Made by a program: the position numbers and the translations under genes. From Slackia sp. ZJ119 (GTDB lineage Bacteria; Actinomycetota; Coriobacteriia; Coriobacteriales; Eggerthellaceae): a DNA stretch of 64,000 nt. A model generated the notes under the pieces. It had not been told where the DNA came from. It searched no databases and saw nothing but the letters and a program-made list of their open reading frames with translations. The stretch's first letter is position 1. Each line of letters starts with the position of its first letter. The DNA lies in NCBI RefSeq assembly GCF_011039175.1, contig NZ_JAAKEN010000014.1:1-64000 (forward strand), in the 5' to 3' direction. This document shows, in pieces, positions 1 through 64,000 of the stretch.

Positions 1-211
1 CGCAGTGGTTGCACGCCGCCGACACGTGGTAGGCGAACGCGGTGGTCGTCGCCGTGCCGTCGTCGCCTGCGGCCCAGTCGCCGCCCTCGTAGTCGTACAC
101 GCGGCGATAGGCGTAGTTGGCGGGCAGGTCGCTGTAGTCCTTGCAGGCCATCTCGCAGGTGCGGCAGCCGGTGCAGCGGGTGCTGTCGAAATAGAATCCG
201 TACTGAGTCAT
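1..211 (-). CDS. dmsB: DmsB-type 4Fe-4S electron transfer subunit (partial)
   Basis: The visible 70 N-terminal residues begin MTQYGFYFDSTRCTGCRTCE and contain a CxxCxxC ferredoxin motif, then a second cysteine pair (ACNHC) at the window edge. This is the usual start of DmsB-family subunits, which carry four 4Fe-4S clusters and pass electrons from a membrane anchor to a molybdopterin reductase. The gene runs off the left edge, so its anchor partner cannot be seen. The start is the ATG after a GGGAGGAAAAG ribosome site. Directly upstream lies only a remnant of the catalytic subunit, so the complex encoded here is probably not functional unless another DmsA pairs with it. Confidence 0.85.
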   Translation of the reverse strand, partial: MTQYGFYFDSTRCTGCRTCEMACKDYSDLPANYAYRRVYDYEGGDWAAGDDGTATTTAFAYHVSAACNHC

Positions 212-224
212 GTCTTTTCCTCCC

Positions 225-383
225 TTACGCCTTCGCAACCTGGACGATCATGGAATGGGTGCCGTTGCCCTTGGCAAGCGCGGTGGGCTTGTAGACGGTC
301 AGCGTGTTCACGCAGCCGCCCTCGTCCACCTTGTCGCCGTTCATGGAGGTGAACCTCACGCCGCACCTGGTACCGCACGCCAT
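225..383 (-). pseudogene. DmsA-type molybdopterin oxidoreductase, C-terminal remnant
   Basis: About 53 codons ending VNTLTVYKPTALAKGN... match the conserved C-terminal tail of DmsA-family catalytic subunits, where a GxxNTLTxxRPSPLAKGNPxHTNLVQV pattern is typical. Family members are about 750-850 residues long. Reading further upstream gives no recognisable molybdopterin domain before a GNAT gene is reached. The fragment sits 13 bp before dmsB, exactly where an intact dmsA would end. I infer a large deletion that removed nearly all of dmsA and left dmsB behind. Confidence 0.7.
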
Positions 384-751
384 CGTGAAGATGTAGCGGG
401 CCTGGACATAGCATGTCGGCAGCAGGCAAAGGATCGGCGGGCGCGGCCAGGGAATTGAAAGGGTCGAGGCAAGCGACGCCGTGACCTGCACGAACGGGAA
501 CTTGCGAGAATGCGATCAACCACCGCGGGGCCCGGGTTCGCCGGCTGCCGTTGGTTTACATAAGATATATTATCGATAATTATATGCGACAGACATCGGT
601 GAGATGCCGGTGCGTTCGCTGGCGGCCTCACTACTGCTATATTGGGATGCACAGGTTCGAGGCCGTGCAGGCAGATTCGTTTTGCTGGCCGGAAGTTCTG
701 GCGCGGTTTGAGGCTTTCCGCTGTCGAGGAGCCGCCACGTTCGGCGTTGCA
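384..751. other. Intergenic region upstream of the dmsA remnant
   Basis: No convincing gene was found here. The sequence switches from GC-rich to AT-rich around 556-585, where a 12-bp palindrome ATTATCGATAAT (569-580) lies within a run containing TATATTAT. This may be the surviving promoter or operator region of the former dms operon, now fused next to the dmsA tail. That reading is an inference. Confidence 0.35.
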
Positions 752-1357
752 TTAAAGCTGATGGAATGAATCAGCATTTCCCAGGAAGCTTCCGTGCGAG
801 TACGGCAAGAGCGGCTTGGGAGTTTCTGGGAGCGGCGCGAGCTGCTTGCTCATCCAGACCATGTCGTACCAACGGCCAAACTTGTAGGCGCAGTGCGGAA
901 ACGTCCCGGCCAAGCGGTACCCTCGACGCTCGTGGAACGCGATGCTGGCGTTTGTGAGCCGGTCGTCCTCGGCGTCGGTGCAAGCGATGCAGGCGTAGAG
1001 GTTCACGACGCCTTGCGCTCGAGAGATGCGTTCAAGTTCGCGGTACAGCGCACTTCCGACGCCGCCGCTGCGAAGGTCGTGCCGCACATATATAGAAGTC
1101 TCGGCCGACCAGTCGTACGCCGCCCGTCCCTTGAACGGTCCGGTGTAGGCATACCCGCATATGACGCCTGCCTGCTCGGCAACGAGCCAAGGGTGGCGCA
1201 CAAGCGTGGTTTCGATGCGTCTTTGGAATTCGGCAAGGCTGGGAACGTCGTACTCGAACGTGACGGCCGTGTCGCGCACATACGGCGCGTAGATGTCTAG
1301 CAGCGCTTCGGCGTCTGACGGATTGGCAGGCCGTATGGCGAAATCGTGTGTCGGCAT
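752..1357 (-). CDS. GNAT family N-acetyltransferase (phosphinothricin acetyltransferase-like)
   Basis: A 201-residue protein with the GNAT fold. The N-terminus (FAIRPANPSDAEALLDIY) matches the first strand and helix of Pat/Bar-type acetyltransferases. The acetyl-CoA loop is visible as RSGGVGSALY near residue 96, followed by NASIAFHERRGYR and a C-terminal WYDMVWM strand, all typical of the phosphinothricin/methionine-sulfone subgroup. It probably transfers acetyl from acetyl-CoA to a small amine. The true substrate cannot be told from sequence. It stands alone, with no operon partner. The last 20 or so residues extend beyond the usual family end. Confidence 0.85.
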   Translation of the reverse strand: MPTHDFAIRPANPSDAEALLDIYAPYVRDTAVTFEYDVPSLAEFQRRIETTLVRHPWLVAEQAGVICGYAYTGPFKGRAAYDWSAETSIYVRHDLRSGGVGSALYRELERISRAQGVVNLYACIACTDAEDDRLTNASIAFHERRGYRLAGTFPHCAYKFGRWYDMVWMSKQLAPLPETPKPLLPYSHGSFLGNADSFHQL

Positions 1358-1971
1358 GTCGAACCTCTTTCTCTTATTGGAGTTGCCCTGTGTGCCATGC
1401 TGCTGTAAGAAAGCCCTGGTTCATTTCGCCAGCCCTGAATACGCGGGACGGCTTTATTGAGTGTTTTCCTTAGGGTGCATTATCTGCACTTTACTGTAAG
1501 CTGCATCACCAACTCTTAGCAATGCTTTGTCTGCAGTTGGCAAAATCGAAGATGCTTGTGCTGACTAGATTAAAACTAGTTAGTATTAGTTTGATTTATT
1601 ATACCAGGTAAAATACATAGTAAGTGTAAAATTTCCCTGTTTCGGATTGCATCATCGTATCATAGATATAAAAACTAGTAAACACTAGTAATAATAAGAA
1701 AGTACCTTTTGCGGCCCGGCCCCGTGTCTTTCAGAGCCCGCGTGCACCGGTCGCGAGTGAAAACTAACGCTTCGGCGAACGTTTCACGTAAAACAACCGA
1801 CTGCTTTCGATGGAGCGGCGAACTTGCGGCGCTTCTGTCTTGTTGGCCGGCGTTTCACGACAGCTTGTATCGGGGCGCTGTCAACGCATCGCCGCGAATG
1901 CGCATGCCGCTGGCAAGGGCGCGGTCCCCCATGAACGTGAAGTCGAAGGCGACATCGGTTAAAGCACGCTA
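1358..1971. other. AT-rich intergenic region with paired CTAG motifs
   Basis: There is no convincing gene. The region from 1450 to 1700 is markedly AT-rich against a GC-rich background. It holds an inverted repeat AAACTA-N8-TAGTTT (1573-1592) and a tandem ACTAGTAAacACTAGTAA (1674-1691). These resemble motifs at 2575-2598 and 2669-2693 on the other side of the broken MATE gene. They look like operator sites for an unidentified regulator. Below about 1972 no MATE homology remains. Confidence 0.4.
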
Positions 1972-2458
1972 GGGACGCGCATCCGGTCAGAGCGAACGTG
2001 GTTCCGACGATCGCGCCGCTTGCAGTCACGACCAGCGTGATGCGGACCTTCTGCAGTTCGCGAAAGATGCCGTTGGCCGCATATATCAGCAGCATGTCCG
2101 GCACCCCAATCGCCACCGTTCGCGTATAGGCGGCTTCTTGTGCCAGGCTGTCTTTCCGTCTGCCCGGCATCCAGCACAACTCATCTGCTCCGACGAGCAA
2201 AAGCGCCGAAAGCGCCATGCCTGTGGCGAGAGACAGCCACAGGCCGCCCATGCCCGATTGCAGGCTTTCGCGTCGGGCTGGCGGAACCAATCAGCGCTTC
2301 CCTAGGGCGGATGCGTCCACGTGCCCGACGATGGCGGTGCCGATGAGAATGAAAGCGGGCTCGGCGACGAGCTGTCCGACCGCCGGCAGTGCAAGCGCTG
2401 CAATCTGTCGCAGGGTGCTGCCGTTCGTCGAAGTGCTCCAGGGTGCGCTGCGCGTGTT
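1972..2458 (-). pseudogene. MATE family (DinF-like) efflux transporter, degraded
   Basis: Two pieces of a MATE multidrug/Na+ antiporter are visible in different frames. The N-terminal piece (about 2291-2458) reads TLRQIAALALPAVGQLVAEP and ...TAIVGHVDASALG, matching the first transmembrane helices. The second piece (about 1972-2290) reads GGLWLSLATGMALSALLLV and later VPDMLLIYAANGIFRELQ, matching helices 3-5. Roughly 40 residues that normally lie between them are missing, the frame changes at the junction, and everything after about the fifth helix is gone. An intact protein would be about 440 residues. This is a dead gene. Confidence 0.75.
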
Positions 2459-3106
2459 CATGCGAGCGATCCCAGCAGGCAAGAACCGCTTTGCTCGCGA
2501 CAGGGAGCGTGCATCCACGTCGGCGCTTCTACTGAGCGCCGGGCTGAATCAGTCATTTCGCCACAAGGAACTCTAAACTAGTAATCGCTAGATAATAGCA
2601 AGCGCGGCATTAAACGTGCTGGTAGATCGCTGTATTCAACAAAACGAGGATACGCTAGGGCGATATCTAAAACTAGCAAATACTAGAAAATAGCAATGAA
2701 GTACTAGGTATCGGACAAATGCCGGCCCTTTGCCGCAATCGCCCATAGGCTTGTCCCGCAGTGCCGGATCTTTGCCGAATCGCGCAACAGCCTGCTTTGC
2801 AGCACGGCCCTTTCTCGCCCTCCCCGAGCGCGGCAGGCAGCCTTCTCCAGATGCCTGCATTCCCGGGATAGTGCGATGCAGGCGCCCTTCTCCAAGTGCA
2901 AGCCTTCCTGTCGCGAGGCGTACGAGCGGCGCTGCCGCAAGGCGTGCCGCCCGGGACGCGCATGAGGCCGTCCGCCAGCTCTGACGGAGTTACGAATTTG
3001 ACACGCGTAACACTCCTGCTATGATGTGTTACGGAACGAAAATTCGTATCACCACAGGCGAGCCTGCGAAATGCTGCTTTCGCCGCCAAGAAAGAAAGGC
3101 CCTGTC
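2459..3106. other. Intergenic region between the MATE remnant and the ABC importer
   Basis: No convincing gene was seen. Two AT-rich CTAG-pair motifs lie at 2575-2598 (AAACTAGTAATCGCTAGATA) and 2669-2693 (AAACTAGCAAATACTAGAAA), similar to the motif at 1672-1695. The middle (2710-2980) is GC-rich and featureless to me. The right end holds the ABC importer promoter, listed separately. Confidence 0.4.
2991..3049 (+). promoter_or_regulatory. Promoter and nested inverted-repeat operator of the ABC importer operon
   Basis: A TTGACA -35 box (2999-3004) and an extended -10 TGCTATGAT (hexamer 3021-3026) are separated by 16 bp. An inner perfect inverted repeat, CGTAACAC (3007-3014) with GTGTTACG (3027-3034), covers the spacer and -10. 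An outer 9-bp inverted repeat, TACGAATTT (2992-3000) with AAATTCGTA (3041-3049), flanks the whole promoter. The arrangement suggests repression by a dimeric regulator, possibly a metal sensor given the operon content. It does not match the NikR consensus I know (GTATGA-N16-TCATAC). Confidence 0.7.
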
Positions 3107-4891
3107 ATGAACCGACCTTCCCTCTTGCCGACCCCTGGCGCCACGGCTTCACATGCTGATATCACCCCTGGTCAAGCGGCAATTTCTCAGGCAGGCGCAT
3201 CTCCTGCCGGCGTCCCCCTTACCCGTCGCACCTTTGTGGCTGCTGCCGGCATGGGCGCCCTTGCCCTGTTGCTCGGCCCCTCCGTCGGCTGCGCTTCTTC
3301 CACTGCGGCCGACTCTGGAAATTCTGGCGGCGCGGCTGCGACGGATGACGCTTCTGCCGCGCAAGCCGCTGCCGACCGCGCCGCTGCCCGCGAGGTCGTC
3401 GTCACGATGACCCCCTCCTCCGAGCCCGCCGCCGGCTTCGACCCGCTGTTCAGCTGGGGCTGCGGCGAGCACGTCCATGAGCCGCTCATCCAGTCGACGC
3501 TCATCACCACCAATACCGACCTCGAGTTCCAAAACGACCTCGCCACGGGCTACACCTGCTCGGATGACGGCTTGACCTGGACGTTCACCATCCGTGACGA
3601 CGTGCGCTTCAGCGACGGCGAGCCGCTGACCGCCCGGGACGTCGCCTTCACCATCAACGGCATCCGCGAAAACGAGGCCGCCGAGGCCGATCTGTCCATG
3701 ATCGAGTCCGCCGAGGCCACCGATGACGTCACCTGCGTGCTGCGCCTGTCAAAGCCGTTCAACGCGATGCTCTACACGCTCGCCGTCGTCGGCATCGTGC
3801 CCGAACACGCCTACTCCGATGACTACGGCACCCATCCCATCGGGTCCGGCCGCTACCTGCTTGAGCAGTGGGACCAGGGCCAGCAGGTCGTCCTTGCGGC
3901 AAATCCGGACTACTACGGCGAAAAACCCCTGATGGATCGCGTTGTCGTGCTGTTCATGGAAGAGGATGCCTCGCTTGCGGCGGCGAAGTCGGGCGTGGCC
4001 GACGTGGCTTACACGGCCGCAACGGTGGCGAAGTCGGCAAGCGTCGACGGCTACGACCTGCTGTCCTGTGCCACGGTCGACAGTCGCGGCATCTCGCTGC
4101 CGTGCGTGCCGCCGGGGGGGCAAAAGGAGGACGGCGTGCAAACCTATGAGACGGGCAACGCGGTGACCTGCGATCTTGCCCTGCGTCGCGCGATCAACCA
4201 TGCCGTCGACCGTCAGGCGCTCATCGACGGCGTGCTTGACGGCTTCGGTGCGCCCGCCTACAGCGTGTCGGACAACATGCCCTGGGCAAGCGATGACATG
4301 CGTGTCGAATACGATCCTGACCAGGCGAAACGCATTCTCGAAGACGCAGGATGGGCTCTAGGGTCCGACGGGGTCTACGAACGCGGCGGCACCCGCGCCA
4401 GCTTCGAGCTTTTGTACAGCGCATCGGACTCGGTGCGCCAGGCGCTTGCGAACGAGTTCGCCAACCAGATGGCGCGCATCGGCATCGAGGTCACGGTGTC
4501 AGGCGCCGGCTGGGACGACATCTACCCGCGCGAATACAGCACGCCCGTGCTGTGGGGCTGGGGCGCGAACAGTCCCGTCGAGCTGTACACGCTGCACTAC
4601 GGATCTTCGGCCGGCAACTACGCGGTATATGAAAACCAGGCCATCGACGCGCACCTCGACGCAGCCCTTGCAGCCCCGGCGGTTGAGAATTCCTATGCGG
4701 AATACCAGGCCGCGGCGTGGGACGGCTCGCAAGGCTATGCGCCGCAGGGAGGTGCGCCGTGGGTGTGGCTCGTCAACGTCGACCATCTCTATTTCAAGCG
4801 CGACGGCCTGAGCGTGGCCGAGCAAAAGCCGCATCCGCACGGCCACGGCTGGTCGCTCGTGAACAACGTCGACCGGTGGAGTTGGGAATAA
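3107..4891 (+). CDS. ABC transporter substrate-binding lipoprotein, family 5 (NikA/DppA/OppA-like)
   Basis: A 594-residue extracytoplasmic binding protein that captures substrate for the permease and ATPase genes downstream. The N-terminus has a twin-arginine motif (LTRRTFVAAAGMGALALLL) followed by a lipobox-like SVGC, so it is probably Tat-exported and lipid-anchored. The SBP_bac_5 signatures include YTCSDDGLTWTFTIRDDVRFSDGEPLTA with the spacing of peptide and nickel binders. A CGEHVHEP motif and a C-terminal KPHPHGHGW stretch could bind metal. The start at 3107 was chosen because AAGAAAGG precedes it; a longer reading from 3026 would begin inside the promoter. Nickel or a metal chelate is the favoured substrate by inference, with peptides as the alternative. 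Confidence 0.85.
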   Translation: MNRPSLLPTPGATASHADITPGQAAISQAGASPAGVPLTRRTFVAAAGMGALALLLGPSVGCASSTAADSGNSGGAAATDDASAAQAAADRAAAREVVVTMTPSSEPAAGFDPLFSWGCGEHVHEPLIQSTLITTNTDLEFQNDLATGYTCSDDGLTWTFTIRDDVRFSDGEPLTARDVAFTINGIRENEAAEADLSMIESAEATDDVTCVLRLSKPFNAMLYTLAVVGIVPEHAYSDDYGTHPIGSGRYLLEQWDQGQQVVLAANPDYYGEKPLMDRVVVLFMEEDASLAAAKSGVADVAYTAATVAKSASVDGYDLLSCATVDSRGISLPCVPPGGQKEDGVQTYETGNAVTCDLALRRAINHAVDRQALIDGVLDGFGAPAYSVSDNMPWASDDMRVEYDPDQAKRILEDAGWALGSDGVYERGGTRASFELLYSASDSVRQALANEFANQMARIGIEVTVSGAGWDDIYPREYSTPVLWGWGANSPVELYTLHYGSSAGNYAVYENQAIDAHLDAALAAPAVENSYAEYQAAAWDGSQGYAPQGGAPWVWLVNVDHLYFKRDGLSVAEQKPHPHGHGWSLVNNVDRWSWE

Positions 4892-5114
4892 GGAGTGCTC
4901 GGGAGATAGTTGGTATTTAATACAGAGCAAGTACGAAAGCAGAATCAGCAAGCAAGCAAGCTGCCACAGCGAAGAACCCGCTATACTGTGCGTCCTAAAC
5001 ATCTTGAGAAATCAAACAAGCGCTTGTTTTCCAAAATAGCAGTACTAAGTACGGAAGTAGAACATGTCCACCTACTCACATCCCCAAAAAGCATCCGACC
5101 GAAAAGGACCGTCC

Positions 5115-6101
5115 ATGGCACGGTTTTGCCTGACCAACCTCGCAAAATTCACACTACTGCTCTTGGCAGTGAGCCTGGTGACCTTCGCCCTCGTCAGCCT
5201 TTCGCCGGTCGACCCGGTGCAGGCGAACCTCGGACAGGCGGCCTATGCGGGACTGAGCGACGCGAAGCGTGCGCAGCTTGAGGCCTATTGGGGGACGAGC
5301 GTGCCGTTTCCCGAGCGCTATGCCAACTGGCTCGCCGCCGCCGTGCAGGGCGACCTCGGGCTCTCGCTGCGCTACAACGCGCCGGTCGCCCAGGTCATCG
5401 GCACCCGGGCGATGAACTCGCTTGCGCTCATGGCGGTCGCGTGGGTCGTCAGCGGCGTGCTCGGATTCGCGCTCGGCGTCACGGCCGGCATCTGCCGCGG
5501 ACGGCTCGTCGACCGCATCGTCAAGGGCTACTGCTATCTGCTTGCGTCAACGCCGGTGTTTTGGCTGGGACTGGTGCTGCTCATCGTGTTCTCGGTCGAG
5601 CTCGGATGGTTTCCGCTCGGCTTCTCGGTGCCCGTCGGCATGGCGTCCGCCGACGTCACGTTCGCCGACGCCTTGCACCATCTGGCCCTCCCGGCCATCA
5701 CGCTGTCGATCACCGGCGTGGCGAACATCGCGCTGCACACGCGCGAGAAGACGATCGACGTTCTAGAAAGCGACTACGTACGGTTTGCGAAGGCCCGCGG
5801 CGATTCGACGGCCTCCATCGTCTGGCATCATGGCCTTCGCAACCTGGCGCTTCCGGCCCTCACGCTGCAGTTCGCTTCCATATCCGAGCTGTTCGGCGGA
5901 TCGGTCCTGGTCGAAGAGGTGTTTTCCTACCCCGGCCTCGGGCAGGCGGCCGTCACGGCGGGGCTCGGCGGCGACGCGGCGCTGCTCGCGGGCATCGCAG
6001 TGGCGTCGGCCGCGCTCGTGTTCGGCGGAAACCTCATAGCGAACGTGCTCTACGGCGTCGTCGACCCGCGCATGCGGAAAGGAGCGCTGCAAGATGCCTA
6101 G
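5115..6101 (+). CDS. ABC transporter permease (NikB/DppB-like)
   Basis: A 328-residue inner-membrane permease of the BPD_transp_1 family. It begins with a TM helix and the DPVQANLG segment typical of DppB/NikB N-termini. Six TM helices can be traced, and the EAA loop reads VRFAKARGDSTASIVWHHGLRN, where the ATPase docks. The C-terminal VVDPRMRKG tail is standard for the family. The start at 5115 follows AAGGA at good spacing; an in-frame ATG at 5064 has no clear ribosome site. It lies 223 bp after the binding protein; that gap contains a TATACT-like box and may hold a second promoter. It overlaps the next permease by 8 bp. Confidence 0.88.
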   Translation: MARFCLTNLAKFTLLLLAVSLVTFALVSLSPVDPVQANLGQAAYAGLSDAKRAQLEAYWGTSVPFPERYANWLAAAVQGDLGLSLRYNAPVAQVIGTRAMNSLALMAVAWVVSGVLGFALGVTAGICRGRLVDRIVKGYCYLLASTPVFWLGLVLLIVFSVELGWFPLGFSVPVGMASADVTFADALHHLALPAITLSITGVANIALHTREKTIDVLESDYVRFAKARGDSTASIVWHHGLRNLALPALTLQFASISELFGGSVLVEEVFSYPGLGQAAVTAGLGGDAALLAGIAVASAALVFGGNLIANVLYGVVDPRMRKGALQDA

Positions 6102-7110
6102 TTTCAAGCAAACGACCAGGCAAAACGCCGCTCAAAGCGAAGACGGCCCGGCACAGCGCCGCACCCGCGCAGAGCGTCCGGCCCAAGCAGCGCCCGGCGT
6201 GGACGCCCCGACAGCATCCAGCGCGGCTCCGGCCGCTTGCGCCTCCGTAGCGGCCGCGCCCGTCCCGGTGCTGCACGCACCCGCAACCGCCGGCCTTTCG
6301 AACCGCCGCCGCACGCTGGCCGCCTGCGTGGGAGCTGCGGCCCTGCTCGTCGCCGTCGTCGCTGCCGGCGTCCTTGCCGGCCCGGACGCCATGAGCACCG
6401 ATTTCACCCAGAAAAACCTCGCGCCGAGCGCCGTCCACCCCTTCGGCACCGACTGGATGGGTCGCGACATGCTGCTGCGCACGCTTGCCGGGCTGTCGAC
6501 GAGCGTGCTCGTCGGCCTGCTGGCCGCCTGCGTGTCGGCGGTGGTGGCGCTTGCGCTCGGATGCGCGGCGGCCCTCGGCGGACGAAAGGTCGACGCTGCG
6601 GTGACCTGGCTTATCGACCTTATGATGGGCATTCCGCACATCGTGCTGCTCATCCTGGTGTCCTATGCGCTCGGCAAGGGTTTTTGGGGCGTCACCGTCG
6701 GGATCGCCCTCACGCATTGGCCGAACCTCGCGCGCGTCGTGCGTGCCGAAGTGCTGCAATGCCGCGAATCGACGTTTTTCGCCGTGGCCCGCCGCCTTGG
6801 CGCAAGTCGGCTGTCCCTCGCGAAAAACCATTTGCTGCCATACGTGTTTCCCCAGTTCATCGTCGGGCTGATCCTGCTGTTTCCCCATGCGGTCCTCCAT
6901 GAGGCGGCCGTCACGTTCCTCGGCTTCGGCCTGCCGCCCGAGCAGCCCGCCATCGGCATCATCCTGTCCGAATCGATGAGCTACCTGAGCACCGGCATGT
7001 GGTGGCTCGCGGTCTTTCCCGGCCTTGCGCTCATCGCCTGCGTGCTGCTGTTCGACTGCATCGGCACCAGCCTGCGCAAGCTCATCGACCCCGCCAGCGC
7101 CCAAGAATAG
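6094..7110 (+). CDS. ABC transporter permease (NikC/DppC-like)
   Basis: A 338-residue partner permease. After an unusually long, low-complexity alanine/proline/arginine-rich cytoplasmic N-terminus (about 70 residues), the first TM helix is followed by the HPFGTDWMGRDMLLRTLAG motif diagnostic of DppC/NikC/OppC permeases. The EAA loop reads FAVARRLGASRLSLAKNHLLPY. A GFGLPPEQPAIGIILSES segment precedes the last helix, as in the family. The ATG lies 11 bases after GGAAAGGAG and overlaps the upstream gene, indicating translational coupling. The extended N-terminus is odd for this family, which usually has 20-40 residues there. Confidence 0.88.
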   Translation: MPSFKQTTRQNAAQSEDGPAQRRTRAERPAQAAPGVDAPTASSAAPAACASVAAAPVPVLHAPATAGLSNRRRTLAACVGAAALLVAVVAAGVLAGPDAMSTDFTQKNLAPSAVHPFGTDWMGRDMLLRTLAGLSTSVLVGLLAACVSAVVALALGCAAALGGRKVDAAVTWLIDLMMGIPHIVLLILVSYALGKGFWGVTVGIALTHWPNLARVVRAEVLQCRESTFFAVARRLGASRLSLAKNHLLPYVFPQFIVGLILLFPHAVLHEAAVTFLGFGLPPEQPAIGIILSESMSYLSTGMWWLAVFPGLALIACVLLFDCIGTSLRKLIDPASAQE

Positions 7111-7119
7111 GAGAAGCCC

Positions 7120-8238
7120 ATGGACCTCGTTCGAGCTTCCCGGATTGCTTCAACATCGTTGGACGGCGTCTTCAACGACGGGGCTCCGCTTCGGCGCGTC
7201 GTCGCGCCGAGCCAAGGTCTCGGCACTCCTTTGGCTACACCGAAGCTCCGCTCCGCCGCTGAAGACGCCTGCTGCGAGGTTTGGGATGCCGCCCCCCACA
7301 ACCCCCACGGCGGCGAGGCGTTCCACCATCATCACAGCCATGCGGACGGCTCGCGCCACGTCCACGACCACCATCTGCTCAACGTCGAGCACCTGAGCGT
7401 CTCGTTTCGCATGTACGATCCCGACGAGCCGTTCTTCCGCGCGAAGAGGCGGCTTGTCAACGTCATCGACGACCTTTCCGTGTCGGTGCACGAAGGCGAG
7501 ATCCTTGCGATCGTCGGGGCCTCGGGATCAGGCAAAACGCTGCTCGCCGATGCCATCATGGGGCTGTTCGAGCCCAACGCGCTCGTGCGGGGCAGCGTCT
7601 TTTTCGACGGCGAGCCGATGGACGCGCGGCGGCTTGCGAAGGTGCGCGGGCGCGGCATCTCGTTCGTGCCGCAAAGCGTGGCCAACCTCGATCCGCTCAT
7701 GAAAGTGGGCCGCCAGGTCCAAGGGTTCGGACGGCGCGGCGGCACGCGGGCCGAACGCGTCCGCAAGCAGCGCGAGCTGTTCGAGCGCTACGGCCTGGCG
7801 CCCGAGGTTGCCGACATGCACCCCTTCGAGCTTTCGGGCGGCATGGCGCGGCGTGTGCTTTTGTGCTGTGCGCTCATGGAAAGCCCCAAGCTCATCGTCG
7901 CCGACGAGCCGACGCCCGGGCTCGACCTTGACCTGGCCGTTCGCGCGATGGACGACTTTCGCGAGTTCGCGGACGCAGGCGGCGGCGTGCTGCTGGTGAC
8001 CCACGACATCGAGCTGGCCCTGCGCGTGGCCGACCGCATCGCCGTGTTCCAGAACGGCACGGTGGTCGAAGAGACCGCCGTCGCCAGCTTCGCGTCGCCG
8101 GACTTGCTGGCGCATCCGTTCTCGCGGGCGCTGTGGCACGCGCTTCCCGAGCACGGTTTCACCACGATTTCGGAAGATGCGGCGAATGAAAACCCTTTAG
8201 CAATACCAAGTACTGAAAAAGAATTTGCTGTCTCATAG
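7120..8238 (+). CDS. ABC transporter ATP-binding protein with histidine-rich segment (NikD/DppD-like)
   Basis: A 372-residue ATPase that drives the importer. The catalytic core starts near residue 90 (LLNVEHLSVSF). The Walker A GASGSGKT lies at residues 133-140, the signature is LSGGMARRV, and Walker B is LIVADEPTPGLD. Ahead of the core is an extra segment of about 88 residues. It includes a histidine cluster, HHHHSHADGSRHVHDHH (about residues 69-85), a plausible Ni/Co/Zn-binding or buffering tail. The start follows TAGGAGAAGCCC. The core lacks the oligopeptide-binding C-terminal extension typical of DppD. This segment is the strongest hint that the operon transports a metal. Confidence 0.85.
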   Translation: MDLVRASRIASTSLDGVFNDGAPLRRVVAPSQGLGTPLATPKLRSAAEDACCEVWDAAPHNPHGGEAFHHHHSHADGSRHVHDHHLLNVEHLSVSFRMYDPDEPFFRAKRRLVNVIDDLSVSVHEGEILAIVGASGSGKTLLADAIMGLFEPNALVRGSVFFDGEPMDARRLAKVRGRGISFVPQSVANLDPLMKVGRQVQGFGRRGGTRAERVRKQRELFERYGLAPEVADMHPFELSGGMARRVLLCCALMESPKLIVADEPTPGLDLDLAVRAMDDFREFADAGGGVLLVTHDIELALRVADRIAVFQNGTVVEETAVASFASPDLLAHPFSRALWHALPEHGFTTISEDAANENPLAIPSTEKEFAVS

Positions 8239-8277
8239 CCCTTCTCTTTGCAACCTGTCCCAAAAGGAAACCGACCC

Positions 8278-8877
8278 ATGCTCGAAGCCCTCAACATAAC
8301 GTTCGGCTATCAAGGCGCCGAACCGCTCTTTCGCGAGTTCAACCTCACCGTCAAACGGGGGGAGCGCGTGGCGCTGTCCGCCCCGTCGGGCTTCGGGAAG
8401 ACGACGATGTGTCGCATCCTCGCGGGATATTTGCGTCCCACTGCAGGTCAGGTGCTTATGGGCGGTGCCCCTCTGCGCATGCGCGGGACGTGCCCGGTGC
8501 AGCTGGTCATGCAGCACCCCGAACTGGCGGTCGATCCGCGCTCCCGCATGCGCGACGTGCTCGCCGAGGCCGGGCCCGCCGACGACGCGCTGCTCGAGCG
8601 CCTCGGCATAGCGCATGCGTGGCTGTCGCGCTACCCCCACGAACTGTCCGGAGGCGAGCTGCAGCGCTTCTGCATCGCCCGTGCGCTCATGGCCGACCCG
8701 CGTTTTCTCATCGCCGACGAAATGACGACGATGCTCGACGCGTTCACCCAGGCGTCCATCTGGCACGCGCTGCTCGACGAGGCGGCCCGCCGCAACCTGG
8801 GAATCGTTTTCGTGTCGCACTCCCCCGCGCTCACCAGCCGCATAGCCACCCGCATCGTGAATCTCGAAAGCCGCTGA
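8278..8877 (+). CDS. ABC transporter ATP-binding protein (NikE/DppF-like, short)
   Basis: A 199-residue second ATPase of the importer. Walker A reads SAPSGFGKTT, the signature is ELSGGELQRFCIARAL and Walker B is FLIADEMTTMLD. It lacks the C-terminal oligopeptide/dipeptide extension (oligo_HPY) and so is shorter than DppF (about 330 residues), closer to NikE. The start at 8278 follows AAAAGGAAACC; an upstream TTG at 8248 in the same frame has no ribosome site. Walker B ends DEMTTMLD rather than the usual DEPTSALD. It is the last gene of the five-gene operon. Confidence 0.85.
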   Translation: MLEALNITFGYQGAEPLFREFNLTVKRGERVALSAPSGFGKTTMCRILAGYLRPTAGQVLMGGAPLRMRGTCPVQLVMQHPELAVDPRSRMRDVLAEAGPADDALLERLGIAHAWLSRYPHELSGGELQRFCIARALMADPRFLIADEMTTMLDAFTQASIWHALLDEAARRNLGIVFVSHSPALTSRIATRIVNLESR

Positions 8878-9222
8878 CCAGCGAAAACGCCCTAAAAGCT
8901 TCGACGTCCCCCGATTTGCGGCGTTTGCTGGTCAGGCAGATGGAATGGACCGGCGGCTGTACGTGCGCTTCGAGATGGGTTACGGGCCGTGCTGCCAAAA
9001 CCATTCGTCTACCTGACCGTATACGTTCGGCAACGCCTTCGGCGGACGGCTGGGCGTTCCTCAGCGGTTTTCCCGTCGATCATCTGAGCGGGCGGCCTTC
9101 AACCTTTGCGAGACGCCTTCGCCTGCAAAACCAACATCCCACAGACCCCGGTTTTGGGCCTTGCCGGCGGACGGCGCAGGCTACTATCTGCCCATCCGCA
9201 AAACCCGGCGAAAGGAGTTGCA
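8878..9222. other. Intergenic region after the ABC importer
   Basis: I see no gene, clear terminator or promoter in these 345 bases apart from the GAAAGGAG ribosome site at the right end. A long reading frame runs through it from inside the preceding gene but has no family features. Confidence 0.3.
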
Positions 9223-9480
9223 ATGAGCATCATCGTGTGGATCATCATCGGAGGTTTGGCAGGTTGGGCGGCCGGCGCCGTCATGAACGAGGACGGGACG
9301 CTTCTGCGCAACGTCGTCGTCGGCATCGTCGGCGCTCTGGTCGGCGGCTTCCTTATGAGCATCATCGGCGCGGAAGGCTTCACCGGTTTCAACCTGTGGT
9401 CGTTCTTGGTGGCGTTCCTCGGCTCGATCGTGCTTTTGGCGGTCGTGAACCTCATCATGCGCGGACGCGCCCATGCCTGA
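9223..9480 (+). CDS. GlsB/YeaQ/YmgE family stress-response membrane protein
   Basis: An 85-residue hydrophobic protein with three predicted TM helices: IIVWIIIGGLAGWAAGAV, VVVGIVGALVGGFLMSII and FLVAFLGSIVLLAVVNLIM. The glycine pattern GGLAGWAAG and the GIVGALVGGFL helix are the hallmarks of the transglycosylase-associated/YeaQ family, whose members are small stress-associated membrane proteins of unclear biochemical role. The ATG follows CGAAAGGAGTTGCA. It stands alone, followed by a large palindromic repeat that could end transcription. Confidence 0.9.
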   Translation: MSIIVWIIIGGLAGWAAGAVMNEDGTLLRNVVVGIVGALVGGFLMSIIGAEGFTGFNLWSFLVAFLGSIVLLAVVNLIMRGRAHA

Positions 9481-9552
9481 GGACGCGGCGGACGCAGGAG
9501 CCGATTGCAAGCGGCAAACTCGGCCGGCTCCTGCGTTCGTTGCCTTCTCCGG

Positions 9553-9618
9553 TGACAGAGGGACGGGGTATTCGTCAGCTCGGCGAGCCGAGCTGACGAA
9601 TACCCCGTCCCTCTGTCA
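9553..9618. repeat. 66-bp palindromic repeat, copy A
   Basis: Perfect inverted repeat of 32-bp arms around a 2-base centre. The outer arm begins TGACAGAGGGACGGGG; the inner arm is CTCGGC/GCCGAG. A further inverted fragment, TCCCTCTGTCACC, follows at 9622-9634. It lies between two plus-strand genes. Copies B-D lie at 11794, 26190 and 36931. Confidence 0.95.
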
Positions 9619-9702
9619 TCACTCCCTCTGTCACCGCTCCTTTTCGTCCGCCCTGGTCTGTGGCATACTGGCGAAAAACGATTCTGACCGCCAGGAAGGA
9701 CC

Positions 9703-11118
9703 ATGCGACCTTCAACGCTGCTCATCCGTGCCGCTGCGCGTCCCGCCTCTGCGCGGGCGCCGCATTTTGCCGACGCCGCCGCGACGGACGCTTCCCGCAT
9801 GCCCGGCGCCCGGCGGTGCCTGCCCCTTCTGCCTGCCGCCGCCCTCGCTCTCGCCCTGGCCTCAGCCCTTTCCGGCTGTGCCGCGCCTGCAGACGCGCAT
9901 CTCGCTTCGGCGCCCATCCCCGCGCCTGGCGGCGCCTCCGCGTCCGCAAACGACTCGCCGGCCGACCCGGGCATTCCGCCGCTTGCGGGGCACCCCGCCG
10001 ACCGCGAGCAAGACGCCTCCGCCAAAGACGGCGCCCGCCTCGTGCGAACCGGTCCCTACTATGCCGAGCTTTCCGAGTCAGAACAAGCGTCGTACCTGGT
10101 CATCGCCGCGGCCATCGAATCGGCCGAGCAAAAGGTCACCGTCGACGGCTCGCTTGGGGACGACGTGCTCGGCCGCGTGCTCGGCGCCATCCACTTCGAC
10201 CGGCCCGACCTGTTCTGGTTCACCGGAGCCGCGACGGGCAGCGTCTCCAACGGGCATACCGCCCTCATCCTCGACTTCAACACCGACCGCAACAACCTGA
10301 GCGCCAAGCGGGCCGCACTCGATGCGGCCGTGGAGAGCATCGTCGCGCCGCTTGCCGGCCTCTCCCCCGCCGCCCAGCAGAAAGCCGCCCATGACTACAT
10401 CGCGCAGCACGTCGCCTACGACCCCAACGGGCCGCAGGACGGCCAGACCGCCTACAACGCGCTGGTCGAGGGGAAAAGCGTGTGCGCCGGGTACGCCCGC
10501 GCGTTCCAGCTGGTCATGACCGAGCTGGGAATCCCATGCTCTTATGTCAGCGGCGAGGCCCAAGGCCAGCAGCAGTTCGAGGAAGGCGCTTGGACGCCGC
10601 ACGCCTGGAATATCGTTGAGATTGACGGTCATATTTACAATGTGGACGTGACCTGGGACGACAGCCCGCTCTTCGAGCAAGAGGCCGTGCTGTACACCGA
10701 CTTCAACATGACCGACGACGATTTTGCGGCCAACCACCGGCGCGGCGAAGAAAGCGCGTTTCTGCCCGCATGCGACGGCGAGCCTTTCGACTTCGAAGCG
10801 GCTTTTGGCGTCGACCGGGCCCGCGCGGCGGCGGAGCACATCGGAGCCGTCGTGGCAGGCGAAGCTTCGACGGCAGAAGAGTTTCAAGCCCTCATGGGAG
10901 AGCAGGCTGCGGCCGCCGAAGACTTCCAAACGTCGTTTTACCTGGTCGTATACGGGGATGCCCTCGTGGAATCGCTGACGGACCTGTGGCAGGAGCCGGT
11001 GCGGGCGGCCTTCGAGGCGCAGGGCTTCCAAGGCTCCATCACGTTCAACTCCACCTCGCAAAACGTCGGCGGCGACGCCTACCTCGTCCACATCGCGATC
11101 GGGCAGGGCGAATCATAG
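9703..11118 (+). CDS. Transglutaminase-like domain lipoprotein
   Basis: A 471-residue exported protein. A signal helix (LLPAAALALALASALSGC) ends in a lipobox LSGC, preceded by a long arginine-containing lead; an alternative start at the internal Met near residue 33 would give a conventional signal peptide. The transglutaminase/papain-like core has GKSVCAGYARAFQLVM with Cys261, TPHAWNIV with His300 and NVDVTWDD with Asp315, a complete catalytic triad. Relatives are thought to be peptidases or transamidases of the cell surface. The C-terminal 110 residues have no recognised domain. GGAAGGA precedes the start. It is probably monocistronic. Confidence 0.85.
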   Translation: MRPSTLLIRAAARPASARAPHFADAAATDASRMPGARRCLPLLPAAALALALASALSGCAAPADAHLASAPIPAPGGASASANDSPADPGIPPLAGHPADREQDASAKDGARLVRTGPYYAELSESEQASYLVIAAAIESAEQKVTVDGSLGDDVLGRVLGAIHFDRPDLFWFTGAATGSVSNGHTALILDFNTDRNNLSAKRAALDAAVESIVAPLAGLSPAAQQKAAHDYIAQHVAYDPNGPQDGQTAYNALVEGKSVCAGYARAFQLVMTELGIPCSYVSGEAQGQQQFEEGAWTPHAWNIVEIDGHIYNVDVTWDDSPLFEQEAVLYTDFNMTDDDFAANHRRGEESAFLPACDGEPFDFEAAFGVDRARAAAEHIGAVVAGEASTAEEFQALMGEQAAAAEDFQTSFYLVVYGDALVESLTDLWQEPVRAAFEAQGFQGSITFNSTSQNVGGDAYLVHIAIGQGES

Positions 11119-11216
11119 GGAAACGCCGCGCCGCCTCCACCGTCCGGACTGCTATACTGCAAGCGCCGCGGGCCGTCGAAGGAGCGCCCGTCTGCCCGAT
11201 TCGGAAAGGATTCCTC

Positions 11217-11741
11217 ATGACGTACGGAAAAGCCGAGGTCATCGCCCTGCTCGACGAGCGCGGCGTGACCTACGAGAAAGTCGAGCACGAAGCCGTCTTC
11301 ACCATGGAGGGCATGGACGCGCTCAGGCTGCCCTTCGCGGACGAAGTGGTGAAGAACCTCTTTCTGCGCGACGACAAGAAACGCGCGTATTACCTGGTCA
11401 CGATGGTGGAAGACAAGCCGGCGAACCTGAAGGCGCTGCGCCGAACCATCGAGTCGCGGCCTTTGCGGTTCGCCTCCGAAGACGACTTGAACGCCATCTT
11501 GGGCCTGCGCGGCGGGGCGGTGTCGCCCTTCGGCGTGCTCAACGACGTCGAGCACAAGGTGGAGGTCATCTTCGACGAGGCCCTGCGCGCCTACTCCGGC
11601 CTGGGCGTTCACCCCAACGACAACACCGCCACGCTGCACGTGCCCCTGGACGACGTGCTCGCGCTGTTGGAAGACTTCGAAGTGCCGTACCGCTTCGTGG
11701 ACATGACCCCGCCCGAGGCGGAAGAGCCGGCCGCGCAATAG
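11217..11741 (+). CDS. YbaK/ProX-type aminoacyl-tRNA deacylase
   Basis: A 174-residue protein of the YbaK/EbsC superfamily in the ProX (PrdX) branch. It hydrolyses mischarged tRNA, typically Ala-tRNA(Pro) or similar, in trans in the cytoplasm. Recognisable features are YEKVEHEAVFTMEGM, KNLFLRDDKKRAYYLV, LRGGAVSPFGVLND and the C-terminal HPNDNTATLHV segment. The start was chosen at the ATG after TCGGAAAGGATTCCTC; the reading frame stays open far upstream within the previous gene. A TATACT -10-like box lies at about 11151. It is convergent with hydF, with palindromic copy B in between. Confidence 0.9.
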   Translation: MTYGKAEVIALLDERGVTYEKVEHEAVFTMEGMDALRLPFADEVVKNLFLRDDKKRAYYLVTMVEDKPANLKALRRTIESRPLRFASEDDLNAILGLRGGAVSPFGVLNDVEHKVEVIFDEALRAYSGLGVHPNDNTATLHVPLDDVLALLEDFEVPYRFVDMTPPEAEEPAAQ

Positions 11742-11760
11742 GCCGGAAGGCCGGCCTGGG

Positions 11761-11859
11761 GCTGACAGAGGGACTGGGGCTGACAGAGGGGGCTGACAGA
11801 GGGACGGGGTATTCGTCAGCTCGGCGAGCCGAGCTGACGAATACCCCGTCCCTCTGTCA
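11761..11859. repeat. 66-bp palindromic repeat, copy B, with partial tandem copies
   Basis: The perfect 32-2-32 palindrome is at 11794-11859 and is identical in its arms to copy A. To its left, at 11761-11793, two truncated copies of the arm start (GCTGACAGAGGGACTGGGG and GCTGACAGAGGG) stand in tandem. The element lies between the convergent yba K-like and hydF genes and probably acts as a bidirectional terminator, whatever its origin. Confidence 0.92.
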
Positions 11860-11865
11860 GCCCCG

Positions 11866-13089
11866 TCACTTCCAGCGAGGCAGCGGGGCGAGGGCGCGGG
11901 CCAGCATGTCGTGGGCACGCGCGATGACCATGCCGTAGTTGGTGAAGGGGACGCCCTGCTCGCGGGCACGCTGGAGGCGGGAGGCCATCTCTCGCGCGCT
12001 CAGCATGCAGCCGCCGCAGTGGACCACGGCGGCGTAAGGGCTCAGGTCGGCGGGAAAGTCGCGGCCCGACGTGAAGGCGAACCGCGGGTTCGCGCCGCTG
12101 ATCTCGCGGATCCAGACGGGCAGCTTCACGGTGCCGATGTCGTCGCACTGGCGATGGTGCGTGCAGCCCTCGGCGATGAGCACGACGTCGGCGTCGGCGA
12201 GGCGCTCAAGCGCCCGCACCGCCTCAAGCTGCGCGGGAAGGTCGCCTTTGTAACGCGCCATGAGGATGGAAAACGAGGTGAGGGGCACGTCGGCGGGAAG
12301 CAGCGCATCCACGGCGCCGAACGCCTGGGAATCGGTCACGACCAGGCGCGGAGGCGCGGGCAGCTTCTCCAGCAGCGTCGGCAGCATCTCGGTGCCCGTG
12401 GCGCACGGAAAGGCCCCGGCCGCGAGCACGTCGCGCATCACCTGCTGCTGGGGCAGGATGATGCGTCCTTTCGGAGCGCCCGAGTCGAGCGGGATCACCA
12501 GCACCGCCACATCACCCGGGGCGAGCAGGTCGCCCACGAGCCGGCGCTCGTTTTTTGTGCAGGTGATCAACGCCGCCAGCACGCCCTTGAGGTCGACCAC
12601 GCCGGCGCCAGTCGTCGCCGAGGTGCGCACGCGGCCTCTGCGGCAGCCCGCATCGTCTTTTTCCAGCGCGACGGCAGCCGCAGAGCCCTCTTCCAAAAGA
12701 TCGCCCTTGTTCTCGGCGATCACATAGGGGACGTTGCGCTTCTGAAAGGCACGCACGAGCGACTCGTCAAACGAGGCAAGCCCGCGCGTCGCATCAACGA
12801 CGAGCACGGCCACGTCGGCCTCGTCGAGCGCAGCGAGGGCACGCTGCACGCGCAGATCGCCCACGCGCCCCGCATCGTCGATGCCCGGCGTGTCCACAAT
12901 GAGCACCGGGCCGGCCGGCAGAAGCTCCATGGCCTTGCGCACCGGGTCGGTGGTGGTGCCCGGCGCGTCCGACACGACGGCCGTCTCCTGGCCGGTCACG
13001 GCGTTGACCAGGCTCGATTTCCCGACGTTGCGCACGCCGAAGAACACGATGTGCGTGCGCTCTCCAGAGGGGGCGTCGTTGAGGCCCAT
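11866..13089 (-). CDS. hydF: [FeFe] hydrogenase H-cluster maturation GTPase HydF
   Basis: A 407-residue scaffold GTPase on which the 2Fe subcluster is assembled before transfer to HydA. The P-loop GVRNVGKS is at residues 18-25, followed by DAPGTTTDPV (switch) and VDTPGIDD (G3). The C-terminal cluster-binding motif is intact: CTHH near residue 310 and HCGGC about 50 residues later. The start follows GGAAAGGAGCTCCC. It is the last gene of the ten-gene minus-strand cluster, 24 bp after hydG, and palindromic copy B follows its stop codon. Confidence 0.96.
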   Translation of the reverse strand: MGLNDAPSGERTHIVFFGVRNVGKSSLVNAVTGQETAVVSDAPGTTTDPVRKAMELLPAGPVLIVDTPGIDDAGRVGDLRVQRALAALDEADVAVLVVDATRGLASFDESLVRAFQKRNVPYVIAENKGDLLEEGSAAAVALEKDDAGCRRGRVRTSATTGAGVVDLKGVLAALITCTKNERRLVGDLLAPGDVAVLVIPLDSGAPKGRIILPQQQVMRDVLAAGAFPCATGTEMLPTLLEKLPAPPRLVVTDSQAFGAVDALLPADVPLTSFSILMARYKGDLPAQLEAVRALERLADADVVLIAEGCTHHRQCDDIGTVKLPVWIREISGANPRFAFTSGRDFPADLSPYAAVVHCGGCMLSAREMASRLQRAREQGVPFTNYGMVIARAHDMLARALAPLPRWK

Positions 13090-13113
13090 GGGAGCTCCTT
13101 TCCCGGAAACAGG

Positions 13114-14559
13114 CTAAAAGCGGAAGTCGCGCTCGCCCTCGCGGATGCGGGCCAAAAAGGCGGCAGCCGATTCGCGGCGGCGCTCGTCGGGCATGCGGGC
13201 CAGCTCGGCGTCGATCATCGCCCACCCCTTCCGCGCCACTTCGGAGCTGGCGTAGTCGCTCAGGTATTCGGCCAGGGTGAGCAGGGCGTTCGGTTGGCAA
13301 TAGTCCGAAATCAGACCGCTTTTGCAAAACTCCATGAAGCGGTCGCCCGTGCGGCCGGCGCGATAGCACGCCGTGCAGAAGCTGGGGATATGCCCTTCGT
13401 CCATGAGCCAGCCGACGACCTCGTCCAAGGTGCGCTGGTCCGACACGTCGAACTGCTCGGTGTCGTGGGGGCGCTCGGCTTCCGTATAGCCGCCCACGCT
13501 CGTGCGGCTGCCGCCGGAGATCTGCGAAATGCCCAGTTGAAGCGCACGGGCGCGCATGCTTTCGGACTCGCGGGTGGAGATGATCATGCCCGTGTAGGGC
13601 ACCGCGATGCGGATGAGCGCGATGATCTTCTCGAACACCTCGTCGGAAACGCCGCCCTCGAAGGCGCCCGGGTCGATGTCGCTTGCCGGCTGCACGCGCG
13701 GCACGCTGATGGTGTGCGGCCCCACCCCGAAGACGGCCTCCAGGTGCTCGGCGTGCATGAGCAGCCCGGCGAACTCGTAGGCGTATCCCTCCAGGCCGAA
13801 CAGCACGCCAAGCCCCACGTCGTCTATGCCGGCCGCCATGGCGCGATCGTGCGCCTCGGTGTGCCACGCGTAATCGGATTTCGGGCCGATGGGATGCAGC
13901 CGCTCGTAGCAGCTGCGCCGGTAGGTCTCTTGGAACAGGATGTACGTGCCGATTTCGGCGGCCTTCAGCTGGCGATAGGCGTCCTCCGTGGCAGCTGCGA
14001 TGTTCACGTTCACGCGACGGATGGCGCCGTTTCTGTGGCGCGTGCCGTAGATGGTCTGGATGCTCTCCAGGATATAGTCGAGCGGGTTGTGGCGCGGGTC
14101 CTCGCCCGCTTCCACGGCAAGGCGCTTGTGGCCCGCGTCCTGCAGCGCCAGCACCTCGGCGCGAATCTCGTCCTGCGTGAGCTTGCGTCGGGGAATGTCG
14201 CGGTTTTTCGCATGGTAGGGGCAGTACAAACAGCCGTTCACGCAGTAGTTGGACAGGTAGAGCGGCGCGAACAGCACGATGCGGTTGCCGTAGTAGGCCT
14301 GCTTGATGTCGCGGGCGAGCTGGCGGATTTCCGCGTTGACCTGCGCGTCTTCGCAGGCGAGCAGCACGCTGGCCTCGCGGTGGGAAAGCGCGGCGCCGTG
14401 GTCGCGGGCCGGCGCGAGGTTCGCACGGGCCTTGCGCAGGATGGCGCGGGCCAGCTCCACGTCGTCTTTGCGGGCCTCGGCAAAGGCCAAGGTGTCGAGG
14501 ATTTCCTCATGGTTGACGAACTCGTCGGCATGGGGAGAGCGCACGTCGTATCGAGGCAT
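13114..14559 (-). CDS. hydG: [FeFe] hydrogenase H-cluster radical SAM maturase HydG
   Basis: A 481-residue tyrosine lyase that makes the CO and cyanide ligands of the H-cluster. The radical SAM motif is CVNGCLYC (Cys106, Cys110, Cys113). The second, HydG-specific cluster motif CX2CX22C is present at the C-terminus (CTACYR...SDYC). Length fits the family (about 470). The start at 14559 follows AAAGAAGG; a longer frame from 14619 lacks a ribosome site. hydF is 24 bp downstream, and hydA ends 192 bp upstream. No hydE is present in the window. Confidence 0.96.
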   Translation of the reverse strand: MPRYDVRSPHADEFVNHEEILDTLAFAEARKDDVELARAILRKARANLAPARDHGAALSHREASVLLACEDAQVNAEIRQLARDIKQAYYGNRIVLFAPLYLSNYCVNGCLYCPYHAKNRDIPRRKLTQDEIRAEVLALQDAGHKRLAVEAGEDPRHNPLDYILESIQTIYGTRHRNGAIRRVNVNIAAATEDAYRQLKAAEIGTYILFQETYRRSCYERLHPIGPKSDYAWHTEAHDRAMAAGIDDVGLGVLFGLEGYAYEFAGLLMHAEHLEAVFGVGPHTISVPRVQPASDIDPGAFEGGVSDEVFEKIIALIRIAVPYTGMIISTRESESMRARALQLGISQISGGSRTSVGGYTEAERPHDTEQFDVSDQRTLDEVVGWLMDEGHIPSFCTACYRAGRTGDRFMEFCKSGLISDYCQPNALLTLAEYLSDYASSEVARKGWAMIDAELARMPDERRRESAAAFLARIREGERDFRF

Positions 14560-14751
14560 GAAAACCTTCTTTCTTGTGGTCGCCCCAATCGGCCGCCGAA
14601 CGGCGGCCAAAAGGCGCAAGGCGGCTTTTCGGGGCCGCCCGGCGCCGGGGCCCGCCGCCGTCCGTTTCGCTTGGCCAAGGCGGCCGGCGGCGGGAGACGC
14701 TGGCCGGCGCCGCCCTGCGAACCCAGGGCCGGCAGGATCAAGCGGCGCCCT

Positions 14752-16491
14752 TTAGATCTGCCAGCTTTCCTGGTCGGTGTGCAGCCATGCGTGGGCCGTG
14801 TGCGACAGGGGCGCATCCAGCCAATCGGCGTACAGCTTCTGGATGTCGGGATTTTCGTGGGAGCAGCGCAGCGCGTCGGCGGCGTCCAAGCGGTTCAGGA
14901 TGTCGGCGCGGAAGGCGCCCCGTTCGCTGTTGAAGTGGATGGGCTGCCCGCCGCCGGCCACGCACCCGCCGGGACACGCCATGATCTCCACGAAATCGAA
15001 GGACGCCTCGCCGGACTCAAGGGCCTCCAGAAGCTTCGCGGTGTTTTCAAGGCCGCTTGCGACGGCGACGCGCACCGTAGTGCCGCCGATGACCAGCTCG
15101 CGGGACATCCAAGGCACTTCAGGCGTGGCCGCCGTGGTGTCGCATGCGCTGAAATCGGGGTTTTTGCCGGTGACGAGGAAGGCCGCCGAGCGCAGGGCCG
15201 CCTCCATCACCCCGCCGGTGCGCCCGAAGATGGTGCCCGCGCCCGTAGAGGTGCCCAGCGGGTTGTCGAACGCCGTCTCGGGCAAATCGGCGCAGTTCAC
15301 GCCCACCGTGCGCAGCAGGCGGTCGAACTCGCGCACCGTGAGCACCGCGTCCACGTCGGGCACGGCCTTCGCGATGTTGTCGCCGCCGGCCGGCGCCGTG
15401 GCGAGCTCGGGCACGGCGCACTCGTACTTTTTGGCGACGCACGGCATGACGGACACGCAGAACAGCCGCTTGCCCGCCGCAGCGGCCTCGTCTGCAAGCG
15501 TGTTCTTCACCACGGCGCCCATCATCTGGTGCGGCGACTTCGAGCTGGAAAGCTGTGCGGCGAGGTGCGGACGGTGCAGCTTCACGAAGCGCACCCAGCC
15601 CGGACAGCAGCTCGTGAACAAAGGCCGCGGCTTGTCGGAGCCGAGAAACTCCACGAACTCGCTGCCCTCTTCCATGATGGTGAGGTCGGCGGCGAAATCG
15701 GTGTCGAAGGCCTTGTCGAAGCCGAGCGCGTGCAAAGACGCGGCCAAGCGCCCCGGCGTGGCCTCCTCGTGCGAAAGCCCCACGCCCTCGCCCCAGGCCG
15801 CACGCACGGCCGGCGCCACCTGCGCGACCGTCATCACCGCAGGGTCGAGGATGGCTTCAAGGACGCGGTCGGTGTCGTCGCGCGCCGTCAAGGCGCCGGT
15901 GGGACAGTGGGTGACGCACTGGCCGCAAAGCGTGCAGCCGGCCTTGGAAATGGGCAGGCCGTCGCGCACGACGACCTTCATGGAAGGCCCCGCGCCGGTG
16001 AAGTCCCACACGCCGCAGTGCTGCACCTCGCGGCAGACGGCCACGCAGCGCATGCACTTGATGCACTTCGAGGCGTCGCGCTGCAGCGGAAACGCCTCGT
16101 CCCAGGCGCCCTTCTCCGGAAGCGGCCCTGGAGAGTCGGCCAGGTTGCAGTCGGCGGCCAGACGGCGCAGCGCACAGGTGTCCTGGCGAACGCAGGCAGC
16201 GCACACGGCGCGATGCCCGTCCATGACGGCCTGCAAGTTGGCACGACGTGCGGCGGCTGCGGCGGGCGCGTCGGTGCGCACGACCATGCCGTCCCGAACG
16301 GCGGTGTTGCACGAGGCCACAAGCCCCTCGCCTTCCACTTCCACCAAACACGCGCGGCACGAGCCGATGCAGTTCAGGCCCTTCAGGTAGCACAGCGTGG
16401 GAATGTCGACACCGGCCCGGGCGGCGGCGTCTACAAGCATCGTGCCCGCCGGCGCCTCTACGGGCCGGCCGTTCAGCGTGATCGTTACCAT
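14752..16491 (-). CDS. hydA: [FeFe] hydrogenase catalytic subunit HydA (M3-type, with ferredoxin domains)
   Basis: A 579-residue hydrogenase. In order it has a 2Fe-2S domain (Cys34, Cys41, Cys45, Cys48, Cys61 region), an HxxxCxxC-type cluster site near residues 93-106, two 4Fe-4S motifs (CIKCMRCVAVC at 143-153 and CTLCGQCVTHC at 186-196), and the H-cluster domain. The H-cluster motifs are canonical: TSCCPGW (293-299), MPC (349-351) with KKYEC, and IMACPGGCVAGGG. It produces or consumes H2 in the cytoplasm. It overlaps the upstream flavoprotein gene by 7 bp, so the two are probably subunits of one NAD(P)H-linked enzyme. Confidence 0.95.
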   Translation of the reverse strand: MVTITLNGRPVEAPAGTMLVDAAARAGVDIPTLCYLKGLNCIGSCRACLVEVEGEGLVASCNTAVRDGMVVRTDAPAAAAARRANLQAVMDGHRAVCAACVRQDTCALRRLAADCNLADSPGPLPEKGAWDEAFPLQRDASKCIKCMRCVAVCREVQHCGVWDFTGAGPSMKVVVRDGLPISKAGCTLCGQCVTHCPTGALTARDDTDRVLEAILDPAVMTVAQVAPAVRAAWGEGVGLSHEEATPGRLAASLHALGFDKAFDTDFAADLTIMEEGSEFVEFLGSDKPRPLFTSCCPGWVRFVKLHRPHLAAQLSSSKSPHQMMGAVVKNTLADEAAAAGKRLFCVSVMPCVAKKYECAVPELATAPAGGDNIAKAVPDVDAVLTVREFDRLLRTVGVNCADLPETAFDNPLGTSTGAGTIFGRTGGVMEAALRSAAFLVTGKNPDFSACDTTAATPEVPWMSRELVIGGTTVRVAVASGLENTAKLLEALESGEASFDFVEIMACPGGCVAGGGQPIHFNSERGAFRADILNRLDAADALRCSHENPDIQKLYADWLDAPLSHTAHAWLHTDQESWQI

Positions 16492-18323
16492 CTCTCCTGG
16501 TCCTTCCCCGTCAGAGCGCCGATGCCGTACACGTCGCAGCGCAAGCAGCGCCTGCATTCCTGGGCCGCTTCCTCGCCGCTCACGGGCAGTTCCACGCACG
16601 CGAAGTCGCGTCTGCGCTCGCGGGCCGGACGCTCGGCCACCTGCACGCGCCCGTAAGGCGTGCGGTCGTTGAGACGCGCCGGCGGGACCTCGGCGCCGCA
16701 GTCGAGCGCGTGGCGAAAGCCCAGCGCCTCGTCGATGTTCGCAGCGGCCGTCTTGCCGGCGGCGATGGCCATGATGACCGTCTTGGGGCCCCACTGGCAA
16801 TCGCCGCCCACGAACACGTTGTCGAACCCGGGCGCACGCAGAAACTCGTCGGCGCACAGGCGCGTGCGGTCGGCCTGCATGCCGAACTCCTCGAAAGGAG
16901 CGCCCTCGATGGCCTGGCCCACGGCGATGAGGACGACGTCGGCGGGAATGCGCAGCTCAGGCTTGTCGGCGGGCACCGGCGCAGGCCGGCCGCGGCGCAC
17001 CTCCCCGATGCGCTGGGGGCGGCACGCCAAGGCGCACGCGTGGCCGTCGGCGTCCGTCTCGACGCGTTCGGGGGCCTGCAGGCACATCATCTCCACGCCC
17101 TCGGCGATGGCGGCCTCCACTTCGACGGCCAAAGCCGTCATGTCCTCCAGGCGCCGGCGATAGGCCACCGTGACCGACGCGGCCCCGGCCCGCACGCTTG
17201 TGCGGGCGCAGTCCATCGCCACGTTGCCGCCGCCGACGACGACCACGTTTTTGCCGGTGAAGTCCGGATAGTCGTCGTCGCCGATGCGGCTCAAAAGGTC
17301 GACGGCGCTCATGACGCCTGCCGCGTCGGCGCCGGGCAGGTCGAGCATCTTGCCGCCCTGTGCGCCGACGGCCACGTACACGGCGTCGCAGCGGCTGGAC
17401 AGGCGTTCCATCTCGGCGGCGTCGACCGGGCTTTCCGTCTTCACCTCAACGTTGGGCAGCGAGCAGATGGCGCGCAGGTCCTCGTCGAGCCGCTCGCGCG
17501 GAAGGCGGTAGGCGGGAATGCCGTAGCGCATCATGCCGCCAAGCCGCTTGCGCCCCTCGTGCACGGTCACGTCGTGCCCCATGAGGGCGAGGAAGTACGC
17601 GCAGGTAAGGCCGGAGGGGCCGCCGCCCACCACGGCCACGCGCTTGCCCGTGGAGGGCAGCGGGCGCGGCACCGGCACCGCGTCGGCGGCCACGCTGTCC
17701 ACGACGTGCTTCTTGATGCCGCGGATGTTCACCGGCGCGTCCACCATCGTGCGGCGGCAGTGCGCCTCGCAGGGATGTTCGCACACGAGCGCACACGCCG
17801 TGGGAAACGGGTTATCCTTGCGTATCATCTTGACGGCCTCGTCGCAGCGCCCCTCTCCCGCCAGCGCGATATAGGCCGGGATGTTCACATGGGCCGGGCA
17901 CTGCGTCGCGCACGGCACGGTCTGGCGCGTGCCCGCCGCGCACGCGCCTGCCTGCACGTGGCTGGCAAACTCGTCGGCAAAGGCGTCAAGCCCGGCCAGC
18001 AGCGTTTCGGCGGCCTGCCACCCCACGGCGCAGTCGCCCGTGTCGCGCAGCAGCTCGGCTGCGCGGCGCAGCTCGACGAGCGTGCGCTCGTCGGCGCGAA
18101 ACTGCTCCACGTCCTGCAGCAGCCGCTCCATCTTCGGCATGCCCTGCGCACATGGCGTGCACTTTCCGCAGGTCTGCGCCCGGGCGACCTGCAGCTGGCC
18201 GAGCACCAGGCTCACCGGGCACATGCCCGGCGGCATGGCCTCCACGCGGCGGGCGAGCGCCGCCGCGAACTCTCCCACGCGCCCGTCGGCTGTGGCCGCG
18301 GGCTTGACAGACAAACGACCCAT
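16485..18323 (-). CDS. NuoF-C-terminal/GltD-type fused NAD(P)H flavoprotein, hydrogenase partner
   Basis: A 612-residue fusion. Residues 1-150 match only the C-terminal 4Fe-4S part of NuoF/HydB (TCGKCTPCAQGMPKMERLL, then DCAVG); the FMN/NADH-binding part of NuoF is absent. The rest is a GltD/NfnB-type module: the HVNIPAYI and CEHPCEAHC cluster region, an FAD motif VAVVGGGPSGLTCAYFLALMG, an NAD(P) motif VVVVGGGNVAMDCARTS and the FVGGDCQWGPKTVIMAI end. A cysteine-rich tail (CRRCLRCDVYGIG) closes the protein. It most likely exchanges electrons between NAD(P)H and HydA; whether it bifurcates cannot be read from sequence. The start follows GAGAAAGAGAAACCG. Confidence 0.88.
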   Translation of the reverse strand: MGRLSVKPAATADGRVGEFAAALARRVEAMPPGMCPVSLVLGQLQVARAQTCGKCTPCAQGMPKMERLLQDVEQFRADERTLVELRRAAELLRDTGDCAVGWQAAETLLAGLDAFADEFASHVQAGACAAGTRQTVPCATQCPAHVNIPAYIALAGEGRCDEAVKMIRKDNPFPTACALVCEHPCEAHCRRTMVDAPVNIRGIKKHVVDSVAADAVPVPRPLPSTGKRVAVVGGGPSGLTCAYFLALMGHDVTVHEGRKRLGGMMRYGIPAYRLPRERLDEDLRAICSLPNVEVKTESPVDAAEMERLSSRCDAVYVAVGAQGGKMLDLPGADAAGVMSAVDLLSRIGDDDYPDFTGKNVVVVGGGNVAMDCARTSVRAGAASVTVAYRRRLEDMTALAVEVEAAIAEGVEMMCLQAPERVETDADGHACALACRPQRIGEVRRGRPAPVPADKPELRIPADVVLIAVGQAIEGAPFEEFGMQADRTRLCADEFLRAPGFDNVFVGGDCQWGPKTVIMAIAAGKTAAANIDEALGFRHALDCGAEVPPARLNDRTPYGRVQVAERPARERRRDFACVELPVSGEEAAQECRRCLRCDVYGIGALTGKDQERW

Positions 18324-18451
18324 CGGTTTCTCTTTCTCTGTTTTGCATAATCGATATAGCATACCAGCGAATCGGGCGGATTGCGTTGCGGATTTGTAAA
18401 TGAACCCTCTTGCCCCCTCAACGGCAGCCGTCGGTGCCAGTCGGCGTTTTC

Positions 18452-18745
18452 CTAGCCGTAACGATACTGCACGCCGCATCCAGCCGCAGGGTTCACCCAC
18501 TTCTCGACGATCGTGTCGCCGCAGACGATGCGGCACGTCCCGCACTCAAGGCAGCCCGAATAGTCGAACCGCTTCGCGCCGTCGGCCTCGATCTTGTAAA
18601 GCGCCGCCGGGCACACGCGCACGAGCTTCAGGAACTCCGCGTCGTCCGGGTCGTCCACAAGGACGATGTGGGCCTGGTCGTCGGGCTCGTACTTGTTGAC
18701 CGCCAGGCATTTGTCAACGTTCACGGTGATCTTCACATCGCTCAT
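18452..18745 (-). CDS. fixX: FixX-type ferredoxin-like protein
   Basis: A 97-residue ferredoxin-like subunit of the FixABCX complex. The cluster ligands are in RVCPAALY and SGCLECGTCRIVC. With FixC it links the ETF pair to ferredoxin or quinone. The start codon at 18745 overlaps the fixC stop by 4 bp (ATGA), so the two are translationally coupled. A 128-bp gap separates it from the NuoF/GltD gene downstream. Confidence 0.93.
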   Translation of the reverse strand: MSDVKITVNVDKCLAVNKYEPDDQAHIVLVDDPDDAEFLKLVRVCPAALYKIEADGAKRFDYSGCLECGTCRIVCGDTIVEKWVNPAAGCGVQYRYG

Positions 18746-20040
18746 AGCGCCTTGCACGCTCCCCTCACGTCCCTCAAGATGTTCATGTAGCCCATCTTCT
18801 TCACCTCCGGCAGCACGGAATCTTTCACGTGCTTGGCGGGGCTGCCGTCGATGACGAACATGTTGTTCATGACGTCGCGCACCATTTCCGGATATCCGCA
18901 GAACATGCGGTCGAAGTGCTCGAGGAATTCCGGCTCCGCGGAAAACGAGCGCAGGTCCTTCATGACGAAGGACTCTTCGAGCATGTCCTGATAGCAGGAA
19001 AGCCCCCTCGCGCTCACGTCCCCTGCGTCAAGCGCGCGCACGGCCGCCTTTCCCGCCATCTGACCGGCGGCGACGGCATAGTCCATGCCGCGCACCGCAT
19101 AGCCGAAGTTTATGCACATCATGGCCGACTCGCCGGCGACGAGCACGCCGTCGCCCACGAGCTTCGGCATGATGTGCAGGCCGCCTTCCGGAACCATGTG
19201 GCCGGAATGCTCGACGAGCTCGCCGCCTTCGATGAGCGCCGCGATGCCCGGGTGGCTCTTCAGCTCTTCCATCATCTGGCAGATGGGATACTCGCTTTTC
19301 GACACGGCTTCGATTCCCGCCACGATGCCAAGCGACACCGACTCGCGGTTCGTGTACATGAACCCGCCGCCGAACTTTCCCTTCGTCGCGTCCCCGGCGA
19401 TGAGCATCGCCACGCCTTCGCCGTCCGACGTCACGAGGCACCGGTCGCTGATGGTCTTCGCCGGCAGCGCGAACGTCTGCTTGATCCCGACGGCGATCGC
19501 CGACGCGGGAGGCCTCTTGTAGCCGACCGCCTGCTCGGTGAGCAGCGAGTTCACCCCGTCGCACAGAATGACGACGTTCGCAGTGATCTCGTCTTCGCCC
19601 GCCCGGATGCCGATGACGGCGCCGGCGTCGTCTTTCACCACCTCTTCGACGGGGATGCCGCAGATGTATTCCGCGCCGGCCTCTTCGGCCTGGTCGGCAA
19701 GCCACTGGTCGAACGGCCCGCGCAGCACCGAGTACGAGTCGTTGTCGGTGCGCATGGCGTCGCTGCTGAAGTCGATCGTGAACTCGGCGTCCGGGGCCAT
19801 CAGCATGATCTTCTCGCGCACGATGCGGCGCTCAAGGGGCGCGGTCGCCAACGTGTCGGCGTCGAACACCTTGCGCAGCGGGTGCATATATATGCGTCCG
19901 CCAGTCATGTTTTTCGAGCCCGCCGCATCGCCACGCTCCACGACGAGCACCGATTTGCCCGCGCGAGCCAGCTCAAGCGCCGCTATGGGACCGGCGCAGC
20001 CCGATCCGACGACGATGGCGTCGAAATCCCTTTCCTCCAT
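18742..20040 (-). CDS. fixC: FixC-type ETF-quinone oxidoreductase
   Basis: A 432-residue flavoprotein with an N-terminal FAD motif (DAIVVGSGCAGPIAALELARAG), SKNMTGGRIYMHPL and the C-terminal GVLVAGESAMMCINFGYAVRGMDYAV segment diagnostic of FixC. It accepts electrons from reduced ETF (FixAB) and passes them on with FixX. The start follows GAAAGAAGGGTTTGAC. It lies 87 bp after fixB. Confidence 0.94.
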   Translation of the reverse strand: MEERDFDAIVVGSGCAGPIAALELARAGKSVLVVERGDAAGSKNMTGGRIYMHPLRKVFDADTLATAPLERRIVREKIMLMAPDAEFTIDFSSDAMRTDNDSYSVLRGPFDQWLADQAEEAGAEYICGIPVEEVVKDDAGAVIGIRAGEDEITANVVILCDGVNSLLTEQAVGYKRPPASAIAVGIKQTFALPAKTISDRCLVTSDGEGVAMLIAGDATKGKFGGGFMYTNRESVSLGIVAGIEAVSKSEYPICQMMEELKSHPGIAALIEGGELVEHSGHMVPEGGLHIMPKLVGDGVLVAGESAMMCINFGYAVRGMDYAVAAGQMAGKAAVRALDAGDVSARGLSCYQDMLEESFVMKDLRSFSAEPEFLEHFDRMFCGYPEMVRDVMNNMFVIDGSPAKHVKDSVLPEVKKMGYMNILRDVRGACKAL

Positions 20041-20127
20041 GTCAAACCCTTCTTTCCTTCCTCGGTGCAAAACCCGGCCCGGCGAAATCGGGAAGCGGCC
20101 CGACTTCGCGGGCGCCTGGCCTTCGGC

Positions 20128-21030
20128 CTACTTGAACGCTTCGGTCAACGCCGGGACCACGTCGAAGAGGTCGCCCACGATCCCGTACTTGCAGCAGTTG
20201 AAGATTTCGGCGTCGGGGTCGTTGTTCACGGCCACGGCGGTCTTGGCGTCGCGGAAGCCCGACGTGTGGTTCGGCGAGCCGGAAATGCCCAGCGCGATGT
20301 AGAGGTCGGGTGAAGCGGTGTTGTGCGACGACCCGAGCACGCGCTCGGACGGATACCAGCGCATGTCGTCGCAGCAAGGAAGCGTGCAGGCGATCTCGGC
20401 GCCCATGGCGTCGACGAGCGCGTCGACCAGGGGCAGGTTGTCACGCGCGGCCAAGCCCATGCCAACGCCCACCACGCGCGACGCGGTGGCAAGCCCCGTG
20501 CCGGCCGCTTCCTCAAAGCCGACGACGCGGTCTTCGACGGAGGGAGCGTCCGCGCATTCGACGGCAGCCGCAGGACCTTCGGCCGGATCGGCGTCCGGCC
20601 CCGTGTAGATGCACGCCATCTTCGACGCCGACACGGCCTCGATCGCCTTCGCGTTGGCTACCAGGTTGTCGGCGACCACGTTGTCGCCGTCCAGGGCCAG
20701 CGCCTGCACGTTGCCGACGACCGCCGCGTCCAGAGCGCCCGCCGCCGCGCCCAAGATGCAGCGGGCGGCGCCCGAATCGTTCGACAGCACCAGATCGGCG
20801 CCGTCGGCCGCGACGAACTCGGCCACGCACGGCCCCAGCGCTTCGACGGGGACGTCGTCGGAGGCGGCGAACGAGACGACGCGGTCGACCCCGTACGACG
20901 CGACCTCGTTGGCCACGTCGGCCGATCCCACGGCAGCGACGGAAACGCTGTCGCTCACGCGCCGCGCCGCGTCGATGATGCCGCCCAAACGGCGGGACTC
21001 CGTTGCAATGATCCACGCTTTCTTTCCCAT
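20128..21030 (-). CDS. fixB: Electron transfer flavoprotein alpha subunit, FixB
   Basis: A 300-residue ETF alpha subunit. The C-terminal FAD domain is clear: VVGVGMGLAARDNLPLVDAL, then LGSSHNTASPDLYIALGISGSPNHTSGF and VAVNNDPDAEIFNCCKYGIVGD. The usual TRP..D/GQTG residues of this domain are partly changed (SSHNTAS in place of SRQVG/GQTG types), as in FixB-like anaerobic ETFs. It lies 36 bp after fixA and forms the heterodimer with it. Confidence 0.93.
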   Translation of the reverse strand: MGKKAWIIATESRRLGGIIDAARRVSDSVSVAAVGSADVANEVASYGVDRVVSFAASDDVPVEALGPCVAEFVAADGADLVLSNDSGAARCILGAAAGALDAAVVGNVQALALDGDNVVADNLVANAKAIEAVSASKMACIYTGPDADPAEGPAAAVECADAPSVEDRVVGFEEAAGTGLATASRVVGVGMGLAARDNLPLVDALVDAMGAEIACTLPCCDDMRWYPSERVLGSSHNTASPDLYIALGISGSPNHTSGFRDAKTAVAVNNDPDAEIFNCCKYGIVGDLFDVVPALTEAFK

Positions 21031-21066
21031 AGTTCAGTCACTCCTGTCGGTGTTCGCAGATTGCCG

Positions 21067-21795
21067 TTACAAAACGCCCTCGCCGCGCAGCGCATCCATC
21101 AGCTGCGCAACGGCGTTCGACGGATCGGAGCCGTCGAAGATGATCGCAGCGTCGCCCTCGGGCAGGCGCGTGCCGGCGCTCGTCCCGACGCCTGCCGCAA
21201 CGCCCAGGCTGGCGACGCTTTCCTTCGCCACCGGCTTTTTTCGGGCGGCGAGCGTCTGCTTCATGCCCGGCACGTTCGCCTCTTGGCTGAGCGCCTGCGC
21301 GGCGACGACCATCGGGGGCTTCGCCAGCACGATGCGGTTTCCGGCCGGAGTCTTTATCGTGAGGCGCACGTCGTCGCCCTCGGCCTGGGCGGCCGTCACG
21401 TTCGCGTACGCCTTCCAGCCAAGCGCCCCGACCAGCGCCGACACGACCCCGCGGTCCCAGTCGGAATCGCCGATCGCCACGACGTCGACGTCCCCTGCGC
21501 TCTTCACCGCCGCAGCGATCGCTCGCGCGGCGGCGGTGCCGTCGGGCCCGCCGAACGCGTCTTCCACAACGACCGTGCTCGCAGCGCCGCGGGCCGCCGC
21601 CCATTCCGGCTTTCCGTCCCCGATGGTGACGCCCACGATGTCCTCTTCGGCCGAGACGCCCCTGGCGACGTCCATGGCCGCAGGGTCGTCTTCGGTCGGC
21701 GACAGCTTCACCCCAGGCCACGACACCGCCCCGTCCGCCGAGACGCGCGCATCCTGCGGGTCCTTGCACCACTTGAACACCACTGCTGTTTTCAT
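21067..21795 (-). CDS. fixA: Electron transfer flavoprotein beta subunit, FixA
   Basis: A 242-residue ETF beta subunit. The N-terminus KTAVVFKWCKDPQDARV and the block VVAIGDSDWDRGVVSALVGALGWKAYANV match the family. The C-terminal regulatory loop is shortened. The start at 21795 (MKTAV) was preferred over an upstream frame start at 21831 because ETF beta proteins begin with this strand. A strong hairpin lies in the 144-bp gap upstream, after the FAD reductase gene. Confidence 0.92.
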   Translation of the reverse strand: MKTAVVFKWCKDPQDARVSADGAVSWPGVKLSPTEDDPAAMDVARGVSAEEDIVGVTIGDGKPEWAAARGAASTVVVEDAFGGPDGTAAARAIAAAVKSAGDVDVVAIGDSDWDRGVVSALVGALGWKAYANVTAAQAEGDDVRLTIKTPAGNRIVLAKPPMVVAAQALSQEANVPGMKQTLAARKKPVAKESVASLGVAAGVGTSAGTRLPEGDAAIIFDGSDPSNAVAQLMDALRGEGVL

Positions 21796-21830
21796 ATTCG
21801 CTCCAATCTCGCTGACGTGCGATTCGACCA

Positions 21831-21857
21831 AGCCCTCCGACAGGCTTTCGGAGGGCT
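21831..21857 (-). promoter_or_regulatory. Hairpin between the FAD reductase and fixA
   Basis: A perfect 10-bp stem (AGCCCTCCGA with TCGGAGGGCT) with a 7-base loop lies in the leader between the reductase stop and the fixA start. No U-tract follows in the transcription direction, so it is not a textbook terminator. A second, weaker stem (about 21868-21900, GGGCTCCCG/CGGGAACCC) is next to it. Both may set the relative expression of reductase and ETF genes by RNA processing or stability. Confidence 0.5.
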
Positions 21858-21939
21858 AACAAGAAGGGCTCCCGCCTCTGCCCATGCGAAACGGGAACCC
21901 CGAAAGAAAAGAGACTGCAGCGACGAGCCGCAGCCGGCT

Positions 21940-23421
21940 TTACGCCAGCGTCGAGATGATGTGACGCGCCGCCAAACGACCCGACGTGTGGGCGAAGCCG
22001 TTGGCGGTGCCCGGAACGTCCAGGTTGTACGTGTCGCCGAACAGGCCCGTCGCCTCCATGCCGACGGCGTACAGGCCAGGAATGGCCACGTAGTCCTTGT
22101 CGGTCACCTGGAAGTTGCCGTTGATGCGGATGCCGCCGCACGACACCAGAATCGACGGACGCTGCTTGGTCGCGTAGAACGGAGCCTTGCGAACGGGCTG
22201 CAGGAACTTCGTGGGCTTCATGAACTCGTCGTCCTTGCCGGCGTCGCACGCCTCGTTGTACTTCTCGACAACGGCCTTGAACGTCTCGGCGTCGACGCCC
22301 ATCGCCTCGGCGAGGCCTTCGATGGTGTCGGCCTTGAACGCCGCGCCGTCGGGAATGGCTTCCTCGATTTCAGCGCGCAGCGTGGGCATGGTCTTGTGGA
22401 TCGGAATGAAGTCGCCCAGGCCGACCGCAGAACCGGTGCCGGACTCGAGCCGGGTCACGGTGTCTTCGTCCATGACGGAGAACACGATGCCGTCGTCGCG
22501 CATGGCGATGGTGTTGCCGGTGTCGGCGAAGCTGTTGGCCACGGCCTCGTTGCAGAAGCGCTTGCCCTTCGTGTCGACCCACAGGTTGGGCTGATAGCCC
22601 GCGCCGTTGATGCCCGAGCCGAGCGTGCGGCCCTCGGTGCAGCCGATGATCATGAGTGCGCCGATGTCCTTCAGGTGGGCGCCGACCGACTCGGCCATGC
22701 GGATGCCGTCGCCGGTGTTCTGCGTCGGCACCGACTGGTAGTGGTTCTTGTGGATGTTGGGGATCCAGCTGTACTTCTCGACCATTTCCATGTTGTTGCC
22801 GAAACCGCCGGTGGCGAGCACGACGGCCTTCGCGCCGATGCGCATCTCGTTGCCGTCGGCATCCTTCGCGACGACGCCGACGATCTTGCCGTCCTCGGTG
22901 ATGAGCTCCTGGGCGGGCGTGTTCGTGAAGATGTCGACCCCGGCGTTCACGCAGGCACGCTCCAGCAGGTCCTGGCAGTGCTGGCCCAGGCCCTCGGGGC
23001 GATGGAACGTGTACAGCTCGGCAGGCTGGTCGAACGCGTAGATGGTCACGTCGGTGTACTCGATGCCGAGGCCCTTGTAGATGTCGATGGTCTCAGAAGA
23101 GTTGTACGCGAACGCCTTGGCGACCTCGACGTTGGCACGATGGTGGCTGTAGTCGATGTAGCGCTGCACGTGCTCTTCGTGCGTGGGGAAGTGAGCGCCC
23201 TCGGGAAGCTCGCCCGGATAGTCCGGGTGGGGACGGGCGGCCTGCTCGGACGACTCGGAAGCGCACGTGCCCTCGGCGTAGATCGACGAACCGCCGCAGT
23301 TCTCGAGCTTCTCGAGCACGCAGACGGAAAGGTCGCTCTCGGTCGCGATGGTGTATGCGGCAGACTTGCCCGATCCGCCGCCGCCGATGCACACGACGTC
23401 GTATTCAACATCAAAAGCCAT
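21940..23421 (-). CDS. FAD-dependent reductase, fumarate reductase/ketosteroid dehydrogenase superfamily (soluble)
   Basis: A 493-residue FAD_binding_2 protein. The dinucleotide motif is YDVVCIGGGGSGKSAAYTIA, with ENCGGSSIYAEGT, ATGGFGNNMEMV and a C-terminal IPGLYAVGMEATGLFGD. It has no Tat signal, no FMN-binding domain and no heme domain, unlike exported Eggerthellaceae fumarate-reductase-like enzymes, so it acts in the cytoplasm. The NRLGGN loop with the substrate-binding arginine of true fumarate reductases is replaced by YNLDVPGTANG, arguing for a different substrate. The neighbouring FixABCX and SDR genes suggest reduction of an enone- or enol-type compound. Tetrahydrodaidzein reductase-like enzymes are one comparison; the substrate is unproven. 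Confidence 0.8.
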   Translation of the reverse strand: MAFDVEYDVVCIGGGGSGKSAAYTIATESDLSVCVLEKLENCGGSSIYAEGTCASESSEQAARPHPDYPGELPEGAHFPTHEEHVQRYIDYSHHRANVEVAKAFAYNSSETIDIYKGLGIEYTDVTIYAFDQPAELYTFHRPEGLGQHCQDLLERACVNAGVDIFTNTPAQELITEDGKIVGVVAKDADGNEMRIGAKAVVLATGGFGNNMEMVEKYSWIPNIHKNHYQSVPTQNTGDGIRMAESVGAHLKDIGALMIIGCTEGRTLGSGINGAGYQPNLWVDTKGKRFCNEAVANSFADTGNTIAMRDDGIVFSVMDEDTVTRLESGTGSAVGLGDFIPIHKTMPTLRAEIEEAIPDGAAFKADTIEGLAEAMGVDAETFKAVVEKYNEACDAGKDDEFMKPTKFLQPVRKAPFYATKQRPSILVSCGGIRINGNFQVTDKDYVAIPGLYAVGMEATGLFGDTYNLDVPGTANGFAHTSGRLAARHIISTLA

Positions 23422-23518
23422 AGTTAACCTCATTTCTCAACGATTGCAACAACACAACGATGCGCGCCCTGTGCGCCGCGCCCGCAGACGGCATGCCCGC
23501 GCACGGGGCGCTTGAATC

Positions 23519-24277
23519 CTAGTGGGCCGTCTGACCAGCGTCGACGGCGACGATGGCAGCGCCCATGAACGACGCCTCGTCGGAAGCCAGGAAGGCCGCC
23601 ACCGTGGCGATCTCGGACGGATCGGCGATGCGGTTCTGCCAGTTGTAGCTGGACACGAGCGCCTTCATCTCGGGGTCGTCCATCCAGCCCTGGGTCATCT
23701 CGGAAGCCACGAAGCCCGGCGCGATGCCGTTGACGCGAACGCCCTTGCCCGCGTACTCGATGCCGGCAGCCCTCGTGAGGCCGACGACGGCATGTTTCGC
23801 GGCGACGTAGGGAGCCATGCCCGGATCGGCGACGAGACCGGCGACCGAGCAGATGTTGACGACGGCGCCGCCGCCCGCCTCGAGGATGGCGGGGATGCCG
23901 TACTTCATGCCTAGGAACACGCCCTTCACGTCGACGTCCATCGTGTGGTCGAAGTCCTCGACCGTCTGGTCGACCAGGTCGCGCGTCGGGGGAAGCGAGC
24001 CGGCGTTGTTGACGAGCACGTCGAGCTTGCCGTACGCCTCGACCGTCTTCGCGATGAGGTTCTTCACGTCCTCTTCGTTGGCGACGTCGCAGTTGATGGT
24101 GATCGCCTCGCCGCCAGCGGCCTTGATGGCCTCGACGGTGTCAGTGCAAGGACGCCGCCCGGCGCACACTACCTTGGCGCCGAGTTGGGCGAACTTCTTG
24201 GCCGTCGCCGCGCCGATGCCCGAACGGGCGCCGGTCACAATGACGACTTTTCCATCATAGTTGCACATGCCAGCCAT
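23519..24277 (-). CDS. Short-chain dehydrogenase/reductase (SDR)
   Basis: A 252-residue classical SDR. The cofactor motif TGARSGIG is at residues 15-22, followed by the NNAG motif (90-93). The active site has Ser144, Tyr157 and Lys161 (YVAAK). The usual catalytic Asn in the DVNLKG region is Asp117 here (DVDVKG). Arg18 and the AGRR segment after strand 2 favour NADP(H). It would interconvert a ketone and an alcohol; hydroxysteroid or dihydroflavonoid reductases are the closest functional types in this setting, by inference. The start follows AAAAGGAGCGTGAGCT. It is the first gene of the ten-gene operon-like cluster. Confidence 0.88.
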   Translation of the reverse strand: MAGMCNYDGKVVIVTGARSGIGAATAKKFAQLGAKVVCAGRRPCTDTVEAIKAAGGEAITINCDVANEEDVKNLIAKTVEAYGKLDVLVNNAGSLPPTRDLVDQTVEDFDHTMDVDVKGVFLGMKYGIPAILEAGGGAVVNICSVAGLVADPGMAPYVAAKHAVVGLTRAAGIEYAGKGVRVNGIAPGFVASEMTQGWMDDPEMKALVSSYNWQNRIADPSEIATVAAFLASDEASFMGAAIVAVDAGQTAH

Positions 24278-24615
24278 AGCTCACGCTCCTTTTCCCAAGC
24301 CTAACAGTTGATCGGCAACGCTCGTTCGGGAGGCTTGATGCCCGACGCCCGCACCATCCCACGCGCCGGCCCTTGAGACCACCTGGCAAAGGAGCGAAAT
24401 GGCTGCGAGCCCTTCACGCCAAGTCGATGATTTTTCCCCTCACCTGATTCCGATGAGGCCTTTTACCAGGCGATTTTCCGTTCTCCGTTTTGGGGCCGAC
24501 AAACAAGTCATCTCATTGCGGCCACCCCCCGCTACAATAGGAACGATCTCGAAACCCTTATAAAGCCTCTCCCGCAAGATCCTTCACAAGCACCGAGAAC
24601 TGAGGTGATTTCGCA
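24278..24615. promoter_or_regulatory. Divergent promoter region between the SDR and the LuxR regulator
   Basis: 338 bp separate the start codons of the SDR (minus strand) and the LuxR-type regulator (plus strand), so both promoters must lie here. A TACAAT box at 24533-24538 could serve the regulator. I could not identify a strong -35/-10 pair for the SDR direction. The divergent arrangement makes the regulator a candidate controller of the cluster. Confidence 0.45.
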
Positions 24616-26181
24616 GTGTCACCCACATATGATCGGAAAGAAAAGAAACGCTCGTTTGCGGACAGCGCTCTTGCATTCCCCTCGTCGCTTTATTGGGCGT
24701 GGGCGATTCTGTCTCTGTTCTGCCCGCTGCTGTTCGAAGGATCGCAGCTCAGCCCCTGCGAATGCGAAACGTACTTCATCGTCTGCGCCTTTGCGGGAGG
24801 CGCCACCGCCTTCGCGTCGCACAAAAGCTCCAAGATCGCGCTGCGGTTCCTCTCGTCGCTCAAGACGGAAGCGGCCGTCGTCGGAGCAGCCTCCCTTGGA
24901 TCGGCGCTCATGCTCGCAGGCGCGTACGTGCACGCGTTGCCCTTGCTCATGGTCGGCGGCGTCGTCATCGGATGCACGAACACGTGCTTCGCCCTCGCAT
25001 GGGGCCGCATGTACGCGCAACGCGGATCGGAAACTTCGAGCATCGTCTTGTGCCTTGCGCTCGCCATCGGCATCGCGATTGCCGGCTTGGTCACCCTGCT
25101 GCCGTTTCCCGCCGCTGCCGCCTGCACCACGATCATGCCCGAAGCGATCGTCGGCCTTTTGGTCACGATCCGATCGATCGTCAGCGCGTCCCATGAAAAA
25201 GGCGGCTCGCAAGCGTGGGAGCAGGGCGAATCCATCGGCGGATCGGCCGTGTTCGTCACGCCCAAGAGCGAAACGTACGGGACGAGCACGGCCGAGCAGA
25301 TTTTCTGGAAAACGTCGCGCCTTGTTCTGGGCATGTCTCCGTCGTTGGCGGCGGCATGCGTGCTTTTGGGAGTCTGCGTCGGCTTTCTCAACGGACAGAT
25401 CCTCGCTTTGGGCGAGAACCCCCTTCTGTCGGACGCGTTCGCCTCTGCCCACCTTGTCACCCTCAGCATCGTCATGCTGGCTTTTTGGGCAAGCATGTTC
25501 TTCGCGCCGCGCATAGCCTCTTCTGTGCTCATGGTCGTTGCGGTTGCGGGTCTGGCAGGGTACCTTTGCGCTCCCGCCGCCGTGGCGGCAGGGCTTCCCA
25601 TTCCTGCCTATCTGCTGACGCTTCTAGGGCTTGCCGGGCTTTTCGTGGCGGTTTGGCTTGCCATGACCGAGCTGTCCTACGAGGTGGGAAACGACATCGC
25701 GGTGGGTCTGGGCGCCGGTCTGGCGCTGGCGGCGCTCGGAGCGGCGCTCGGCGCGACCTTGCACGTCGCATTCGGATTCGCCCCGGTCTCCGCCACGGGA
25801 AAAGACCTCGCGACCGGCGTGACCGGACTGCTTTACGCCTGTTCCATTCTGCTGTTGTTCGTCGGCAATTCCGAATTGTGGGGCCTTGTCAAGGAGTACG
25901 CGTTCATGACGCCCCGGTCCGCCAACTCCAACCACGACGACATGACGAGGTTTCGGCCCGACTTTGCGAATCGGGTCGGGCGCATTGCCGAAGAACACGG
26001 GCTGACCGAGCGCGAAAAGGAAGTCTTGTCCCTCCTGCTGACAGGTCGCAGCCGACCGCGCATCGCCGAGATACTCGTGCTGTCGGAAAACACCGTGAGC
26101 TCGCACATCCAGCATATCTACCGCAAGTTCGGCGTGCACAGCAACCAAGAGCTGCTCGACGACATCCTGAACGCGAAGTAA
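24616..26181 (+). CDS. LuxR family transcriptional regulator with multi-pass membrane domain
   Basis: A 521-residue protein. About 430 N-terminal residues form roughly ten to twelve hydrophobic helices, and the last 65 residues are a LuxR HTH: LTEREKEVLSLLLTGRSRPRIAEILVLSENTVSSHIQHIYRKFGVHS. This membrane-sensor/LuxR fusion is abundant in Eggerthellaceae, where members sit beside the reductase genes they control. The start is GTG after TGAGGTGATTTCGCA. It is divergent from the SDR-led cluster and followed by palindromic copy C. Confidence 0.9.
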   Translation: MSPTYDRKEKKRSFADSALAFPSSLYWAWAILSLFCPLLFEGSQLSPCECETYFIVCAFAGGATAFASHKSSKIALRFLSSLKTEAAVVGAASLGSALMLAGAYVHALPLLMVGGVVIGCTNTCFALAWGRMYAQRGSETSSIVLCLALAIGIAIAGLVTLLPFPAAAACTTIMPEAIVGLLVTIRSIVSASHEKGGSQAWEQGESIGGSAVFVTPKSETYGTSTAEQIFWKTSRLVLGMSPSLAAACVLLGVCVGFLNGQILALGENPLLSDAFASAHLVTLSIVMLAFWASMFFAPRIASSVLMVVAVAGLAGYLCAPAAVAAGLPIPAYLLTLLGLAGLFVAVWLAMTELSYEVGNDIAVGLGAGLALAALGAALGATLHVAFGFAPVSATGKDLATGVTGLLYACSILLLFVGNSELWGLVKEYAFMTPRSANSNHDDMTRFRPDFANRVGRIAEEHGLTEREKEVLSLLLTGRSRPRIAEILVLSENTVSSHIQHIYRKFGVHSNQELLDDILNAK

Positions 26182-26189
26182 CGAAGGGC

Positions 26190-26261
26190 AGCTGACAGAG
26201 GGACGGGGTATTCGTCAGGCCGGCAAGCCGGCCTGACGAATACCCCGTCCCTCTGTCAGCT
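26190..26261. repeat. 72-bp palindromic repeat, copy C
   Basis: Perfect inverted repeat of 35-bp arms around AA. The outer arm (AGCTGACAGAGGGACGGGG) matches copies A and B, but the inner arm is GGCCGGC/GCCGGCC instead of CTCGGC/GCCGAG. It lies 8 bp after the luxR-type stop codon, between convergent genes. Confidence 0.95.
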
Positions 26262-26359
26262 AGTCGGAGAGCCGGCAGGAACCGCCGGCTCTCCCCAATC
26301 CCCGTCAGCCCAAGGCGAAGTCCCCTTCCGACCTCGAACCCCGCCTGGGCTTTCCGTGG

Positions 26360-26644
26360 CTATACCTCTTCGTAGATGTCGATGGAAGGCGCTTCAACGA
26401 GCATCGAGCTCATGAGGGGCATGTACTTCTTGAAGTGGTCGCTTTCCATGTGCGCGGCCAGAGCCTCCTGGCTTTCCCACATCTCGATGATCGCGAACTC
26501 GTTCTCGCGCTGAACGTTTTTGTTGAGCGTGTAGTGCATGTTGCCGGCGTCGTTCAAGGACGCCTCGATCATCTGCTTGCCCGTCTCCACAAACTCGTCG
26601 ATGCGCGATTCGATCACCTTGTGATTTGCCACGACCTTGATCAC
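26360..26644 (-). CDS. Antibiotic biosynthesis monooxygenase (ABM) domain protein
   Basis: A 94-residue dimeric alpha/beta-barrel type protein. The pattern IKVVANHKVIESRIDEFVETGKQMIEASLNDAGNMHYTL, then FAIIEMWESQEALAAHMESDHFKKYMPLM, is the ABM/YgiN family, which includes quinol oxygenases and small-molecule-binding proteins of unknown role. The GTG start at 26644 is chosen because an ideal AGGAGGT lies 5 bases before it; an upstream ATG at 26665 overlaps that ribosome site. It stands alone and is convergent with the LuxR regulator. Confidence 0.88.
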   Translation of the reverse strand: MIKVVANHKVIESRIDEFVETGKQMIEASLNDAGNMHYTLNKNVQRENEFAIIEMWESQEALAAHMESDHFKKYMPLMSSMLVEAPSIDIYEEV

Positions 26645-27015
26645 TGCCGACCTCCTGTCCGTCACACGTTCAAAAACGGCTCCAGACTAGCCCACGCCTG
26701 CCTGCGACGCATCCTCGCAAATCAGTGAACCTCCCCGACGCTCCCATGATCTTTCCCGCGCTGCAAAGGCACGCTGCCGGCCCAAGCGCACGGCAAACGC
26801 AACCAACGGCGCCAAGGAAACGGGCGTTTGCCCTTGTCAAAGACCTCATTGGTTTCCGGTGAAGGCAAATCCGCCAGAAATCAGTGAAATTTCCCGGCAG
26901 AATCGTTCGTTTCGCGCGTTGCTCGCGGCGCGGCCTCGGCGCAAGATGCGACGGGAAGGCTTCAAGGCCCTGTCCAACACGCCAGAGCACGACGAAAAGA
27001 AGCGAAGGAGCGCCT
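26645..27015. other. Divergent intergenic region between the ABM gene and the DMT transporter
   Basis: No gene is supported. Two similar strings, AAATCAGTGAA, occur about 160 bp apart (near 26719 and 26878), each followed by a C-rich tract; they may be paired regulator sites or chance. The right end holds the GCGAAGGAG ribosome site of the transporter. Confidence 0.3.
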
Positions 27016-27903
27016 ATGCCCGCATCAAAAGCCTGCTTGGCCCTGCCCGTTCTCGCAGGCGTCATGTGGGGCTCCATCGGCGTGTTCGTCCGCTTCCTCG
27101 ATGCCGGCGGCTTGGACAACGGAACCATCGTCTGCACGCGCATGATCGTGTCGAGCGTGATCCTTGGCGCGTTCATGCTCGCCACGGACAAGAGCTCCTT
27201 CAAGGTTCCCAAGCGGGCCGTTCCCGTTCTGATCGTGGGAGCCGTCGTCGGCAGCGCCTACATGAACATCGTGTACAACGTGGCGATCATGAACCTGAAC
27301 CTGGCTCTGTCCTCCGTGCTCATCGGCCTGTTCGCCATCTGGTCGCTGCTTCTCGGGCGCGTGCTGTTCGGCGAGGCTCTCACGAAGCGCAAGGTGGCCT
27401 GCGCGGCCGTCGCCCTGTTCGGCGTCGTGCTGATCAGCGGCGTGCTCGAGCAGGGAGCAGGCGCGTCGTTTTCCTGGTTCGGCCTGTTCATGGGGGTGTT
27501 GACGGGCATGATGTACGCCGTGAACGGAGCGACGACACGCGCGATGGGCAACTGGGGCATGAAGGCGTCGACGATCAACTTCTGGTACTTCGCCATTGGA
27601 TCCGTTTCGCTTCTGCCCCTGTGCCACTGGGACCAGGTTGTCTCGTACGTGGCGGCAGATCCCCTCGCGAGCAGCTTCTGGCTGATCAGCCAAGCGGTGG
27701 TGTGCGCCATCCTGCCCTACGTGTTCTTCGCCATGGCACTCGCGAGGATGGACATGGGCACGGCGTCAACCCTCGAGCTCGTCGAGCCCGCTGCGGCGAT
27801 GGTCTTCGGCCTTTTGCTGTTCGGAGAGGTCCCCACGCCCCTGATGGTCGTCGGCGTCGCGGTGGTCATAGCGGCCATTTCCCGCATCTACGCGAAAAAG
27901 TGA
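27016..27903 (+). CDS. DMT superfamily (EamA) transporter
   Basis: A 295-residue inner-membrane protein with about ten TM helices arranged as two EamA repeats. The first repeat begins LPVLAGVMWGSIGVFVRFL, and each repeat ends with the typical GE motif (LFGEALTKRKVACAAVALFGVVL and LLLFGEVPTPLMVVGVAVVIAA). Family members export or import metabolites such as amino acids, nucleosides or drugs; the substrate here is unknown. The ATG follows CGAAGGAGCGCCT; an upstream start at 26884 gives a non-homologous extension. Confidence 0.9.
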   Translation: MPASKACLALPVLAGVMWGSIGVFVRFLDAGGLDNGTIVCTRMIVSSVILGAFMLATDKSSFKVPKRAVPVLIVGAVVGSAYMNIVYNVAIMNLNLALSSVLIGLFAIWSLLLGRVLFGEALTKRKVACAAVALFGVVLISGVLEQGAGASFSWFGLFMGVLTGMMYAVNGATTRAMGNWGMKASTINFWYFAIGSVSLLPLCHWDQVVSYVAADPLASSFWLISQAVVCAILPYVFFAMALARMDMGTASTLELVEPAAAMVFGLLLFGEVPTPLMVVGVAVVIAAISRIYAKK

Positions 27904-27979
27904 TTCTGGATGGGGACTCCTGCGCTCCCGTTTGCCGCGTCGCGCGGTTTCGTCCCTGTCGCGCGAGATCCCGGCGGGC

Positions 27980-29353
27980 TTAGCGGCTTTCCTGCTCCTT
28001 CGCCACAGCCTCCGACGCGGGCGGCTCGCCCATCATCGGTTCGGGCTGGTTTTTGCTCGGCACGACGAAGATGAACACGAGCACGCTCGCCAGCAGCAAA
28101 AACGGATAGAACAGATACGGGATGATCTGGAAGGCCGTGACGGCCGCGCCCAGCTCTGCGCAGGTCGACACGGCGATGAGCATCTGGGCGCCATACGGGA
28201 TGACGCCTTGCGCCACGCACGAGAACGTGTCCAGAAGCGACGCCGTCTTCCGCTTGGAAATGCCGTAGATCTTCGCCATTTCGCTGGCGATGGGGTTCGC
28301 CATCACGATGGCCACGGTGTTGTTCGCGGTGGCCACGTCCATCGCAACGACGAGCAGGCCCACGCCGACCTGTCCGCCCTTGCGACTGCGAAACAGGCTG
28401 CGGATGCCGTTCAGAAGCGCCACGAACCCGCCGTATTCCCTGATGAGCGCACAAATCGCCGAAACCAGCACCGCCACCATGGTCGTTTCGAACATCCCGG
28501 CAACGCCGCTGCCCATGTTGGCCAGCAAATCGGTCGCCGCGGTGGCGCCGGTGGCGAGCATGACGACCGACCCCGACAGGATGCCGAGCAGCAGCACCAC
28601 GAACACGTTCACGCCCACGATGCCGCCCACCAACACTATCAGGTACGGAATCAGCTGCACCAGGTCATAGTCTTGCGCCACCACGCCCGCCGGCGGCTGC
28701 GACAGCGACAACGCCAAGATGGCCGCCAGCGCAAGCAGCGCCGCCGGCAGCGCGATCTTGAAGTTCTCGCGAAACTTGTCCTTCATCTGGCAGCCCTGCC
28801 CCTGGCATGCCGCGATGGTGGTGTCCGAAATGAAGGACAGGTTGTCGCCGAACATCGCGCCGCCCATGACCGACGCCACGCACAGCGGCAAATTGAAGCC
28901 CGACGCCGACGACACCGCCACCGCAATGGGCACAATGAGCGTGATGGTGCCAACCGACGTGCCCATGGAAATCGACACGAAGCAGCTCACGACGAACAGC
29001 ACCGCGACGGAAAACTCCGGCGGAATGACGTCGAGCATGAAATACGCCACGCTTTCGGCCGAGTCGCGTCCGACCGTCCCGACGAACACGCCGGCCGCCA
29101 TGAAGATGAGGATCATCGTGACGATGGTCTTGTCGCCGATGCCGCGCCCCATCGCAGCCAGCTTGTCGTCGAAGGACATCCCGCGGTTCTGAAAGCACGC
29201 GACCGTGAGCGCGACAAGGAAAACGACCACGATGGGAATGTTGTAAAAGCCCATCGAAATGCCCATGCCGTATTCGAACAACACGCCCAAGCCCAGATAC
29301 AGCACGAGAAACACCCCGATGGGCAAAAGCGCCTTGACGTTGCCTTTTTCCAT
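27980..29353 (-). CDS. NhaC family Na+/H+ antiporter
   Basis: A 457-residue membrane protein with about 11-12 TM helices. The family signatures are SISMGTSVGTITLIVPIAVAV, GGAMFGDNLSFISDTTIAACQGQGCQMKDKF and VAMDVATANNTVAIVMANPIA. It exchanges Na+ for H+, or in some members an organic anion such as malate/lactate, at the cytoplasmic membrane. The acidic C-terminal tail is short. It is monocistronic and convergent with the DMT transporter. Confidence 0.88.
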   Translation of the reverse strand: MEKGNVKALLPIGVFLVLYLGLGVLFEYGMGISMGFYNIPIVVVFLVALTVACFQNRGMSFDDKLAAMGRGIGDKTIVTMILIFMAAGVFVGTVGRDSAESVAYFMLDVIPPEFSVAVLFVVSCFVSISMGTSVGTITLIVPIAVAVSSASGFNLPLCVASVMGGAMFGDNLSFISDTTIAACQGQGCQMKDKFRENFKIALPAALLALAAILALSLSQPPAGVVAQDYDLVQLIPYLIVLVGGIVGVNVFVVLLLGILSGSVVMLATGATAATDLLANMGSGVAGMFETTMVAVLVSAICALIREYGGFVALLNGIRSLFRSRKGGQVGVGLLVVAMDVATANNTVAIVMANPIASEMAKIYGISKRKTASLLDTFSCVAQGVIPYGAQMLIAVSTCAELGAAVTAFQIIPYLFYPFLLLASVLVFIFVVPSKNQPEPMMGEPPASEAVAKEQESR

Positions 29354-29502
29354 AACGCGCCCCTTTTCGTCGCGACGAGAAGCCCTAAACCGATTGATAG
29401 TAGCACACCATAGTGCGTCAAGCCTGTCAGGCCTCCGGCTTCGAGCCTAAGCCGTGCTGCCGCGTCCCCGACAGGCAGCGCAACAGCCTGGCTCGACAGT
29501 GG

Positions 29503-30387
29503 TTATGAGATATGCGAGATGACGCTTCTATACCCTTCGTCAAGCTCTCGCGCCATCACTTTGAGGAAAGCCGGTCGATTCGCTGTTCTTTCCCAGACCA
29601 TTGGTGGAAGAAACCTGGCCATCTGCGCAACAAACTCATCCGATTGCACGCACTCGACCGCGCGCCGGGCGCCGTCCTCGAGCAATGCATGCGGCGATTT
29701 TCCACTGGCGTAGTCTCGAATCTTGCGCAAAGTAAGATCCGGAACCGCACTCAAATCGACCTGGGGTCGACGAAGTATCCAGGGAACGTCCCAAAGGTCT
29801 CGGTAACGGGGCGTTTTCACCTGTTGGGAAAACGATACAAGCTTGTCTGCGAAAATCTCATCGAGAGACTGGCATCCAACAAGAATGCTTCCATACATAC
29901 CCTGGATTTCCGAATAGTTTTCCGTCACGAGCCTTGTCTCACGGGTGTAGGAGGGCACCTGGGCAATCTCAATCTTGATCTTCTGCGAGGGAAGGTCGGG
30001 GCGCTCGGGCGCAGTGTCCACAATAACCTGCCAGCGCTTTATGAATCCGCCGCCCTCGAACTGTCTGACCTTCTTCGGCTCCTTTACGCGCACGTCGACA
30101 TCGTATCGGCTCTTCAAGCTCTTGCTGATGATGTCCCGGAAGCCGCCCAAATCCGTCTCCGACAGGTTCTCTTTCGTGTTGAAGTCAAGGTCTTCGCTGT
30201 AGCGCTCGGAACCATAGCAAAGCCTCAGGCACGTGCCTCCTTGGAAATTCAGGCGCCCCAGCCATTTGGATTCCCCCAGCGCTTGAAGAACCTCATAGTG
30301 AATGAGCTCTTTCTCCACAACGGGCAGCAACGCCTCAATTTCGTTGCTGCGAGCAACCTGCAGCGAAAACGCCTGGAAATCACTCAT
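29503..30387 (-). CDS. abiEii: AbiEii/AbiGii-type nucleotidyltransferase toxin
   Basis: A 294-residue nucleotidyltransferase-fold protein. The active-site block is GGTCLRLCYGSERYSEDLDF, the motif of type IV toxins of the AbiE system, which transfer nucleotides to RNA and cause growth arrest. Additional motifs include KIEIAQVPSYTRETR and DEIFADKLVSFSQQVKTPRYRDLWDV. It overlaps the antitoxin gene by 8 bp, the normal arrangement. Its GC content is lower than its surroundings, consistent with acquisition by transfer. Confidence 0.92.
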   Translation of the reverse strand: MSDFQAFSLQVARSNEIEALLPVVEKELIHYEVLQALGESKWLGRLNFQGGTCLRLCYGSERYSEDLDFNTKENLSETDLGGFRDIISKSLKSRYDVDVRVKEPKKVRQFEGGGFIKRWQVIVDTAPERPDLPSQKIKIEIAQVPSYTRETRLVTENYSEIQGMYGSILVGCQSLDEIFADKLVSFSQQVKTPRYRDLWDVPWILRRPQVDLSAVPDLTLRKIRDYASGKSPHALLEDGARRAVECVQSDEFVAQMARFLPPMVWERTANRPAFLKVMARELDEGYRSVISHIS

Positions 30388-30916
30388 CGTCCTCCACCTC
30401 GTCCCAATCGATCAAGTCAAGCGACCTTCCTGCGCGGAGCAAATCAGCGACGACTTTCTTTTTCGTGGCCAGACGCATCGCGTGCCCCGGATAGTCAACG
30501 GTGTTCTCTAAGATATGCAAAAAGCTTCGCGCCGTATGAACGAACTCAACCGTTCCAAAAGGCGTGTGAAACTCCCCCTCCTTCCCCGTCGTGACAACCG
30601 TAATCCTTCCCACAGGAATTTGCGACATCACACCCCAAAGAGACGCCGCGCTTTCCATGCTGATGTAATTCATCTCGCCGGACCTGAGAGCAACAGCGAT
30701 CTCTTCGATGGCGGGCACTGATCCGCTCTCTGCGTTGTCGAACCAATACAGATCGCGAACGACGTGGACCAGACTGCCCGCCTTCACGAGCCGGACAATA
30801 GTGCTCCGAAGCTTCGGACCCTCTTCGCCAAACACGAGGGAAAGCTCGTGCGTGCGAAACGCTCGTTTTCTGCCCTTGTAAGAAGCCAGCGTCCTATCTG
30901 CATCGTATAGTTTCAT
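30380..30916 (-). CDS. abiEi: AbiEi-type antitoxin/transcriptional regulator
   Basis: A 178-residue antitoxin of the AbiEi family. The N-terminal part is a winged HTH (FRTHELSLVFGEEGPKLRSTIVRLVKAGSLVHVVRDLYWF); the C-terminal part carries MNYISMESAASLWGVMSQIPVGRITVVTTGKEG, typical of the family. Antitoxins of this type bind inverted repeats in their own promoter and repress the operon. Such a repeat lies directly upstream (30927-30970). Confidence 0.9.
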   Translation of the reverse strand: MKLYDADRTLASYKGRKRAFRTHELSLVFGEEGPKLRSTIVRLVKAGSLVHVVRDLYWFDNAESGSVPAIEEIAVALRSGEMNYISMESAASLWGVMSQIPVGRITVVTTGKEGEFHTPFGTVEFVHTARSFLHILENTVDYPGHAMRLATKKKVVADLLRAGRSLDLIDWDEVEDDE

Positions 30917-30926
30917 TCCTAGACCT

Positions 30927-30970
30927 ATCTATACCGTTATGCTCTTATTTTACATTGTAACGGTATAGAT
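30927..30970 (-). promoter_or_regulatory. Inverted-repeat operator of the abiE operon
   Basis: A perfect 13-bp inverted repeat, ATCTATACCGTTA (30927-30939) and TAACGGTATAGAT (30958-30970), separated by an AT-rich 18-bp spacer, starts 10 bp upstream of the antitoxin gene. Position and symmetry match the autoregulatory operators known for AbiEi proteins. Confidence 0.75.
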
Positions 30971-31163
30971 AAAAGAAATCTTCAGCGTCTCGCACGAGAT
31001 GTCCTTTTCGCGCACGGCCTCCTTCCCCGACTAAAACAAAACGCGCCTTTTGTTCCGCTTCGGAAGCAGGGCACTTCTTTTCGAGAAGCAGGAAGGAGGC
31101 ATGGAGGCCGACTGCCGGCAGCCGGCCCGCGCACCGTCCATCGACGGGGAATAGGAGAGAGAC

Positions 31164-31409
31164 ATGGCGCAAATCGGTTTCTGCTTCAACCAGGCCGACT
31201 GCAGAGCGAATACGCGCACTGCTTCGTAGGGCCAGCCAATCTGCCGGCGCCGCCCTTCGAATCGGTGTGTGTCGACCGCCGTCGGCAGGTTCGCCCAGGC
31301 CATGAGGGAGAAGAGCGGGTCGGCCTTCTACGCAGACCTCGCAAGTTGCCTTGAGCGCTGCACGGCCGCCGACCAGGCAGGCCTGGCACGCGTTTTGGGC
31401 GTCTGCTAA
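31164..31409 (+). pseudogene. Fused remnant of dmsB (N-terminus) and torD-type chaperone
   Basis: A GAATAGGAGAGAGAC ribosome site and the codons MAQIGFCFNQADC match the start of a DmsB-type ferredoxin subunit. After the first cysteine the homology jumps, in another frame, to SEYAHCFVGPANLPAPPFES, the central motif of TorD-family chaperones. A second frame change gives AMREKSGSAFYADLASCLER up to a stop at 31409. This is the scar of a deletion that removed most of dmsB and any genes up to the middle of a torD-type gene, followed by frameshift decay. Confidence 0.65.
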
Positions 31410-31630
31410 GCTTCCCTAGGGAAACACTGGGCAAAATGGATGCGACCCAGGATCGGCGCTCCCCTGGAAAACCAAGGGCTCTCGGTCGCCCTCGACAAAG
31501 CGACGACCTGCAGGAAGTGCTTCGCCCGCGCCTGGAAGCACTCTCGAAGATATAATACGTTCTTTACGGTTTCTCGGACGAAGCAGACCGCTTGGCGCTC
31601 GGGTGCGCCACAGACAAGAAGGAGGCGGCC
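31410..31630. other. Short intergenic region before the PucR gene
   Basis: It starts with a CTTCCCTAGGGAAACACTG string that matches the centre of the 36-bp palindrome at 39303-39338. A TATAATACG box near 31551 could be the -10 of the PucR gene. Otherwise nothing was seen. Confidence 0.4.
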
Positions 31631-32779
31631 ATGATCACCGTCGGCGACGTCATGAATATGCGGGCTTTCGACAACATCTGGCTTGCCGCGCCCTGCGAAG
31701 GCGCCGCCGAACGCAAGGTGCTTGGCGTAGGCACGCTCGACCACGAGCCGTTCACGGGCGAGTACGACCTGTTCTCGCCTGGCGAGATCGTGTTCACCAC
31801 GCTGGGATTCGCCAGGCTTCACCCCGATCTCGCCGAGACGGCGCTGCTCGAGCTCATCGATCGCAACGTGGCCGCCATTGCGGTGAAAAACGTGGTCTTA
31901 AAGGAGCTTCCCGCTTCGGTGGCTGCCCGCTCGTCCGAAGCCGGCGTGCCGGTGCTGCTCTACCAGGGGCGTTTCATGGAGCGCGTCATCGCCGATCTGA
32001 TGAACGCGCTCGATGATGACGCCGCAGAATGGGAGCGCACCCACCTGATCGACTCCATTCTAGCCTCGTCCGACGAGCGGGCCGTGCGTGCCGCGTTTTT
32101 CACCATCGCCGGCGTGACGGGCGCCACCATCCAATGCATCGCCGCACGCGCCGTCACCGACGACGATGCGTCCCTGCGCGCCTTGCAGCGGGCGCTCGAG
32201 GAAGCGCTTGCGAACTACGGCGAGCGTTGGGACGACGTGGAGCGCACCTTCGTGTGCCGGTATCGGGGTCGAATCCTCGGCTTCGTCTCCTTCAAGCGGC
32301 CGCCGCTGAAGGCCATCGCCGTCTCTGACGCCGACCTGGAGAAATGCGTCGCCACAGTCGGCCCGCTCATCTGCGGCATCAGCCAAGAAATGGCGTTGGG
32401 CGAAGCCGATCTGGCCGTGCGCCAGGCCATGGCCGCCCTTGGCACCGCGTGCAACGAAGGTTGCGAGACGGTGCGCTGGACCACCCTGCGCTTCGACGCT
32501 TTCCGTGCCGCAGCCAAAAGCGACCGCCTCTATTCTCGCTCCGCCGACCTCATGCGCTCGCTGCTGTTCGACTACGACACCGACCACGACGCCGAGCTGG
32601 CCCGCACTGCCGAGGCCTTCGCAGCCAATTTCGGCGACGTACGCGCCACAGCCGAAGCGCTGTTCCAGCATCCGAACACGGTGCGTTACCGCCTGAAGAG
32701 GATCAAGGGGGTCCTTGGCTTGGACGCGGCCGCCGATCGCGAGCTGGCCGCGCTCCTTATCCTGGTGTACCTGCCCTAA
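31631..32779 (+). CDS. PucR family transcriptional regulator
   Basis: A 382-residue regulator. The N-terminal PucR domain starts ITVGDVMNMRAFDNIWLAAP and contains FSPGEIVFTTLGFARLHPDL. The C-terminal HTH_30 reads NFGDVRATAEALFQHPNTVRYRLKRIKGVLGLD. Relatives regulate purine catabolism or amino-acid use, often activating adjacent genes. Start at 31631 follows AAGAAGGAGGCGGCC. No catabolic gene is next to it, so the target is unknown. Confidence 0.9.
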   Translation: MITVGDVMNMRAFDNIWLAAPCEGAAERKVLGVGTLDHEPFTGEYDLFSPGEIVFTTLGFARLHPDLAETALLELIDRNVAAIAVKNVVLKELPASVAARSSEAGVPVLLYQGRFMERVIADLMNALDDDAAEWERTHLIDSILASSDERAVRAAFFTIAGVTGATIQCIAARAVTDDDASLRALQRALEEALANYGERWDDVERTFVCRYRGRILGFVSFKRPPLKAIAVSDADLEKCVATVGPLICGISQEMALGEADLAVRQAMAALGTACNEGCETVRWTTLRFDAFRAAAKSDRLYSRSADLMRSLLFDYDTDHDAELARTAEAFAANFGDVRATAEALFQHPNTVRYRLKRIKGVLGLDAAADRELAALLILVYLP

Positions 32780-33217
32780 CTCTGGTTTTGGTACAAATCT
32801 GCAGGCTGTGGCAGCGTTTGACAACGAGAAGCCGATTCTTGTGCAGTTGTGCAGCTTGTGGCAGAACGCACCGAAGCAGCTATTTCGCCTCTACCTTTTG
32901 ACCTGGCCTTTTCTGAACAAGAAAGTTAGTAAAGTGAAACTTCCCAACATGGAGGCAGCGATTCTCTGCCACAGCCTGCAAATTTGCACCGAAGCCGGCG
33001 CTTCCCTCATATGACCCGAATATTGTTAACAGGCAAAACCTGATGCACCGAAGTTCTTTCGCGCAAACTTCCGGCAAGACGAAGCAACTATTGTGCAATC
33101 GCACAAATACAAGCAGCTAGTTTCGTAATATCGACCAACAGTAAGGAGGCTCCACCCCGCTAAACTGCACGGTACCGAAAGCGAACGTCCGAACAACCGT
33201 GCTGAAAGGAGCCACCT
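32780..33217. repeat. Intergenic region with a 201-bp element bounded by inverted repeats
   Basis: Terminal inverted repeats of 25 bp with 23 matches lie at 32790-32814 (starting GGTACAAATCTGCAGGCTG) and 32966-32990 (starting CTGCCACAGCCTGCAAATT). The 201-bp unit between them has no coding capacity and a lower GC than its surroundings, so it resembles a miniature inverted-repeat element. Further right, TTGTGCAATCGCACAA (33091-33106) is a separate palindrome that could be an operator for the small gene at 33218. Confidence 0.5.
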
Positions 33218-33481
33218 ATGAAACTGTTCAACGAGACGGCCTTGGCCGCCATCGCCACCCTCGATCCCGCCGACGCCTCCTACTGCGCCAAGCTCGAGCA
33301 GCGCTTCGCCAACATGGGCATCGGCTCGAAGGAAGCCTCCGCCGCGGTGACCTCGCTGGTCGAAGCCGACGCAGTGCCTCAGGCAGGCGTGTGGGCGGCC
33401 CTGCCCTCCCTGTTCAAGAGCCTGCTCTCAAACAACGCCGAGGCGTCCGCCGCGCCCTCTCTGTCCAGCGCCCATGCCTAG
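33218..33481 (+). CDS. Small hypothetical protein
   Basis: An 87-residue protein with a good ribosome site (GAAAGGAGCCACCT) and GC-biased third positions. It begins MKLFNETALAAIATLDPADA and is predicted helical, with alanine/serine-rich C-terminus and no signal peptide or TM helix. The segment RFANMGIGSKEASAAVTSLVE looks like two amphipathic helices. I do not recognise the family. It lies between the PucR regulator and a VanZ-like gene without overlap. Confidence 0.6.
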   Translation: MKLFNETALAAIATLDPADASYCAKLEQRFANMGIGSKEASAAVTSLVEADAVPQAGVWAALPSLFKSLLSNNAEASAAPSLSSAHA

Positions 33482-33749
33482 GGAAACGCCGATCACCTGC
33501 ATAGGGGGTTCACTGCTTTCGCTTCCCAGCATCGCTCGCCGCCGGTCGCGTCCGTCTTCCCTTGCCGCTCGTATCTCTATGAGCGATGCGCCCGCCAAGT
33601 CCTGCCCGTCCAGTCAGCGCAAACAGGCAGCTCCTCTTCGCCGTATCCTCGGCGCGGGCTGGTATACTGCAAGCTCCGCGCAGCCTTGCACGCCCGGCAA
33701 ATGCAAACGCACGCGATTCGACCGAACCCCGACCACCCGAAGGCTTCCC

Positions 33750-34214
33750 ATGAGCAAAGCAGCCGAACTCTTCGCGCAACGCAAAGAAGGTGTCTTTTGG
33801 ATTCTCGCGATCCTTTGGATGGGGTTCATCTTTTTCATGTCGGCCCATACAGGCAGCGACCTGGACCACGGGACGGGGCTTTTCTCCGCGATCAAGGCGA
33901 GCCTCGAGGACTTCGTTGCGCGAACCACCGGATTGCAGACCGACATCGTTTCGACGCTTGCCCACGTCTCCGAGTACCTCGTTTTGGGGTTCCTGCTGGC
34001 GAACGCGCTTTGCCTGCGCACCTCCGCCGGCAAAGCCTTCCTCATCGCCGTTTTGACGGGCTCTCTCTATGGCGTCACCGACGAGATCCACCAGATCTTC
34101 GTGCCGGGGCGCCTGTGCGACCCCGCCGACTGGCTGGCCGACACGCTCGGATGTGCGCTGGGAGCGCTCTGCCTGACCGTCTTGAAGCGGCGACAGCCTA
34201 AAGCGAAGAAGTGA
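33750..34214 (+). CDS. VanZ-like family membrane protein
   Basis: A 154-residue protein with four hydrophobic segments and the VanZ signature: HVSEYLVLGFLLANAL, then GVTDEIHQIFVPGRLCDPADWLADTLGCALG. VanZ homologues lower sensitivity to teicoplanin and related lipoglycopeptides by an unknown mechanism; here there are no van resistance genes nearby. The start at 33750 is the first codon of the homologous part; the frame extends upstream without homology. A TATACT box at about 33663 may be its -10. Confidence 0.85.
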   Translation: MSKAAELFAQRKEGVFWILAILWMGFIFFMSAHTGSDLDHGTGLFSAIKASLEDFVARTTGLQTDIVSTLAHVSEYLVLGFLLANALCLRTSAGKAFLIAVLTGSLYGVTDEIHQIFVPGRLCDPADWLADTLGCALGALCLTVLKRRQPKAKK

Positions 34215-34472
34215 GCCCGACGCAGCGCGGCGCCGCAGGTGAAGGCGCAGATTCAGCCCGACACAGGTGGGCCAGCCTATTCCCAAAGCTGGGAATACCT
34301 GACAGCTCCTCGCCTTTGACTTGTGCAGCATAAGATTCTTTTAGAAAGCTCCGCCAGGTGAACACGCAAAGGACGAGAGCCCGCACGAAGTTCATTAGGG
34401 CTCTCGATCTTCCCCGCATCGGCTGGTCGGAAGCGCTTTCCGCAACAGCGCCGAAAGCCGCTTCGGGCAGGG

Positions 34473-34847
34473 CTACTCGTCGTCTTCGCGCGGCGTGCAG
34501 CCGGCGTCTTCGCAGAGCTGCTTTTGGCTCCAAAGCACCATTTCCTCCAGAATGGGCGCGAACGACATGCCCACGGGCGTGAGGGTGTACTCGACCCGCG
34601 GCGGAACCTCGCGGTAGATTTCCCGGTGCAGCAGCCCGTCGGCCTCCAGTTCGCGCAGCTGCTTGGTGAGCGTCGACTGGGAGATGCCGTCGATTCGGCG
34701 CATGAGCTGGCCAAACCGCTGCACGTTGCAGGCGGACACGTACCACAGGATGAGAATCTTCCACTTGCCCCCGATGACGGCCTGCAAGCGGCGCATGGAC
34801 TCGCAGCGAGCCGCCACTTCTTCGGCGGTGAACCTGTTGTCGGTCAT
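34473..34847 (-). CDS. HxlR family transcriptional regulator
   Basis: A 124-residue winged-helix regulator. RCESMRRLQAVIGGKWKILILWYVSACNVQRFGQLMRRIDGISQSTLTKQLRELEADGLLHREIY is the complete HxlR domain, followed by VEYTLTPVGMSFAPILEEM. Such proteins often sense electrophiles, oxidants or quinones through cysteines; Cys residues at the start of the domain and in SACNV are candidates. The start follows GGAGAAAGGACGTCCC. It is divergent from hcp, 425 bp away, and could regulate it. Confidence 0.9.
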   Translation of the reverse strand: MTDNRFTAEEVAARCESMRRLQAVIGGKWKILILWYVSACNVQRFGQLMRRIDGISQSTLTKQLRELEADGLLHREIYREVPPRVEYTLTPVGMSFAPILEEMVLWSQKQLCEDAGCTPREDDE

Positions 34848-35272
34848 GGGACGTCCTTTCTCCGCGCGGCGCGGATCGAACAGATCGGTCGGGGCGAGAG
34901 ATGCAGGACGCCTCGCCGCCGGCCGAGCGCAACGCCATTGGTGCAAATCCGATACTACCACCAAAATGCAGCTGTACCAGCAGAAACCGCACGCATAAGG
35001 CGTGTTTTTCGGGACGTTGCGCTCGACCGGCCGCCGCCTCAGGCCGGCGTCACCCATTTCGCCGGCTTGTCGCCTCCGGCGGCCCGGCCCAGCCCTTCGG
35101 CCCGGTCGCGCCGCCCCGGCCCTCCACCAGCCTCCCCTTCCGCTTCGCCCTTTCTCCATGCGCCAGCCTGCGAAACGCCGCCTAATGCAAAAAACAGTTG
35201 TATACTGTCCCCGCAGGCCTCACGGCCGCAAGACCTTATGAACGCATCATCGGACAGAGGAGGAGAGGCAGC
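34848..35272. promoter_or_regulatory. Divergent region between the HxlR regulator and hcp
   Basis: No gene is supported. Near the hcp side, the AT-rich string CAAAAAACAGTTGTATACTGT (35188-35208) contains a TATACT -10-like box and an interrupted symmetry ACAGT..ACTGT that could be an operator. The promoter for the HxlR gene was not clear. Confidence 0.4.
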
Positions 35273-36844
35273 GTGTTTTGTTTTCAATGCGAGCAGACCG
35301 CCAAATGCGCCGGCTGCACAAACGAAATGGGCGTCTGCGGCAAGAAGGCCGATACGGCAGAGCTCCAAGACAAGCTGACGGGCGCTCTGATCGGCCTTGC
35401 CAAAACGATGGAGGGCGTCGAAGGCACGGTCGGCGACTCTGCCGCCGCCGTGGTCGTGGAGGGTCTGTTCGCCACCCTCACCAACGTGAACTTCGACAAT
35501 GACGCGATACTTGCCCTCGCGGACCGGGTGGAAGCGGAACGGCAGAAGCTGGCCTCCGAGTCCGGCAAGGACGCCCCTTCCTACGACATGGGCAAGCTCT
35601 GGGGCGCCGACGAGGACGTCCGCTCGCTCAAGTCGCTGATCCTGTTCGGCATCCGCGGCGTCGCCGCCTACGCATACCACGCGGCCGTTCTCGGCTATAC
35701 GGACGAGGCGATCCACGCCTTCCTGTACAAGGCGCTGCGTGCCGTCGGCGCAGACGATTGGGGCACAGACGAACTTTTGCCCATCGTTTTGGAAGTCGGC
35801 GAGGTCAACCTTGCGTGCATGGCCCTGCTGGACAAGGCCAACACGGAAACCTTCGGCCATCCGGAGCCGACCGAAGTGAGCCAAACCGTGGAAAAAGGCC
35901 CGTTCATCGTCATCAGCGGCCATGACCTGCACGACCTGAAGCTGCTGCTGGAGCAGACGGAGGGCACGGGCGTCAACGTCTACACCCACGGCGAAATGCT
36001 GCCCGCCCATGCCTACCCGGCATTCAAACAATATCCCCACCTGAAGGGCAACTTCGGCACCGCATGGCAAAACCAGCAGAAAGAGTTCGCCGACCTACCG
36101 GCGCCGGTCCTCTTCACCACGAACTGCCTGATGCCGCCAAAGGAAAGCTATGCCGACCGAGTGTTCACCACCGATGCGGTGGGCTATCCCGGCCTGCAGC
36201 ACGTCGGGCCGGACAAGGCCTTCTCGCCCGTCATCGAAAAGGCCTTGGAGCTGGGCGGCTTCGACAGCGACACCACGCTTTCCGGCATCAACGGCGGCAA
36301 TGCCGTCATGACCGGCTTCGCGAGAAACGCCGTCATGTCCGTCGCCGAAACGGTGGTCGACGCCGTCAAGGCGGGCGCCATCAAGCACTTCTTCCTCGTC
36401 GGGGGCTGCGACGGCAGCAGGCCCGGCAGAAACTACTACACCGAGTTCGTCAAGCAGACGCCCAAAGACACCGTGGTGCTGACGCTGGCCTGCGGCAAGT
36501 TCCGCTTCAACGACCTGGATCTCGGCACCATCGGCGGCCTGCCCCGGCTGATGGACATCGGGCAGTGCAACGACGCCTACTCCGCCATCCAGATCGCCCT
36601 GGCCTTGGCGGACGCCTTCGGCTGCGGCGTCAACGACCTGCCCCTGAGCATGGTTTTGAGCTGGTACGAGCAGAAGGCCGTCTGCATCCTTTTGACGCTG
36701 CTGCACCTCGGGATCACCGACATTCGCCTTGGGCCCACGCTGCCTGCGTTCATCTCCCCCAACGTGTTGAACCTCTTGGTTGAGAAGTTCGACATCGCGC
36801 CGATCACCACGCCCGAAGAAGACCTCAAGGCCATTTTGGGATAA
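35273..36844 (+). CDS. hcp: Hydroxylamine reductase (hybrid cluster protein)
   Basis: A 523-residue hybrid cluster protein. The N-terminal cubane cluster cysteines are in MFCFQCEQTAKCAGCTNEMGVC. The hybrid cluster ligands are seen in SGHDLHDL, YTHGEMLPAHAYP, FTTNCLMPP, VGGCDGSRPGRNYY and TLACGKFRFN. The protein reduces hydroxylamine in vitro and is linked physiologically to nitric oxide/nitrosative stress. The start is GTG after AGAGGAGGAGAGGCAGC. An Hcr reductase is not adjacent. Confidence 0.95.
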   Translation: MFCFQCEQTAKCAGCTNEMGVCGKKADTAELQDKLTGALIGLAKTMEGVEGTVGDSAAAVVVEGLFATLTNVNFDNDAILALADRVEAERQKLASESGKDAPSYDMGKLWGADEDVRSLKSLILFGIRGVAAYAYHAAVLGYTDEAIHAFLYKALRAVGADDWGTDELLPIVLEVGEVNLACMALLDKANTETFGHPEPTEVSQTVEKGPFIVISGHDLHDLKLLLEQTEGTGVNVYTHGEMLPAHAYPAFKQYPHLKGNFGTAWQNQQKEFADLPAPVLFTTNCLMPPKESYADRVFTTDAVGYPGLQHVGPDKAFSPVIEKALELGGFDSDTTLSGINGGNAVMTGFARNAVMSVAETVVDAVKAGAIKHFFLVGGCDGSRPGRNYYTEFVKQTPKDTVVLTLACGKFRFNDLDLGTIGGLPRLMDIGQCNDAYSAIQIALALADAFGCGVNDLPLSMVLSWYEQKAVCILLTLLHLGITDIRLGPTLPAFISPNVLNLLVEKFDIAPITTPEEDLKAILG

Positions 36845-36930
36845 CGAGCGGCAAGCGTCGCAACCACGCCGGAAATGCAAAACGCGCCGGCTTCGCGCCG
36901 AAGGGGGCCGTAACGGAAGTTGCAGCCCCA

Positions 36931-37004
36931 GAGGTGACAGAGGGACGGGGTATTCGTCAGGCCGGCGCGCCGGCCTGACGAATACCCCGTCCCTCTGTCA
37001 CCTC
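36931..37004. repeat. 74-bp palindromic repeat, copy D
   Basis: Fully symmetrical palindrome, starting GAGGTGACAGAGGGACGGGG, with inner arms GGCCGGC and centre GC. It differs from copy C in the centre and in the outermost bases. It lies 86 bp after hcp and before the XRE gene, both on the plus strand. Confidence 0.95.
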
Positions 37005-37148
37005 TCCCTCTGAGGGGGCGGTCTTGAGCAGCCCCACGCGCAATTTCGCCGCTTTCCACCCAGAATCGCCAATCGAGGGGTGGCCATTGCGCGGATTTTT
37101 GGTTCACTTGATGCATGTCGTACCGACCCGACCTTCACAGGAGCAGAA

Positions 37149-37628
37149 ATGAACCAAACATCCATCGGCAGCTACATCGCGCTCAAGCGCAAGCAGAAAA
37201 ACCTCACGCAGGGCCAGCTCGCAGAGATGCTCGGCGTTTCGAACAAGACGATATCGAAGTGGGAAACCGGGAAATGCATGCCCGACTACGCCACCATCCC
37301 AAGCTTGTGCGAGGCGCTCGAGACAACCGTCGCAGAGCTTCTTGACGGCGAAGACGCAGAACCCAACAGCCTGCGGCTCTACGACAACAAGCAAACGCTC
37401 GAACTCATCGCTGCCGCACAGACAAGGGCGACCAACAGCGCCCTGCTTGAAGCAGGGCATTCGATCATGATAGGGATAGCCTTCATTGCGACAGCGATCG
37501 CGCTCATAGACGTCAACCCCCTCATAGCAAGCTTCATTGCAGGGATAACCGCCGTGATAATCGTCCTCGGCGTCTACTCGGTAATTGAAGAAAGGCGGTT
37601 TGCGGCCAAGGCAAAAGACCGCCCGTAG
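37149..37628 (+). CDS. XRE family regulator with membrane-anchoring C-terminus
   Basis: A 159-residue protein. Residues 5-60 are an HTH_3 domain (IALKRKQKNLTQGQLAEMLGVSNKTISKWETGKCMPDYATIPSLCEAL). Residues about 98-145 form two TM helices (HSIMIGIAFIATAIALIDV and LIASFIAGITAVIIVLGVY). This architecture is common in Actinobacteria and Firmicutes and suggests DNA binding coupled to the membrane. The start follows CAGGAGCAGAA. No obvious partner gene is adjacent. Confidence 0.88.
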   Translation: MNQTSIGSYIALKRKQKNLTQGQLAEMLGVSNKTISKWETGKCMPDYATIPSLCEALETTVAELLDGEDAEPNSLRLYDNKQTLELIAAAQTRATNSALLEAGHSIMIGIAFIATAIALIDVNPLIASFIAGITAVIIVLGVYSVIEERRFAAKAKDRP

Positions 37629-37816
37629 CGCCAGCCGAGGCAAACAGCCCAGTCATTCGCTCCTGCCGTGGAACACACGCCCGGGCCCTCCTGTCTCTGC
37701 CCAAGCTTGCCGGGAGCAAACGGCTCCGGTTTTGCTTAAAAACCCCTCGGCGCCCCTCATGCACAGGTCGAAACGAGCTATTCAAGGCAAGGGTGGTCAG
37801 ATTTACGAATAAGAAA

Positions 37817-37901
37817 TTAAAAATTCCGTGTCAAGACACACTTTTTTGGAATAGTATTTGCTGTTACACTTCGCCTAGTTAAAAATGCCGTGTCAAGACA
37901 C
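37817..37901 (+). promoter_or_regulatory. Two direct repeats with a GTGTCAAGACAC core upstream of the ATPase gene
   Basis: A 23-bp sequence, differing at one base (TTAAAAAT, then T or G, then CCGTGTCAAGACAC), occurs at 37817-37839 and 37879-37901, 62 bp apart, which is about six helical turns. Each holds the palindrome GTGTC-AA-GACAC. The second copy ends 18 bp before the start codon at 37920, so a bound protein would block transcription or translation start. Confidence 0.7.
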
Positions 37902-37919
37902 GTATTATTGGAGTGGCGA

Positions 37920-39164
37920 ATGAGCATACCAAGACCAAAATACCTTGAAAAGCTCGTTGCGAAGAAAAGCAACGGCCTCGTGAAGGTGGTGACGGGCGTC
38001 AGGAGATGCGGAAAGTCCTTCCTCCTGTTCAACCTGTTCAAGGAACACCTGCTTTCCGAGGGCGTGCCTGCCGAGAACATCGTCGAGGTCGCCTTCGACG
38101 AATACGAGTCAAAACGGCTCAGAGACCCTGATGCGTTCTACCCCTGGGCGAAGGAGCGCCTGGCGGCAGACGGGAAGCGCTACGTCCTTCTTGACGAGGT
38201 CCAGCTCCTGAGCGACTTCGAGGAGGTCTTGATCGGCCTGATGCGCATGCCCGACGTCGACGTGTACGTCACCGGGTCGAACGCCAAGCTCTTGTCAAAG
38301 GACATCATCACGGAGTTCCGCGGCCGCGGCGACGAGGTGCGCGTGCGGCCTCTGTCCTTTTCCGAGTTCATGAGAGCCTACGGCGGCGACGCCCGCAGGG
38401 GCTTCGAGGAGTATTCCGTCTACGGCGGCATGCCCGCCACCGTCGGGATGGACGCCCAGGCCAAGACGGCGTACTTGGAAGGCATCTTCAGGGAGATCTA
38501 TGTCAACGACATCGCCGAGCGCAACGGCATCCGAGACGCAGGCGAGCTCGAGGCGCTGTTGGACATCCTTTCCTCGGGAATAGGTTCGCTTACCAACCCG
38601 AAGAAGGTCTCCGACACGTTCAGGTCCAAGGGGTCGACCCTGTCTCCCAAGACGGCGAGGGCCTACATCGACCACCTCATCGACGCGTTCGTCATCGAGG
38701 AGGCCAAGCGCTATGACGTCAAGGGCAGGGCCTACATCGGCACGCCCTTCAAGTACTACTTTTGCGACCTGGGCCTGCGGAACGCTCGCATGAATTTCCG
38801 CCAGGTCGAGCCGAGTCACGCCATGGAGAACGTCATCTACAACGAGCTTGCAGGTCGCGGGTTCGGGGTGGACGTGGGCGTCGTGAACGCCTTCTCGAAA
38901 AACGCCGAGGGCAAAAGCGTTCGATCGACGCTCGAGATCGACTTCGTGTGCAACAAGGGCGACCGCCGCTTCTACATCCAGTCGTCGTACGCTGTCCCTG
39001 ATCGGGGCAAAATGGACCAGGAGCTCGCGTCCCTGCGGAAGGTGGACGACTCGTTCGAGAAGATCGTCGTGGTGCGAGACCCCATCGTGCCCCGCAGGGA
39101 CGAGTCGGGCTTTCTGTTCGTCGGCATCGAGGACTTCCTGCTGGACGAGTCATTCCTCGGTTAG
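37920..39164 (+). CDS. AAA ATPase with DUF4143 domain
   Basis: A 414-residue protein. Walker A is GVRRCGKSF near residue 22, and Walker B is VLLDEVQLLSDFEEVL. The middle contains the DUF4143 block (YGGMPATV, then YVNDIAERNGI). The C-terminus has a PD-(D/E)XK-like core (STLEIDFVCNKGDRRFYIQSSY). These ATPases are widespread in gut anaerobes; the biochemical role is unknown. Start at 37920 was chosen at MSIPRPKYLEKLV after TTGGAGTGGCGA. A second member of the family is at the right edge of the window. Confidence 0.85.
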   Translation: MSIPRPKYLEKLVAKKSNGLVKVVTGVRRCGKSFLLFNLFKEHLLSEGVPAENIVEVAFDEYESKRLRDPDAFYPWAKERLAADGKRYVLLDEVQLLSDFEEVLIGLMRMPDVDVYVTGSNAKLLSKDIITEFRGRGDEVRVRPLSFSEFMRAYGGDARRGFEEYSVYGGMPATVGMDAQAKTAYLEGIFREIYVNDIAERNGIRDAGELEALLDILSSGIGSLTNPKKVSDTFRSKGSTLSPKTARAYIDHLIDAFVIEEAKRYDVKGRAYIGTPFKYYFCDLGLRNARMNFRQVEPSHAMENVIYNELAGRGFGVDVGVVNAFSKNAEGKSVRSTLEIDFVCNKGDRRFYIQSSYAVPDRGKMDQELASLRKVDDSFEKIVVVRDPIVPRRDESGFLFVGIEDFLLDESFLG

Positions 39165-39204
39165 GAAAGCACTGATTAAAGCCGTCTTGTCATGCGTTTG
39201 CAGG

Positions 39205-39338
39205 GTGGATGGCTGGGGGCCGAAAACCGAGCGAGCGCACTGGCGTGCGCAAACGAGGTTTGAGGCCGCCAGGCGCCGCCCTGCAGACGCAGGGCTGGCG
39301 GAATTGATCAGTGTTTCCCTAGGGAAACACTGATCAAT
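39205..39338. repeat. Dispersed repeat fragment ending in a 36-bp perfect palindrome
   Basis: 39303-39338 is a perfect 36-bp palindrome with the centre TTTCCCTAGGGAAA and ends ATTGATCA/TGATCAAT. The sequence just before it (GGCGCCGCCCTGCAGACGCA, then GGGCTGGCGG) resembles 14718-14755, the stretch downstream of hydA, and weakly 62745-62790. Pieces of the palindrome core (CCCTAGGGAAACACTG and variants) recur at about 2299, 31411 and 33479. It may be the end of a decayed insertion element. It overlaps the 3' end of the next minus-strand gene. Confidence 0.55.
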
Positions 39339-39789
39339 CAGCGTTTCCGAACACATCAAATGCACGGTCGCAGCGGGCGAACGCGCGAGCGCTTGCGGCC
39401 AGCTGCATGACGCCGAGCACGAGGTAGAACACAGACAGCCCGTTGGGAATGAACGCCAGTTCAAAGACGGTCCACGCTATCAGCAGCACGCCCGCAACGC
39501 AGCCCCAGGCGTAAGACGCCCTGCGGTCGCCGCGAAACCGCAGCACGAGCGCAACGACGTTCGGCACGCCGTTCACCAGCGCCAAAGCAAGCCCTGGCCA
39601 CAGAAAGTCGCTCTTCATGAAGTCCGGCAGCGGCAGCGGGCCGAGCAGCGACACCGGCATCCAGTCGTTCCACGAAAGCGGCAGCATCCACAGTGCGCTC
39701 GCCATCATCCAAAGCCCGCACGCCAACGCGCACGCCCCGTCGAACCAGTTCATGAAAAGCGCGAACCCTCGCGCCGCCTTGTCCAGCAT
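39334..39789 (-). CDS. Hypothetical four-helix membrane protein
   Basis: A 151-residue protein with about four TM helices, including FMNWFDGACALACGLWMMA, GLALALVNGVPNVVALVL, YAWGCVAGVLLIAWTVFEL and GLSVFYLVLGVMQLAAS. The family is not recognised. The start follows GAGGAAGGCACAAC. Its last codons lie within the 36-bp palindrome, so the present C-terminus (about the last two residues) may have been created or altered by that repeat. Confidence 0.6.
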   Translation of the reverse strand: MLDKAARGFALFMNWFDGACALACGLWMMASALWMLPLSWNDWMPVSLLGPLPLPDFMKSDFLWPGLALALVNGVPNVVALVLRFRGDRRASYAWGCVAGVLLIAWTVFELAFIPNGLSVFYLVLGVMQLAASARAFARCDRAFDVFGNAD

Positions 39790-39884
39790 GTTGTGCCTTC
39801 CTCGCATGTCTCGCCCGGCCGGCCTTCCGCTTCTTTTCAGGAAGCATCGGCCGGCGCCGTTCGCACCAAAGATGACTGAATAAG

Positions 39885-40436
39885 TCAGTTTTTTCCGAGG
39901 CCGCCTATATGCTCGAGCACCGGTTTGAGGGATTCGCGGTCGGTGCCGTCGAAGCCTTCCCGCATGACGTCGAGCATCTCCCGGGCCTTCGCATCGTGCT
40001 CCGCGTTCTTCCCGAGCATGCGGAAGAACAGGCGCATGGCCACCTTGTCGGTCATGCCGAGCCGGTCGAAGTCGAACCCCCCGTGGCAGTAGAAATGCGG
40101 CAGGTTCGGGTATTCCTCTTCCGGGAACGTCCTGCGAAAGGCCTGCTCTACCTCGTCTTCGTCCGACCAGCCCGAATCAGGCGGCGGCGTGGCCCCGGTC
40201 GCCAGCACGACCACTTGCACGTCGGGATGCTGCGCCATGGCCTGCTTGGCCCATGCGGCGCCCTTGATCGTCGCCGCGTGGAACCAGCTGCAAAAGACCA
40301 AGACGTCCAACGCCGCCACGTCGATGCTGCCGCGCTCGGCATACGCAACGGCCGGCCAGCCAAGGTCTTCCGCCAGCCACCGGGCGTACTTCTCGGTAAA
40401 CCCCGTTTGAGAGCAATAGACGATCGCCCCGTTCAT
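39885..40436 (-). CDS. Flavodoxin domain protein
   Basis: A 183-residue flavodoxin-like protein. The N-terminal FMN phosphate loop reads IVYCSQTGFTEKYARWLAEDLG, followed by LDVLVFCSWFHAATIKGA and VVVLATGATPPPDSG. It is longer than simple flavodoxins and resembles the flavodoxin_5/protoporphyrinogen oxidase-like group found in anaerobes, which act as small redox proteins. It is transcribed with the TetR gene immediately upstream, with no gap between them. Confidence 0.88.
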   Translation of the reverse strand: MNGAIVYCSQTGFTEKYARWLAEDLGWPAVAYAERGSIDVAALDVLVFCSWFHAATIKGAAWAKQAMAQHPDVQVVVLATGATPPPDSGWSDEDEVEQAFRRTFPEEEYPNLPHFYCHGGFDFDRLGMTDKVAMRLFFRMLGKNAEHDAKAREMLDVMREGFDGTDRESLKPVLEHIGGLGKN

Positions 40437-41057
40437 TCACTTCCTCCTTTTCCCGTGCGCCGCGTTGAACGCGGCAAGATGCCTTTCGCAAAACTCCCGC
40501 GCCGCCTCCGCCTCCATTTCAGAGTCCATGGCCATGAACAGAGGGCCGTGGAACTGCTCGGCGGCGAGCCGCGTGTCGCAGGGCTCGAAGATCCCGACGT
40601 CGACCAGGTGCGAGAAAACCGTCTCCTGCAGCCTGATCGGGCGGATGACGAACACCCCTTTGTAGAGTTCGGCGCACCGCTCGTCGCTGTAGCGGCCGGC
40701 CGCCAGCATGCGCCGGAAAAGCCTGATCCGGTCGTCCTCGAAAAACGGCGCGTAACTGTTCCAAACCAGCTTTGCGAGGGCGTCCCCCTTGGCCTTCGAG
40801 TAGGCCTGCGGGTCGTCATCCGGCCGGGCGATGGCCCCGGCGCTGCGCACGCTGCGCTCGACGTAGGCCGTCTCGCGTTCTATGAGGGCGTCAAAGATCT
40901 CCCGCTTCCCGCCGAAATGGTTGTAGAGCGACGCGGCCTTGACTCCCACGGCGCTTGCTATGTCGCGAACGGTCGTCGCCGCGTACCCTTTTTGGCTGAA
41001 CAGCACGAACGCCTCGTCCAGTATGCGCTCCCGCGCGTCTCCGCCCACTTTTGGCAC
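40437..41057 (-). CDS. TetR family transcriptional regulator
   Basis: A 206-residue regulator. The HTH reads RERILDEAFVLFSQKGYAATTVRDIASAVGVKAASLYNHFGGKREIFDAL, the standard TetR_N pattern. The C-terminal ligand domain is unassigned. Upstream at 41083-41108 the AT-rich string ATACTAACTAACATTTGTTA contains partial symmetry (TTAGTTAGT / TAACAAATGTTA) and probably the promoter and its autoregulatory operator. It likely controls the flavodoxin gene that follows directly. Confidence 0.9.
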   Translation of the reverse strand: MPKVGGDARERILDEAFVLFSQKGYAATTVRDIASAVGVKAASLYNHFGGKREIFDALIERETAYVERSVRSAGAIARPDDDPQAYSKAKGDALAKLVWNSYAPFFEDDRIRLFRRMLAAGRYSDERCAELYKGVFVIRPIRLQETVFSHLVDVGIFEPCDTRLAAEQFHGPLFMAMDSEMEAEAAREFCERHLAAFNAAHGKRRK

Positions 41058-41237
41058 GATGCCTCCTTGTCGCGGTGCGTTGTTTTATACTAACTAACAT
41101 TTGTTAATATAGCAGAAAGGATGGCCCTTGGCAAACGCCAAAGCGCAGATCAAGGAAGCCGGGGCTCGGCAACGCCGCTTTCATAGGCTACAATGGTCGG
41201 CCCGCAATCGGATGTCGGCGTGTCGAAAGGCGTGAAA

Positions 41238-41903
41238 ATGGATTCATTCGCTTGGGCGGAGGAAGCCGCCCAAAAACTGAACGAGCAGTTTGGAAGCCGC
41301 CTGGCCTTTGTCGGCCTGCAAGGCTCGCGCGCCCGAGGCGAAGCATCGGAGGCGAGCGACATAGACCTCGTCGTGCTTGTCGACAATTTAGACGACACCG
41401 ACCTGGCCGCATGCAAGGCGACCATCCAATCCATGCCTCACGCGGAGCTGGCCTGCGGATTCATCGGCTCTCCAAACGTCCTGGCGAAATGGCCGCGCCA
41501 CGAGCTGTTCCAGTTCGCAAACGACACCGTCCCTTTGTGCGGCAAACTGCCCTTCGCCCCGTCCGACTTCACCTGCGAAGAGGCGAAAGAGGCCGCTCGC
41601 ATCGGCGCGTCCGGCATCTACCACGCCACGTGCCATTCCGCCGTGTTCGACGGCGACGCAGAAGAAGGCATCCTGCGCGAGGCGGCCAAAGGCGCCGTCT
41701 TCGCGCTGCAGGCCCTTCATTTTTCCCGAACCGGCGAATATGTGCGAAAGAAGTCGGACCTTGCCACGGTTTTGAGCGGAGAAGACGCGGCAGTCCTCGC
41801 CTGGGCTTTGAAGGCCAAAGCGCTTCCGAAACTGGCGCCGCAAGACGTGCGCGAATTGTCGCGCCTGCTTCTCAGGTGGTCGGAAGGCGTCATCGCGTCT
41901 TAG
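41238..41903 (+). CDS. Nucleotidyltransferase domain protein
   Basis: A 221-residue protein with the pol-beta nucleotidyltransferase motif: GLQGSRARGEASEASDIDLVVLV, i.e. GS-x-x-x-G followed by DxD. A helical region follows that contains GASGIYHATCHSAVF and a HEPN-like hydrophobic helix. The substrate is unknown; relatives modify small molecules, RNA or proteins. The start was placed at 41238 after GAAAGGCGTGAAA; an upstream ATG at 41193 lacks a ribosome site. Confidence 0.8.
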   Translation: MDSFAWAEEAAQKLNEQFGSRLAFVGLQGSRARGEASEASDIDLVVLVDNLDDTDLAACKATIQSMPHAELACGFIGSPNVLAKWPRHELFQFANDTVPLCGKLPFAPSDFTCEEAKEAARIGASGIYHATCHSAVFDGDAEEGILREAAKGAVFALQALHFSRTGEYVRKKSDLATVLSGEDAAVLAWALKAKALPKLAPQDVRELSRLLLRWSEGVIAS

Positions 41904-41966
41904 TCCCAAGCGCGTCGCTCGCCAGGGCTGGCAGCTCGCCGGGGCCGCCCCCCGACACGCCCCGCC

Positions 41967-43010
41967 TCAGAGACGTCGGTCAAGGCCGGAGTTCTTGTAC
42001 CACTCGGCCTTGTTCTGGTACATGCGCCGATCGGCCTCCCTCAGCACCTCTTCAAGAGTGCAATCGGGGAATTCGCCGCGGGCGACCCACCCCGCCGAAA
42101 GGGTCAGCAGACACTCTTCCTCGGAGAAAGAGGCCTTCCAGCCGCAGGTGCTCTCGGCAAAACGGGCAAGCTGGTCGGACATGCGCTCGGCGTCGGCGGA
42201 GCTGATGACGGCGAACTCGTCTCCGCCGATGCGGAAGACCACGCCGTCGGGCTCAAAAGCGTCGCGCAACAGATCCGCCGCGGCGCAGATCATCTCGTCG
42301 CCGGCCAAATGCCCGAAGGTGTCGTTGACGTACTTCAGCCGGTTCAGGTCGAAGATCGCCAGCGAGAAGTCGTTTTCGGCGTGCTTCTCGAGGGCCTGGG
42401 TGTAGGAGGCGCGGTTGTGCAGATCGGTCAGGCCGTCGTGGTAAGCCTGCCTGACGGTCTTGTTCAGGTAATACTGCTTCTGAGCAGCCACGATGCCCAC
42501 GCCGCCGAACGTGGCGAAGTACAGCACGGGAAAACGCGCGAGAAACGTGGAGGTGTAGCAGTCCCCCACGATCTGGTTCAGCGGGGTGTAGAACAGCACG
42601 ACCAGAAACACCTGGAAGTACAGGCTCAAAACGAAAGACACCCTCATGCCGAGAAGGCTCGGGCCGAAAACGGGGACCATCAAAACCCACAGGCAGGCAA
42701 AGCCCTCGTTCTCGCCCGACAAGGCGTAAAAGGAAAAGACGACGCCCGCGACGACCGCAGCGATGGTGGCCGATGTCAAAGCGTCCTTTCGCTTGGCGAA
42801 GACGACGGCGGCAAGCAGTCCCGCCGTGAGGAGCGCGGTGCTGAGCGCCATGAGCCACCAGCCCTTTGCGACGTTCATGACCGTGAGAACCACGGCAATG
42901 ATCGCAAGGAAGCTCGACCCCAGAAAGAGCATGCGAAGCTGCAGCTCTTTGTCGGAATCGGTTTGCAGGTCTTCAGAGAAAACCTTTTTGATTGTGCCCC
43001 ACTTCGTCAT
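41967..43010 (-). CDS. Membrane diguanylate cyclase (GGDEF)
   Basis: A 347-residue protein. The N-terminal half has about six TM helices (for example LFLGSSFLAIIAVVLTVMNV and FPVLYFATFGGVGIVAAQ). The C-terminal GGDEF domain starts HDGLTDLHNRASYTQAL and has an intact active site, RIGGDEFAVI, with FDLNRLKYVNDTFGHLAGDEM. It should make cyclic di-GMP. The start at 43010 (MTKWGTIKK) follows AAGG. The promoter region contains an 11-base poly-G tract beside the -10 box. The EAL phosphodiesterase gene lies directly upstream in the same orientation. Confidence 0.9.
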   Translation of the reverse strand: MTKWGTIKKVFSEDLQTDSDKELQLRMLFLGSSFLAIIAVVLTVMNVAKGWWLMALSTALLTAGLLAAVVFAKRKDALTSATIAAVVAGVVFSFYALSGENEGFACLWVLMVPVFGPSLLGMRVSFVLSLYFQVFLVVLFYTPLNQIVGDCYTSTFLARFPVLYFATFGGVGIVAAQKQYYLNKTVRQAYHDGLTDLHNRASYTQALEKHAENDFSLAIFDLNRLKYVNDTFGHLAGDEMICAAADLLRDAFEPDGVVFRIGGDEFAVISSADAERMSDQLARFAESTCGWKASFSEEECLLTLSAGWVARGEFPDCTLEEVLREADRRMYQNKAEWYKNSGLDRRL

Positions 43011-43067
43011 TGGCAAGGCCTTCGGTTCGGCAACAGGGCGCCAGACGTTCGCGCCGCGAGCATGCGT

Positions 43068-43096
43068 ATTATATAGCCCCCCCCCCCGCAAAGCGT
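43068..43096 (-). promoter_or_regulatory. Poly-G-containing promoter of the GGDEF gene
   Basis: Read on the minus strand, an 11-base G tract (43087 to 43077) is followed by CTA and a perfect TATAAT -10 box (43073 to 43068), 57 bp before the GGDEF start codon. The tract occupies most of the spacer between the -10 and wherever the -35 lies (no strong -35 was seen; ACGCTT would be at 17 bp). Slippage in the tract would change the spacer length and so promoter strength. Confidence 0.6.
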
Positions 43097-43233
43097 CCTG
43101 AAACAGCCGCACAACTTCACAACTGCAGGTTTTGGGGAGACGTTGTTCGTCCCGTTTTGCCGCTTCGCCCAACCATTGTACCAAAAAACGCCCTGCATGT
43201 CTTCGCGCCGACATGCAGGGCGACGCGGGCGGG

Positions 43234-46080
43234 CTACTTCCCCCAGTTTTCGCGGCAAAACGCCTGGAACGCCTCTATCGGAACAGGCCTGCTCGAGTAA
43301 TACCCCTGATAGTAATCGCCCGCAAGGGAGGCGACCAGCGCACGCTGCTCCTCCGTCTCGACGCCCTCGACGCAGGTGTGCAGGCCCGCTTCCCGAGCGC
43401 TGCGGATGATGGTTTCCAGCAGATTGAGGCCCCGCTCGCTGACGAGGGCGCCCAAAAGAAAGACCCGGTCCACCTTCAGCTCGTCGACGGGAAGCTGCAG
43501 CAGCAGCGCCAGAGAAGACATCCCCGTGCCGAAGTCGTCAAGGGCGATGGCGATGCCGCGCGAACGGAAGAACCGCAGCTCGTCTTCGAGGAAGTCCGGG
43601 CTCATGCGGCGGCACCGCTCCGTCAGCTCCAGGCAAAGGCTCTCAGGCGGGCAGTCCTCGTCCTTCAAAGCGTTCAGCACGTCTTCGCGGAAGTTTCCGT
43701 ATTTCAGCTGGGAATCTGCGATGTTGACGTTCAAGATGAAGTCCGGACGTTCTTGGCGCAGGGCCTTGGTCTCGCGTATCGCCTGGCGCAAAATCCAGTT
43801 CCCCACCGGAATGAAGGCAGGATCGTTTTCCAGCCACGGAATGAAGTTGTCCGGCGGCACGACGCCGCAAGACTTGTGCCGGTAGCGCAGCAGCGCCTCG
43901 GCGCCGATCACCTTTCCCGTTTCAAATGAAACGATCGGCTGGTAGCACAAGAAGAAGTCCCTGCAGCCCTCCATGGCGCTGCGGTGGATGTCCGCATGCA
44001 GCTGGACGTTCTCGACGTTGACCGTGTGGCGAATGTCCTCGCTGAAAACCAGCTCGTTGCGGTAGTTTTCCAAGGACTGCTCCATGGCGTATACCAAGTT
44101 GCTGCGCACGAGGGACTCGCTTTGGGAATGATGGGGGTCGAGCTGCACCGCGCCGCCGTATATCCGCAGCGGAACCCGCAGGCTGCCGATCTGCGTTTCG
44201 TTTTGCGCGACGCGGCGAAGGCGGCAGAAGAGGTCCCGCATCTCGTCGGGGCTGGCGTCGTGCAGGTAGAACGCGAACTTCACGCCTTCCAGGCGAAACG
44301 CCTGCCCCCGGCCCGCGACGAGGTCTCGAAGCTCGACGCCGAAAAGCTGCAAGATCCGATTTCCGCCCTCTTGGCCGTACATGACGTTGATGTGGGGGAA
44401 GTTCTCGATCCCCACCTCGACCACGCAGGCGCAGGACCGCTCGTCGATCAGCCGATGGATGCTTTTGGTGAACTCCGCGCCGACGTGCAAGCCGGTGACG
44501 GAGTCCACCTCGTCGACGATGCCGTGGTTGGAAATGGTGCCCGCGAAGAAGTCGGGGTCTTTCCCGTCGCCTTTCAGCACCACGCCCCGGCAGGTGCAGA
44601 CGACGTATTCTCCCAGGCGGTTCTTCACCCGGTATTCCAGGTTGTGCGACTGGCTGCGTCCGGAGAACACCGCTTCAATGTCGTCATGGTACGTCTGCCT
44701 GTCCTGCGGATGGATGCGGGATTCCCAGATCCATCCCCCTTCGAACATGTACTCGCTCGGCAGGTCGAAATACTGCACCGCGTTCGAAGACCAGCGGGAC
44801 ACCCCCGTGTCCATGTTGCACAGAAAGATGTAGTTGCGCTCCGAGGTGGAGGCGAAGGCCGCGAACGCTCGATCCGTCAGCCCGCTGACGTCAAGCCCCC
44901 CCGAAGCCGAGTCTTCGGCCTGCGCCGATTCCTGCGCAGAAAGCGACGAGCGGTCCTGCGGCGCCGAGGGTTCAGGCATCGGGCGTTCGACGGGGCCGTG
45001 CTTGATCTTGTTGCGCTCCTTGTTGCGATACAGGGCGGCAGCCACTGCCCGCTCGGCGTCTGGGACGTCTTCGCAAGAAGGATCGTAGCGCGCATACCCC
45101 AAAGAAACGCGCGGAAGACGCGGATCGGCCTTGCGGCACTCTTCCAAAGCGGCAAAGAACCGATCGTTGAGCGCGACGACGTCGGCCTCGTTGCCGTCAA
45201 GAACCACGTAGAACTCGTCGTCCCTGATCCGGCAGCAGGCGCCGTGGCGCCCATAGACCTTCCGAATGACGCCGCCGATCGTCCGAAGGCATTGGTCGCC
45301 GTAAGCGGGACCGTGCTCGTCGTTGACGGCCCGGAAAGAGTCAATGTCGATCATTTCGATCATCGTTGGCTTCCGCAGCCGGGAAAGCAGGCTGTGGCAG
45401 CTGGCGTGGTTGAGCAGCATCGTCTTCGCGTCGAGGCGTTGCAGCATGTCGTTGTAGAAAAGGTAGAACAGCGAAACGACGATCGCGACCGCAAGCCATG
45501 CGGTCTTGACGTCCCGGTCTATCTGGTTGGCCACGATCCCCAGCACCAGAAGGCCCAGCATGCAGACGAGCATGGCCTTGTTCTTGCCCTGGTACTGAGA
45601 GCTGACGCGATACCCGGCCCGCAGCACGTATATCGTGACGCCCACATAGGTTGCAAGGTAGATCCAGTAGAACGGGCCGTGGTGGAACACGCCGTTTGCG
45701 TCCACGTAGTAGATGAACCCTCCGAAGGCGGACAGGAATTCCAAGACGGCGTGCACGATCAGCAGATACGACAGGCGCCAGCGCCTCTGCGGCGCATTCG
45801 CGGCCTGCCGCAGCACCTCCGCGCACAGAAACGGCACGACCGGCGTCACCGAAAGCTCCACCATCTTCGTCCATACGACGACCTCGCGAAACGCCCCTCC
45901 GAAGGCGGCGGCCGCGCTCCCCGACCATTCCGCGAGGATGCCCAAGGCGACGCTGAGGAACAGCAACGAAAACTGCTTTTTCTTGCGCTGAGAGAACAGG
46001 TCGTTCGTGTTCGCCATGAACGCGAGCAGCGCCATGAACACAACGACCTCTGAAACGATCACCGTGTAGAAATTCAGCAC
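43234..46080 (-). CDS. Membrane EAL phosphodiesterase with degenerate GGDEF domains and PAS
   Basis: A 948-residue signalling protein. In order it has about seven TM helices (1-215), a GGDEF domain with a changed active site (RIRDDEFYV), a PAS-type domain (about 400-520, SRWSSNAVQYFDLPSEYMFEGGWIWESRIHPQDR), a second strongly degenerate GGDEF (RLEGVKFAF) and a C-terminal EAL domain. The EAL catalytic residues look complete: AEALLR, LNVN, CLELTER, ALDDFGTG and LKVDR. It should degrade cyclic di-GMP, opposing the GGDEF gene just downstream. The degenerate domains may bind GTP or act in dimerisation. Confidence 0.9.
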   Translation of the reverse strand: MLNFYTVIVSEVVVFMALLAFMANTNDLFSQRKKKQFSLLFLSVALGILAEWSGSAAAAFGGAFREVVVWTKMVELSVTPVVPFLCAEVLRQAANAPQRRWRLSYLLIVHAVLEFLSAFGGFIYYVDANGVFHHGPFYWIYLATYVGVTIYVLRAGYRVSSQYQGKNKAMLVCMLGLLVLGIVANQIDRDVKTAWLAVAIVVSLFYLFYNDMLQRLDAKTMLLNHASCHSLLSRLRKPTMIEMIDIDSFRAVNDEHGPAYGDQCLRTIGGVIRKVYGRHGACCRIRDDEFYVVLDGNEADVVALNDRFFAALEECRKADPRLPRVSLGYARYDPSCEDVPDAERAVAAALYRNKERNKIKHGPVERPMPEPSAPQDRSSLSAQESAQAEDSASGGLDVSGLTDRAFAAFASTSERNYIFLCNMDTGVSRWSSNAVQYFDLPSEYMFEGGWIWESRIHPQDRQTYHDDIEAVFSGRSQSHNLEYRVKNRLGEYVVCTCRGVVLKGDGKDPDFFAGTISNHGIVDEVDSVTGLHVGAEFTKSIHRLIDERSCACVVEVGIENFPHINVMYGQEGGNRILQLFGVELRDLVAGRGQAFRLEGVKFAFYLHDASPDEMRDLFCRLRRVAQNETQIGSLRVPLRIYGGAVQLDPHHSQSESLVRSNLVYAMEQSLENYRNELVFSEDIRHTVNVENVQLHADIHRSAMEGCRDFFLCYQPIVSFETGKVIGAEALLRYRHKSCGVVPPDNFIPWLENDPAFIPVGNWILRQAIRETKALRQERPDFILNVNIADSQLKYGNFREDVLNALKDEDCPPESLCLELTERCRRMSPDFLEDELRFFRSRGIAIALDDFGTGMSSLALLLQLPVDELKVDRVFLLGALVSERGLNLLETIIRSAREAGLHTCVEGVETEEQRALVASLAGDYYQGYYSSRPVPIEAFQAFCRENWGK

Positions 46081-46339
46081 GAAGGCTTCACCTCCAACAC
46101 CATCTCGCCCTTATTACGCACAGCACCATAATAAACCCACACAGGCATAAAAAATCAGCAGACGTCCTAAAAACGGGCATCTTGAGCGCCGACAGGCACG
46201 TCAGGCGACGACGCAGCGAACCGAGGGCGGCGAAGCGGCGGCCGGGCGCAGCAGAAAGGGGCGAACCGGCAGAGGGGTGGCAGCCCCCCTCTGCCATGCA
46301 AGGCCGCCGGCGGCACTCCCCCGCCGGCGGCGCGACCTG

Positions 46340-47491
<1,152 letters not shown>

Positions 47492-47629
47492 GCTCTGCCC
47501 TTCTCGACTGTTGGCAAACGTCTTGCAATTATAGCTCTCGAAGGGCGCCGCCATGCACGTCGCGATCCGTTAATCGGCGCATTCCCGCAACAGGCGCAGG
47601 CGGGGCGGGGCGGGCGAAAGCGCGAGCAA

Positions 47630-47889
47630 GCCCGAGGAAACGCCGCGAGCAATGCGTGCGAAAAAACATTTGGCACGTAGGCGGCGGTCGATCCTAAAAA
47701 ATGCATCATTTTATTGGTTCAAAAATGTTAGCTTTACGAATTTGGTGCATTTTTCTTCTCTTCGCTGCAGAAAATGCATCAAACGTCGCGACCAATGGTT
47801 CTGTTTTTGCTAGCATTCGCCGAACCACCCGGGATTTGGTGCATTTTTTAGAAGGAGCCTCCCCCGCAGGTTCATTTGTTTTTTTCGCA
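47630..47889 (-). repeat. 260-bp duplicated noncoding element, copy 1
   Basis: This element matches copy 2 (58889-59148) over 260 bp with about seven substitutions and no gaps. It is AT-rich, with four occurrences of an AAATGCATC/GGTGCATTT motif arranged as two inverted pairs. It lies about 140 bp upstream of the malic enzyme start, on the same side and in the same orientation as copy 2 has to the C4-dicarboxylate transporter. Short reading frames exist on both strands but none has a ribosome site I trust. Confidence 0.92.
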
Positions 47890-47999
47890 AGCAGTCCGCC
47901 GCCGAAAGGGCGCGGCGAACTCTTGCCGGTTTGGAACGGCATCGGAGCCAGAACGGTCTTTTGGCCCCTTGATCGGCCAGCATTCAGGTGCCGGGCGGC

Positions 48000-49535
48000 C
48001 TATTCGCGAATCTCCTCCACCATGTCGATGAGGTCCTGCTTGCTGTGGACGTCGAGCTTCGTGTAGATGTGGCGTATATGCATCTTGACGGTGTTGCGCG
48101 ACACGACGAGCGCCCCTTCCATGAAGGGCATGTCGCGCCCTCGCGCCAGCAGCTCGAGCACTTCGCGTTCGCGCGGAGTGAGCTGGTAGGTGCGTGCAAT
48201 GGCGTCGCACGGATCGGTCCAATAGCGCCGCTCGGCGTCCTCGACGCTCATCTCCGCCCGCTCGCCTTCAGCAAAAGAGGGAGCTTCAGGTTCGACAGCG
48301 GGCATCGCGGCGGTCATGAACGGCACCTGCAGCTGCGGAAACTTCAGCAGGACGATCAGCAGCACCACGTAGGCGAACACCACGACGAGCTCGGCGGCAT
48401 GCATGGCCTCAAAAGGCGCCAAGCTTGGCAAGAGCACGCGTGCGCCCAACGCCACAAGGGTTCCCAGCAGATGCCCGCACACGGCCACGAAACGCGCGAG
48501 CGCGGCCGCCTCGAGCGTCTGCTCGGAATTGCGCGCGGCCCACACCACCAAAGACCACATGACCACTTCGAAAAGCGCCGTCCCAAGCCCGCCGACAAGC
48601 AGCGCAAGCCCCGGAAGGAAGACATCGAGCGCCGGCTCGAGCAAAATGCCCGCAACCGTGCACAAAAGGGCGCCGAAGAACACGTGCTCAGAGCGCAGGC
48701 CGCGCCAAAGCGCCGCCACGACCACGAGCGCCGCGAGGACCACGAACGAAGCCAGGTTGGCGTGCGGGTCGGCCTCGCTTGCCCCGTTGCGCAGAAACCC
48801 CAGCATAAGCGCCGAAAACACAACGACGACGACAAACCCCGGCGTGAGAACCTTGCCCAGAGGACGCTTCACCACGCCGGACATCGCGAACGCCGCGGGT
48901 ATGCGCGGGGAGGCCGAGCGCATGCGGAACGCCGTGCCGGCGCGCCCTCCCAGGCCGATCATGCAGCAGACGGTCGACCCCACGAGCAGAAGGCCCGCCA
49001 GCGCCATGGCGCCGCTCTCGAGCAGGCTCCCCTCCCGCACCAGCTGCGAGGCCAGGGAGTAGGAGGCGAACGCGCCGAGCATCCCCAGCGCACAGGCGCG
49101 CATGACGGACGTGCGGTCGAGCAGCGCGAACACGCACGTGAGTCCCACGCTCACCGGGGCGCCGACCATCTTTGTGAGGAAGAGCGCACACAGAAGGAGG
49201 GCCGTGCGCGCATCGGCGTCCTCAACGCCGGGAGCCGCGAACAGCACGAGGGCTGCGCCGGCGGCGAAGCACAGGACGCCGGCGGCGCAGGACACGGCGA
49301 ACAGCCGCCGCAGGTCCCCGTCGTCGCGCTTGGCGTACCAGAGCGCCACCGCGAGGAACAACGCATAGGACGCCACGGAGAACACGCGCATGACGAGCGT
49401 GCCGAAAGGAAGGCCGGCCGCCGAGAGCGTCTCGGCGTCTCCCAGCCAGATGCCGGAGAACATGAGGGCGAGGCCCAGCGCCGCGCAGAACATCGCGTGC
49501 CTCCCTCCCCTGACGATGGCAGGCTCAGCGTGCAT
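48000..49535 (-). CDS. LuxR family transcriptional regulator with multi-pass membrane domain
   Basis: A 511-residue protein of the same architecture as the regulator at 24616. About twelve TM helices are followed by a LuxR HTH (LTPREREVLELLARGRDMPFMEGALVVSRNTVKMHIRHIYTKLDVHSKQDLI). The start at 49535 follows GGGAGGTGTTGGGTC and overlaps the upstream DUF1847 gene by 11 bp. The membrane part may sense a hydrophobic or anionic ligand. Its position between malic enzyme and the LarA and fumarate reductase genes suggests control of this carbon module. Confidence 0.9.
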   Translation of the reverse strand: MHAEPAIVRGGRHAMFCAALGLALMFSGIWLGDAETLSAAGLPFGTLVMRVFSVASYALFLAVALWYAKRDDGDLRRLFAVSCAAGVLCFAAGAALVLFAAPGVEDADARTALLLCALFLTKMVGAPVSVGLTCVFALLDRTSVMRACALGMLGAFASYSLASQLVREGSLLESGAMALAGLLLVGSTVCCMIGLGGRAGTAFRMRSASPRIPAAFAMSGVVKRPLGKVLTPGFVVVVVFSALMLGFLRNGASEADPHANLASFVVLAALVVVAALWRGLRSEHVFFGALLCTVAGILLEPALDVFLPGLALLVGGLGTALFEVVMWSLVVWAARNSEQTLEAAALARFVAVCGHLLGTLVALGARVLLPSLAPFEAMHAAELVVVFAYVVLLIVLLKFPQLQVPFMTAAMPAVEPEAPSFAEGERAEMSVEDAERRYWTDPCDAIARTYQLTPREREVLELLARGRDMPFMEGALVVSRNTVKMHIRHIYTKLDVHSKQDLIDMVEEIRE

Positions 49536-50253
49536 GACCCAACACCTCCCTTCGATCCGCGCCAGCAGGGGTGCGATCCGTCGAAAGGAGTGCATTCGCC
49601 GAACATTGTACCCGAGCGTCGAGACGTGCTGGAAGATCCAGCACGCAGTCGCGCATCGAAACGCCGTCGGTTGCACGCAGTGGGGCCAAGGGGTCGTGAG
49701 CACACGCTCGGTCCTTCACGGCGAGGCAGGTGCATGGCGCGTCTGCGTGCTTGAAAAACAAAGAATCATGCCCCACGCACAGCCCAATCACCACGTTGAG
49801 ATCAACGCCCTCCTGATTAAGCAGCTTGGCCTGGCCAATTGGATTGCAGAGAGTTCGCGCCATGCCGGGCTTCGTCTCGCACACGAGCGGCTCGCCCAAA
49901 AGATCGCGCGGCAAGGCACCTGCCTTGCACGACACCGAAGCCACGGAGAAGCCGTTTGTGCGCAACGCCTCACAAAAAGCGTGCGCCTCTTTCGCGAGCG
50001 TGATGCAAAACGCCACGCCAATCGAACGATGCCCGCTGCGAGCGGCAAACAGCATGATCTCTTCTGCCCGCGTTGCCCGCCCATACCCGTCACATGCCGC
50101 AACATGCGAGGTCACGGCAAGCATTCGGTCGTCACGGACATATGATCGGCAAGACTGCTCGAAAGCTTTGCCGCATGTCGAGCACTCGCTCGCAAAGCCC
50201 GCGGTTCGTCCTGATGCGCACTCCCGCTTTTTGCACTGGTCGCAACTGAGCAC
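49525..50253 (-). CDS. DUF1847 family metal-binding protein
   Basis: A 242-residue cysteine-rich protein. It starts MLSCDQCKKRECASGR and carries a central KEAHAFCEALRTNGFSVASVSCKAG and a GLCVGHDSLFFKHADAP segment, all typical of DUF1847. Eight or more conserved Cys/His residues suggest a bound iron-sulfur cluster or metal. Function is unknown. The start is GTG after AAAGGGGGCCGCC, 26 bp after larA. Confidence 0.85.
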   Translation of the reverse strand: MLSCDQCKKRECASGRTAGFASECSTCGKAFEQSCRSYVRDDRMLAVTSHVAACDGYGRATRAEEIMLFAARSGHRSIGVAFCITLAKEAHAFCEALRTNGFSVASVSCKAGALPRDLLGEPLVCETKPGMARTLCNPIGQAKLLNQEGVDLNVVIGLCVGHDSLFFKHADAPCTCLAVKDRACAHDPLAPLRATDGVSMRDCVLDLPARLDARVQCSANALLSTDRTPAGADRREVLGHAR

Positions 50254-50279
50254 GGCGGCCCCCTTTCCACATGCTCCGT

Positions 50280-51530
50280 CTAGCTGTCCAACGCAGGCAG
50301 CGTCGAGCCGCCAAAGGGCATCACGAGTACGCTCGCATCCGGCCCCATCTTGCGGACGGCCTGCTCGTATGCTTCTTCAAGCGAAGCAAACGGCGTGAAA
50401 AAGAGGCTCTCCACAAAGGCGGAATCCATGTCAGACACCAGGTAGATGTCGGCATGCTCCATGACCATGGCGATGGCCGCTGCTTTGTGGCCGCCCAGCT
50501 TGAAGTCGCGTCCAATGCGTTCGATGAGGTCGCCGGGGCGCTCGGCTGCGGTCATCCATTCCTCGAACGTGGCATTGCCCAGGCCCTCCTTGCACGAACC
50601 CACCAAAATGACCACGCCGCCATCGGCGATGGCGTGCTTGGCATTGTCGAGGGCCTTTTGCGTCTGGTACAGGTTCAAATCCTTCGGAGCGCCGCCCTGC
50701 GACACGATGACGATGTCGGCACGACGAGGAATGCTCACACGGTAGAGCCCGTCAAGGAAACGGCATCCCGCACGATGCGCCTGCACCATGTCGCCCGCCA
50801 CTGCTTTCACGATGCGCTTGTGCTCGTCCAAAACGACGTTGAGCAAAAAGTCGCACCCGACAAGAGCCGCTGCTTCTTCAATGTCTTGGCGCACGGGGTT
50901 GTCGTCAAGGTTGCCGGCGCACGCGCGCGGATCAACCATCTTGGTGTGGTTTGCCTGAATGGCCTCGCACGTAGACACGCCGGGCATGATGGCCTTTGCT
51001 CCGCCCGAATAGCCGGCGAAGTAATGGTACTCGATGTTGCCCAGACAGATGCGACGATCCGCCTTCGCCACGGCCTCCACAATATCCACCGGCGTGCCCG
51101 CCGCGGTGTCGCCCACATGCACGCAGGTGGCGGGGTCGCCGTCGATGCAGGCAATCTCGGCCCATGCACGCTCTCCCGCCAAGCGGCGTCGCTCTTCCTC
51201 AGTGTGCGGACGATGGCTTCCCAAAGCGAACACGAGCGTGACGTCGTTCGGATCAACCCCGGCCTCGTACAGCTCGTCAAGCAACACGGGCATGATGGCG
51301 GCAGTGGGAACCGGCCGCGTGATGTCGCTCGAAATGACGACAACGCGCTCTCCAGAACGCACGATGTCGCGCAGACGCGGCGTGCCTATGGGTTCGGCAA
51401 GCGCACGACGCACCTCGTCGACGCCGGCAAGCTCGCAGGCCACCGCATTGGGCGCAAGCACGCCCAGCAGGTTGGCATCAGAAACTTCGACCGTTTGCGT
51501 GCCTGCGCCGTATCCTACTTCTATCTTCAC
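50280..51530 (-). CDS. larA: LarA-family nickel-pincer racemase/epimerase
   Basis: A 416-residue protein of the LarA family. Characteristic blocks are VVVISSDITRPVPT, FALGSHRPHTEEE (catalytic His region), NIEYHYFAGYSGGAKAIMPGVS (His and the cofactor-bearing Lys) and SQGGAPKDLNLYQTQKALDNA. LarA proteins bind a nickel-pincer nucleotide and racemise or epimerise 2-hydroxyacids such as lactate or malate. LarB, LarC and LarE, which build the cofactor, are not in the window. It precedes DUF1847 and the LuxR gene and follows the fumarate reductase operon. Confidence 0.9.
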   Translation of the reverse strand: MKIEVGYGAGTQTVEVSDANLLGVLAPNAVACELAGVDEVRRALAEPIGTPRLRDIVRSGERVVVISSDITRPVPTAAIMPVLLDELYEAGVDPNDVTLVFALGSHRPHTEEERRRLAGERAWAEIACIDGDPATCVHVGDTAAGTPVDIVEAVAKADRRICLGNIEYHYFAGYSGGAKAIMPGVSTCEAIQANHTKMVDPRACAGNLDDNPVRQDIEEAAALVGCDFLLNVVLDEHKRIVKAVAGDMVQAHRAGCRFLDGLYRVSIPRRADIVIVSQGGAPKDLNLYQTQKALDNAKHAIADGGVVILVGSCKEGLGNATFEEWMTAAERPGDLIERIGRDFKLGGHKAAAIAMVMEHADIYLVSDMDSAFVESLFFTPFASLEEAYEQAVRKMGPDASVLVMPFGGSTLPALDS

Positions 51531-51545
51531 GAAGCACCTCTTCCG

Positions 51546-52055
51546 CTACTCTGTTTCAGCCTGCATGATGCTTTTGAGGGCCGCCTGCTCGGCCAAATGA
51601 CGGTACTCGGACGTCTCCATGCAGGCACTGAGCTGGGACATCACTTCGGGAAAGTCCTCAAGGCGCTCACGCCACTCGGCCTCGTCCGCGCCTGGCGCGA
51701 ACGCGGCCGCGCCGTCTGCCACGCGCACCCAGCGGCCGTCCTCGTCGGCCTGGAAGTATCCGGTAAGCATGGCGGCCCCTTCCGGGAACGGATCGCCTTC
51801 CACGTAAAACGTGCCGCTCACGCTGCTCGTCTCCCCCAACGCGTCGTGCGCCCAGTCTTGGGAAGAAGGCACCGCGTACAGCGCGTCGGCGCCCGGCATG
51901 CGCACGAGCTTCATCTTCTGCTCGAACACGAGGCTCGCGCCGAGCCGCTCGTCGTCCGGTGCGCCTTCCGCCGGCTCGCCGGCCTCTTCCATGTGCGTGC
52001 GCAGCTCTTCGATGCGGGCCTGCGCGGCCGCGTCGACAACGCCGTTCTCGTTCAT
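51546..52055 (-). CDS. Hypothetical protein in the fumarate reductase operon
   Basis: A 169-residue, acidic, soluble protein without signal or TM helix. It contains WRERLEDFPEVMSQLSACMETSEYRHLAEQAALKSIMQAE at the end, predicted helical, and an extended beta-like middle (SVSGTFYVEGDPFPEGAAMLTGYF). The family is not recognised. Start at 52055 follows AAGGAGG with 6-base spacing. It lies 17 bp after the HdrB-like subunit gene and 15 bp before larA, so it is probably co-transcribed with both. Confidence 0.6.
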   Translation of the reverse strand: MNENGVVDAAAQARIEELRTHMEEAGEPAEGAPDDERLGASLVFEQKMKLVRMPGADALYAVPSSQDWAHDALGETSSVSGTFYVEGDPFPEGAAMLTGYFQADEDGRWVRVADGAAAFAPGADEAEWRERLEDFPEVMSQLSACMETSEYRHLAEQAALKSIMQAETE

Positions 52056-52072
52056 GGACATCCTCCTTGCCT

Positions 52073-52969
52073 TTAAGCCCGCGCAAGCTTCTTCTCGAGC
52101 ATGCGGGTGGGTTTGACCAGGTGGCGGTTGACCGCCATCTCCTTGGGAGCGAAGCCCAGCGCCAAGCCCACCAGCTGCGGCAGGTGCAAAACGGGCATGG
52201 TGATGTCGGCGTCGTAGTGCTTCTGCGCGTCGGCCTGCCACATGTCAAGCGCCATATGGCACAGCGGACAAGGCGTGACCAGGCAATCGGCCCCCGCGTC
52301 GCGCGCGGTAAGGCAGCTCACGCCGTTTGAGAGCATCGCTTCGCGCTCGGCCGGGTAGATGGCGTGGAACCCGCAGCACGCCAAGCGCTGCTCGAAATCG
52401 ACGTTGCGCGCGCCGAGCGCCTCGGCCACCAGCTCCATCGAATGGGGGTTGCGCGGGTTCTCGAACCCCATCACGTCAGGCGGCATCAATATGTGGCACC
52501 CGTAGAAGTTCGCCACGCTCAAGTCGGAAAGGGGCGTCTTCACCTGGGCTTTCAGAGCCTCAAGGCCCACATCTTCCACGAGCGCCCACAAATAGTGCGT
52601 GATCTCGCAGGTGCCCTTGTACTCAAGCCCGCTTTCGGCCAAGGCTTCGTTGACCTTCGCACGCAGCTTTTCGTCCTCGTCGAGGCGCTTTTTGGCCGTG
52701 CGCAGCATGAGCGTGCAGGTGTTGCACACCGTGAGGATCTTGTCGTGCCCGGCGGCTTCTGCCAGCGCGATGTTGCGAGCGTTGATGGCGACGCCCAAAA
52801 AGTCATCGATGTCTTGGATCTGCGCCGCGCCGCAGCACGTCCACCCCTCGATCTCGTCCAGCTTGATGCCGAGCTTTTCGCACGTGAGCTCGGTGGCGAT
52901 CTTGAGCTCCCCTGCCGCAGATTCAAGCGTGCAGCCTGGGAAAAACGCATAGCGAAGCTTTTTAGACAT
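52073..52969 (-). CDS. HdrB/SdhE-like CCG-domain subunit of fumarate reductase
   Basis: A 298-residue protein with two cysteine-rich CCG domains: FFPGCTL, WTCCGAAQ and VCNTCTLML, then FYGCHIL, LACCGFHA and TPCPLCHM. It resembles the HdrB-like subunit (MfrE/SdhE) of methylmenaquinol-type fumarate reductases and the HdrB half of thiol:fumarate reductase TfrB. It would connect the SdhAB dimer to menaquinol or a thiol donor. It overlaps sdhB by 8 bp. No cytochrome b anchor is present. Confidence 0.88.
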   Translation of the reverse strand: MSKKLRYAFFPGCTLESAAGELKIATELTCEKLGIKLDEIEGWTCCGAAQIQDIDDFLGVAINARNIALAEAAGHDKILTVCNTCTLMLRTAKKRLDEDEKLRAKVNEALAESGLEYKGTCEITHYLWALVEDVGLEALKAQVKTPLSDLSVANFYGCHILMPPDVMGFENPRNPHSMELVAEALGARNVDFEQRLACCGFHAIYPAEREAMLSNGVSCLTARDAGADCLVTPCPLCHMALDMWQADAQKHYDADITMPVLHLPQLVGLALGFAPKEMAVNRHLVKPTRMLEKKLARA

Positions 52970-53918
52970 GACGCGCCTCCTTGTCGTTGCGCCGCGAGAA
53001 CTCGTAGAGCTTGCGCACGCTTTCGATGCCGGCCACGGGCTTGGGCATGTGCAGCGGGTTCATCTTGCCGGCTGCCACCATGCGGATGGCGAACGGCGTG
53101 CGGTTCGCGGCCGTCTTCACCATGCCCTCGGTGCGCAGCGCAAGCATCGTTTCGTTGAGCAGGCCGGTTTTCTTCACGTCGTCATAGAACGAATAGGCGT
53201 GGCGTGCGCCGGAGCTGTCCTTCTCCCCCATGCGCAGCGCCTCGCGACGCAGATACGATATTTCCTCGGCGATGGGAATGTGCTTGGGGCATTTCGTCGT
53301 GCACTGCTGGCAGTGGATGCACTTCCACAGGTTGTTCTGCAGGGCGGCCAAAACCCGCGCCCCGCGGCTGCCGTCGCGCGAATCGCGCTCGAAGCGGTAG
53401 GCCTTGTTCATGACCGCGGGCGGCAGATAGGTTCCGTCGTCATAGGCCAGCTCGCGGCACTCCGACACGCACGAGCCGCACAAAACGCAGTCTGCCGGCT
53501 TGCTGATCAGGTGAAACTCTTCCTGCGACTGCATGTGGTCGCAGCGGTCGGCTCGCTCTTCCAGCCAGCCGCTCACCTTCTTGACCTTTTCGCCCAGGCC
53601 GTCGAAGTCCACCACCAGATCGCGCACGACGGGAAGGTTGTTCAACGGCTCGAGGTAGAGCGTCGTCGTCTCGAAGGTCTCAAGCAGCGCATCGAGCTGC
53701 GTCTCGCATGCCAGGTACGCGTTGCCGTTCACCTGCACCGCGCAGCTGCCGCAGATGGCGTGGCGGCACGCGCTCGTGAAGTTCAACGTGGGGTCCTGCT
53801 CTTCGCGGATGCGGACGAGGCAGCCCAAAAGCGTGTTCGTCTCGCGCGGCAGCCGGTATTCCTGGTTCCAGGTGCGCTCGCCGTCGAAGCGCTTGATGTT
53901 GAATATGACCGATTCCAT
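52962..53918 (-). CDS. Succinate dehydrogenase/fumarate reductase iron-sulfur subunit
   Basis: A 318-residue iron-sulfur subunit. The 2Fe-2S site is CRHAICGSCAVQVNG, followed by 4Fe-4S and 3Fe-4S sites in CVLCGSCVSEC and CIHCQQCTTKCP. It is longer than E. coli FrdB (244), with a C-terminal tail of about 80 residues. It shuttles electrons between the flavoprotein and the CCG subunit. The start overlaps the sdhA stop by one base, indicating coupling. Confidence 0.92.
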   Translation of the reverse strand: MESVIFNIKRFDGERTWNQEYRLPRETNTLLGCLVRIREEQDPTLNFTSACRHAICGSCAVQVNGNAYLACETQLDALLETFETTTLYLEPLNNLPVVRDLVVDFDGLGEKVKKVSGWLEERADRCDHMQSQEEFHLISKPADCVLCGSCVSECRELAYDDGTYLPPAVMNKAYRFERDSRDGSRGARVLAALQNNLWKCIHCQQCTTKCPKHIPIAEEISYLRREALRMGEKDSSGARHAYSFYDDVKKTGLLNETMLALRTEGMVKTAANRTPFAIRMVAAGKMNPLHMPKPVAGIESVRKLYEFSRRNDKEARHV

Positions 53919-55627
53919 CAGTATTTCCTCTCCTCGGGCTTGAACGCGGTGATCGAAACGGGACGGTAGTCCAGCCGATAGGCGCCGTCTTCAAGCGAGA
54001 CGAGCGTATGCGCGAGGAAGTTCTCGTCGTCGCGGGCGGGAAAGTCCTGGCGCGAATGGCTGCCGCGGCTTTCGGTGCGTGCGCGGGCTCCCATGACCAC
54101 GGCCTTGGCGATGGCGAGCACGTTGCCCACCTCCACGTAGTTCATGAAGGCGGAGTTGTAGACTTTCGAATCGTCCCCGACGAACGCGTCGGCATAATCG
54201 GCGATGCATGCGTCCACGACGCGCTCGGCCTGGGCCATTCCCGCTTCGTCGCGGAAGATGCCCACGCCGTTCCACATGGCTTCGGCCATGCGGTCGCGAA
54301 TCTCGAACAGGTTCTTGCCGGACTTCTTCGCACGCATCTCGTCGAAGCGGCGCCTCCAGTCCGCCTCAAGCCCTTCGAGGCGGCTCGTGCCGGCGAAGTC
54401 GCGCCGACGCGCCGTGGCCGCTGCGGCCTTGCCCGCCTGCGTGCCGAAAAACACCACTTCAGACACCGAGTTTCCGCCAAGGCGATTGGCGCCGTGCACC
54501 GAGATGCAGCTGCACTCGCCGGCCGCATGCAGGCCGTCGACGACCGTGGCGCACGTGCGGTAGTCGATGACGTCGATGCCGCCCATCATGTAGTGGTTCG
54601 CAGGACGGATGGGCACCGGGTCAGCGATCATGTCCACGCCCTCGAAGCTCATGGCCAGATCGCGCACTTGCGGCAAGCGCTCCATGATCTTTTCGGCGCC
54701 CAGATGGCGCATGTCGAGCAGCACGTGGCTTTTCATGCCCTCGCCAAAGCCGCGGCCTTCCTTGATCTCGGTCTCGATGGAACGCGCCACCAGATCGCGC
54801 GGCCCCAGCTCCATCTTCTCGGGCGCATAGCGGGCCATGAAGCGCTCGCCTTCGCTGTTGACAAGGTAGCCGCCCTCGCCGCGGCACGCCTCCGAAAGCA
54901 AAACGCCCGTCGAGGCCAGGCCCGTGGGATGGAACTGCACGAACTCGGGGTCTTTGACGGGCACGCCCGCACGCAGGCACGCCGCCACGCCGTCGCCGGT
55001 CATGTTGGTGGCGTTGGTGGTGCGGCTCCAATACACGCGCCCGAACCCGCCCGAGGCGATGACCGCCGCGCGGGCCCGAAACGACACGATCTCGCCGCGC
55101 CGCAGGTCGATGGCCACGATGCCCTGCAGCTGGCCGTCTGTCTGGGCGATGTCGAGCAGGTTGTACTCGTCAAGGAACGTCACGCCCTGCTTGAGGCAGT
55201 TTTCGTACAAGGCGTGCAGAACCACGTGCCCCGTCTTGTCGGCCGAATAGCAGCACCTGGGCCTCGACGCGCCGCCGAAGGGGCGCTGCGCGATGCGGCC
55301 GCGCTCGTCGCGCGAGAAGGGAACGCCCATGGATTCCAGCTCCAGCACCAGATCGGGCATGCCCGAGACGAAAAACTCGACGGCGTCTTGGCCGGCCAGG
55401 TAGTCGCTGCCCTTCACCGTGTCGAAGAAGTGGCTCTCCACCGTGTCGTCCGCGTCGCGGTACGCAAGCGCCGCGTTCATGCCGCCCTGCGCCGCCCCGG
55501 TGTGCGAGCGCGTGGGGAACACCTTGGTCAGCACGGCCACCTTGAGGCCGGCCTCCTTGCTCGCGTTGAGCGCCGCCGCCATGCCGGCGCCGCCCGCGCC
55601 CACGATCACGATATCGAAAGTCTGCAT
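53918..55627 (-). CDS. Succinate dehydrogenase/fumarate reductase flavoprotein subunit
   Basis: A 569-residue flavoprotein. FAD motif FDIVIVGAGGAGMAAALNA; covalent flavin site RSHTGAAQGG (His42); active-site segments QFHPTGLASTG, RANHY-type PIRPANHYMMGG and HGANRLGGNSVSEV with the catalytic arginine. No Tat signal is present, so it faces the cytoplasm, unlike Wolinella MfrA. In an anaerobe with fumarase adjacent it most likely reduces fumarate to succinate. The start at 55627 follows AGGGGGCGCCAAC. Confidence 0.94.
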   Translation of the reverse strand: MQTFDIVIVGAGGAGMAAALNASKEAGLKVAVLTKVFPTRSHTGAAQGGMNAALAYRDADDTVESHFFDTVKGSDYLAGQDAVEFFVSGMPDLVLELESMGVPFSRDERGRIAQRPFGGASRPRCCYSADKTGHVVLHALYENCLKQGVTFLDEYNLLDIAQTDGQLQGIVAIDLRRGEIVSFRARAAVIASGGFGRVYWSRTTNATNMTGDGVAACLRAGVPVKDPEFVQFHPTGLASTGVLLSEACRGEGGYLVNSEGERFMARYAPEKMELGPRDLVARSIETEIKEGRGFGEGMKSHVLLDMRHLGAEKIMERLPQVRDLAMSFEGVDMIADPVPIRPANHYMMGGIDVIDYRTCATVVDGLHAAGECSCISVHGANRLGGNSVSEVVFFGTQAGKAAAATARRRDFAGTSRLEGLEADWRRRFDEMRAKKSGKNLFEIRDRMAEAMWNGVGIFRDEAGMAQAERVVDACIADYADAFVGDDSKVYNSAFMNYVEVGNVLAIAKAVVMGARARTESRGSHSRQDFPARDDENFLAHTLVSLEDGAYRLDYRPVSITAFKPEERKY

Positions 55628-55638
55628 GTTGGCGCCCC

Positions 55639-56196
55639 CTAGTCGATTCGATACTGGGCGACGCCCTGCTCGTAGAGGTTGTTTCCCTCGGAGTCGATCA
55701 CGACGATGCAGGGATACTCTTCCACGCGCAAGCGGCGAACGGCCTCCGGCCCCAGGTCGTCGTACGCGATGACCTCGCACTCCTTCACGCTGTCGGCGAT
55801 GAGCGCCGCCGCGCCGCCGATGGCGGCGAAGTACACCACGCCGTGGTCGACCATGGCGTCGACCACCTCTTTGGAGCGCGGCCCCTTCCCGATCATGCCC
55901 TTGAGGCCCTGGTCCATCATCGTGGGCGAGTAGGCGTCCATGCGCCCCGAGGTCGTAGGGCCGCACGATCCGATGACCTTGCCCGGTCTGGCCGGCGTGG
56001 GGCCTGCATAGTAGATGACCTGGCCGTCCCACTCGACCGGCAGCTCTTCGCCCCGCTCAAGCGCCTCGACCATGTTCTTGTGCGCGGCGTCGCGCCCCGT
56101 GTAGATGGTCCCGGAAATGCTTACCATGTCGCCGCATTTGAGCGAGCGTGCGACCTCGTCTGTCAGCGGCGCGGTGATCTGCTTGGCTTGTGCCAT
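55639..56196 (-). CDS. Fumarate hydratase class I, beta subunit
   Basis: A 185-residue C-terminal-type subunit of two-subunit iron-sulfur fumarase. Recognisable segments are LKCGDMVSISGTIYTGRDAAHK, YYAGPTPARPGKVIGSCGPTTSGRMDAYSP and FAAIGGAAALIADSV. Together with the alpha subunit it hydrates fumarate to malate. The start at 56196 follows AAGAGGAGAAACATC. It lies 11 bp before sdhA. Confidence 0.93.
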   Translation of the reverse strand: MAQAKQITAPLTDEVARSLKCGDMVSISGTIYTGRDAAHKNMVEALERGEELPVEWDGQVIYYAGPTPARPGKVIGSCGPTTSGRMDAYSPTMMDQGLKGMIGKGPRSKEVVDAMVDHGVVYFAAIGGAAALIADSVKECEVIAYDDLGPEAVRRLRVEEYPCIVVIDSEGNNLYEQGVAQYRID

Positions 56197-56262
56197 GATG
56201 TTTCTCCTCTTCAGGACAGGTTTTGACTTCATGCGGGTTCTGCTTGGCCGCAGGCGCGGCGG

Positions 56263-57108
56263 CTACAGAACGACCTCCTTGTGGCGTGCGGCATGGCAGT
56301 TCAGCGTGACCGCCACCGGCATGGTCGCAATGTGCGTGGGATAGGTCTCTATCTGCACGGCCAAAGCGGTGTTGCGCCCGCCGAAGCCTTGCGGGCCGAC
56401 GCCGGACTTGTTGATCTCCTTCAAAAGCTCGCGCTCGATGGCGGCGTAGGCAGGATCGGGATGGGGAGCCCCCGCCTCGCGACGCAGCGCCACCTTGGAA
56501 AGCTGCATGGCCTTGTCGGCATTGCCGCCGATGCCCACGCCCACGATCGTCGGCGGGCAGGGATTGCCGCCGGCATTGACCACCGTGTCCACGATGAAGC
56601 GCTTGACGCCCTCGAGCCCTTCAGCCGGCTTGAGCATTTTGAGCGCACTCATGTTCTCGGATCCGGCGCCCTTCGGCATGATGGCGATGCGCAGCTCGTC
56701 GCCTTCCACCAGCGAGGTGTAGATGATGGCCGGCGTGTTGTCTCCCGCGTTCTTGCGATTGAGCACCGGGTCGACGACCGTCGATTTGCGCAGGTAGCCG
56801 TCCACGTATCCCGCCGCAACACCGGCGTTGATGGCGTCGTCGAGCAGGCCGCCCGCGATGTGCACCTCTTGGCCCACTTCCACGAACGCGATCACCATGC
56901 CGGTGTCTTGGCACATGGGAACCGTGTTCTCGCGGGCGATCTTGATGTTGCGGCACACCTTTTCCATGGCGTAGGTGCCGAATTCGGACTCTTCGGTCTG
57001 GGCCGCCTGCACGACGAGCTTCTCCACGTCGACCGGCAGATCGCACGCCGCCTCGATGCACAAACGCTTCACCTCGCGGGAGATGTCCTCAACGTTGATT
57101 TCCTTCAT
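56263..57108 (-). CDS. Fumarate hydratase class I, alpha subunit
   Basis: A 281-residue alpha subunit. The three 4Fe-4S cysteines appear in VPMCQDTG, GGNPCPPTIVGVGIGG and LNCHAARHKEV. Other motifs are NRKNAGDNTPAIIYTSLV and GPQGFGGRNTALAV. The oxygen-sensitive cluster fits a strict anaerobe. The start at 57108 (MKEINVEDI) follows CAGGAGGCATTTC, so the longer reading from 57150 is rejected. Confidence 0.93.
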   Translation of the reverse strand: MKEINVEDISREVKRLCIEAACDLPVDVEKLVVQAAQTEESEFGTYAMEKVCRNIKIARENTVPMCQDTGMVIAFVEVGQEVHIAGGLLDDAINAGVAAGYVDGYLRKSTVVDPVLNRKNAGDNTPAIIYTSLVEGDELRIAIMPKGAGSENMSALKMLKPAEGLEGVKRFIVDTVVNAGGNPCPPTIVGVGIGGNADKAMQLSKVALRREAGAPHPDPAYAAIERELLKEINKSGVGPQGFGGRNTALAVQIETYPTHIATMPVAVTLNCHAARHKEVVL

Positions 57109-57211
57109 GAAATGCCTCCTGACCTCTTGTTTTGAAACGAAATTCCCCATAAGCCGCCCGAAAGCGGCCCTGCAAGCCCGGGGCGTGCAAAAACGCCCCG
57201 GGGAACAGCCG

Positions 57212-58690
57212 CTACCAAAGACCGAGCACCTTCCACCAGGCAGAGCCCAGGCCCATCCAGATGACGACGTTGACCACGGCCACCACCAGGCCTATCGTCC
57301 ACCACTTGCCCTGGCTCACGTATCCCGGGCCGAAGAAGATGGGAGCCGGCCCGCACGCGTAGTGCGTGAGAGAGCCGTTCAGGTTGCCGAAGAAGCCGAG
57401 CGCCAGCGCGGCGAGCATGGGCGGCGTGCCTGCCGCCACGGCAACCGTCAAGAATGCGGCGTACATGGCGGTCACGTGCGCCGTCTGGCTTGCGAACAGG
57501 TAGTGCGAGAAGAGGTACACGAGCGCGAGCAGGCCGCCGGCAACCACCCAGTTCATGCCTCCGACCAGGCTGCTCATAAGCTCGCCGAACCACGGAATCA
57601 TGCCGAGCGTGTTCAGCTGGCCGGCCATCATCACGAGCGCCGAGAACCATACGAGCGTGTCCCACGCGCCTTTCTCGCTTTTCACGTCGTCCCAGGTGAG
57701 CACCCCCGAAAGAAGCAGCACGCTCAGGCCGATGAAGCCCGTCGTCGTCGCATTCAGATCGATGCTCGATCCGGCGATCCACAAAACGAGCACCAAAACG
57801 AACACGGCGATCATCTTTTTCTCGGCAAGCGTCATCGGGCCCATTTCCGCAAGCTTCTCCTGCGCCATGGCCGCCGCGCCCGGCGTCTCTTTGATCTCGG
57901 GCGGGTTGAGCTTGTAGATGACGAGAGGCACGACCACCAGCGCGATCAGGCCGGGCACGATCGCCGCGAGAAACCAGCCGACCCAGGTGATCTCAATGCC
58001 GGCGGCCTCGGCGGCGAGCTGCACCGCAAGCGGGTTTGCCGCCATCGAGGTCATGAACATGGCGGAGGTCACCATGTCCACCTGGTAGGCCGTCAAATGC
58101 AGAAACGAGCCGACGCGGTTCGCGGTGCCGTCGTCGGGACGCGAGCCGAACGCGCGAGAGAGCGACTGCACGATCGGGAACACGATGCCGCCGGCGCGGG
58201 CGGTGTTCGAGGGCATCGCCGGCGCAAGCACAAGGTCGGTGGCCGCAAGCGCATACGACAAGCCGAGCGTCTTTTTGCCGAACTTGTTGACGAAGATGTA
58301 CGCCACGCGCGAGCCGAGGCCCGTCTTGATGAAGCCGCGCGAGATGAAAAACGCGATCACGATGAGCCAGATGGTCGAATTGCCGAATCCCGACAGCCCG
58401 TCTTTCAGGCTGGTCGTGCCCGTGAGCACGCATATCGATATGGCGCAGATCGCAATCGAGCCCATCGGCATCGGCTTGATGATGAGCGCCACGATGGTCG
58501 CCGCGAAGATCGCGAACATGTGCCACGCCTGCTGCGCAAGGCCCGCAGGAGCCGGAACGAACCACAGCGCCACGCCGATGGCGACCGATATGGCCAAGTT
58601 GATCCAATTCACCTCTTTCTGAGGCCCGCCCGATTTCTGCTTGGCTTTGGCCGCCGCCGTCCTTTGGCCAAACGCCTTTGCTTTCGCCAT
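57212..58690 (-). CDS. DASS family (SLC13/CitT-like) dicarboxylate transporter
   Basis: A 492-residue membrane protein with about 12 TM helices. Family motifs include the SNTARAGGIVFPIVQSLSRAFGSRP region with MTSMAANPLAVQLAAEAAG (the SNT/Na+-site type loop) and a second half with FFGNLNGSLTHYACGPAPIFFGPGYVSQGKWW. It should import malate, fumarate, succinate or tartrate, or exchange them with succinate. It is the first gene of the operon that continues with fumarase and fumarate reductase. The lysine-rich N-terminus precedes the first helix. Confidence 0.92.
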   Translation of the reverse strand: MAKAKAFGQRTAAAKAKQKSGGPQKEVNWINLAISVAIGVALWFVPAPAGLAQQAWHMFAIFAATIVALIIKPMPMGSIAICAISICVLTGTTSLKDGLSGFGNSTIWLIVIAFFISRGFIKTGLGSRVAYIFVNKFGKKTLGLSYALAATDLVLAPAMPSNTARAGGIVFPIVQSLSRAFGSRPDDGTANRVGSFLHLTAYQVDMVTSAMFMTSMAANPLAVQLAAEAAGIEITWVGWFLAAIVPGLIALVVVPLVIYKLNPPEIKETPGAAAMAQEKLAEMGPMTLAEKKMIAVFVLVLVLWIAGSSIDLNATTTGFIGLSVLLLSGVLTWDDVKSEKGAWDTLVWFSALVMMAGQLNTLGMIPWFGELMSSLVGGMNWVVAGGLLALVYLFSHYLFASQTAHVTAMYAAFLTVAVAAGTPPMLAALALGFFGNLNGSLTHYACGPAPIFFGPGYVSQGKWWTIGLVVAVVNVVIWMGLGSAWWKVLGLW

Positions 58691-58888
58691 CCCTTTCTCC
58701 TTTCTCGTCCGAATTCCTCATTAGGGACGCACCGATGGCGAAACCATGCGTAAAAAGGGCGCATCTATCTACACCCCTCAGGGGCGTTTTCTTGTTATGC
58801 CTGGTCAAATGGTTGCTTTGAGAGAGCCGAATGCGAAGATGCGAAGCGCGGGACACACAGCCCTCCCCGCCGCCCGAAGCGTCTTCAG
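58691..58888. other. Leader region of the DASS-fumarase operon
   Basis: The region between the transporter start and duplicated element copy 2 holds a small stem (CCCCTCAGGGG, 58776-58786) and a TTGACC string (58801-58806 on the minus strand). No strong -10 was recognised at the right distance. It is the probable promoter region. Confidence 0.35.
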
Positions 58889-59148
58889 GCCCGAGGAAAC
58901 GCCGCGAGCAATGCGTGTGAAAAAACATTTGGCACGTAGGCGGCGGTCGATCCTAAAAAATGCATCATTTTATTGGTTCAAAAATGTTAGCTTTTCGAAT
59001 TTGGTGCATTTTTCTTCTTCTCGCTGCAGAAAATGCATCAAACGTCGCGACCAATGGTTCTGTTTTTGCTAGCATTCGCCGAACCACCCGAAATTTGGTG
59101 CATTTTTTAGAAGGAGCCTCCCCCGCAGGTTCATTTGTTTTTTTCGCA
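58889..59148 (-). repeat. 260-bp duplicated noncoding element, copy 2
   Basis: It matches copy 1 (47630-47889) with about seven substitutions and no gaps. It keeps the four AAATGCATC/GGTGCATTT motifs. It lies 198 bp upstream of the DASS transporter start, in the same orientation as copy 1 has to malic enzyme. Its other side abuts the 3' end of the FetB-like gene. Confidence 0.92.
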
Positions 59149-59198
59149 GACGGCGTTTGCGCATCTTGGCGGCGCTGCGCCCGGTTCGGCGACGGGCG

Positions 59199-59996
59199 CT
59201 ATTCGTCGCGCAGCGCGGGAGAGAGGAAGCAGGCGTCGGACGTGAAGCGCTTGCGGTAGGTGGTGAGGCAGATGGCGACGATGGCCAAGGTCGTGGCCGC
59301 GGATATCATGAGCAAGACGACTATCTGGTACTTCGCCGCGATCATGGGGTCGGCGCCGGCGAGCACCTGCCCAGACATCATGCCGGGGATCTGGACGATG
59401 CCCGCGGCCGACATCGTGGCAAGGGCAGGAGTCAGGCCCGACCCTATCGCCGAGCGGATCGAGGGAAACGCCGCCTCCCGCGGCGTCGCGCCAAGCGCCA
59501 GATACGCCGCGATCTCGTCAGAGCGCACGTCCATGCCCGAGAAGAGCCTGTCGATCGCCACGGCGGTCGCGCTCAGCGTACTGCCGAGCACCATGCCCGA
59601 TATCGGCACGAGCACGCGCGCGTCGTACCAGGGCGAGGCATGGACGATGGCCTCAACGACGATGAAAGCCACGATCATCGACGACAGGAAGATCGTGCCG
59701 AACACCTCCGGCCAGATGTTGAGCGCCTTGCCCTTCACGCGCCCCAGGGCGATCTGCGTAGCGGCAAGCGACATCCCCACGAGCACGAGGCAGACGAGCC
59801 ACCACGACTGGTATTTGAACAGGTAGACGAGCAGCAGCCCCATTGCCAGCAGCTGCAAGAAGCAGCGGACGGTCGAGACGACGATGGCCTTGGTCTGCCT
59901 GAGCCTGAGCGCCCCTGCCACGACGGCCGCCACCAGCATGAAGGCCGTGGCTCCGAAAAGCTCCAGATACCCTATATCGATGACTCCAGCGCTCAT
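59199..59996 (-). CDS. fetB: FetB/UPF0014 family ABC transporter permease
   Basis: A 265-residue permease with about seven TM helices. The family motifs are RLRQTKAIVVSTVRCFLQLLAMG, PISGMVLGSTLSATAVAIDRL and ALGATPREAAFPSIRSAIGSGLTPALATMSAAGIVQIPGMMSGQVLAG. FetB with FetA is an iron exporter in E. coli; other members are of unknown substrate. The start at 59996 is one base downstream of the ATPase stop region, so the two genes form an operon. Confidence 0.9.
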   Translation of the reverse strand: MSAGVIDIGYLELFGATAFMLVAAVVAGALRLRQTKAIVVSTVRCFLQLLAMGLLLVYLFKYQSWWLVCLVLVGMSLAATQIALGRVKGKALNIWPEVFGTIFLSSMIVAFIVVEAIVHASPWYDARVLVPISGMVLGSTLSATAVAIDRLFSGMDVRSDEIAAYLALGATPREAAFPSIRSAIGSGLTPALATMSAAGIVQIPGMMSGQVLAGADPMIAAKYQIVVLLMISAATTLAIVAICLTTYRKRFTSDACFLSPALRDE

Positions 59997-59997
59997 A

Positions 59998-60681
59998 TTA
60001 CACCCCCGCTTCCGCGTGATCGATCTGGGCGATCCTGCCGCGCTCCAGCCGAAGCGTCCTGTCGGCCGCGCCGTCGGGAGGCCTGTGCCGGATGCGCAGA
60101 CACGCCGTGTCGCCGCGAACGAGCCTGCGCGTGAGGCGGGAGACCGACCTCGCCGTCGCGTCGTCGAGCGCCGCGTCCACCTCGTCGAGCAAAAGGACGT
60201 CCGGCCTGGTCGCGAAGGCGCGAAGCAGCGCGACCCGGGCAAGCTCGCCGCCCGAGAGCTGCGCGGCGTCCCGGTCAAGGTCCACGTCGTCCAAGGCGGC
60301 ATCGGCTATGAGCGAGCGAAGCGCCGCATCGTCCGGCGCCTCGTCGTTTCGGCGGACCCGAAGGCTCCAGGGCAGCAGAAGGTTGTCGCGCACGGTGCCG
60401 GCGACGACGGTTGGCTTCTGCGGCACGTAGCAGACGCGCCTTCGCCACTCCTCCGGCGAAAACGAGGTCGAGTCGGCCCCTTTGAGCACAAGCGTGCCGC
60501 TCGTTTTGGGAAGAAGACGCGCACAGGCGCACAGCAAACTCGACTTGCCCGACCCCGAAGGGCCCACGAGGTCTGCGATCTGCCCCGCGAAAAGCTCGAA
60601 GCCGACGTCGCTGAACGGCTCGAACGGCACGCCGTTTCGCCTGTAGGACACCGCAAGCCCTCTTGCCTCGAAAAATGCCAC
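59998..60681 (-). CDS. fetA: FetA-like ABC transporter ATP-binding protein
   Basis: A 227-residue ATPase. Walker A GPSGSGKSS, Q-loop CYVPQKP, signature AQLSGGELARVALLRAF and Walker B VLLLDEVDAALDD are all present. The C-terminus continues with the H-loop region CLRIRHRPPDG, where the conserved switch histidine appears as RHRP. It pairs with the FetB-like permease downstream. Start at 60681 is close to GTAGGCTGAAGTGGC, a weak ribosome site. Confidence 0.88.
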   Translation of the reverse strand: MAFFEARGLAVSYRRNGVPFEPFSDVGFELFAGQIADLVGPSGSGKSSLLCACARLLPKTSGTLVLKGADSTSFSPEEWRRRVCYVPQKPTVVAGTVRDNLLLPWSLRVRRNDEAPDDAALRSLIADAALDDVDLDRDAAQLSGGELARVALLRAFATRPDVLLLDEVDAALDDATARSVSRLTRRLVRGDTACLRIRHRPPDGAADRTLRLERGRIAQIDHAEAGV

Positions 60682-60968
60682 TTCAGCCTACCTCCACGCG
60701 TCCCGTGCGACGAAGGTCGCAAACGACGCACACGCTCAAGAACAAGTCGTTGCAAATATACTATGCAGCGGCAAGCAAGAAAACCCGGCATCGACGGACA
60801 AAACCGGGCTTTTGTTCGGATGCACAAAATGGCCGGTGGGCCGAAGGCGGCACGTTCGCCGCTGAACCCGCGTTCGCCGCGCCCTCCGCGGACGGCGCGG
60901 CGGCGGGACCGGCGAGGCCAAAAGCCGCCGCAGCCCCGCCCCTGCCGCCTCCGCCGAGCGAGGCGCCC
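60682..60968. other. Intergenic region between fetA and the MerR-type gene
   Basis: No gene is supported. A TATACTATG box near 60757 could read towards either side; a GC-rich stretch (60840-60960) with repeated GCGG/CCGC strings may form a terminator for the MerR gene. Confidence 0.3.
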
Positions 60969-61790
60969 CTACGCCTGGGGATCTGCGGCCTTGCGGATGG
61001 GAATCTGCACCTCGGTCAGCCATTCGGACGGGTCGTCCTTGTTCCAGATGCCGTCGATGTAGCTCGTGCGGGGGTCGCCGGCGATCTCGTAGCCGTTCTG
61101 CTCGACCCACTCGAGCGAGTGCGCGAACGCAGGCCCCATGTCCTCGTAGGGGCCCTGGTGCATCACCGACGCCACGTCAAGCGCGGGCGCCACCTCGAAA
61201 TGAATCCCGTCGAAGTCGTCCTTCAGCTCGGTCACGGCCTCGCAGTAGAGGATGTGGTTGTCCGTCTCGCGCCACTCGCGGTCGAGGTTCACCGTGTAGC
61301 AGTACTTGGGCGTGGCGCACCTGAGGTCGGGGTATGTCGCACGCAGCTTCTCGCCGAGCGCCGGCATCTCCTTGAAGTAGTCCGCAAACGTGCGCATCGT
61401 GTATTCCTTGCGGTAGATGATCTGCTCGGGGATGTGCTTTACCGTCGTCGTGTATGGCATGGCGCCCTCCTTGTTCTCTTTCAGGATGAACTGGACGCGA
61501 GAGAGCATGGCCTGCCGCTCGGCGATCTCCTGCTCAAGCTCCATGGAATGCCGCCGCAGTATCTCGTTCGCATCGCCTCCGGATACGATGCGGGCGACCT
61601 GGCCGACGGGAAGCCCCGCCTGGCGAAGCGACTGGATGCGGTGCAGGTCCACAAGCTGCGCCGCGTCGTAGAGTCGGTATCCCGTGAACCGATCCACCTC
61701 GCGCGGCTTCAAAAGCCCCACCTCGTCGTAGTAGCGCAGCGTCTTCACCGTGGTCATGGCCATCTTCGAGAACTCGCCGATGCGAAACAT
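60969..61790 (-). CDS. MerR family regulator with GyrI-like effector domain
   Basis: A 273-residue regulator of the BmrR type. The N-terminal MerR HTH reads FRIGEFSKMAMTTVKTLRYYDEVGLLKPREVDRFTGYRLYDAAQL, followed by a coiled coil (NEILRRHSMELEQEIAERQAML). Residues 110-273 are a GyrI/effector-binding domain (TTVKHIPEQIIYRKEYTMRTFADYF, then VAPALDVASVMHQGPYEDMGPAFAHSLEWVEQNGYEIAG). It probably binds a cationic or lipophilic compound and activates an efflux system. It is followed by the FetAB-like operon in the same orientation. Confidence 0.92.
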   Translation of the reverse strand: MFRIGEFSKMAMTTVKTLRYYDEVGLLKPREVDRFTGYRLYDAAQLVDLHRIQSLRQAGLPVGQVARIVSGGDANEILRRHSMELEQEIAERQAMLSRVQFILKENKEGAMPYTTTVKHIPEQIIYRKEYTMRTFADYFKEMPALGEKLRATYPDLRCATPKYCYTVNLDREWRETDNHILYCEAVTELKDDFDGIHFEVAPALDVASVMHQGPYEDMGPAFAHSLEWVEQNGYEIAGDPRTSYIDGIWNKDDPSEWLTEVQIPIRKAADPQA

Positions 61791-62068
61791 GCCTTGCCTT
61801 TCTCTCGCGTTGGCGCCATCTTCGCCCCTCCCCCAGCAGGAGAGTCAAGGAGGTTTTTGATTATCTCTCACAGATGCGTCGCAGAGGCTCGGCTTTGCGG
61901 CAGAACGCGAAGAAAGACCGTCGCGCCCGAGAAGAGCCTGGCAGGTCTTCTCCGTCTTGGACAACGCGTGCATCTGCGCTCGTTCTGCCGAACGGTTTCG
62001 CCGGCTCTCCCGGTCGTTTTGCCCTGCTAGAATGAGAGCGAGCCGTTTTGACGTTGGAAGGAGCGTTC
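61791..62068. other. Divergent region between the MerR-type gene and the DUF3791 cluster
   Basis: MerR-type promoters usually lie in such a gap. I did not find a clear 19-bp spaced promoter. The right end holds the TTGGAAGGAGCG ribosome site of the DUF3791 gene. Confidence 0.3.
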
Positions 62069-62293
62069 ATGTCCCCTCGGCAGACAGATGTTGCCGACAT
62101 GCAGTGCTGGCTGCTGCGCATGGCGCAAGTCGCCTGGCACATGCCGGCGAAAGACGTCGCCATGCTCTTTCGCGACCAGGGCGTTTTCGACTACGTCGAC
62201 GACCTGTACGACTTGCTTCACGTGAGCAGCTACCAAAGCGCCCTTGGCGATGTGGAAAGGTACCTGCAGGCTCGGGGGGCTTTGCCATGCTAG
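62069..62293 (+). CDS. DUF3791 domain protein
   Basis: A 74-residue helical protein. QCWLLRMAQVAWHMPAKDVAMLFRDQGVFDYVDDLYDLLHVSSYQSALGDVERYL matches the DUF3791 pattern (a helix pair with VxxLFxxxxVxDYI and a SxxxxxxDIxxYL end). DUF3791 genes are typically followed by a DUF3990 gene, and the pair is suspected to be toxin-antitoxin-like. The ATG follows TTGGAAGGAGCGTTC. It overlaps the next gene by 7 bp. Confidence 0.8.
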   Translation: MSPRQTDVADMQCWLLRMAQVAWHMPAKDVAMLFRDQGVFDYVDDLYDLLHVSSYQSALGDVERYLQARGALPC

Positions 62294-62454
62294 CGTTGCA
62301 CGAGGGGTTGGTTCTTTATCATGGCAGCTATGCCGAAGTGCGCGAAATCGATCTGACGCGCTGCGCTCCGGGAAAAGACTTCGGCCGCGGATTCAGAACC
62401 GAGAAGTCGATCGGCCATCTCGTCTTCGAAGGGAGCGATGTTTGTGAAGGCTAA
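62287..62454 (+). pseudogene. DUF3990 domain protein, internally deleted
   Basis: A 55-residue frame that begins GLVLYHGSYAEVREIDLTRC and APGKDFGRGF, the N-terminus of DUF3990, and then continues directly into FRTEKSIGHLVFEGSDV, which matches the extreme C-terminus of the family. Full-length members are about 150-180 residues and have an ADP-ribosyltransferase-like fold. The middle, including presumed catalytic residues, has been lost by an in-frame deletion. The overlap with DUF3791 upstream is the usual arrangement. Confidence 0.7.
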
Positions 62455-62698
62455 CTTCGGAGACCCGTCGACCGAGTCCCAAATGGAAGCCTGCGCGGTC
62501 ATGGCCATGCGCATGATGCTCGAAGACTTCTCCGACGAGAAGGGGTGCTCCTTCCCGGACGCCCTTGTCCGGTTCGCCGGATCGCGCACCTACCAGATGC
62601 TCTTCGACTACGACACGCGCCTGTGGGCCGAAGGCCCCGACTACTTGCGCGACGTCTGGATGCGCGAGAAAGCCAACAGCGCCCGCCGAACAAGCTAG
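62438..62698 (+). CDS. Hypothetical protein associated with DUF3791/DUF3990 genes
   Basis: An 86-residue protein that overlaps the deleted DUF3990 gene by 17 bp. The segment SFPDALVRFAGSRTYQMLFDYDTRLWAEGPDYLRDVWMRE matches small proteins found third in DUF3791-DUF3990 clusters. Function unknown; a chaperone or antitoxin role is possible. The start could be the ATG at 62438 or GTG at 62444. Confidence 0.65.
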   Translation: MFVKANFGDPSTESQMEACAVMAMRMMLEDFSDEKGCSFPDALVRFAGSRTYQMLFDYDTRLWAEGPDYLRDVWMREKANSARRTS

Positions 62699-62791
62699 TC
62701 GAACAAGAACCGGCCGAGCACGCACCTGCTCAGGCGACGATGGCCGGGCACCGCCATGCAGGTCCAGAGCTGGCGGAATCGGTCAGCGCTT

Positions 62792-64000
62792 CTAGCCCCA
62801 CAGATCGGTATTCGACATGGCGTACAGAGGGACGCTCCTCATCCAGTCTTGCTCGCGATAGCCCGATAGGCTGAAGCGCACGGACTTGATATTCGGATGG
62901 GAGTCCTTGAACGCTCGAAGGCTTTTGGACCGAAGGTTCTCGCCTGCCTTCGCCTCAACGGCGAAGACGCTGTTTGGGCCTTGCACCAAGAAGTCGATCT
63001 TCCCAGAAGAGTTCTCCGCCGACCAATAGTACGGCACAAGCCCGCAGTCGGAAACGAGCTGCTGGCAGACGTACTGCTCGGTAAGGGAGCCTTTGAACTC
63101 TTCGAAAATCTCGCTGCCTCCGACAACCGTCTCCTTGCCCAGCTGAGCCATCGCCCCGAGCAGGCCGACGTCGACCAGGAAGAGCTTGAACGCCGTGTCG
63201 TCGGCATAGGGACGCAGAGGAATGCCGGGCTTTGATATTCTGCGGACGAGAGTCGCGATCCCTGCCCGGGAAAGCCACGTGATGCCGGATCGGTAGTTTC
63301 TCGCCCGCGCTCCTTGTGCGATATGGCTGAACACGAACTTTTTGTTCTCGCGGCCCAGGTGAGTCGGGACCGATCTCCATGCTGCGAGCGCATATTCGGT
63401 CTCGGTTCTGCCGAGGTGTTTCGAGATGTCGCGCTCGTAGCCCCGAAGGATTTCGAGCTGCACTTCCCGCGCATCCTCTAGAAGACCTCGATCCAAAAAG
63501 GAGCTCACCGCCTCGGGCATGCCTCCTACATAATAGTACTGGCGAAGGAGCGGGACGAATTTGCTCGAAAAGGCGTTCATGAGATCGGCGTCCCCGGAAT
63601 CGATCAGGTCGCAAAGGGCTCGATTCCCTGTCGCAACGAGAAACTCCCGAAAATGGAGGGGATGAAGGTCGAACGCGTCCACCTTCCCTACGGGATAGCC
63701 GCTGCCCTCATGGACCGTAATGCCCAGAAGGGACCCTGCGGCAGCAACTGCATGCCCAGGCGCGTCTTCGCAGAAATATTTGAGGCTGGTAAGCGCTTTC
63801 GGACATGCCTGGATTTCGTCGAGGACGATGAGGGTGCCGCCTTCGGACACGGCCTCTCCCGTCTCGAATTGGATGGCGGAGATGATGCGGGGAATGTCGT
63901 AACCAAGCTCGAACTGCTCGCACATCCGGGGGTTGCCGTCCAGGTTCACGTACGCGACGTTTTTGAACTGCGTCCTGCCGAACTCTTTGAGCAGCCACGT
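62792..64000 (-). CDS. AAA ATPase with DUF4143 domain (partial)
   Basis: At least 403 residues are visible; the N-terminus with Walker A lies beyond the right edge. Walker B reads LIVLDEIQACPKALTSLKYFCED, followed by AAGSLLGITV and the FDLHPLHFREFL block. DUF4143 follows (YYVGGMPEAVSSFL, then ILRGYERDISKH). The C-terminus has the nuclease-like core GKIDFLVQGPNSVFAVEAKAGEN. It shares its architecture with the gene at 37920 but belongs to a different branch. The frame is open to the window end. Confidence 0.88.
   Translation of the reverse strand, partial: TWLLKEFGRTQFKNVAYVNLDGNPRMCEQFELGYDIPRIISAIQFETGEAVSEGGTLIVLDEIQACPKALTSLKYFCEDAPGHAVAAAGSLLGITVHEGSGYPVGKVDAFDLHPLHFREFLVATGNRALCDLIDSGDADLMNAFSSKFVPLLRQYYYVGGMPEAVSSFLDRGLLEDAREVQLEILRGYERDISKHLGRTETEYALAAWRSVPTHLGRENKKFVFSHIAQGARARNYRSGITWLSRAGIATLVRRISKPGIPLRPYADDTAFKLFLVDVGLLGAMAQLGKETVVGGSEIFEEFKGSLTEQYVCQQLVSDCGLVPYYWSAENSSGKIDFLVQGPNSVFAVEAKAGENLRSKSLRAFKDSHPNIKSVRFSLSGYREQDWMRSVPLYAMSNTDLWG

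Follow-up and report, generated by a model that had tools for sequence, protein, structure and literature searches.

Ten genes on the minus strand of the window, by which we mean the whole stretch of 64,000 nucleotides from Slackia sp. ZJ119 analysed here, form a cluster (11866–24277) that we read, with a probability of about one half, as two modules joined head to tail, an inducible reductive cassette and a hydrogenase fed by H2. Because the layout is equol-like but the reductases are different, the cluster probably acts on some small molecule other than the isoflavones of the equol route, and our best guess is that this would be a plant phenolic or a cyclic ketone.

Gene content and proposed working

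The genes occur in the order SDR, FAD reductase, FixA, FixB, FixC, FixX, flavoprotein, HydA, HydG and HydF; these ten genes, their single strand and their order had been given in an earlier note on this DNA and were all borne out by open reading frame and domain analysis. Gene starts were chosen by us, each being an ATG preceded by purine-rich sequence. The front module comprises an SDR oxidoreductase of 252 aa (23519–24277), recognized from domain and NCBIfam hits, motifs and its tree, a FAD_binding_2 reductase of 493 aa (21940–23421), recognized from domain hits, trees and fold matches, and the four Fix proteins. FixA (ETF beta, 242 aa, 21067–21795) was assigned by tree and by homology to FixA in related loci, FixB (ETF alpha, 300 aa, 20128–21030) and the ETF:quinone oxidoreductase-like FixC (432 aa, 18742–20040) by related loci, trees and domain hits below the NCBIfam cut-offs, and the ferredoxin-like FixX (97 aa, 18452–18745), which overlaps FixC by 4 bp, by homology to related loci.

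In the proposed working, an imported small molecule with a ketone would first be reduced at that group by the SDR, presumably of NADPH type, giving an alcohol. The FAD enzyme would next take away this oxygen or an adjacent double bond, using electrons that FixABCX would bring from NAD(P)H. The [FeFe] hydrogenase and the NAD(P)-linked flavoprotein of the back module would load the pyridine nucleotide pool from H2; HydF, HydG and a HydE encoded far from them would serve in the maturation of the hydrogenase. A cytoplasmic flavin reductase supplied by FixABCX has a parallel in the carnitine system of Escherichia coli, although CaiA is an acyl-CoA dehydrogenase-type enzyme, unlike the fold of the window reductase. 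A link of fixABCX with carnitine metabolism is on record (PMC8898433).

The equol cluster of Eggerthellaceae holds DZNR, DDRC, DHDR, THDR, fixABCX, an NADH oxidoreductase (nad_oxb), hndD and hydEGF (PMC8898433), which confirms the equol-like layout proposed earlier. The likeness extends to an SDR, a FAD reductase, FixABCX, an NAD(P) flavoprotein, which we take to be the nad_oxb of the equol clusters, an [FeFe] hydrogenase and HydG/HydF in a single run, and the fixA and fixB of the equol cluster are both present in the window. The gene order is different, however, being SDR-reductase-fixABCX in the window and fixAB-THDR-DHDR-hyp-DZNR-fixCX in an equol locus such as L040, and the equol cluster has hydE, hydG and hydF whereas that of the window has hydG and hydF only. 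The absence of DZNR held up across the whole genome, where a DZNR query matched only a shared domain, the GltD-like one in the flavoprotein of the cluster itself (32%, query residues 378–537); the same query gave close matches in 8 equol-type loci. For the racemase DDRC, taken by place and fold to be the glyoxalase-fold protein of locus L066, a single search of the window genome with this query, run without a positive control, gave no match. The membrane protein conserved in equol clusters, just 32–73% identical between loci, had no tblastn match in the window.

Recurrence of the reductive cassette

One scan of the collection with alignment A1 returned 34 loci, namely 23 of cassette type, 9 of THDR type and 2 fragments that were left out of the counts; an earlier scan of named genomes with a single protein as query had returned no loci. 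FixA or FixB lies near the reductase in 20 of the 23 cassette-type loci and FixC in 16, while 19 have a nearby SDR with 36–59% identity to that of the window, 17 of these SDRs falling in its clade. The hosts belong to three phyla (Bacillota, Actinomycetota and Pseudomonadota) and, outside the Eggerthellaceae, include strains of Sporomusa, Desulfosporosinus and Pectinatus, laboratory organisms in which the substrate could be sought. The window has the adjacent FixABCX of these cassettes; its FixA and FixB group with theirs in trees, and its FixC groups with two Eggerthellaceae cassettes, beside the equol FixC. By sequence comparison, both reductases of the window resemble this recurrent, uncharacterised and scattered combination of SDR, FAD reductase and FixABCX, for which no paper was found in the open-access literature (weak evidence). 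The line between the two types is blurred by L057, of cassette type by its reductase, whose FixA, FixB and FixC are of equol type and whose SDR does not fall in the clade of the window SDR. Nine cassette- or THDR-like loci come from 8 genomes, in all of which (8/8) the DZNR query had some match and in none a long match above 38% identity.

A HydA gene is near in only 1 of the 23 cassettes, belonging to a different complex with NrfD, and the flavoprotein in none (0/23). Adlercreutzia sp. ZJ304 (G011) has the cassette, and no match to HydA or the flavoprotein gene was obtained in its genome; H2 is therefore not obligatory. The earlier description of a related system thus stands for the equol-like layout and fails for the SDR and FAD reductase, which are not equol orthologues and lie nearer to a wider cassette mostly without this hydrogenase.

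L070 and L076 have catechol-dehydroxylase-like Mo enzymes, a kinship stated in PMC7028382, next to the cassette. By analogy, these neighbours in two relatives suggest phenolics rather than a steroid.

The hydrogenase half and its junction with the cassette

The back module begins with the flavoprotein (612 aa, 16485–18323), described previously as NuoF/GltD-type. Domain hits agree with the GltD type; of NuoF, only the 4Fe-4S C-terminal domain (PF10589) is present. HydA (579 aa, 14752–16491), which has a NuoG-like N-terminus, is assigned by NCBIfam and motifs as the catalytic subunit of a predicted group A [FeFe] hydrogenase. It passes the group A subfamily cut-off TIGR02512 (422 vs 406 bits), falls below that of A6 (633 vs 765 bits) and contains TSCCPGW, MPCVAK and EIMACPGGCVAGGG, matching what we take to be the H-cluster motif patterns. 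The maturase HydG (13114–14559) and the maturase GTPase HydF (11866–13089) are NCBIfam equivalogs, at 812 bits against a cut-off of 312 and 504 bits against 326, respectively. The route had been called complete-looking, which is true of the genome only, because HydE is outside the cluster on another contig (G000:C23:25166–26179, 493 bits vs a cut-off of 254.6). The pairing of HydA with a GltD-type flavoprotein is also that of the putative, glutamate synthase-linked [FeFe] group A2 of HydDB, for which the rule is a downstream protein with a GltD-type and no NuoF domain (PMC5037454); in the window, however, the partner is upstream of HydA and has the NuoF C-terminal iron-sulphur domain in addition.

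The hydrogenase half is a free-standing operon in other genomes, common in Eggerthellaceae, and none of 18 loci with HydA and its partner had a Fix gene in the stretch examined. This changes the earlier picture: within the run of ten, the hydrogenase genes make up an operon of their own, which is widespread in the family. In the hydrogenase tree, that of the window is sister to the free-standing operon of G078 (100/99), forcing the 7 equol hydrogenase pairs together was rejected (AU p 4e-9), and equol labels showed no clustering against shuffled labels (as low in 273/500). By these trees, the hydrogenases of the equol clusters and of the window appear to lack one exclusive origin, so that joining, or swapping in place, would have happened more than once, which favours a functional link to H2. 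One row of the equol hydrogenase set, L065, is very divergent. An inherited cluster whose hydrogenase genes had been replaced could also give rise to the polyphyly of the hydrogenases.

It is also conceivable, though on balance unlikely, that the two halves are only neighbours, the cassette lying upstream and the hydrogenase operon being transcribed and working separately. Such an arrangement would fit the free-standing hydrogenase operons, the cassettes that mostly lack a hydrogenase and the junction between FixX and the hydrogenase half, a gap of 128 bp with a GC of 0.52 (18324–18451) and a promoter-like stretch seen by eye. It fits less well with the shared strand, the same gene kinds as in equol clusters and the pairing on unlike hydrogenase lineages; moreover, the equol run of Adlercreutzia equolifaciens is one transcript by RT-PCR (PMC6566806). 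Hydrogen has been reported in reviews to stimulate equol formation. We prefer the reading of two joined modules, which would be co-transcribed. If the repeated pairing is functional, these bacteria would use H2 as a general reductant when they reduce small molecules. The equol cluster could be recast as a particular instance of a modular layout, its front (SDR, FAD reductase and FixABCX) being interchangeable and its hydrogenase back inherited separately.

The stretch seen in the junction, TGGTATGCTAT, is extended -10-like and is absent from the promoter-scan calls. Compared with shuffles, the region had no excess of promoter-like sites (1 vs 1.2) or terminator-like sites (7 vs 11.1). One terminator-like site lies in the gap between reductase and FixA (21796–21939), where the folding calculation gave two strong hairpins (MFE -74.3, z -4.58), which may act as a partial terminator or as a processing site.

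The two reductases and the direction of the reaction

The SDR has the motifs TGARSGIG, GRR and S-12-Y-xxx-K, the first two of which presumably mark it as NADPH-type. It falls in an 18-row clade with the cassette SDRs (SH-aLRT 99), the DHDRs forming a separate clade, and is 45–59% identical to SDRs of its own clade and 29–32% to DHDR-type SDRs; from sequence it is judged not to be a DHDR orthologue. Among 396 sampled genomes of the phylum, the window's own SDR was the sole match at E 1e-60.

The FAD reductase has the fold of flavocytochrome c, urocanate reductase and KSTD, with matches that include cyclohexanone dehydrogenase and a TM-score of 0.78 by query length to 6t86. It begins directly at the FAD motif and therefore probably has no secretion signal or extra redox domain. 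Its identity is 57–63% to 11 cassette members and 48–51% to THDR. The THDR clade (11 rows, 100/100) excludes it, and placing it with THDR gave an AU p of 0.0023, so it is taken to be related to THDR yet not its orthologue. In the careful tree it sits on a branch without resolved placement, and only the quick tree groups it with L070 (99). In the trees, neither the SDR nor the FAD reductase was placed in a clade with a housekeeping role that we could assign; such a placement would have counted against the earlier reading.

An HMM alignment to 1e39 located the column of the catalytic Arg402 (Fcc3 numbering), which in alignment A2 (26 rows) holds Asn296 in the window reductase, Met or Leu in 15 of 18 kin and Glu in 7/7 THDR rows, Glu occurring in 0/19 other rows. 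THDR shares the fold family and the Tyr at window residue 465, which is kept in 26/26 rows, and differs at this Glu. Flavocytochrome c fumarate and urocanate reductases share the FAD_binding_2 fold but have the catalytic arginine, and with Asn296 in its place a fumarate or urocanate reductase was ruled out. Vinyl phenol reductase VprA was rejected (NF053717, 320 bits vs a cut-off of 600), as was an assignment to steroid reductases or KSTD, where the fold alone is shared; the steroid substrate put forward earlier gained no specific support. Arg544, which we assume to be the second substrate arginine, may align with Tyr465. A single HMM alignment gave this match, in a part of the protein where the predicted model has a pLDDT below 50 (462–467), and for these reasons it was given no weight.

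The cyclohexanone dehydrogenase and KSTD matches bear on a reverse direction, in which the SDR would oxidise an alcohol, the cyclic ketone so formed would be desaturated by the FAD enzyme in the manner of cyclohexanone or 3-ketosteroid dehydrogenases, quinone and ferredoxin would receive the electrons through FixABCX, and the hydrogenase would release them as H2. FixABCX is able to drain electrons, and the ChcB and ChcC families were among the NCBIfam hits of the SDR and FAD enzyme, far below cut-off. We consider this direction improbable, as the related enzyme that has been characterised, THDR, is reductive according to published papers, and two relatives have dehydroxylase-like neighbours. 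Very improbable is an equol-type cluster minus DZNR and racemase that still reduces dihydrodaidzein or similar isoflavanones, since the overall gene kinds, the hydrogenase half and the equol-type locus L065, also without a DZNR match, would suit it but the reductase outside the THDR clade, the SDR that is not DHDR, the active-site Glu confined to THDR rows and the genome without DZNR all speak against it.

Beyond the reductive reading preferred here, a wider and rather doubtful proposal is that at least three phyla share a portable "carbonyl deoxygenation" cassette, in which ketone would go to alcohol through the SDR, and alcohol or quinone methide to CH2 through the FAD enzyme with electrons via FixABCX. 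The equol DHDR/THDR would then be a specialised offshoot, and gut Eggerthellaceae would repeatedly have plugged such cassettes into hydrogenase operons, H2 driving oxygen removal from plant phenolics.

Flanking regions and composition

The GC of the cluster is 0.676, compared with 0.616–0.655 in neighbouring parts; its GC3 is similar to that of its neighbours, and composition thus makes no case for a foreign origin. No clean empty site was seen in the same genus, because each flank matches a different contig in G134 and G135, and no reductase of the window's class was found in the three same-genus genomes examined. A divergent LuxR-family regulator of 521 aa (24616–26181, plus strand; GerE domain at 463–513) likely controls the cluster. 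Further on the plus strand, a domain hit identifies an EamA-type transporter (26884–27903), relatives of which (31–35%) adjoin the cassette in four Gracilibacteraceae loci (L047, L048, L064 and L072).

Composition of the ten-gene cluster

The cluster at 11866-24277 is a variant of the equol-type design, in which a reductase cassette (SDR, FAD reductase and FixABCX) is joined to a hydrogenase operon typical of the family. The earlier note had described ten genes in the order SDR, FAD reductase, FixA, FixB, FixC, FixX, NuoF/GltD-type flavoprotein, HydA, HydG and HydF, and this observation is sound, with all ten lying in that order on the minus strand with short gaps or overlaps. Pfam and NCBIfam matches identified HydF, HydG, HydA, the NuoF-C-terminal/GltD-type flavoprotein, FixC, FixB, the FAD_binding_2 protein and the SDR, and FixA and FixX were identified through homologous loci. 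HydA possesses all three H-cluster motifs and is its own sole full-length match in the genome, the other match being a 68-bit piece. HydE is absent from the run, with one copy above cut-off found on contig 23. Elsewhere in the window, a prismane/CO dehydrogenase family protein (PF03063) is encoded at 35327-36844.

Distribution of the reductase cassette

A reductase of the window's class (>460 bits) was found in 13 of 138 family genomes, its own counted, the other matches listed all being below 250 bits. Of the loci in the 12 other genomes, ten are wholly or partly equol-type; the two exceptions belong to Adlercreutzia sp. ZJ304 and MAG RUG13381. The window reductase shares 48-51% identity with THDR-type proteins (tetrahydrodaidzein reductase) and 61% with that of ZJ304. 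A scan of named genomes using the family alignment of reductases gave 34 loci: nine THDR-type, two fragments and 23 cassette-type, two of the latter being cut inside the reductase by contig ends. Near the cassette-type reductase, FixA or FixB was found in 20/23 loci, FixC in 16/23 and an SDR at 36-59% identity to the window's in 19/23; HydA was found in one and the flavoprotein partner in none. The cassette recurs in three phyla, its hosts including Desulfosporosinus, Sporomusa, Pectinatus, Gracilibacteraceae MAGs, Sodalis and actinobacterial MAGs. Neighboring regulators differ (sigma-54 activator, PucR, LysR, LuxR), and transporters are of the EamA, MFS or DASS type.

In Slackia isoflavoniconvertens (L066:13110-15044) there is a daidzein-reductase-like protein with only 43% identity to the query, which itself matches S. 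equolifaciens at 100%, despite a THDR identity of 87%. An uncultured Slackia (L065) has THDR (87%) and DHDR (85%), no DZNR match at the locus and an unusually divergent hydrogenase pair. In the Gracilibacteraceae MAG Ct408_bin101, THDR-type (63%) and DHDR-type (63% and 56%) genes accompany FixA/FixB (L054:3864-5807 and L048:5373-6493), and these lie outside Eggerthellaceae, whereas one study gives the full equol cluster as restricted to that family (PMC8898433).

Phylogeny of the cassette proteins

A careful tree was built from 34 reductases. Its 11 THDR-type rows, one of which (L054) is from the Gracilibacteraceae MAG, group with 100/100 support in a clade that leaves the window outside, and forced placement of the window within this clade was rejected (AU p 0.0023). 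The window branch has no supported placement among the non-THDR rows of this tree; it forms a pair with ZJ304 in a quick tree that includes outgroups (support 99). The window SDR falls in an 18-row clade (99) together with SDRs from 17 cassette loci, the 11 DHDR-type SDRs form a clade of their own, and a third group comprises the SDRs of L057 and L068. The phylogenetic comparison with DHDR and THDR proposed in the earlier note places the window's pair outside both clades. FixA and FixB of the window group with cassette ones, and its FixC with those of ZJ304 and a sheep-ileum MAG (L076; support 93), adjoining equol FixCs. The exception is L057, where the reductase is cassette-type and FixA, FixB and FixC are equol-type.

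Active site and possible substrate

Arg402 is a catalytic residue of flavocytochrome c3. The predicted model of the window reductase (pLDDT 89.8) has the fold of flavocytochrome c, urocanate reductase and ketosteroid dehydrogenase. The Arg402 column, located by residue counting in the alignment to structure 1e39 (the residue is named in mutant structure titles), holds Asn in the window, Glu in 7/7 THDR rows (7 of the tree's 11 are in this alignment), and Met in 10/18 and Leu in 5/18 of the other non-THDR rows. This signature contradicts a fumarate reductase or THDR identity, and the enzyme likely acts on another substrate. THDR-type sequences align over their full length with the window's FAD_binding_2 reductase, whereas a review describes THDR as a presumed SAM enzyme (PMC10297411).

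Next to the cassettes of ZJ304 and L076 is a molybdenum enzyme accompanied by a small partner of iron-sulphur type. Among proteins of solved structure, acetylene hydratase is the best relative of each of these two enzymes, and one article names it as the closest characterised relation of the catechol dehydroxylases (PMC7028382). The ZJ304 cassette lies between two such molybdenum enzymes, which belong to one family and have small partners (L070:4395-6980 and 14838-17504), the one compared being acetylene-hydratase-like. Together with the THDR kinship, these dehydroxylase-like neighbors point to phenolic or cyclic ketones as the putative cassette substrates. A real rival reading is that the cassette works in the oxidative direction.

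History of the hydrogenase half

Matches to the flavoprotein were found in 136/138 family genomes and to HydA in 118/138, many covering just the first 200 residues of HydA. HydA and the flavoprotein occur together in 18 of 20 hydrogenase stretches examined in the family; no Fix genes were seen beside them in these 18, some of which stop at contig ends. A distant SDR (32-36%) is present in four and a distant FAD protein (28%) in one, and HydE lies between HydA and HydG in 12.

A tree of 26 concatenated HydA-flavoprotein pairs places the window as sister to a free-standing operon of another genome, G078 (100/99). The seven equol pairs require six changes on this tree, not fewer than shuffled labels, and a single clade of them was rejected (AU p 4e-9), the very divergent row L065 adding to this result. 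The hydrogenase of the A. mucosicola equol cluster groups with Adlercreutzia operons without a visible Fix gene (100/99) and its FixC with those of other equol clusters, so the two halves differ in history. Judging from these sequences, hydrogenase operons would either have been repeatedly joined to cassettes or replaced in place, and in either case the pairing would have been kept or re-made. Genome G072 has two closely related hydrogenase operons (L060 and L154), one within an equol-type cluster and the other separate.

Hydrogen is not required by the cassette, since the ZJ304 genome carries it with no match to HydA or the flavoprotein, and in a Gracilibacteraceae MAG (L058:13749-17565), the one cassette with a hydrogenase outside Eggerthellaceae, it is followed by a PucR gene and then by a dissimilar [FeFe] hydrogenase that has iron-sulphur and NrfD subunits. 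At most, H2 is a partner of the cassette in some lineages.

Expression and regulation

The gap between the reductase and FixA (21796-21939) contains two strong hairpins, folding far better than shuffles (z -4.58). This resembles the A. equolifaciens equol operon, for which a published account describes predicted internal terminators with every intergenic region still transcribed (PMC6566806). The junction ahead of the hydrogenase half is 128 bp with a GC of 0.52. A LuxR-type gene (24616-26181), divergent from the cluster, likely regulates it.
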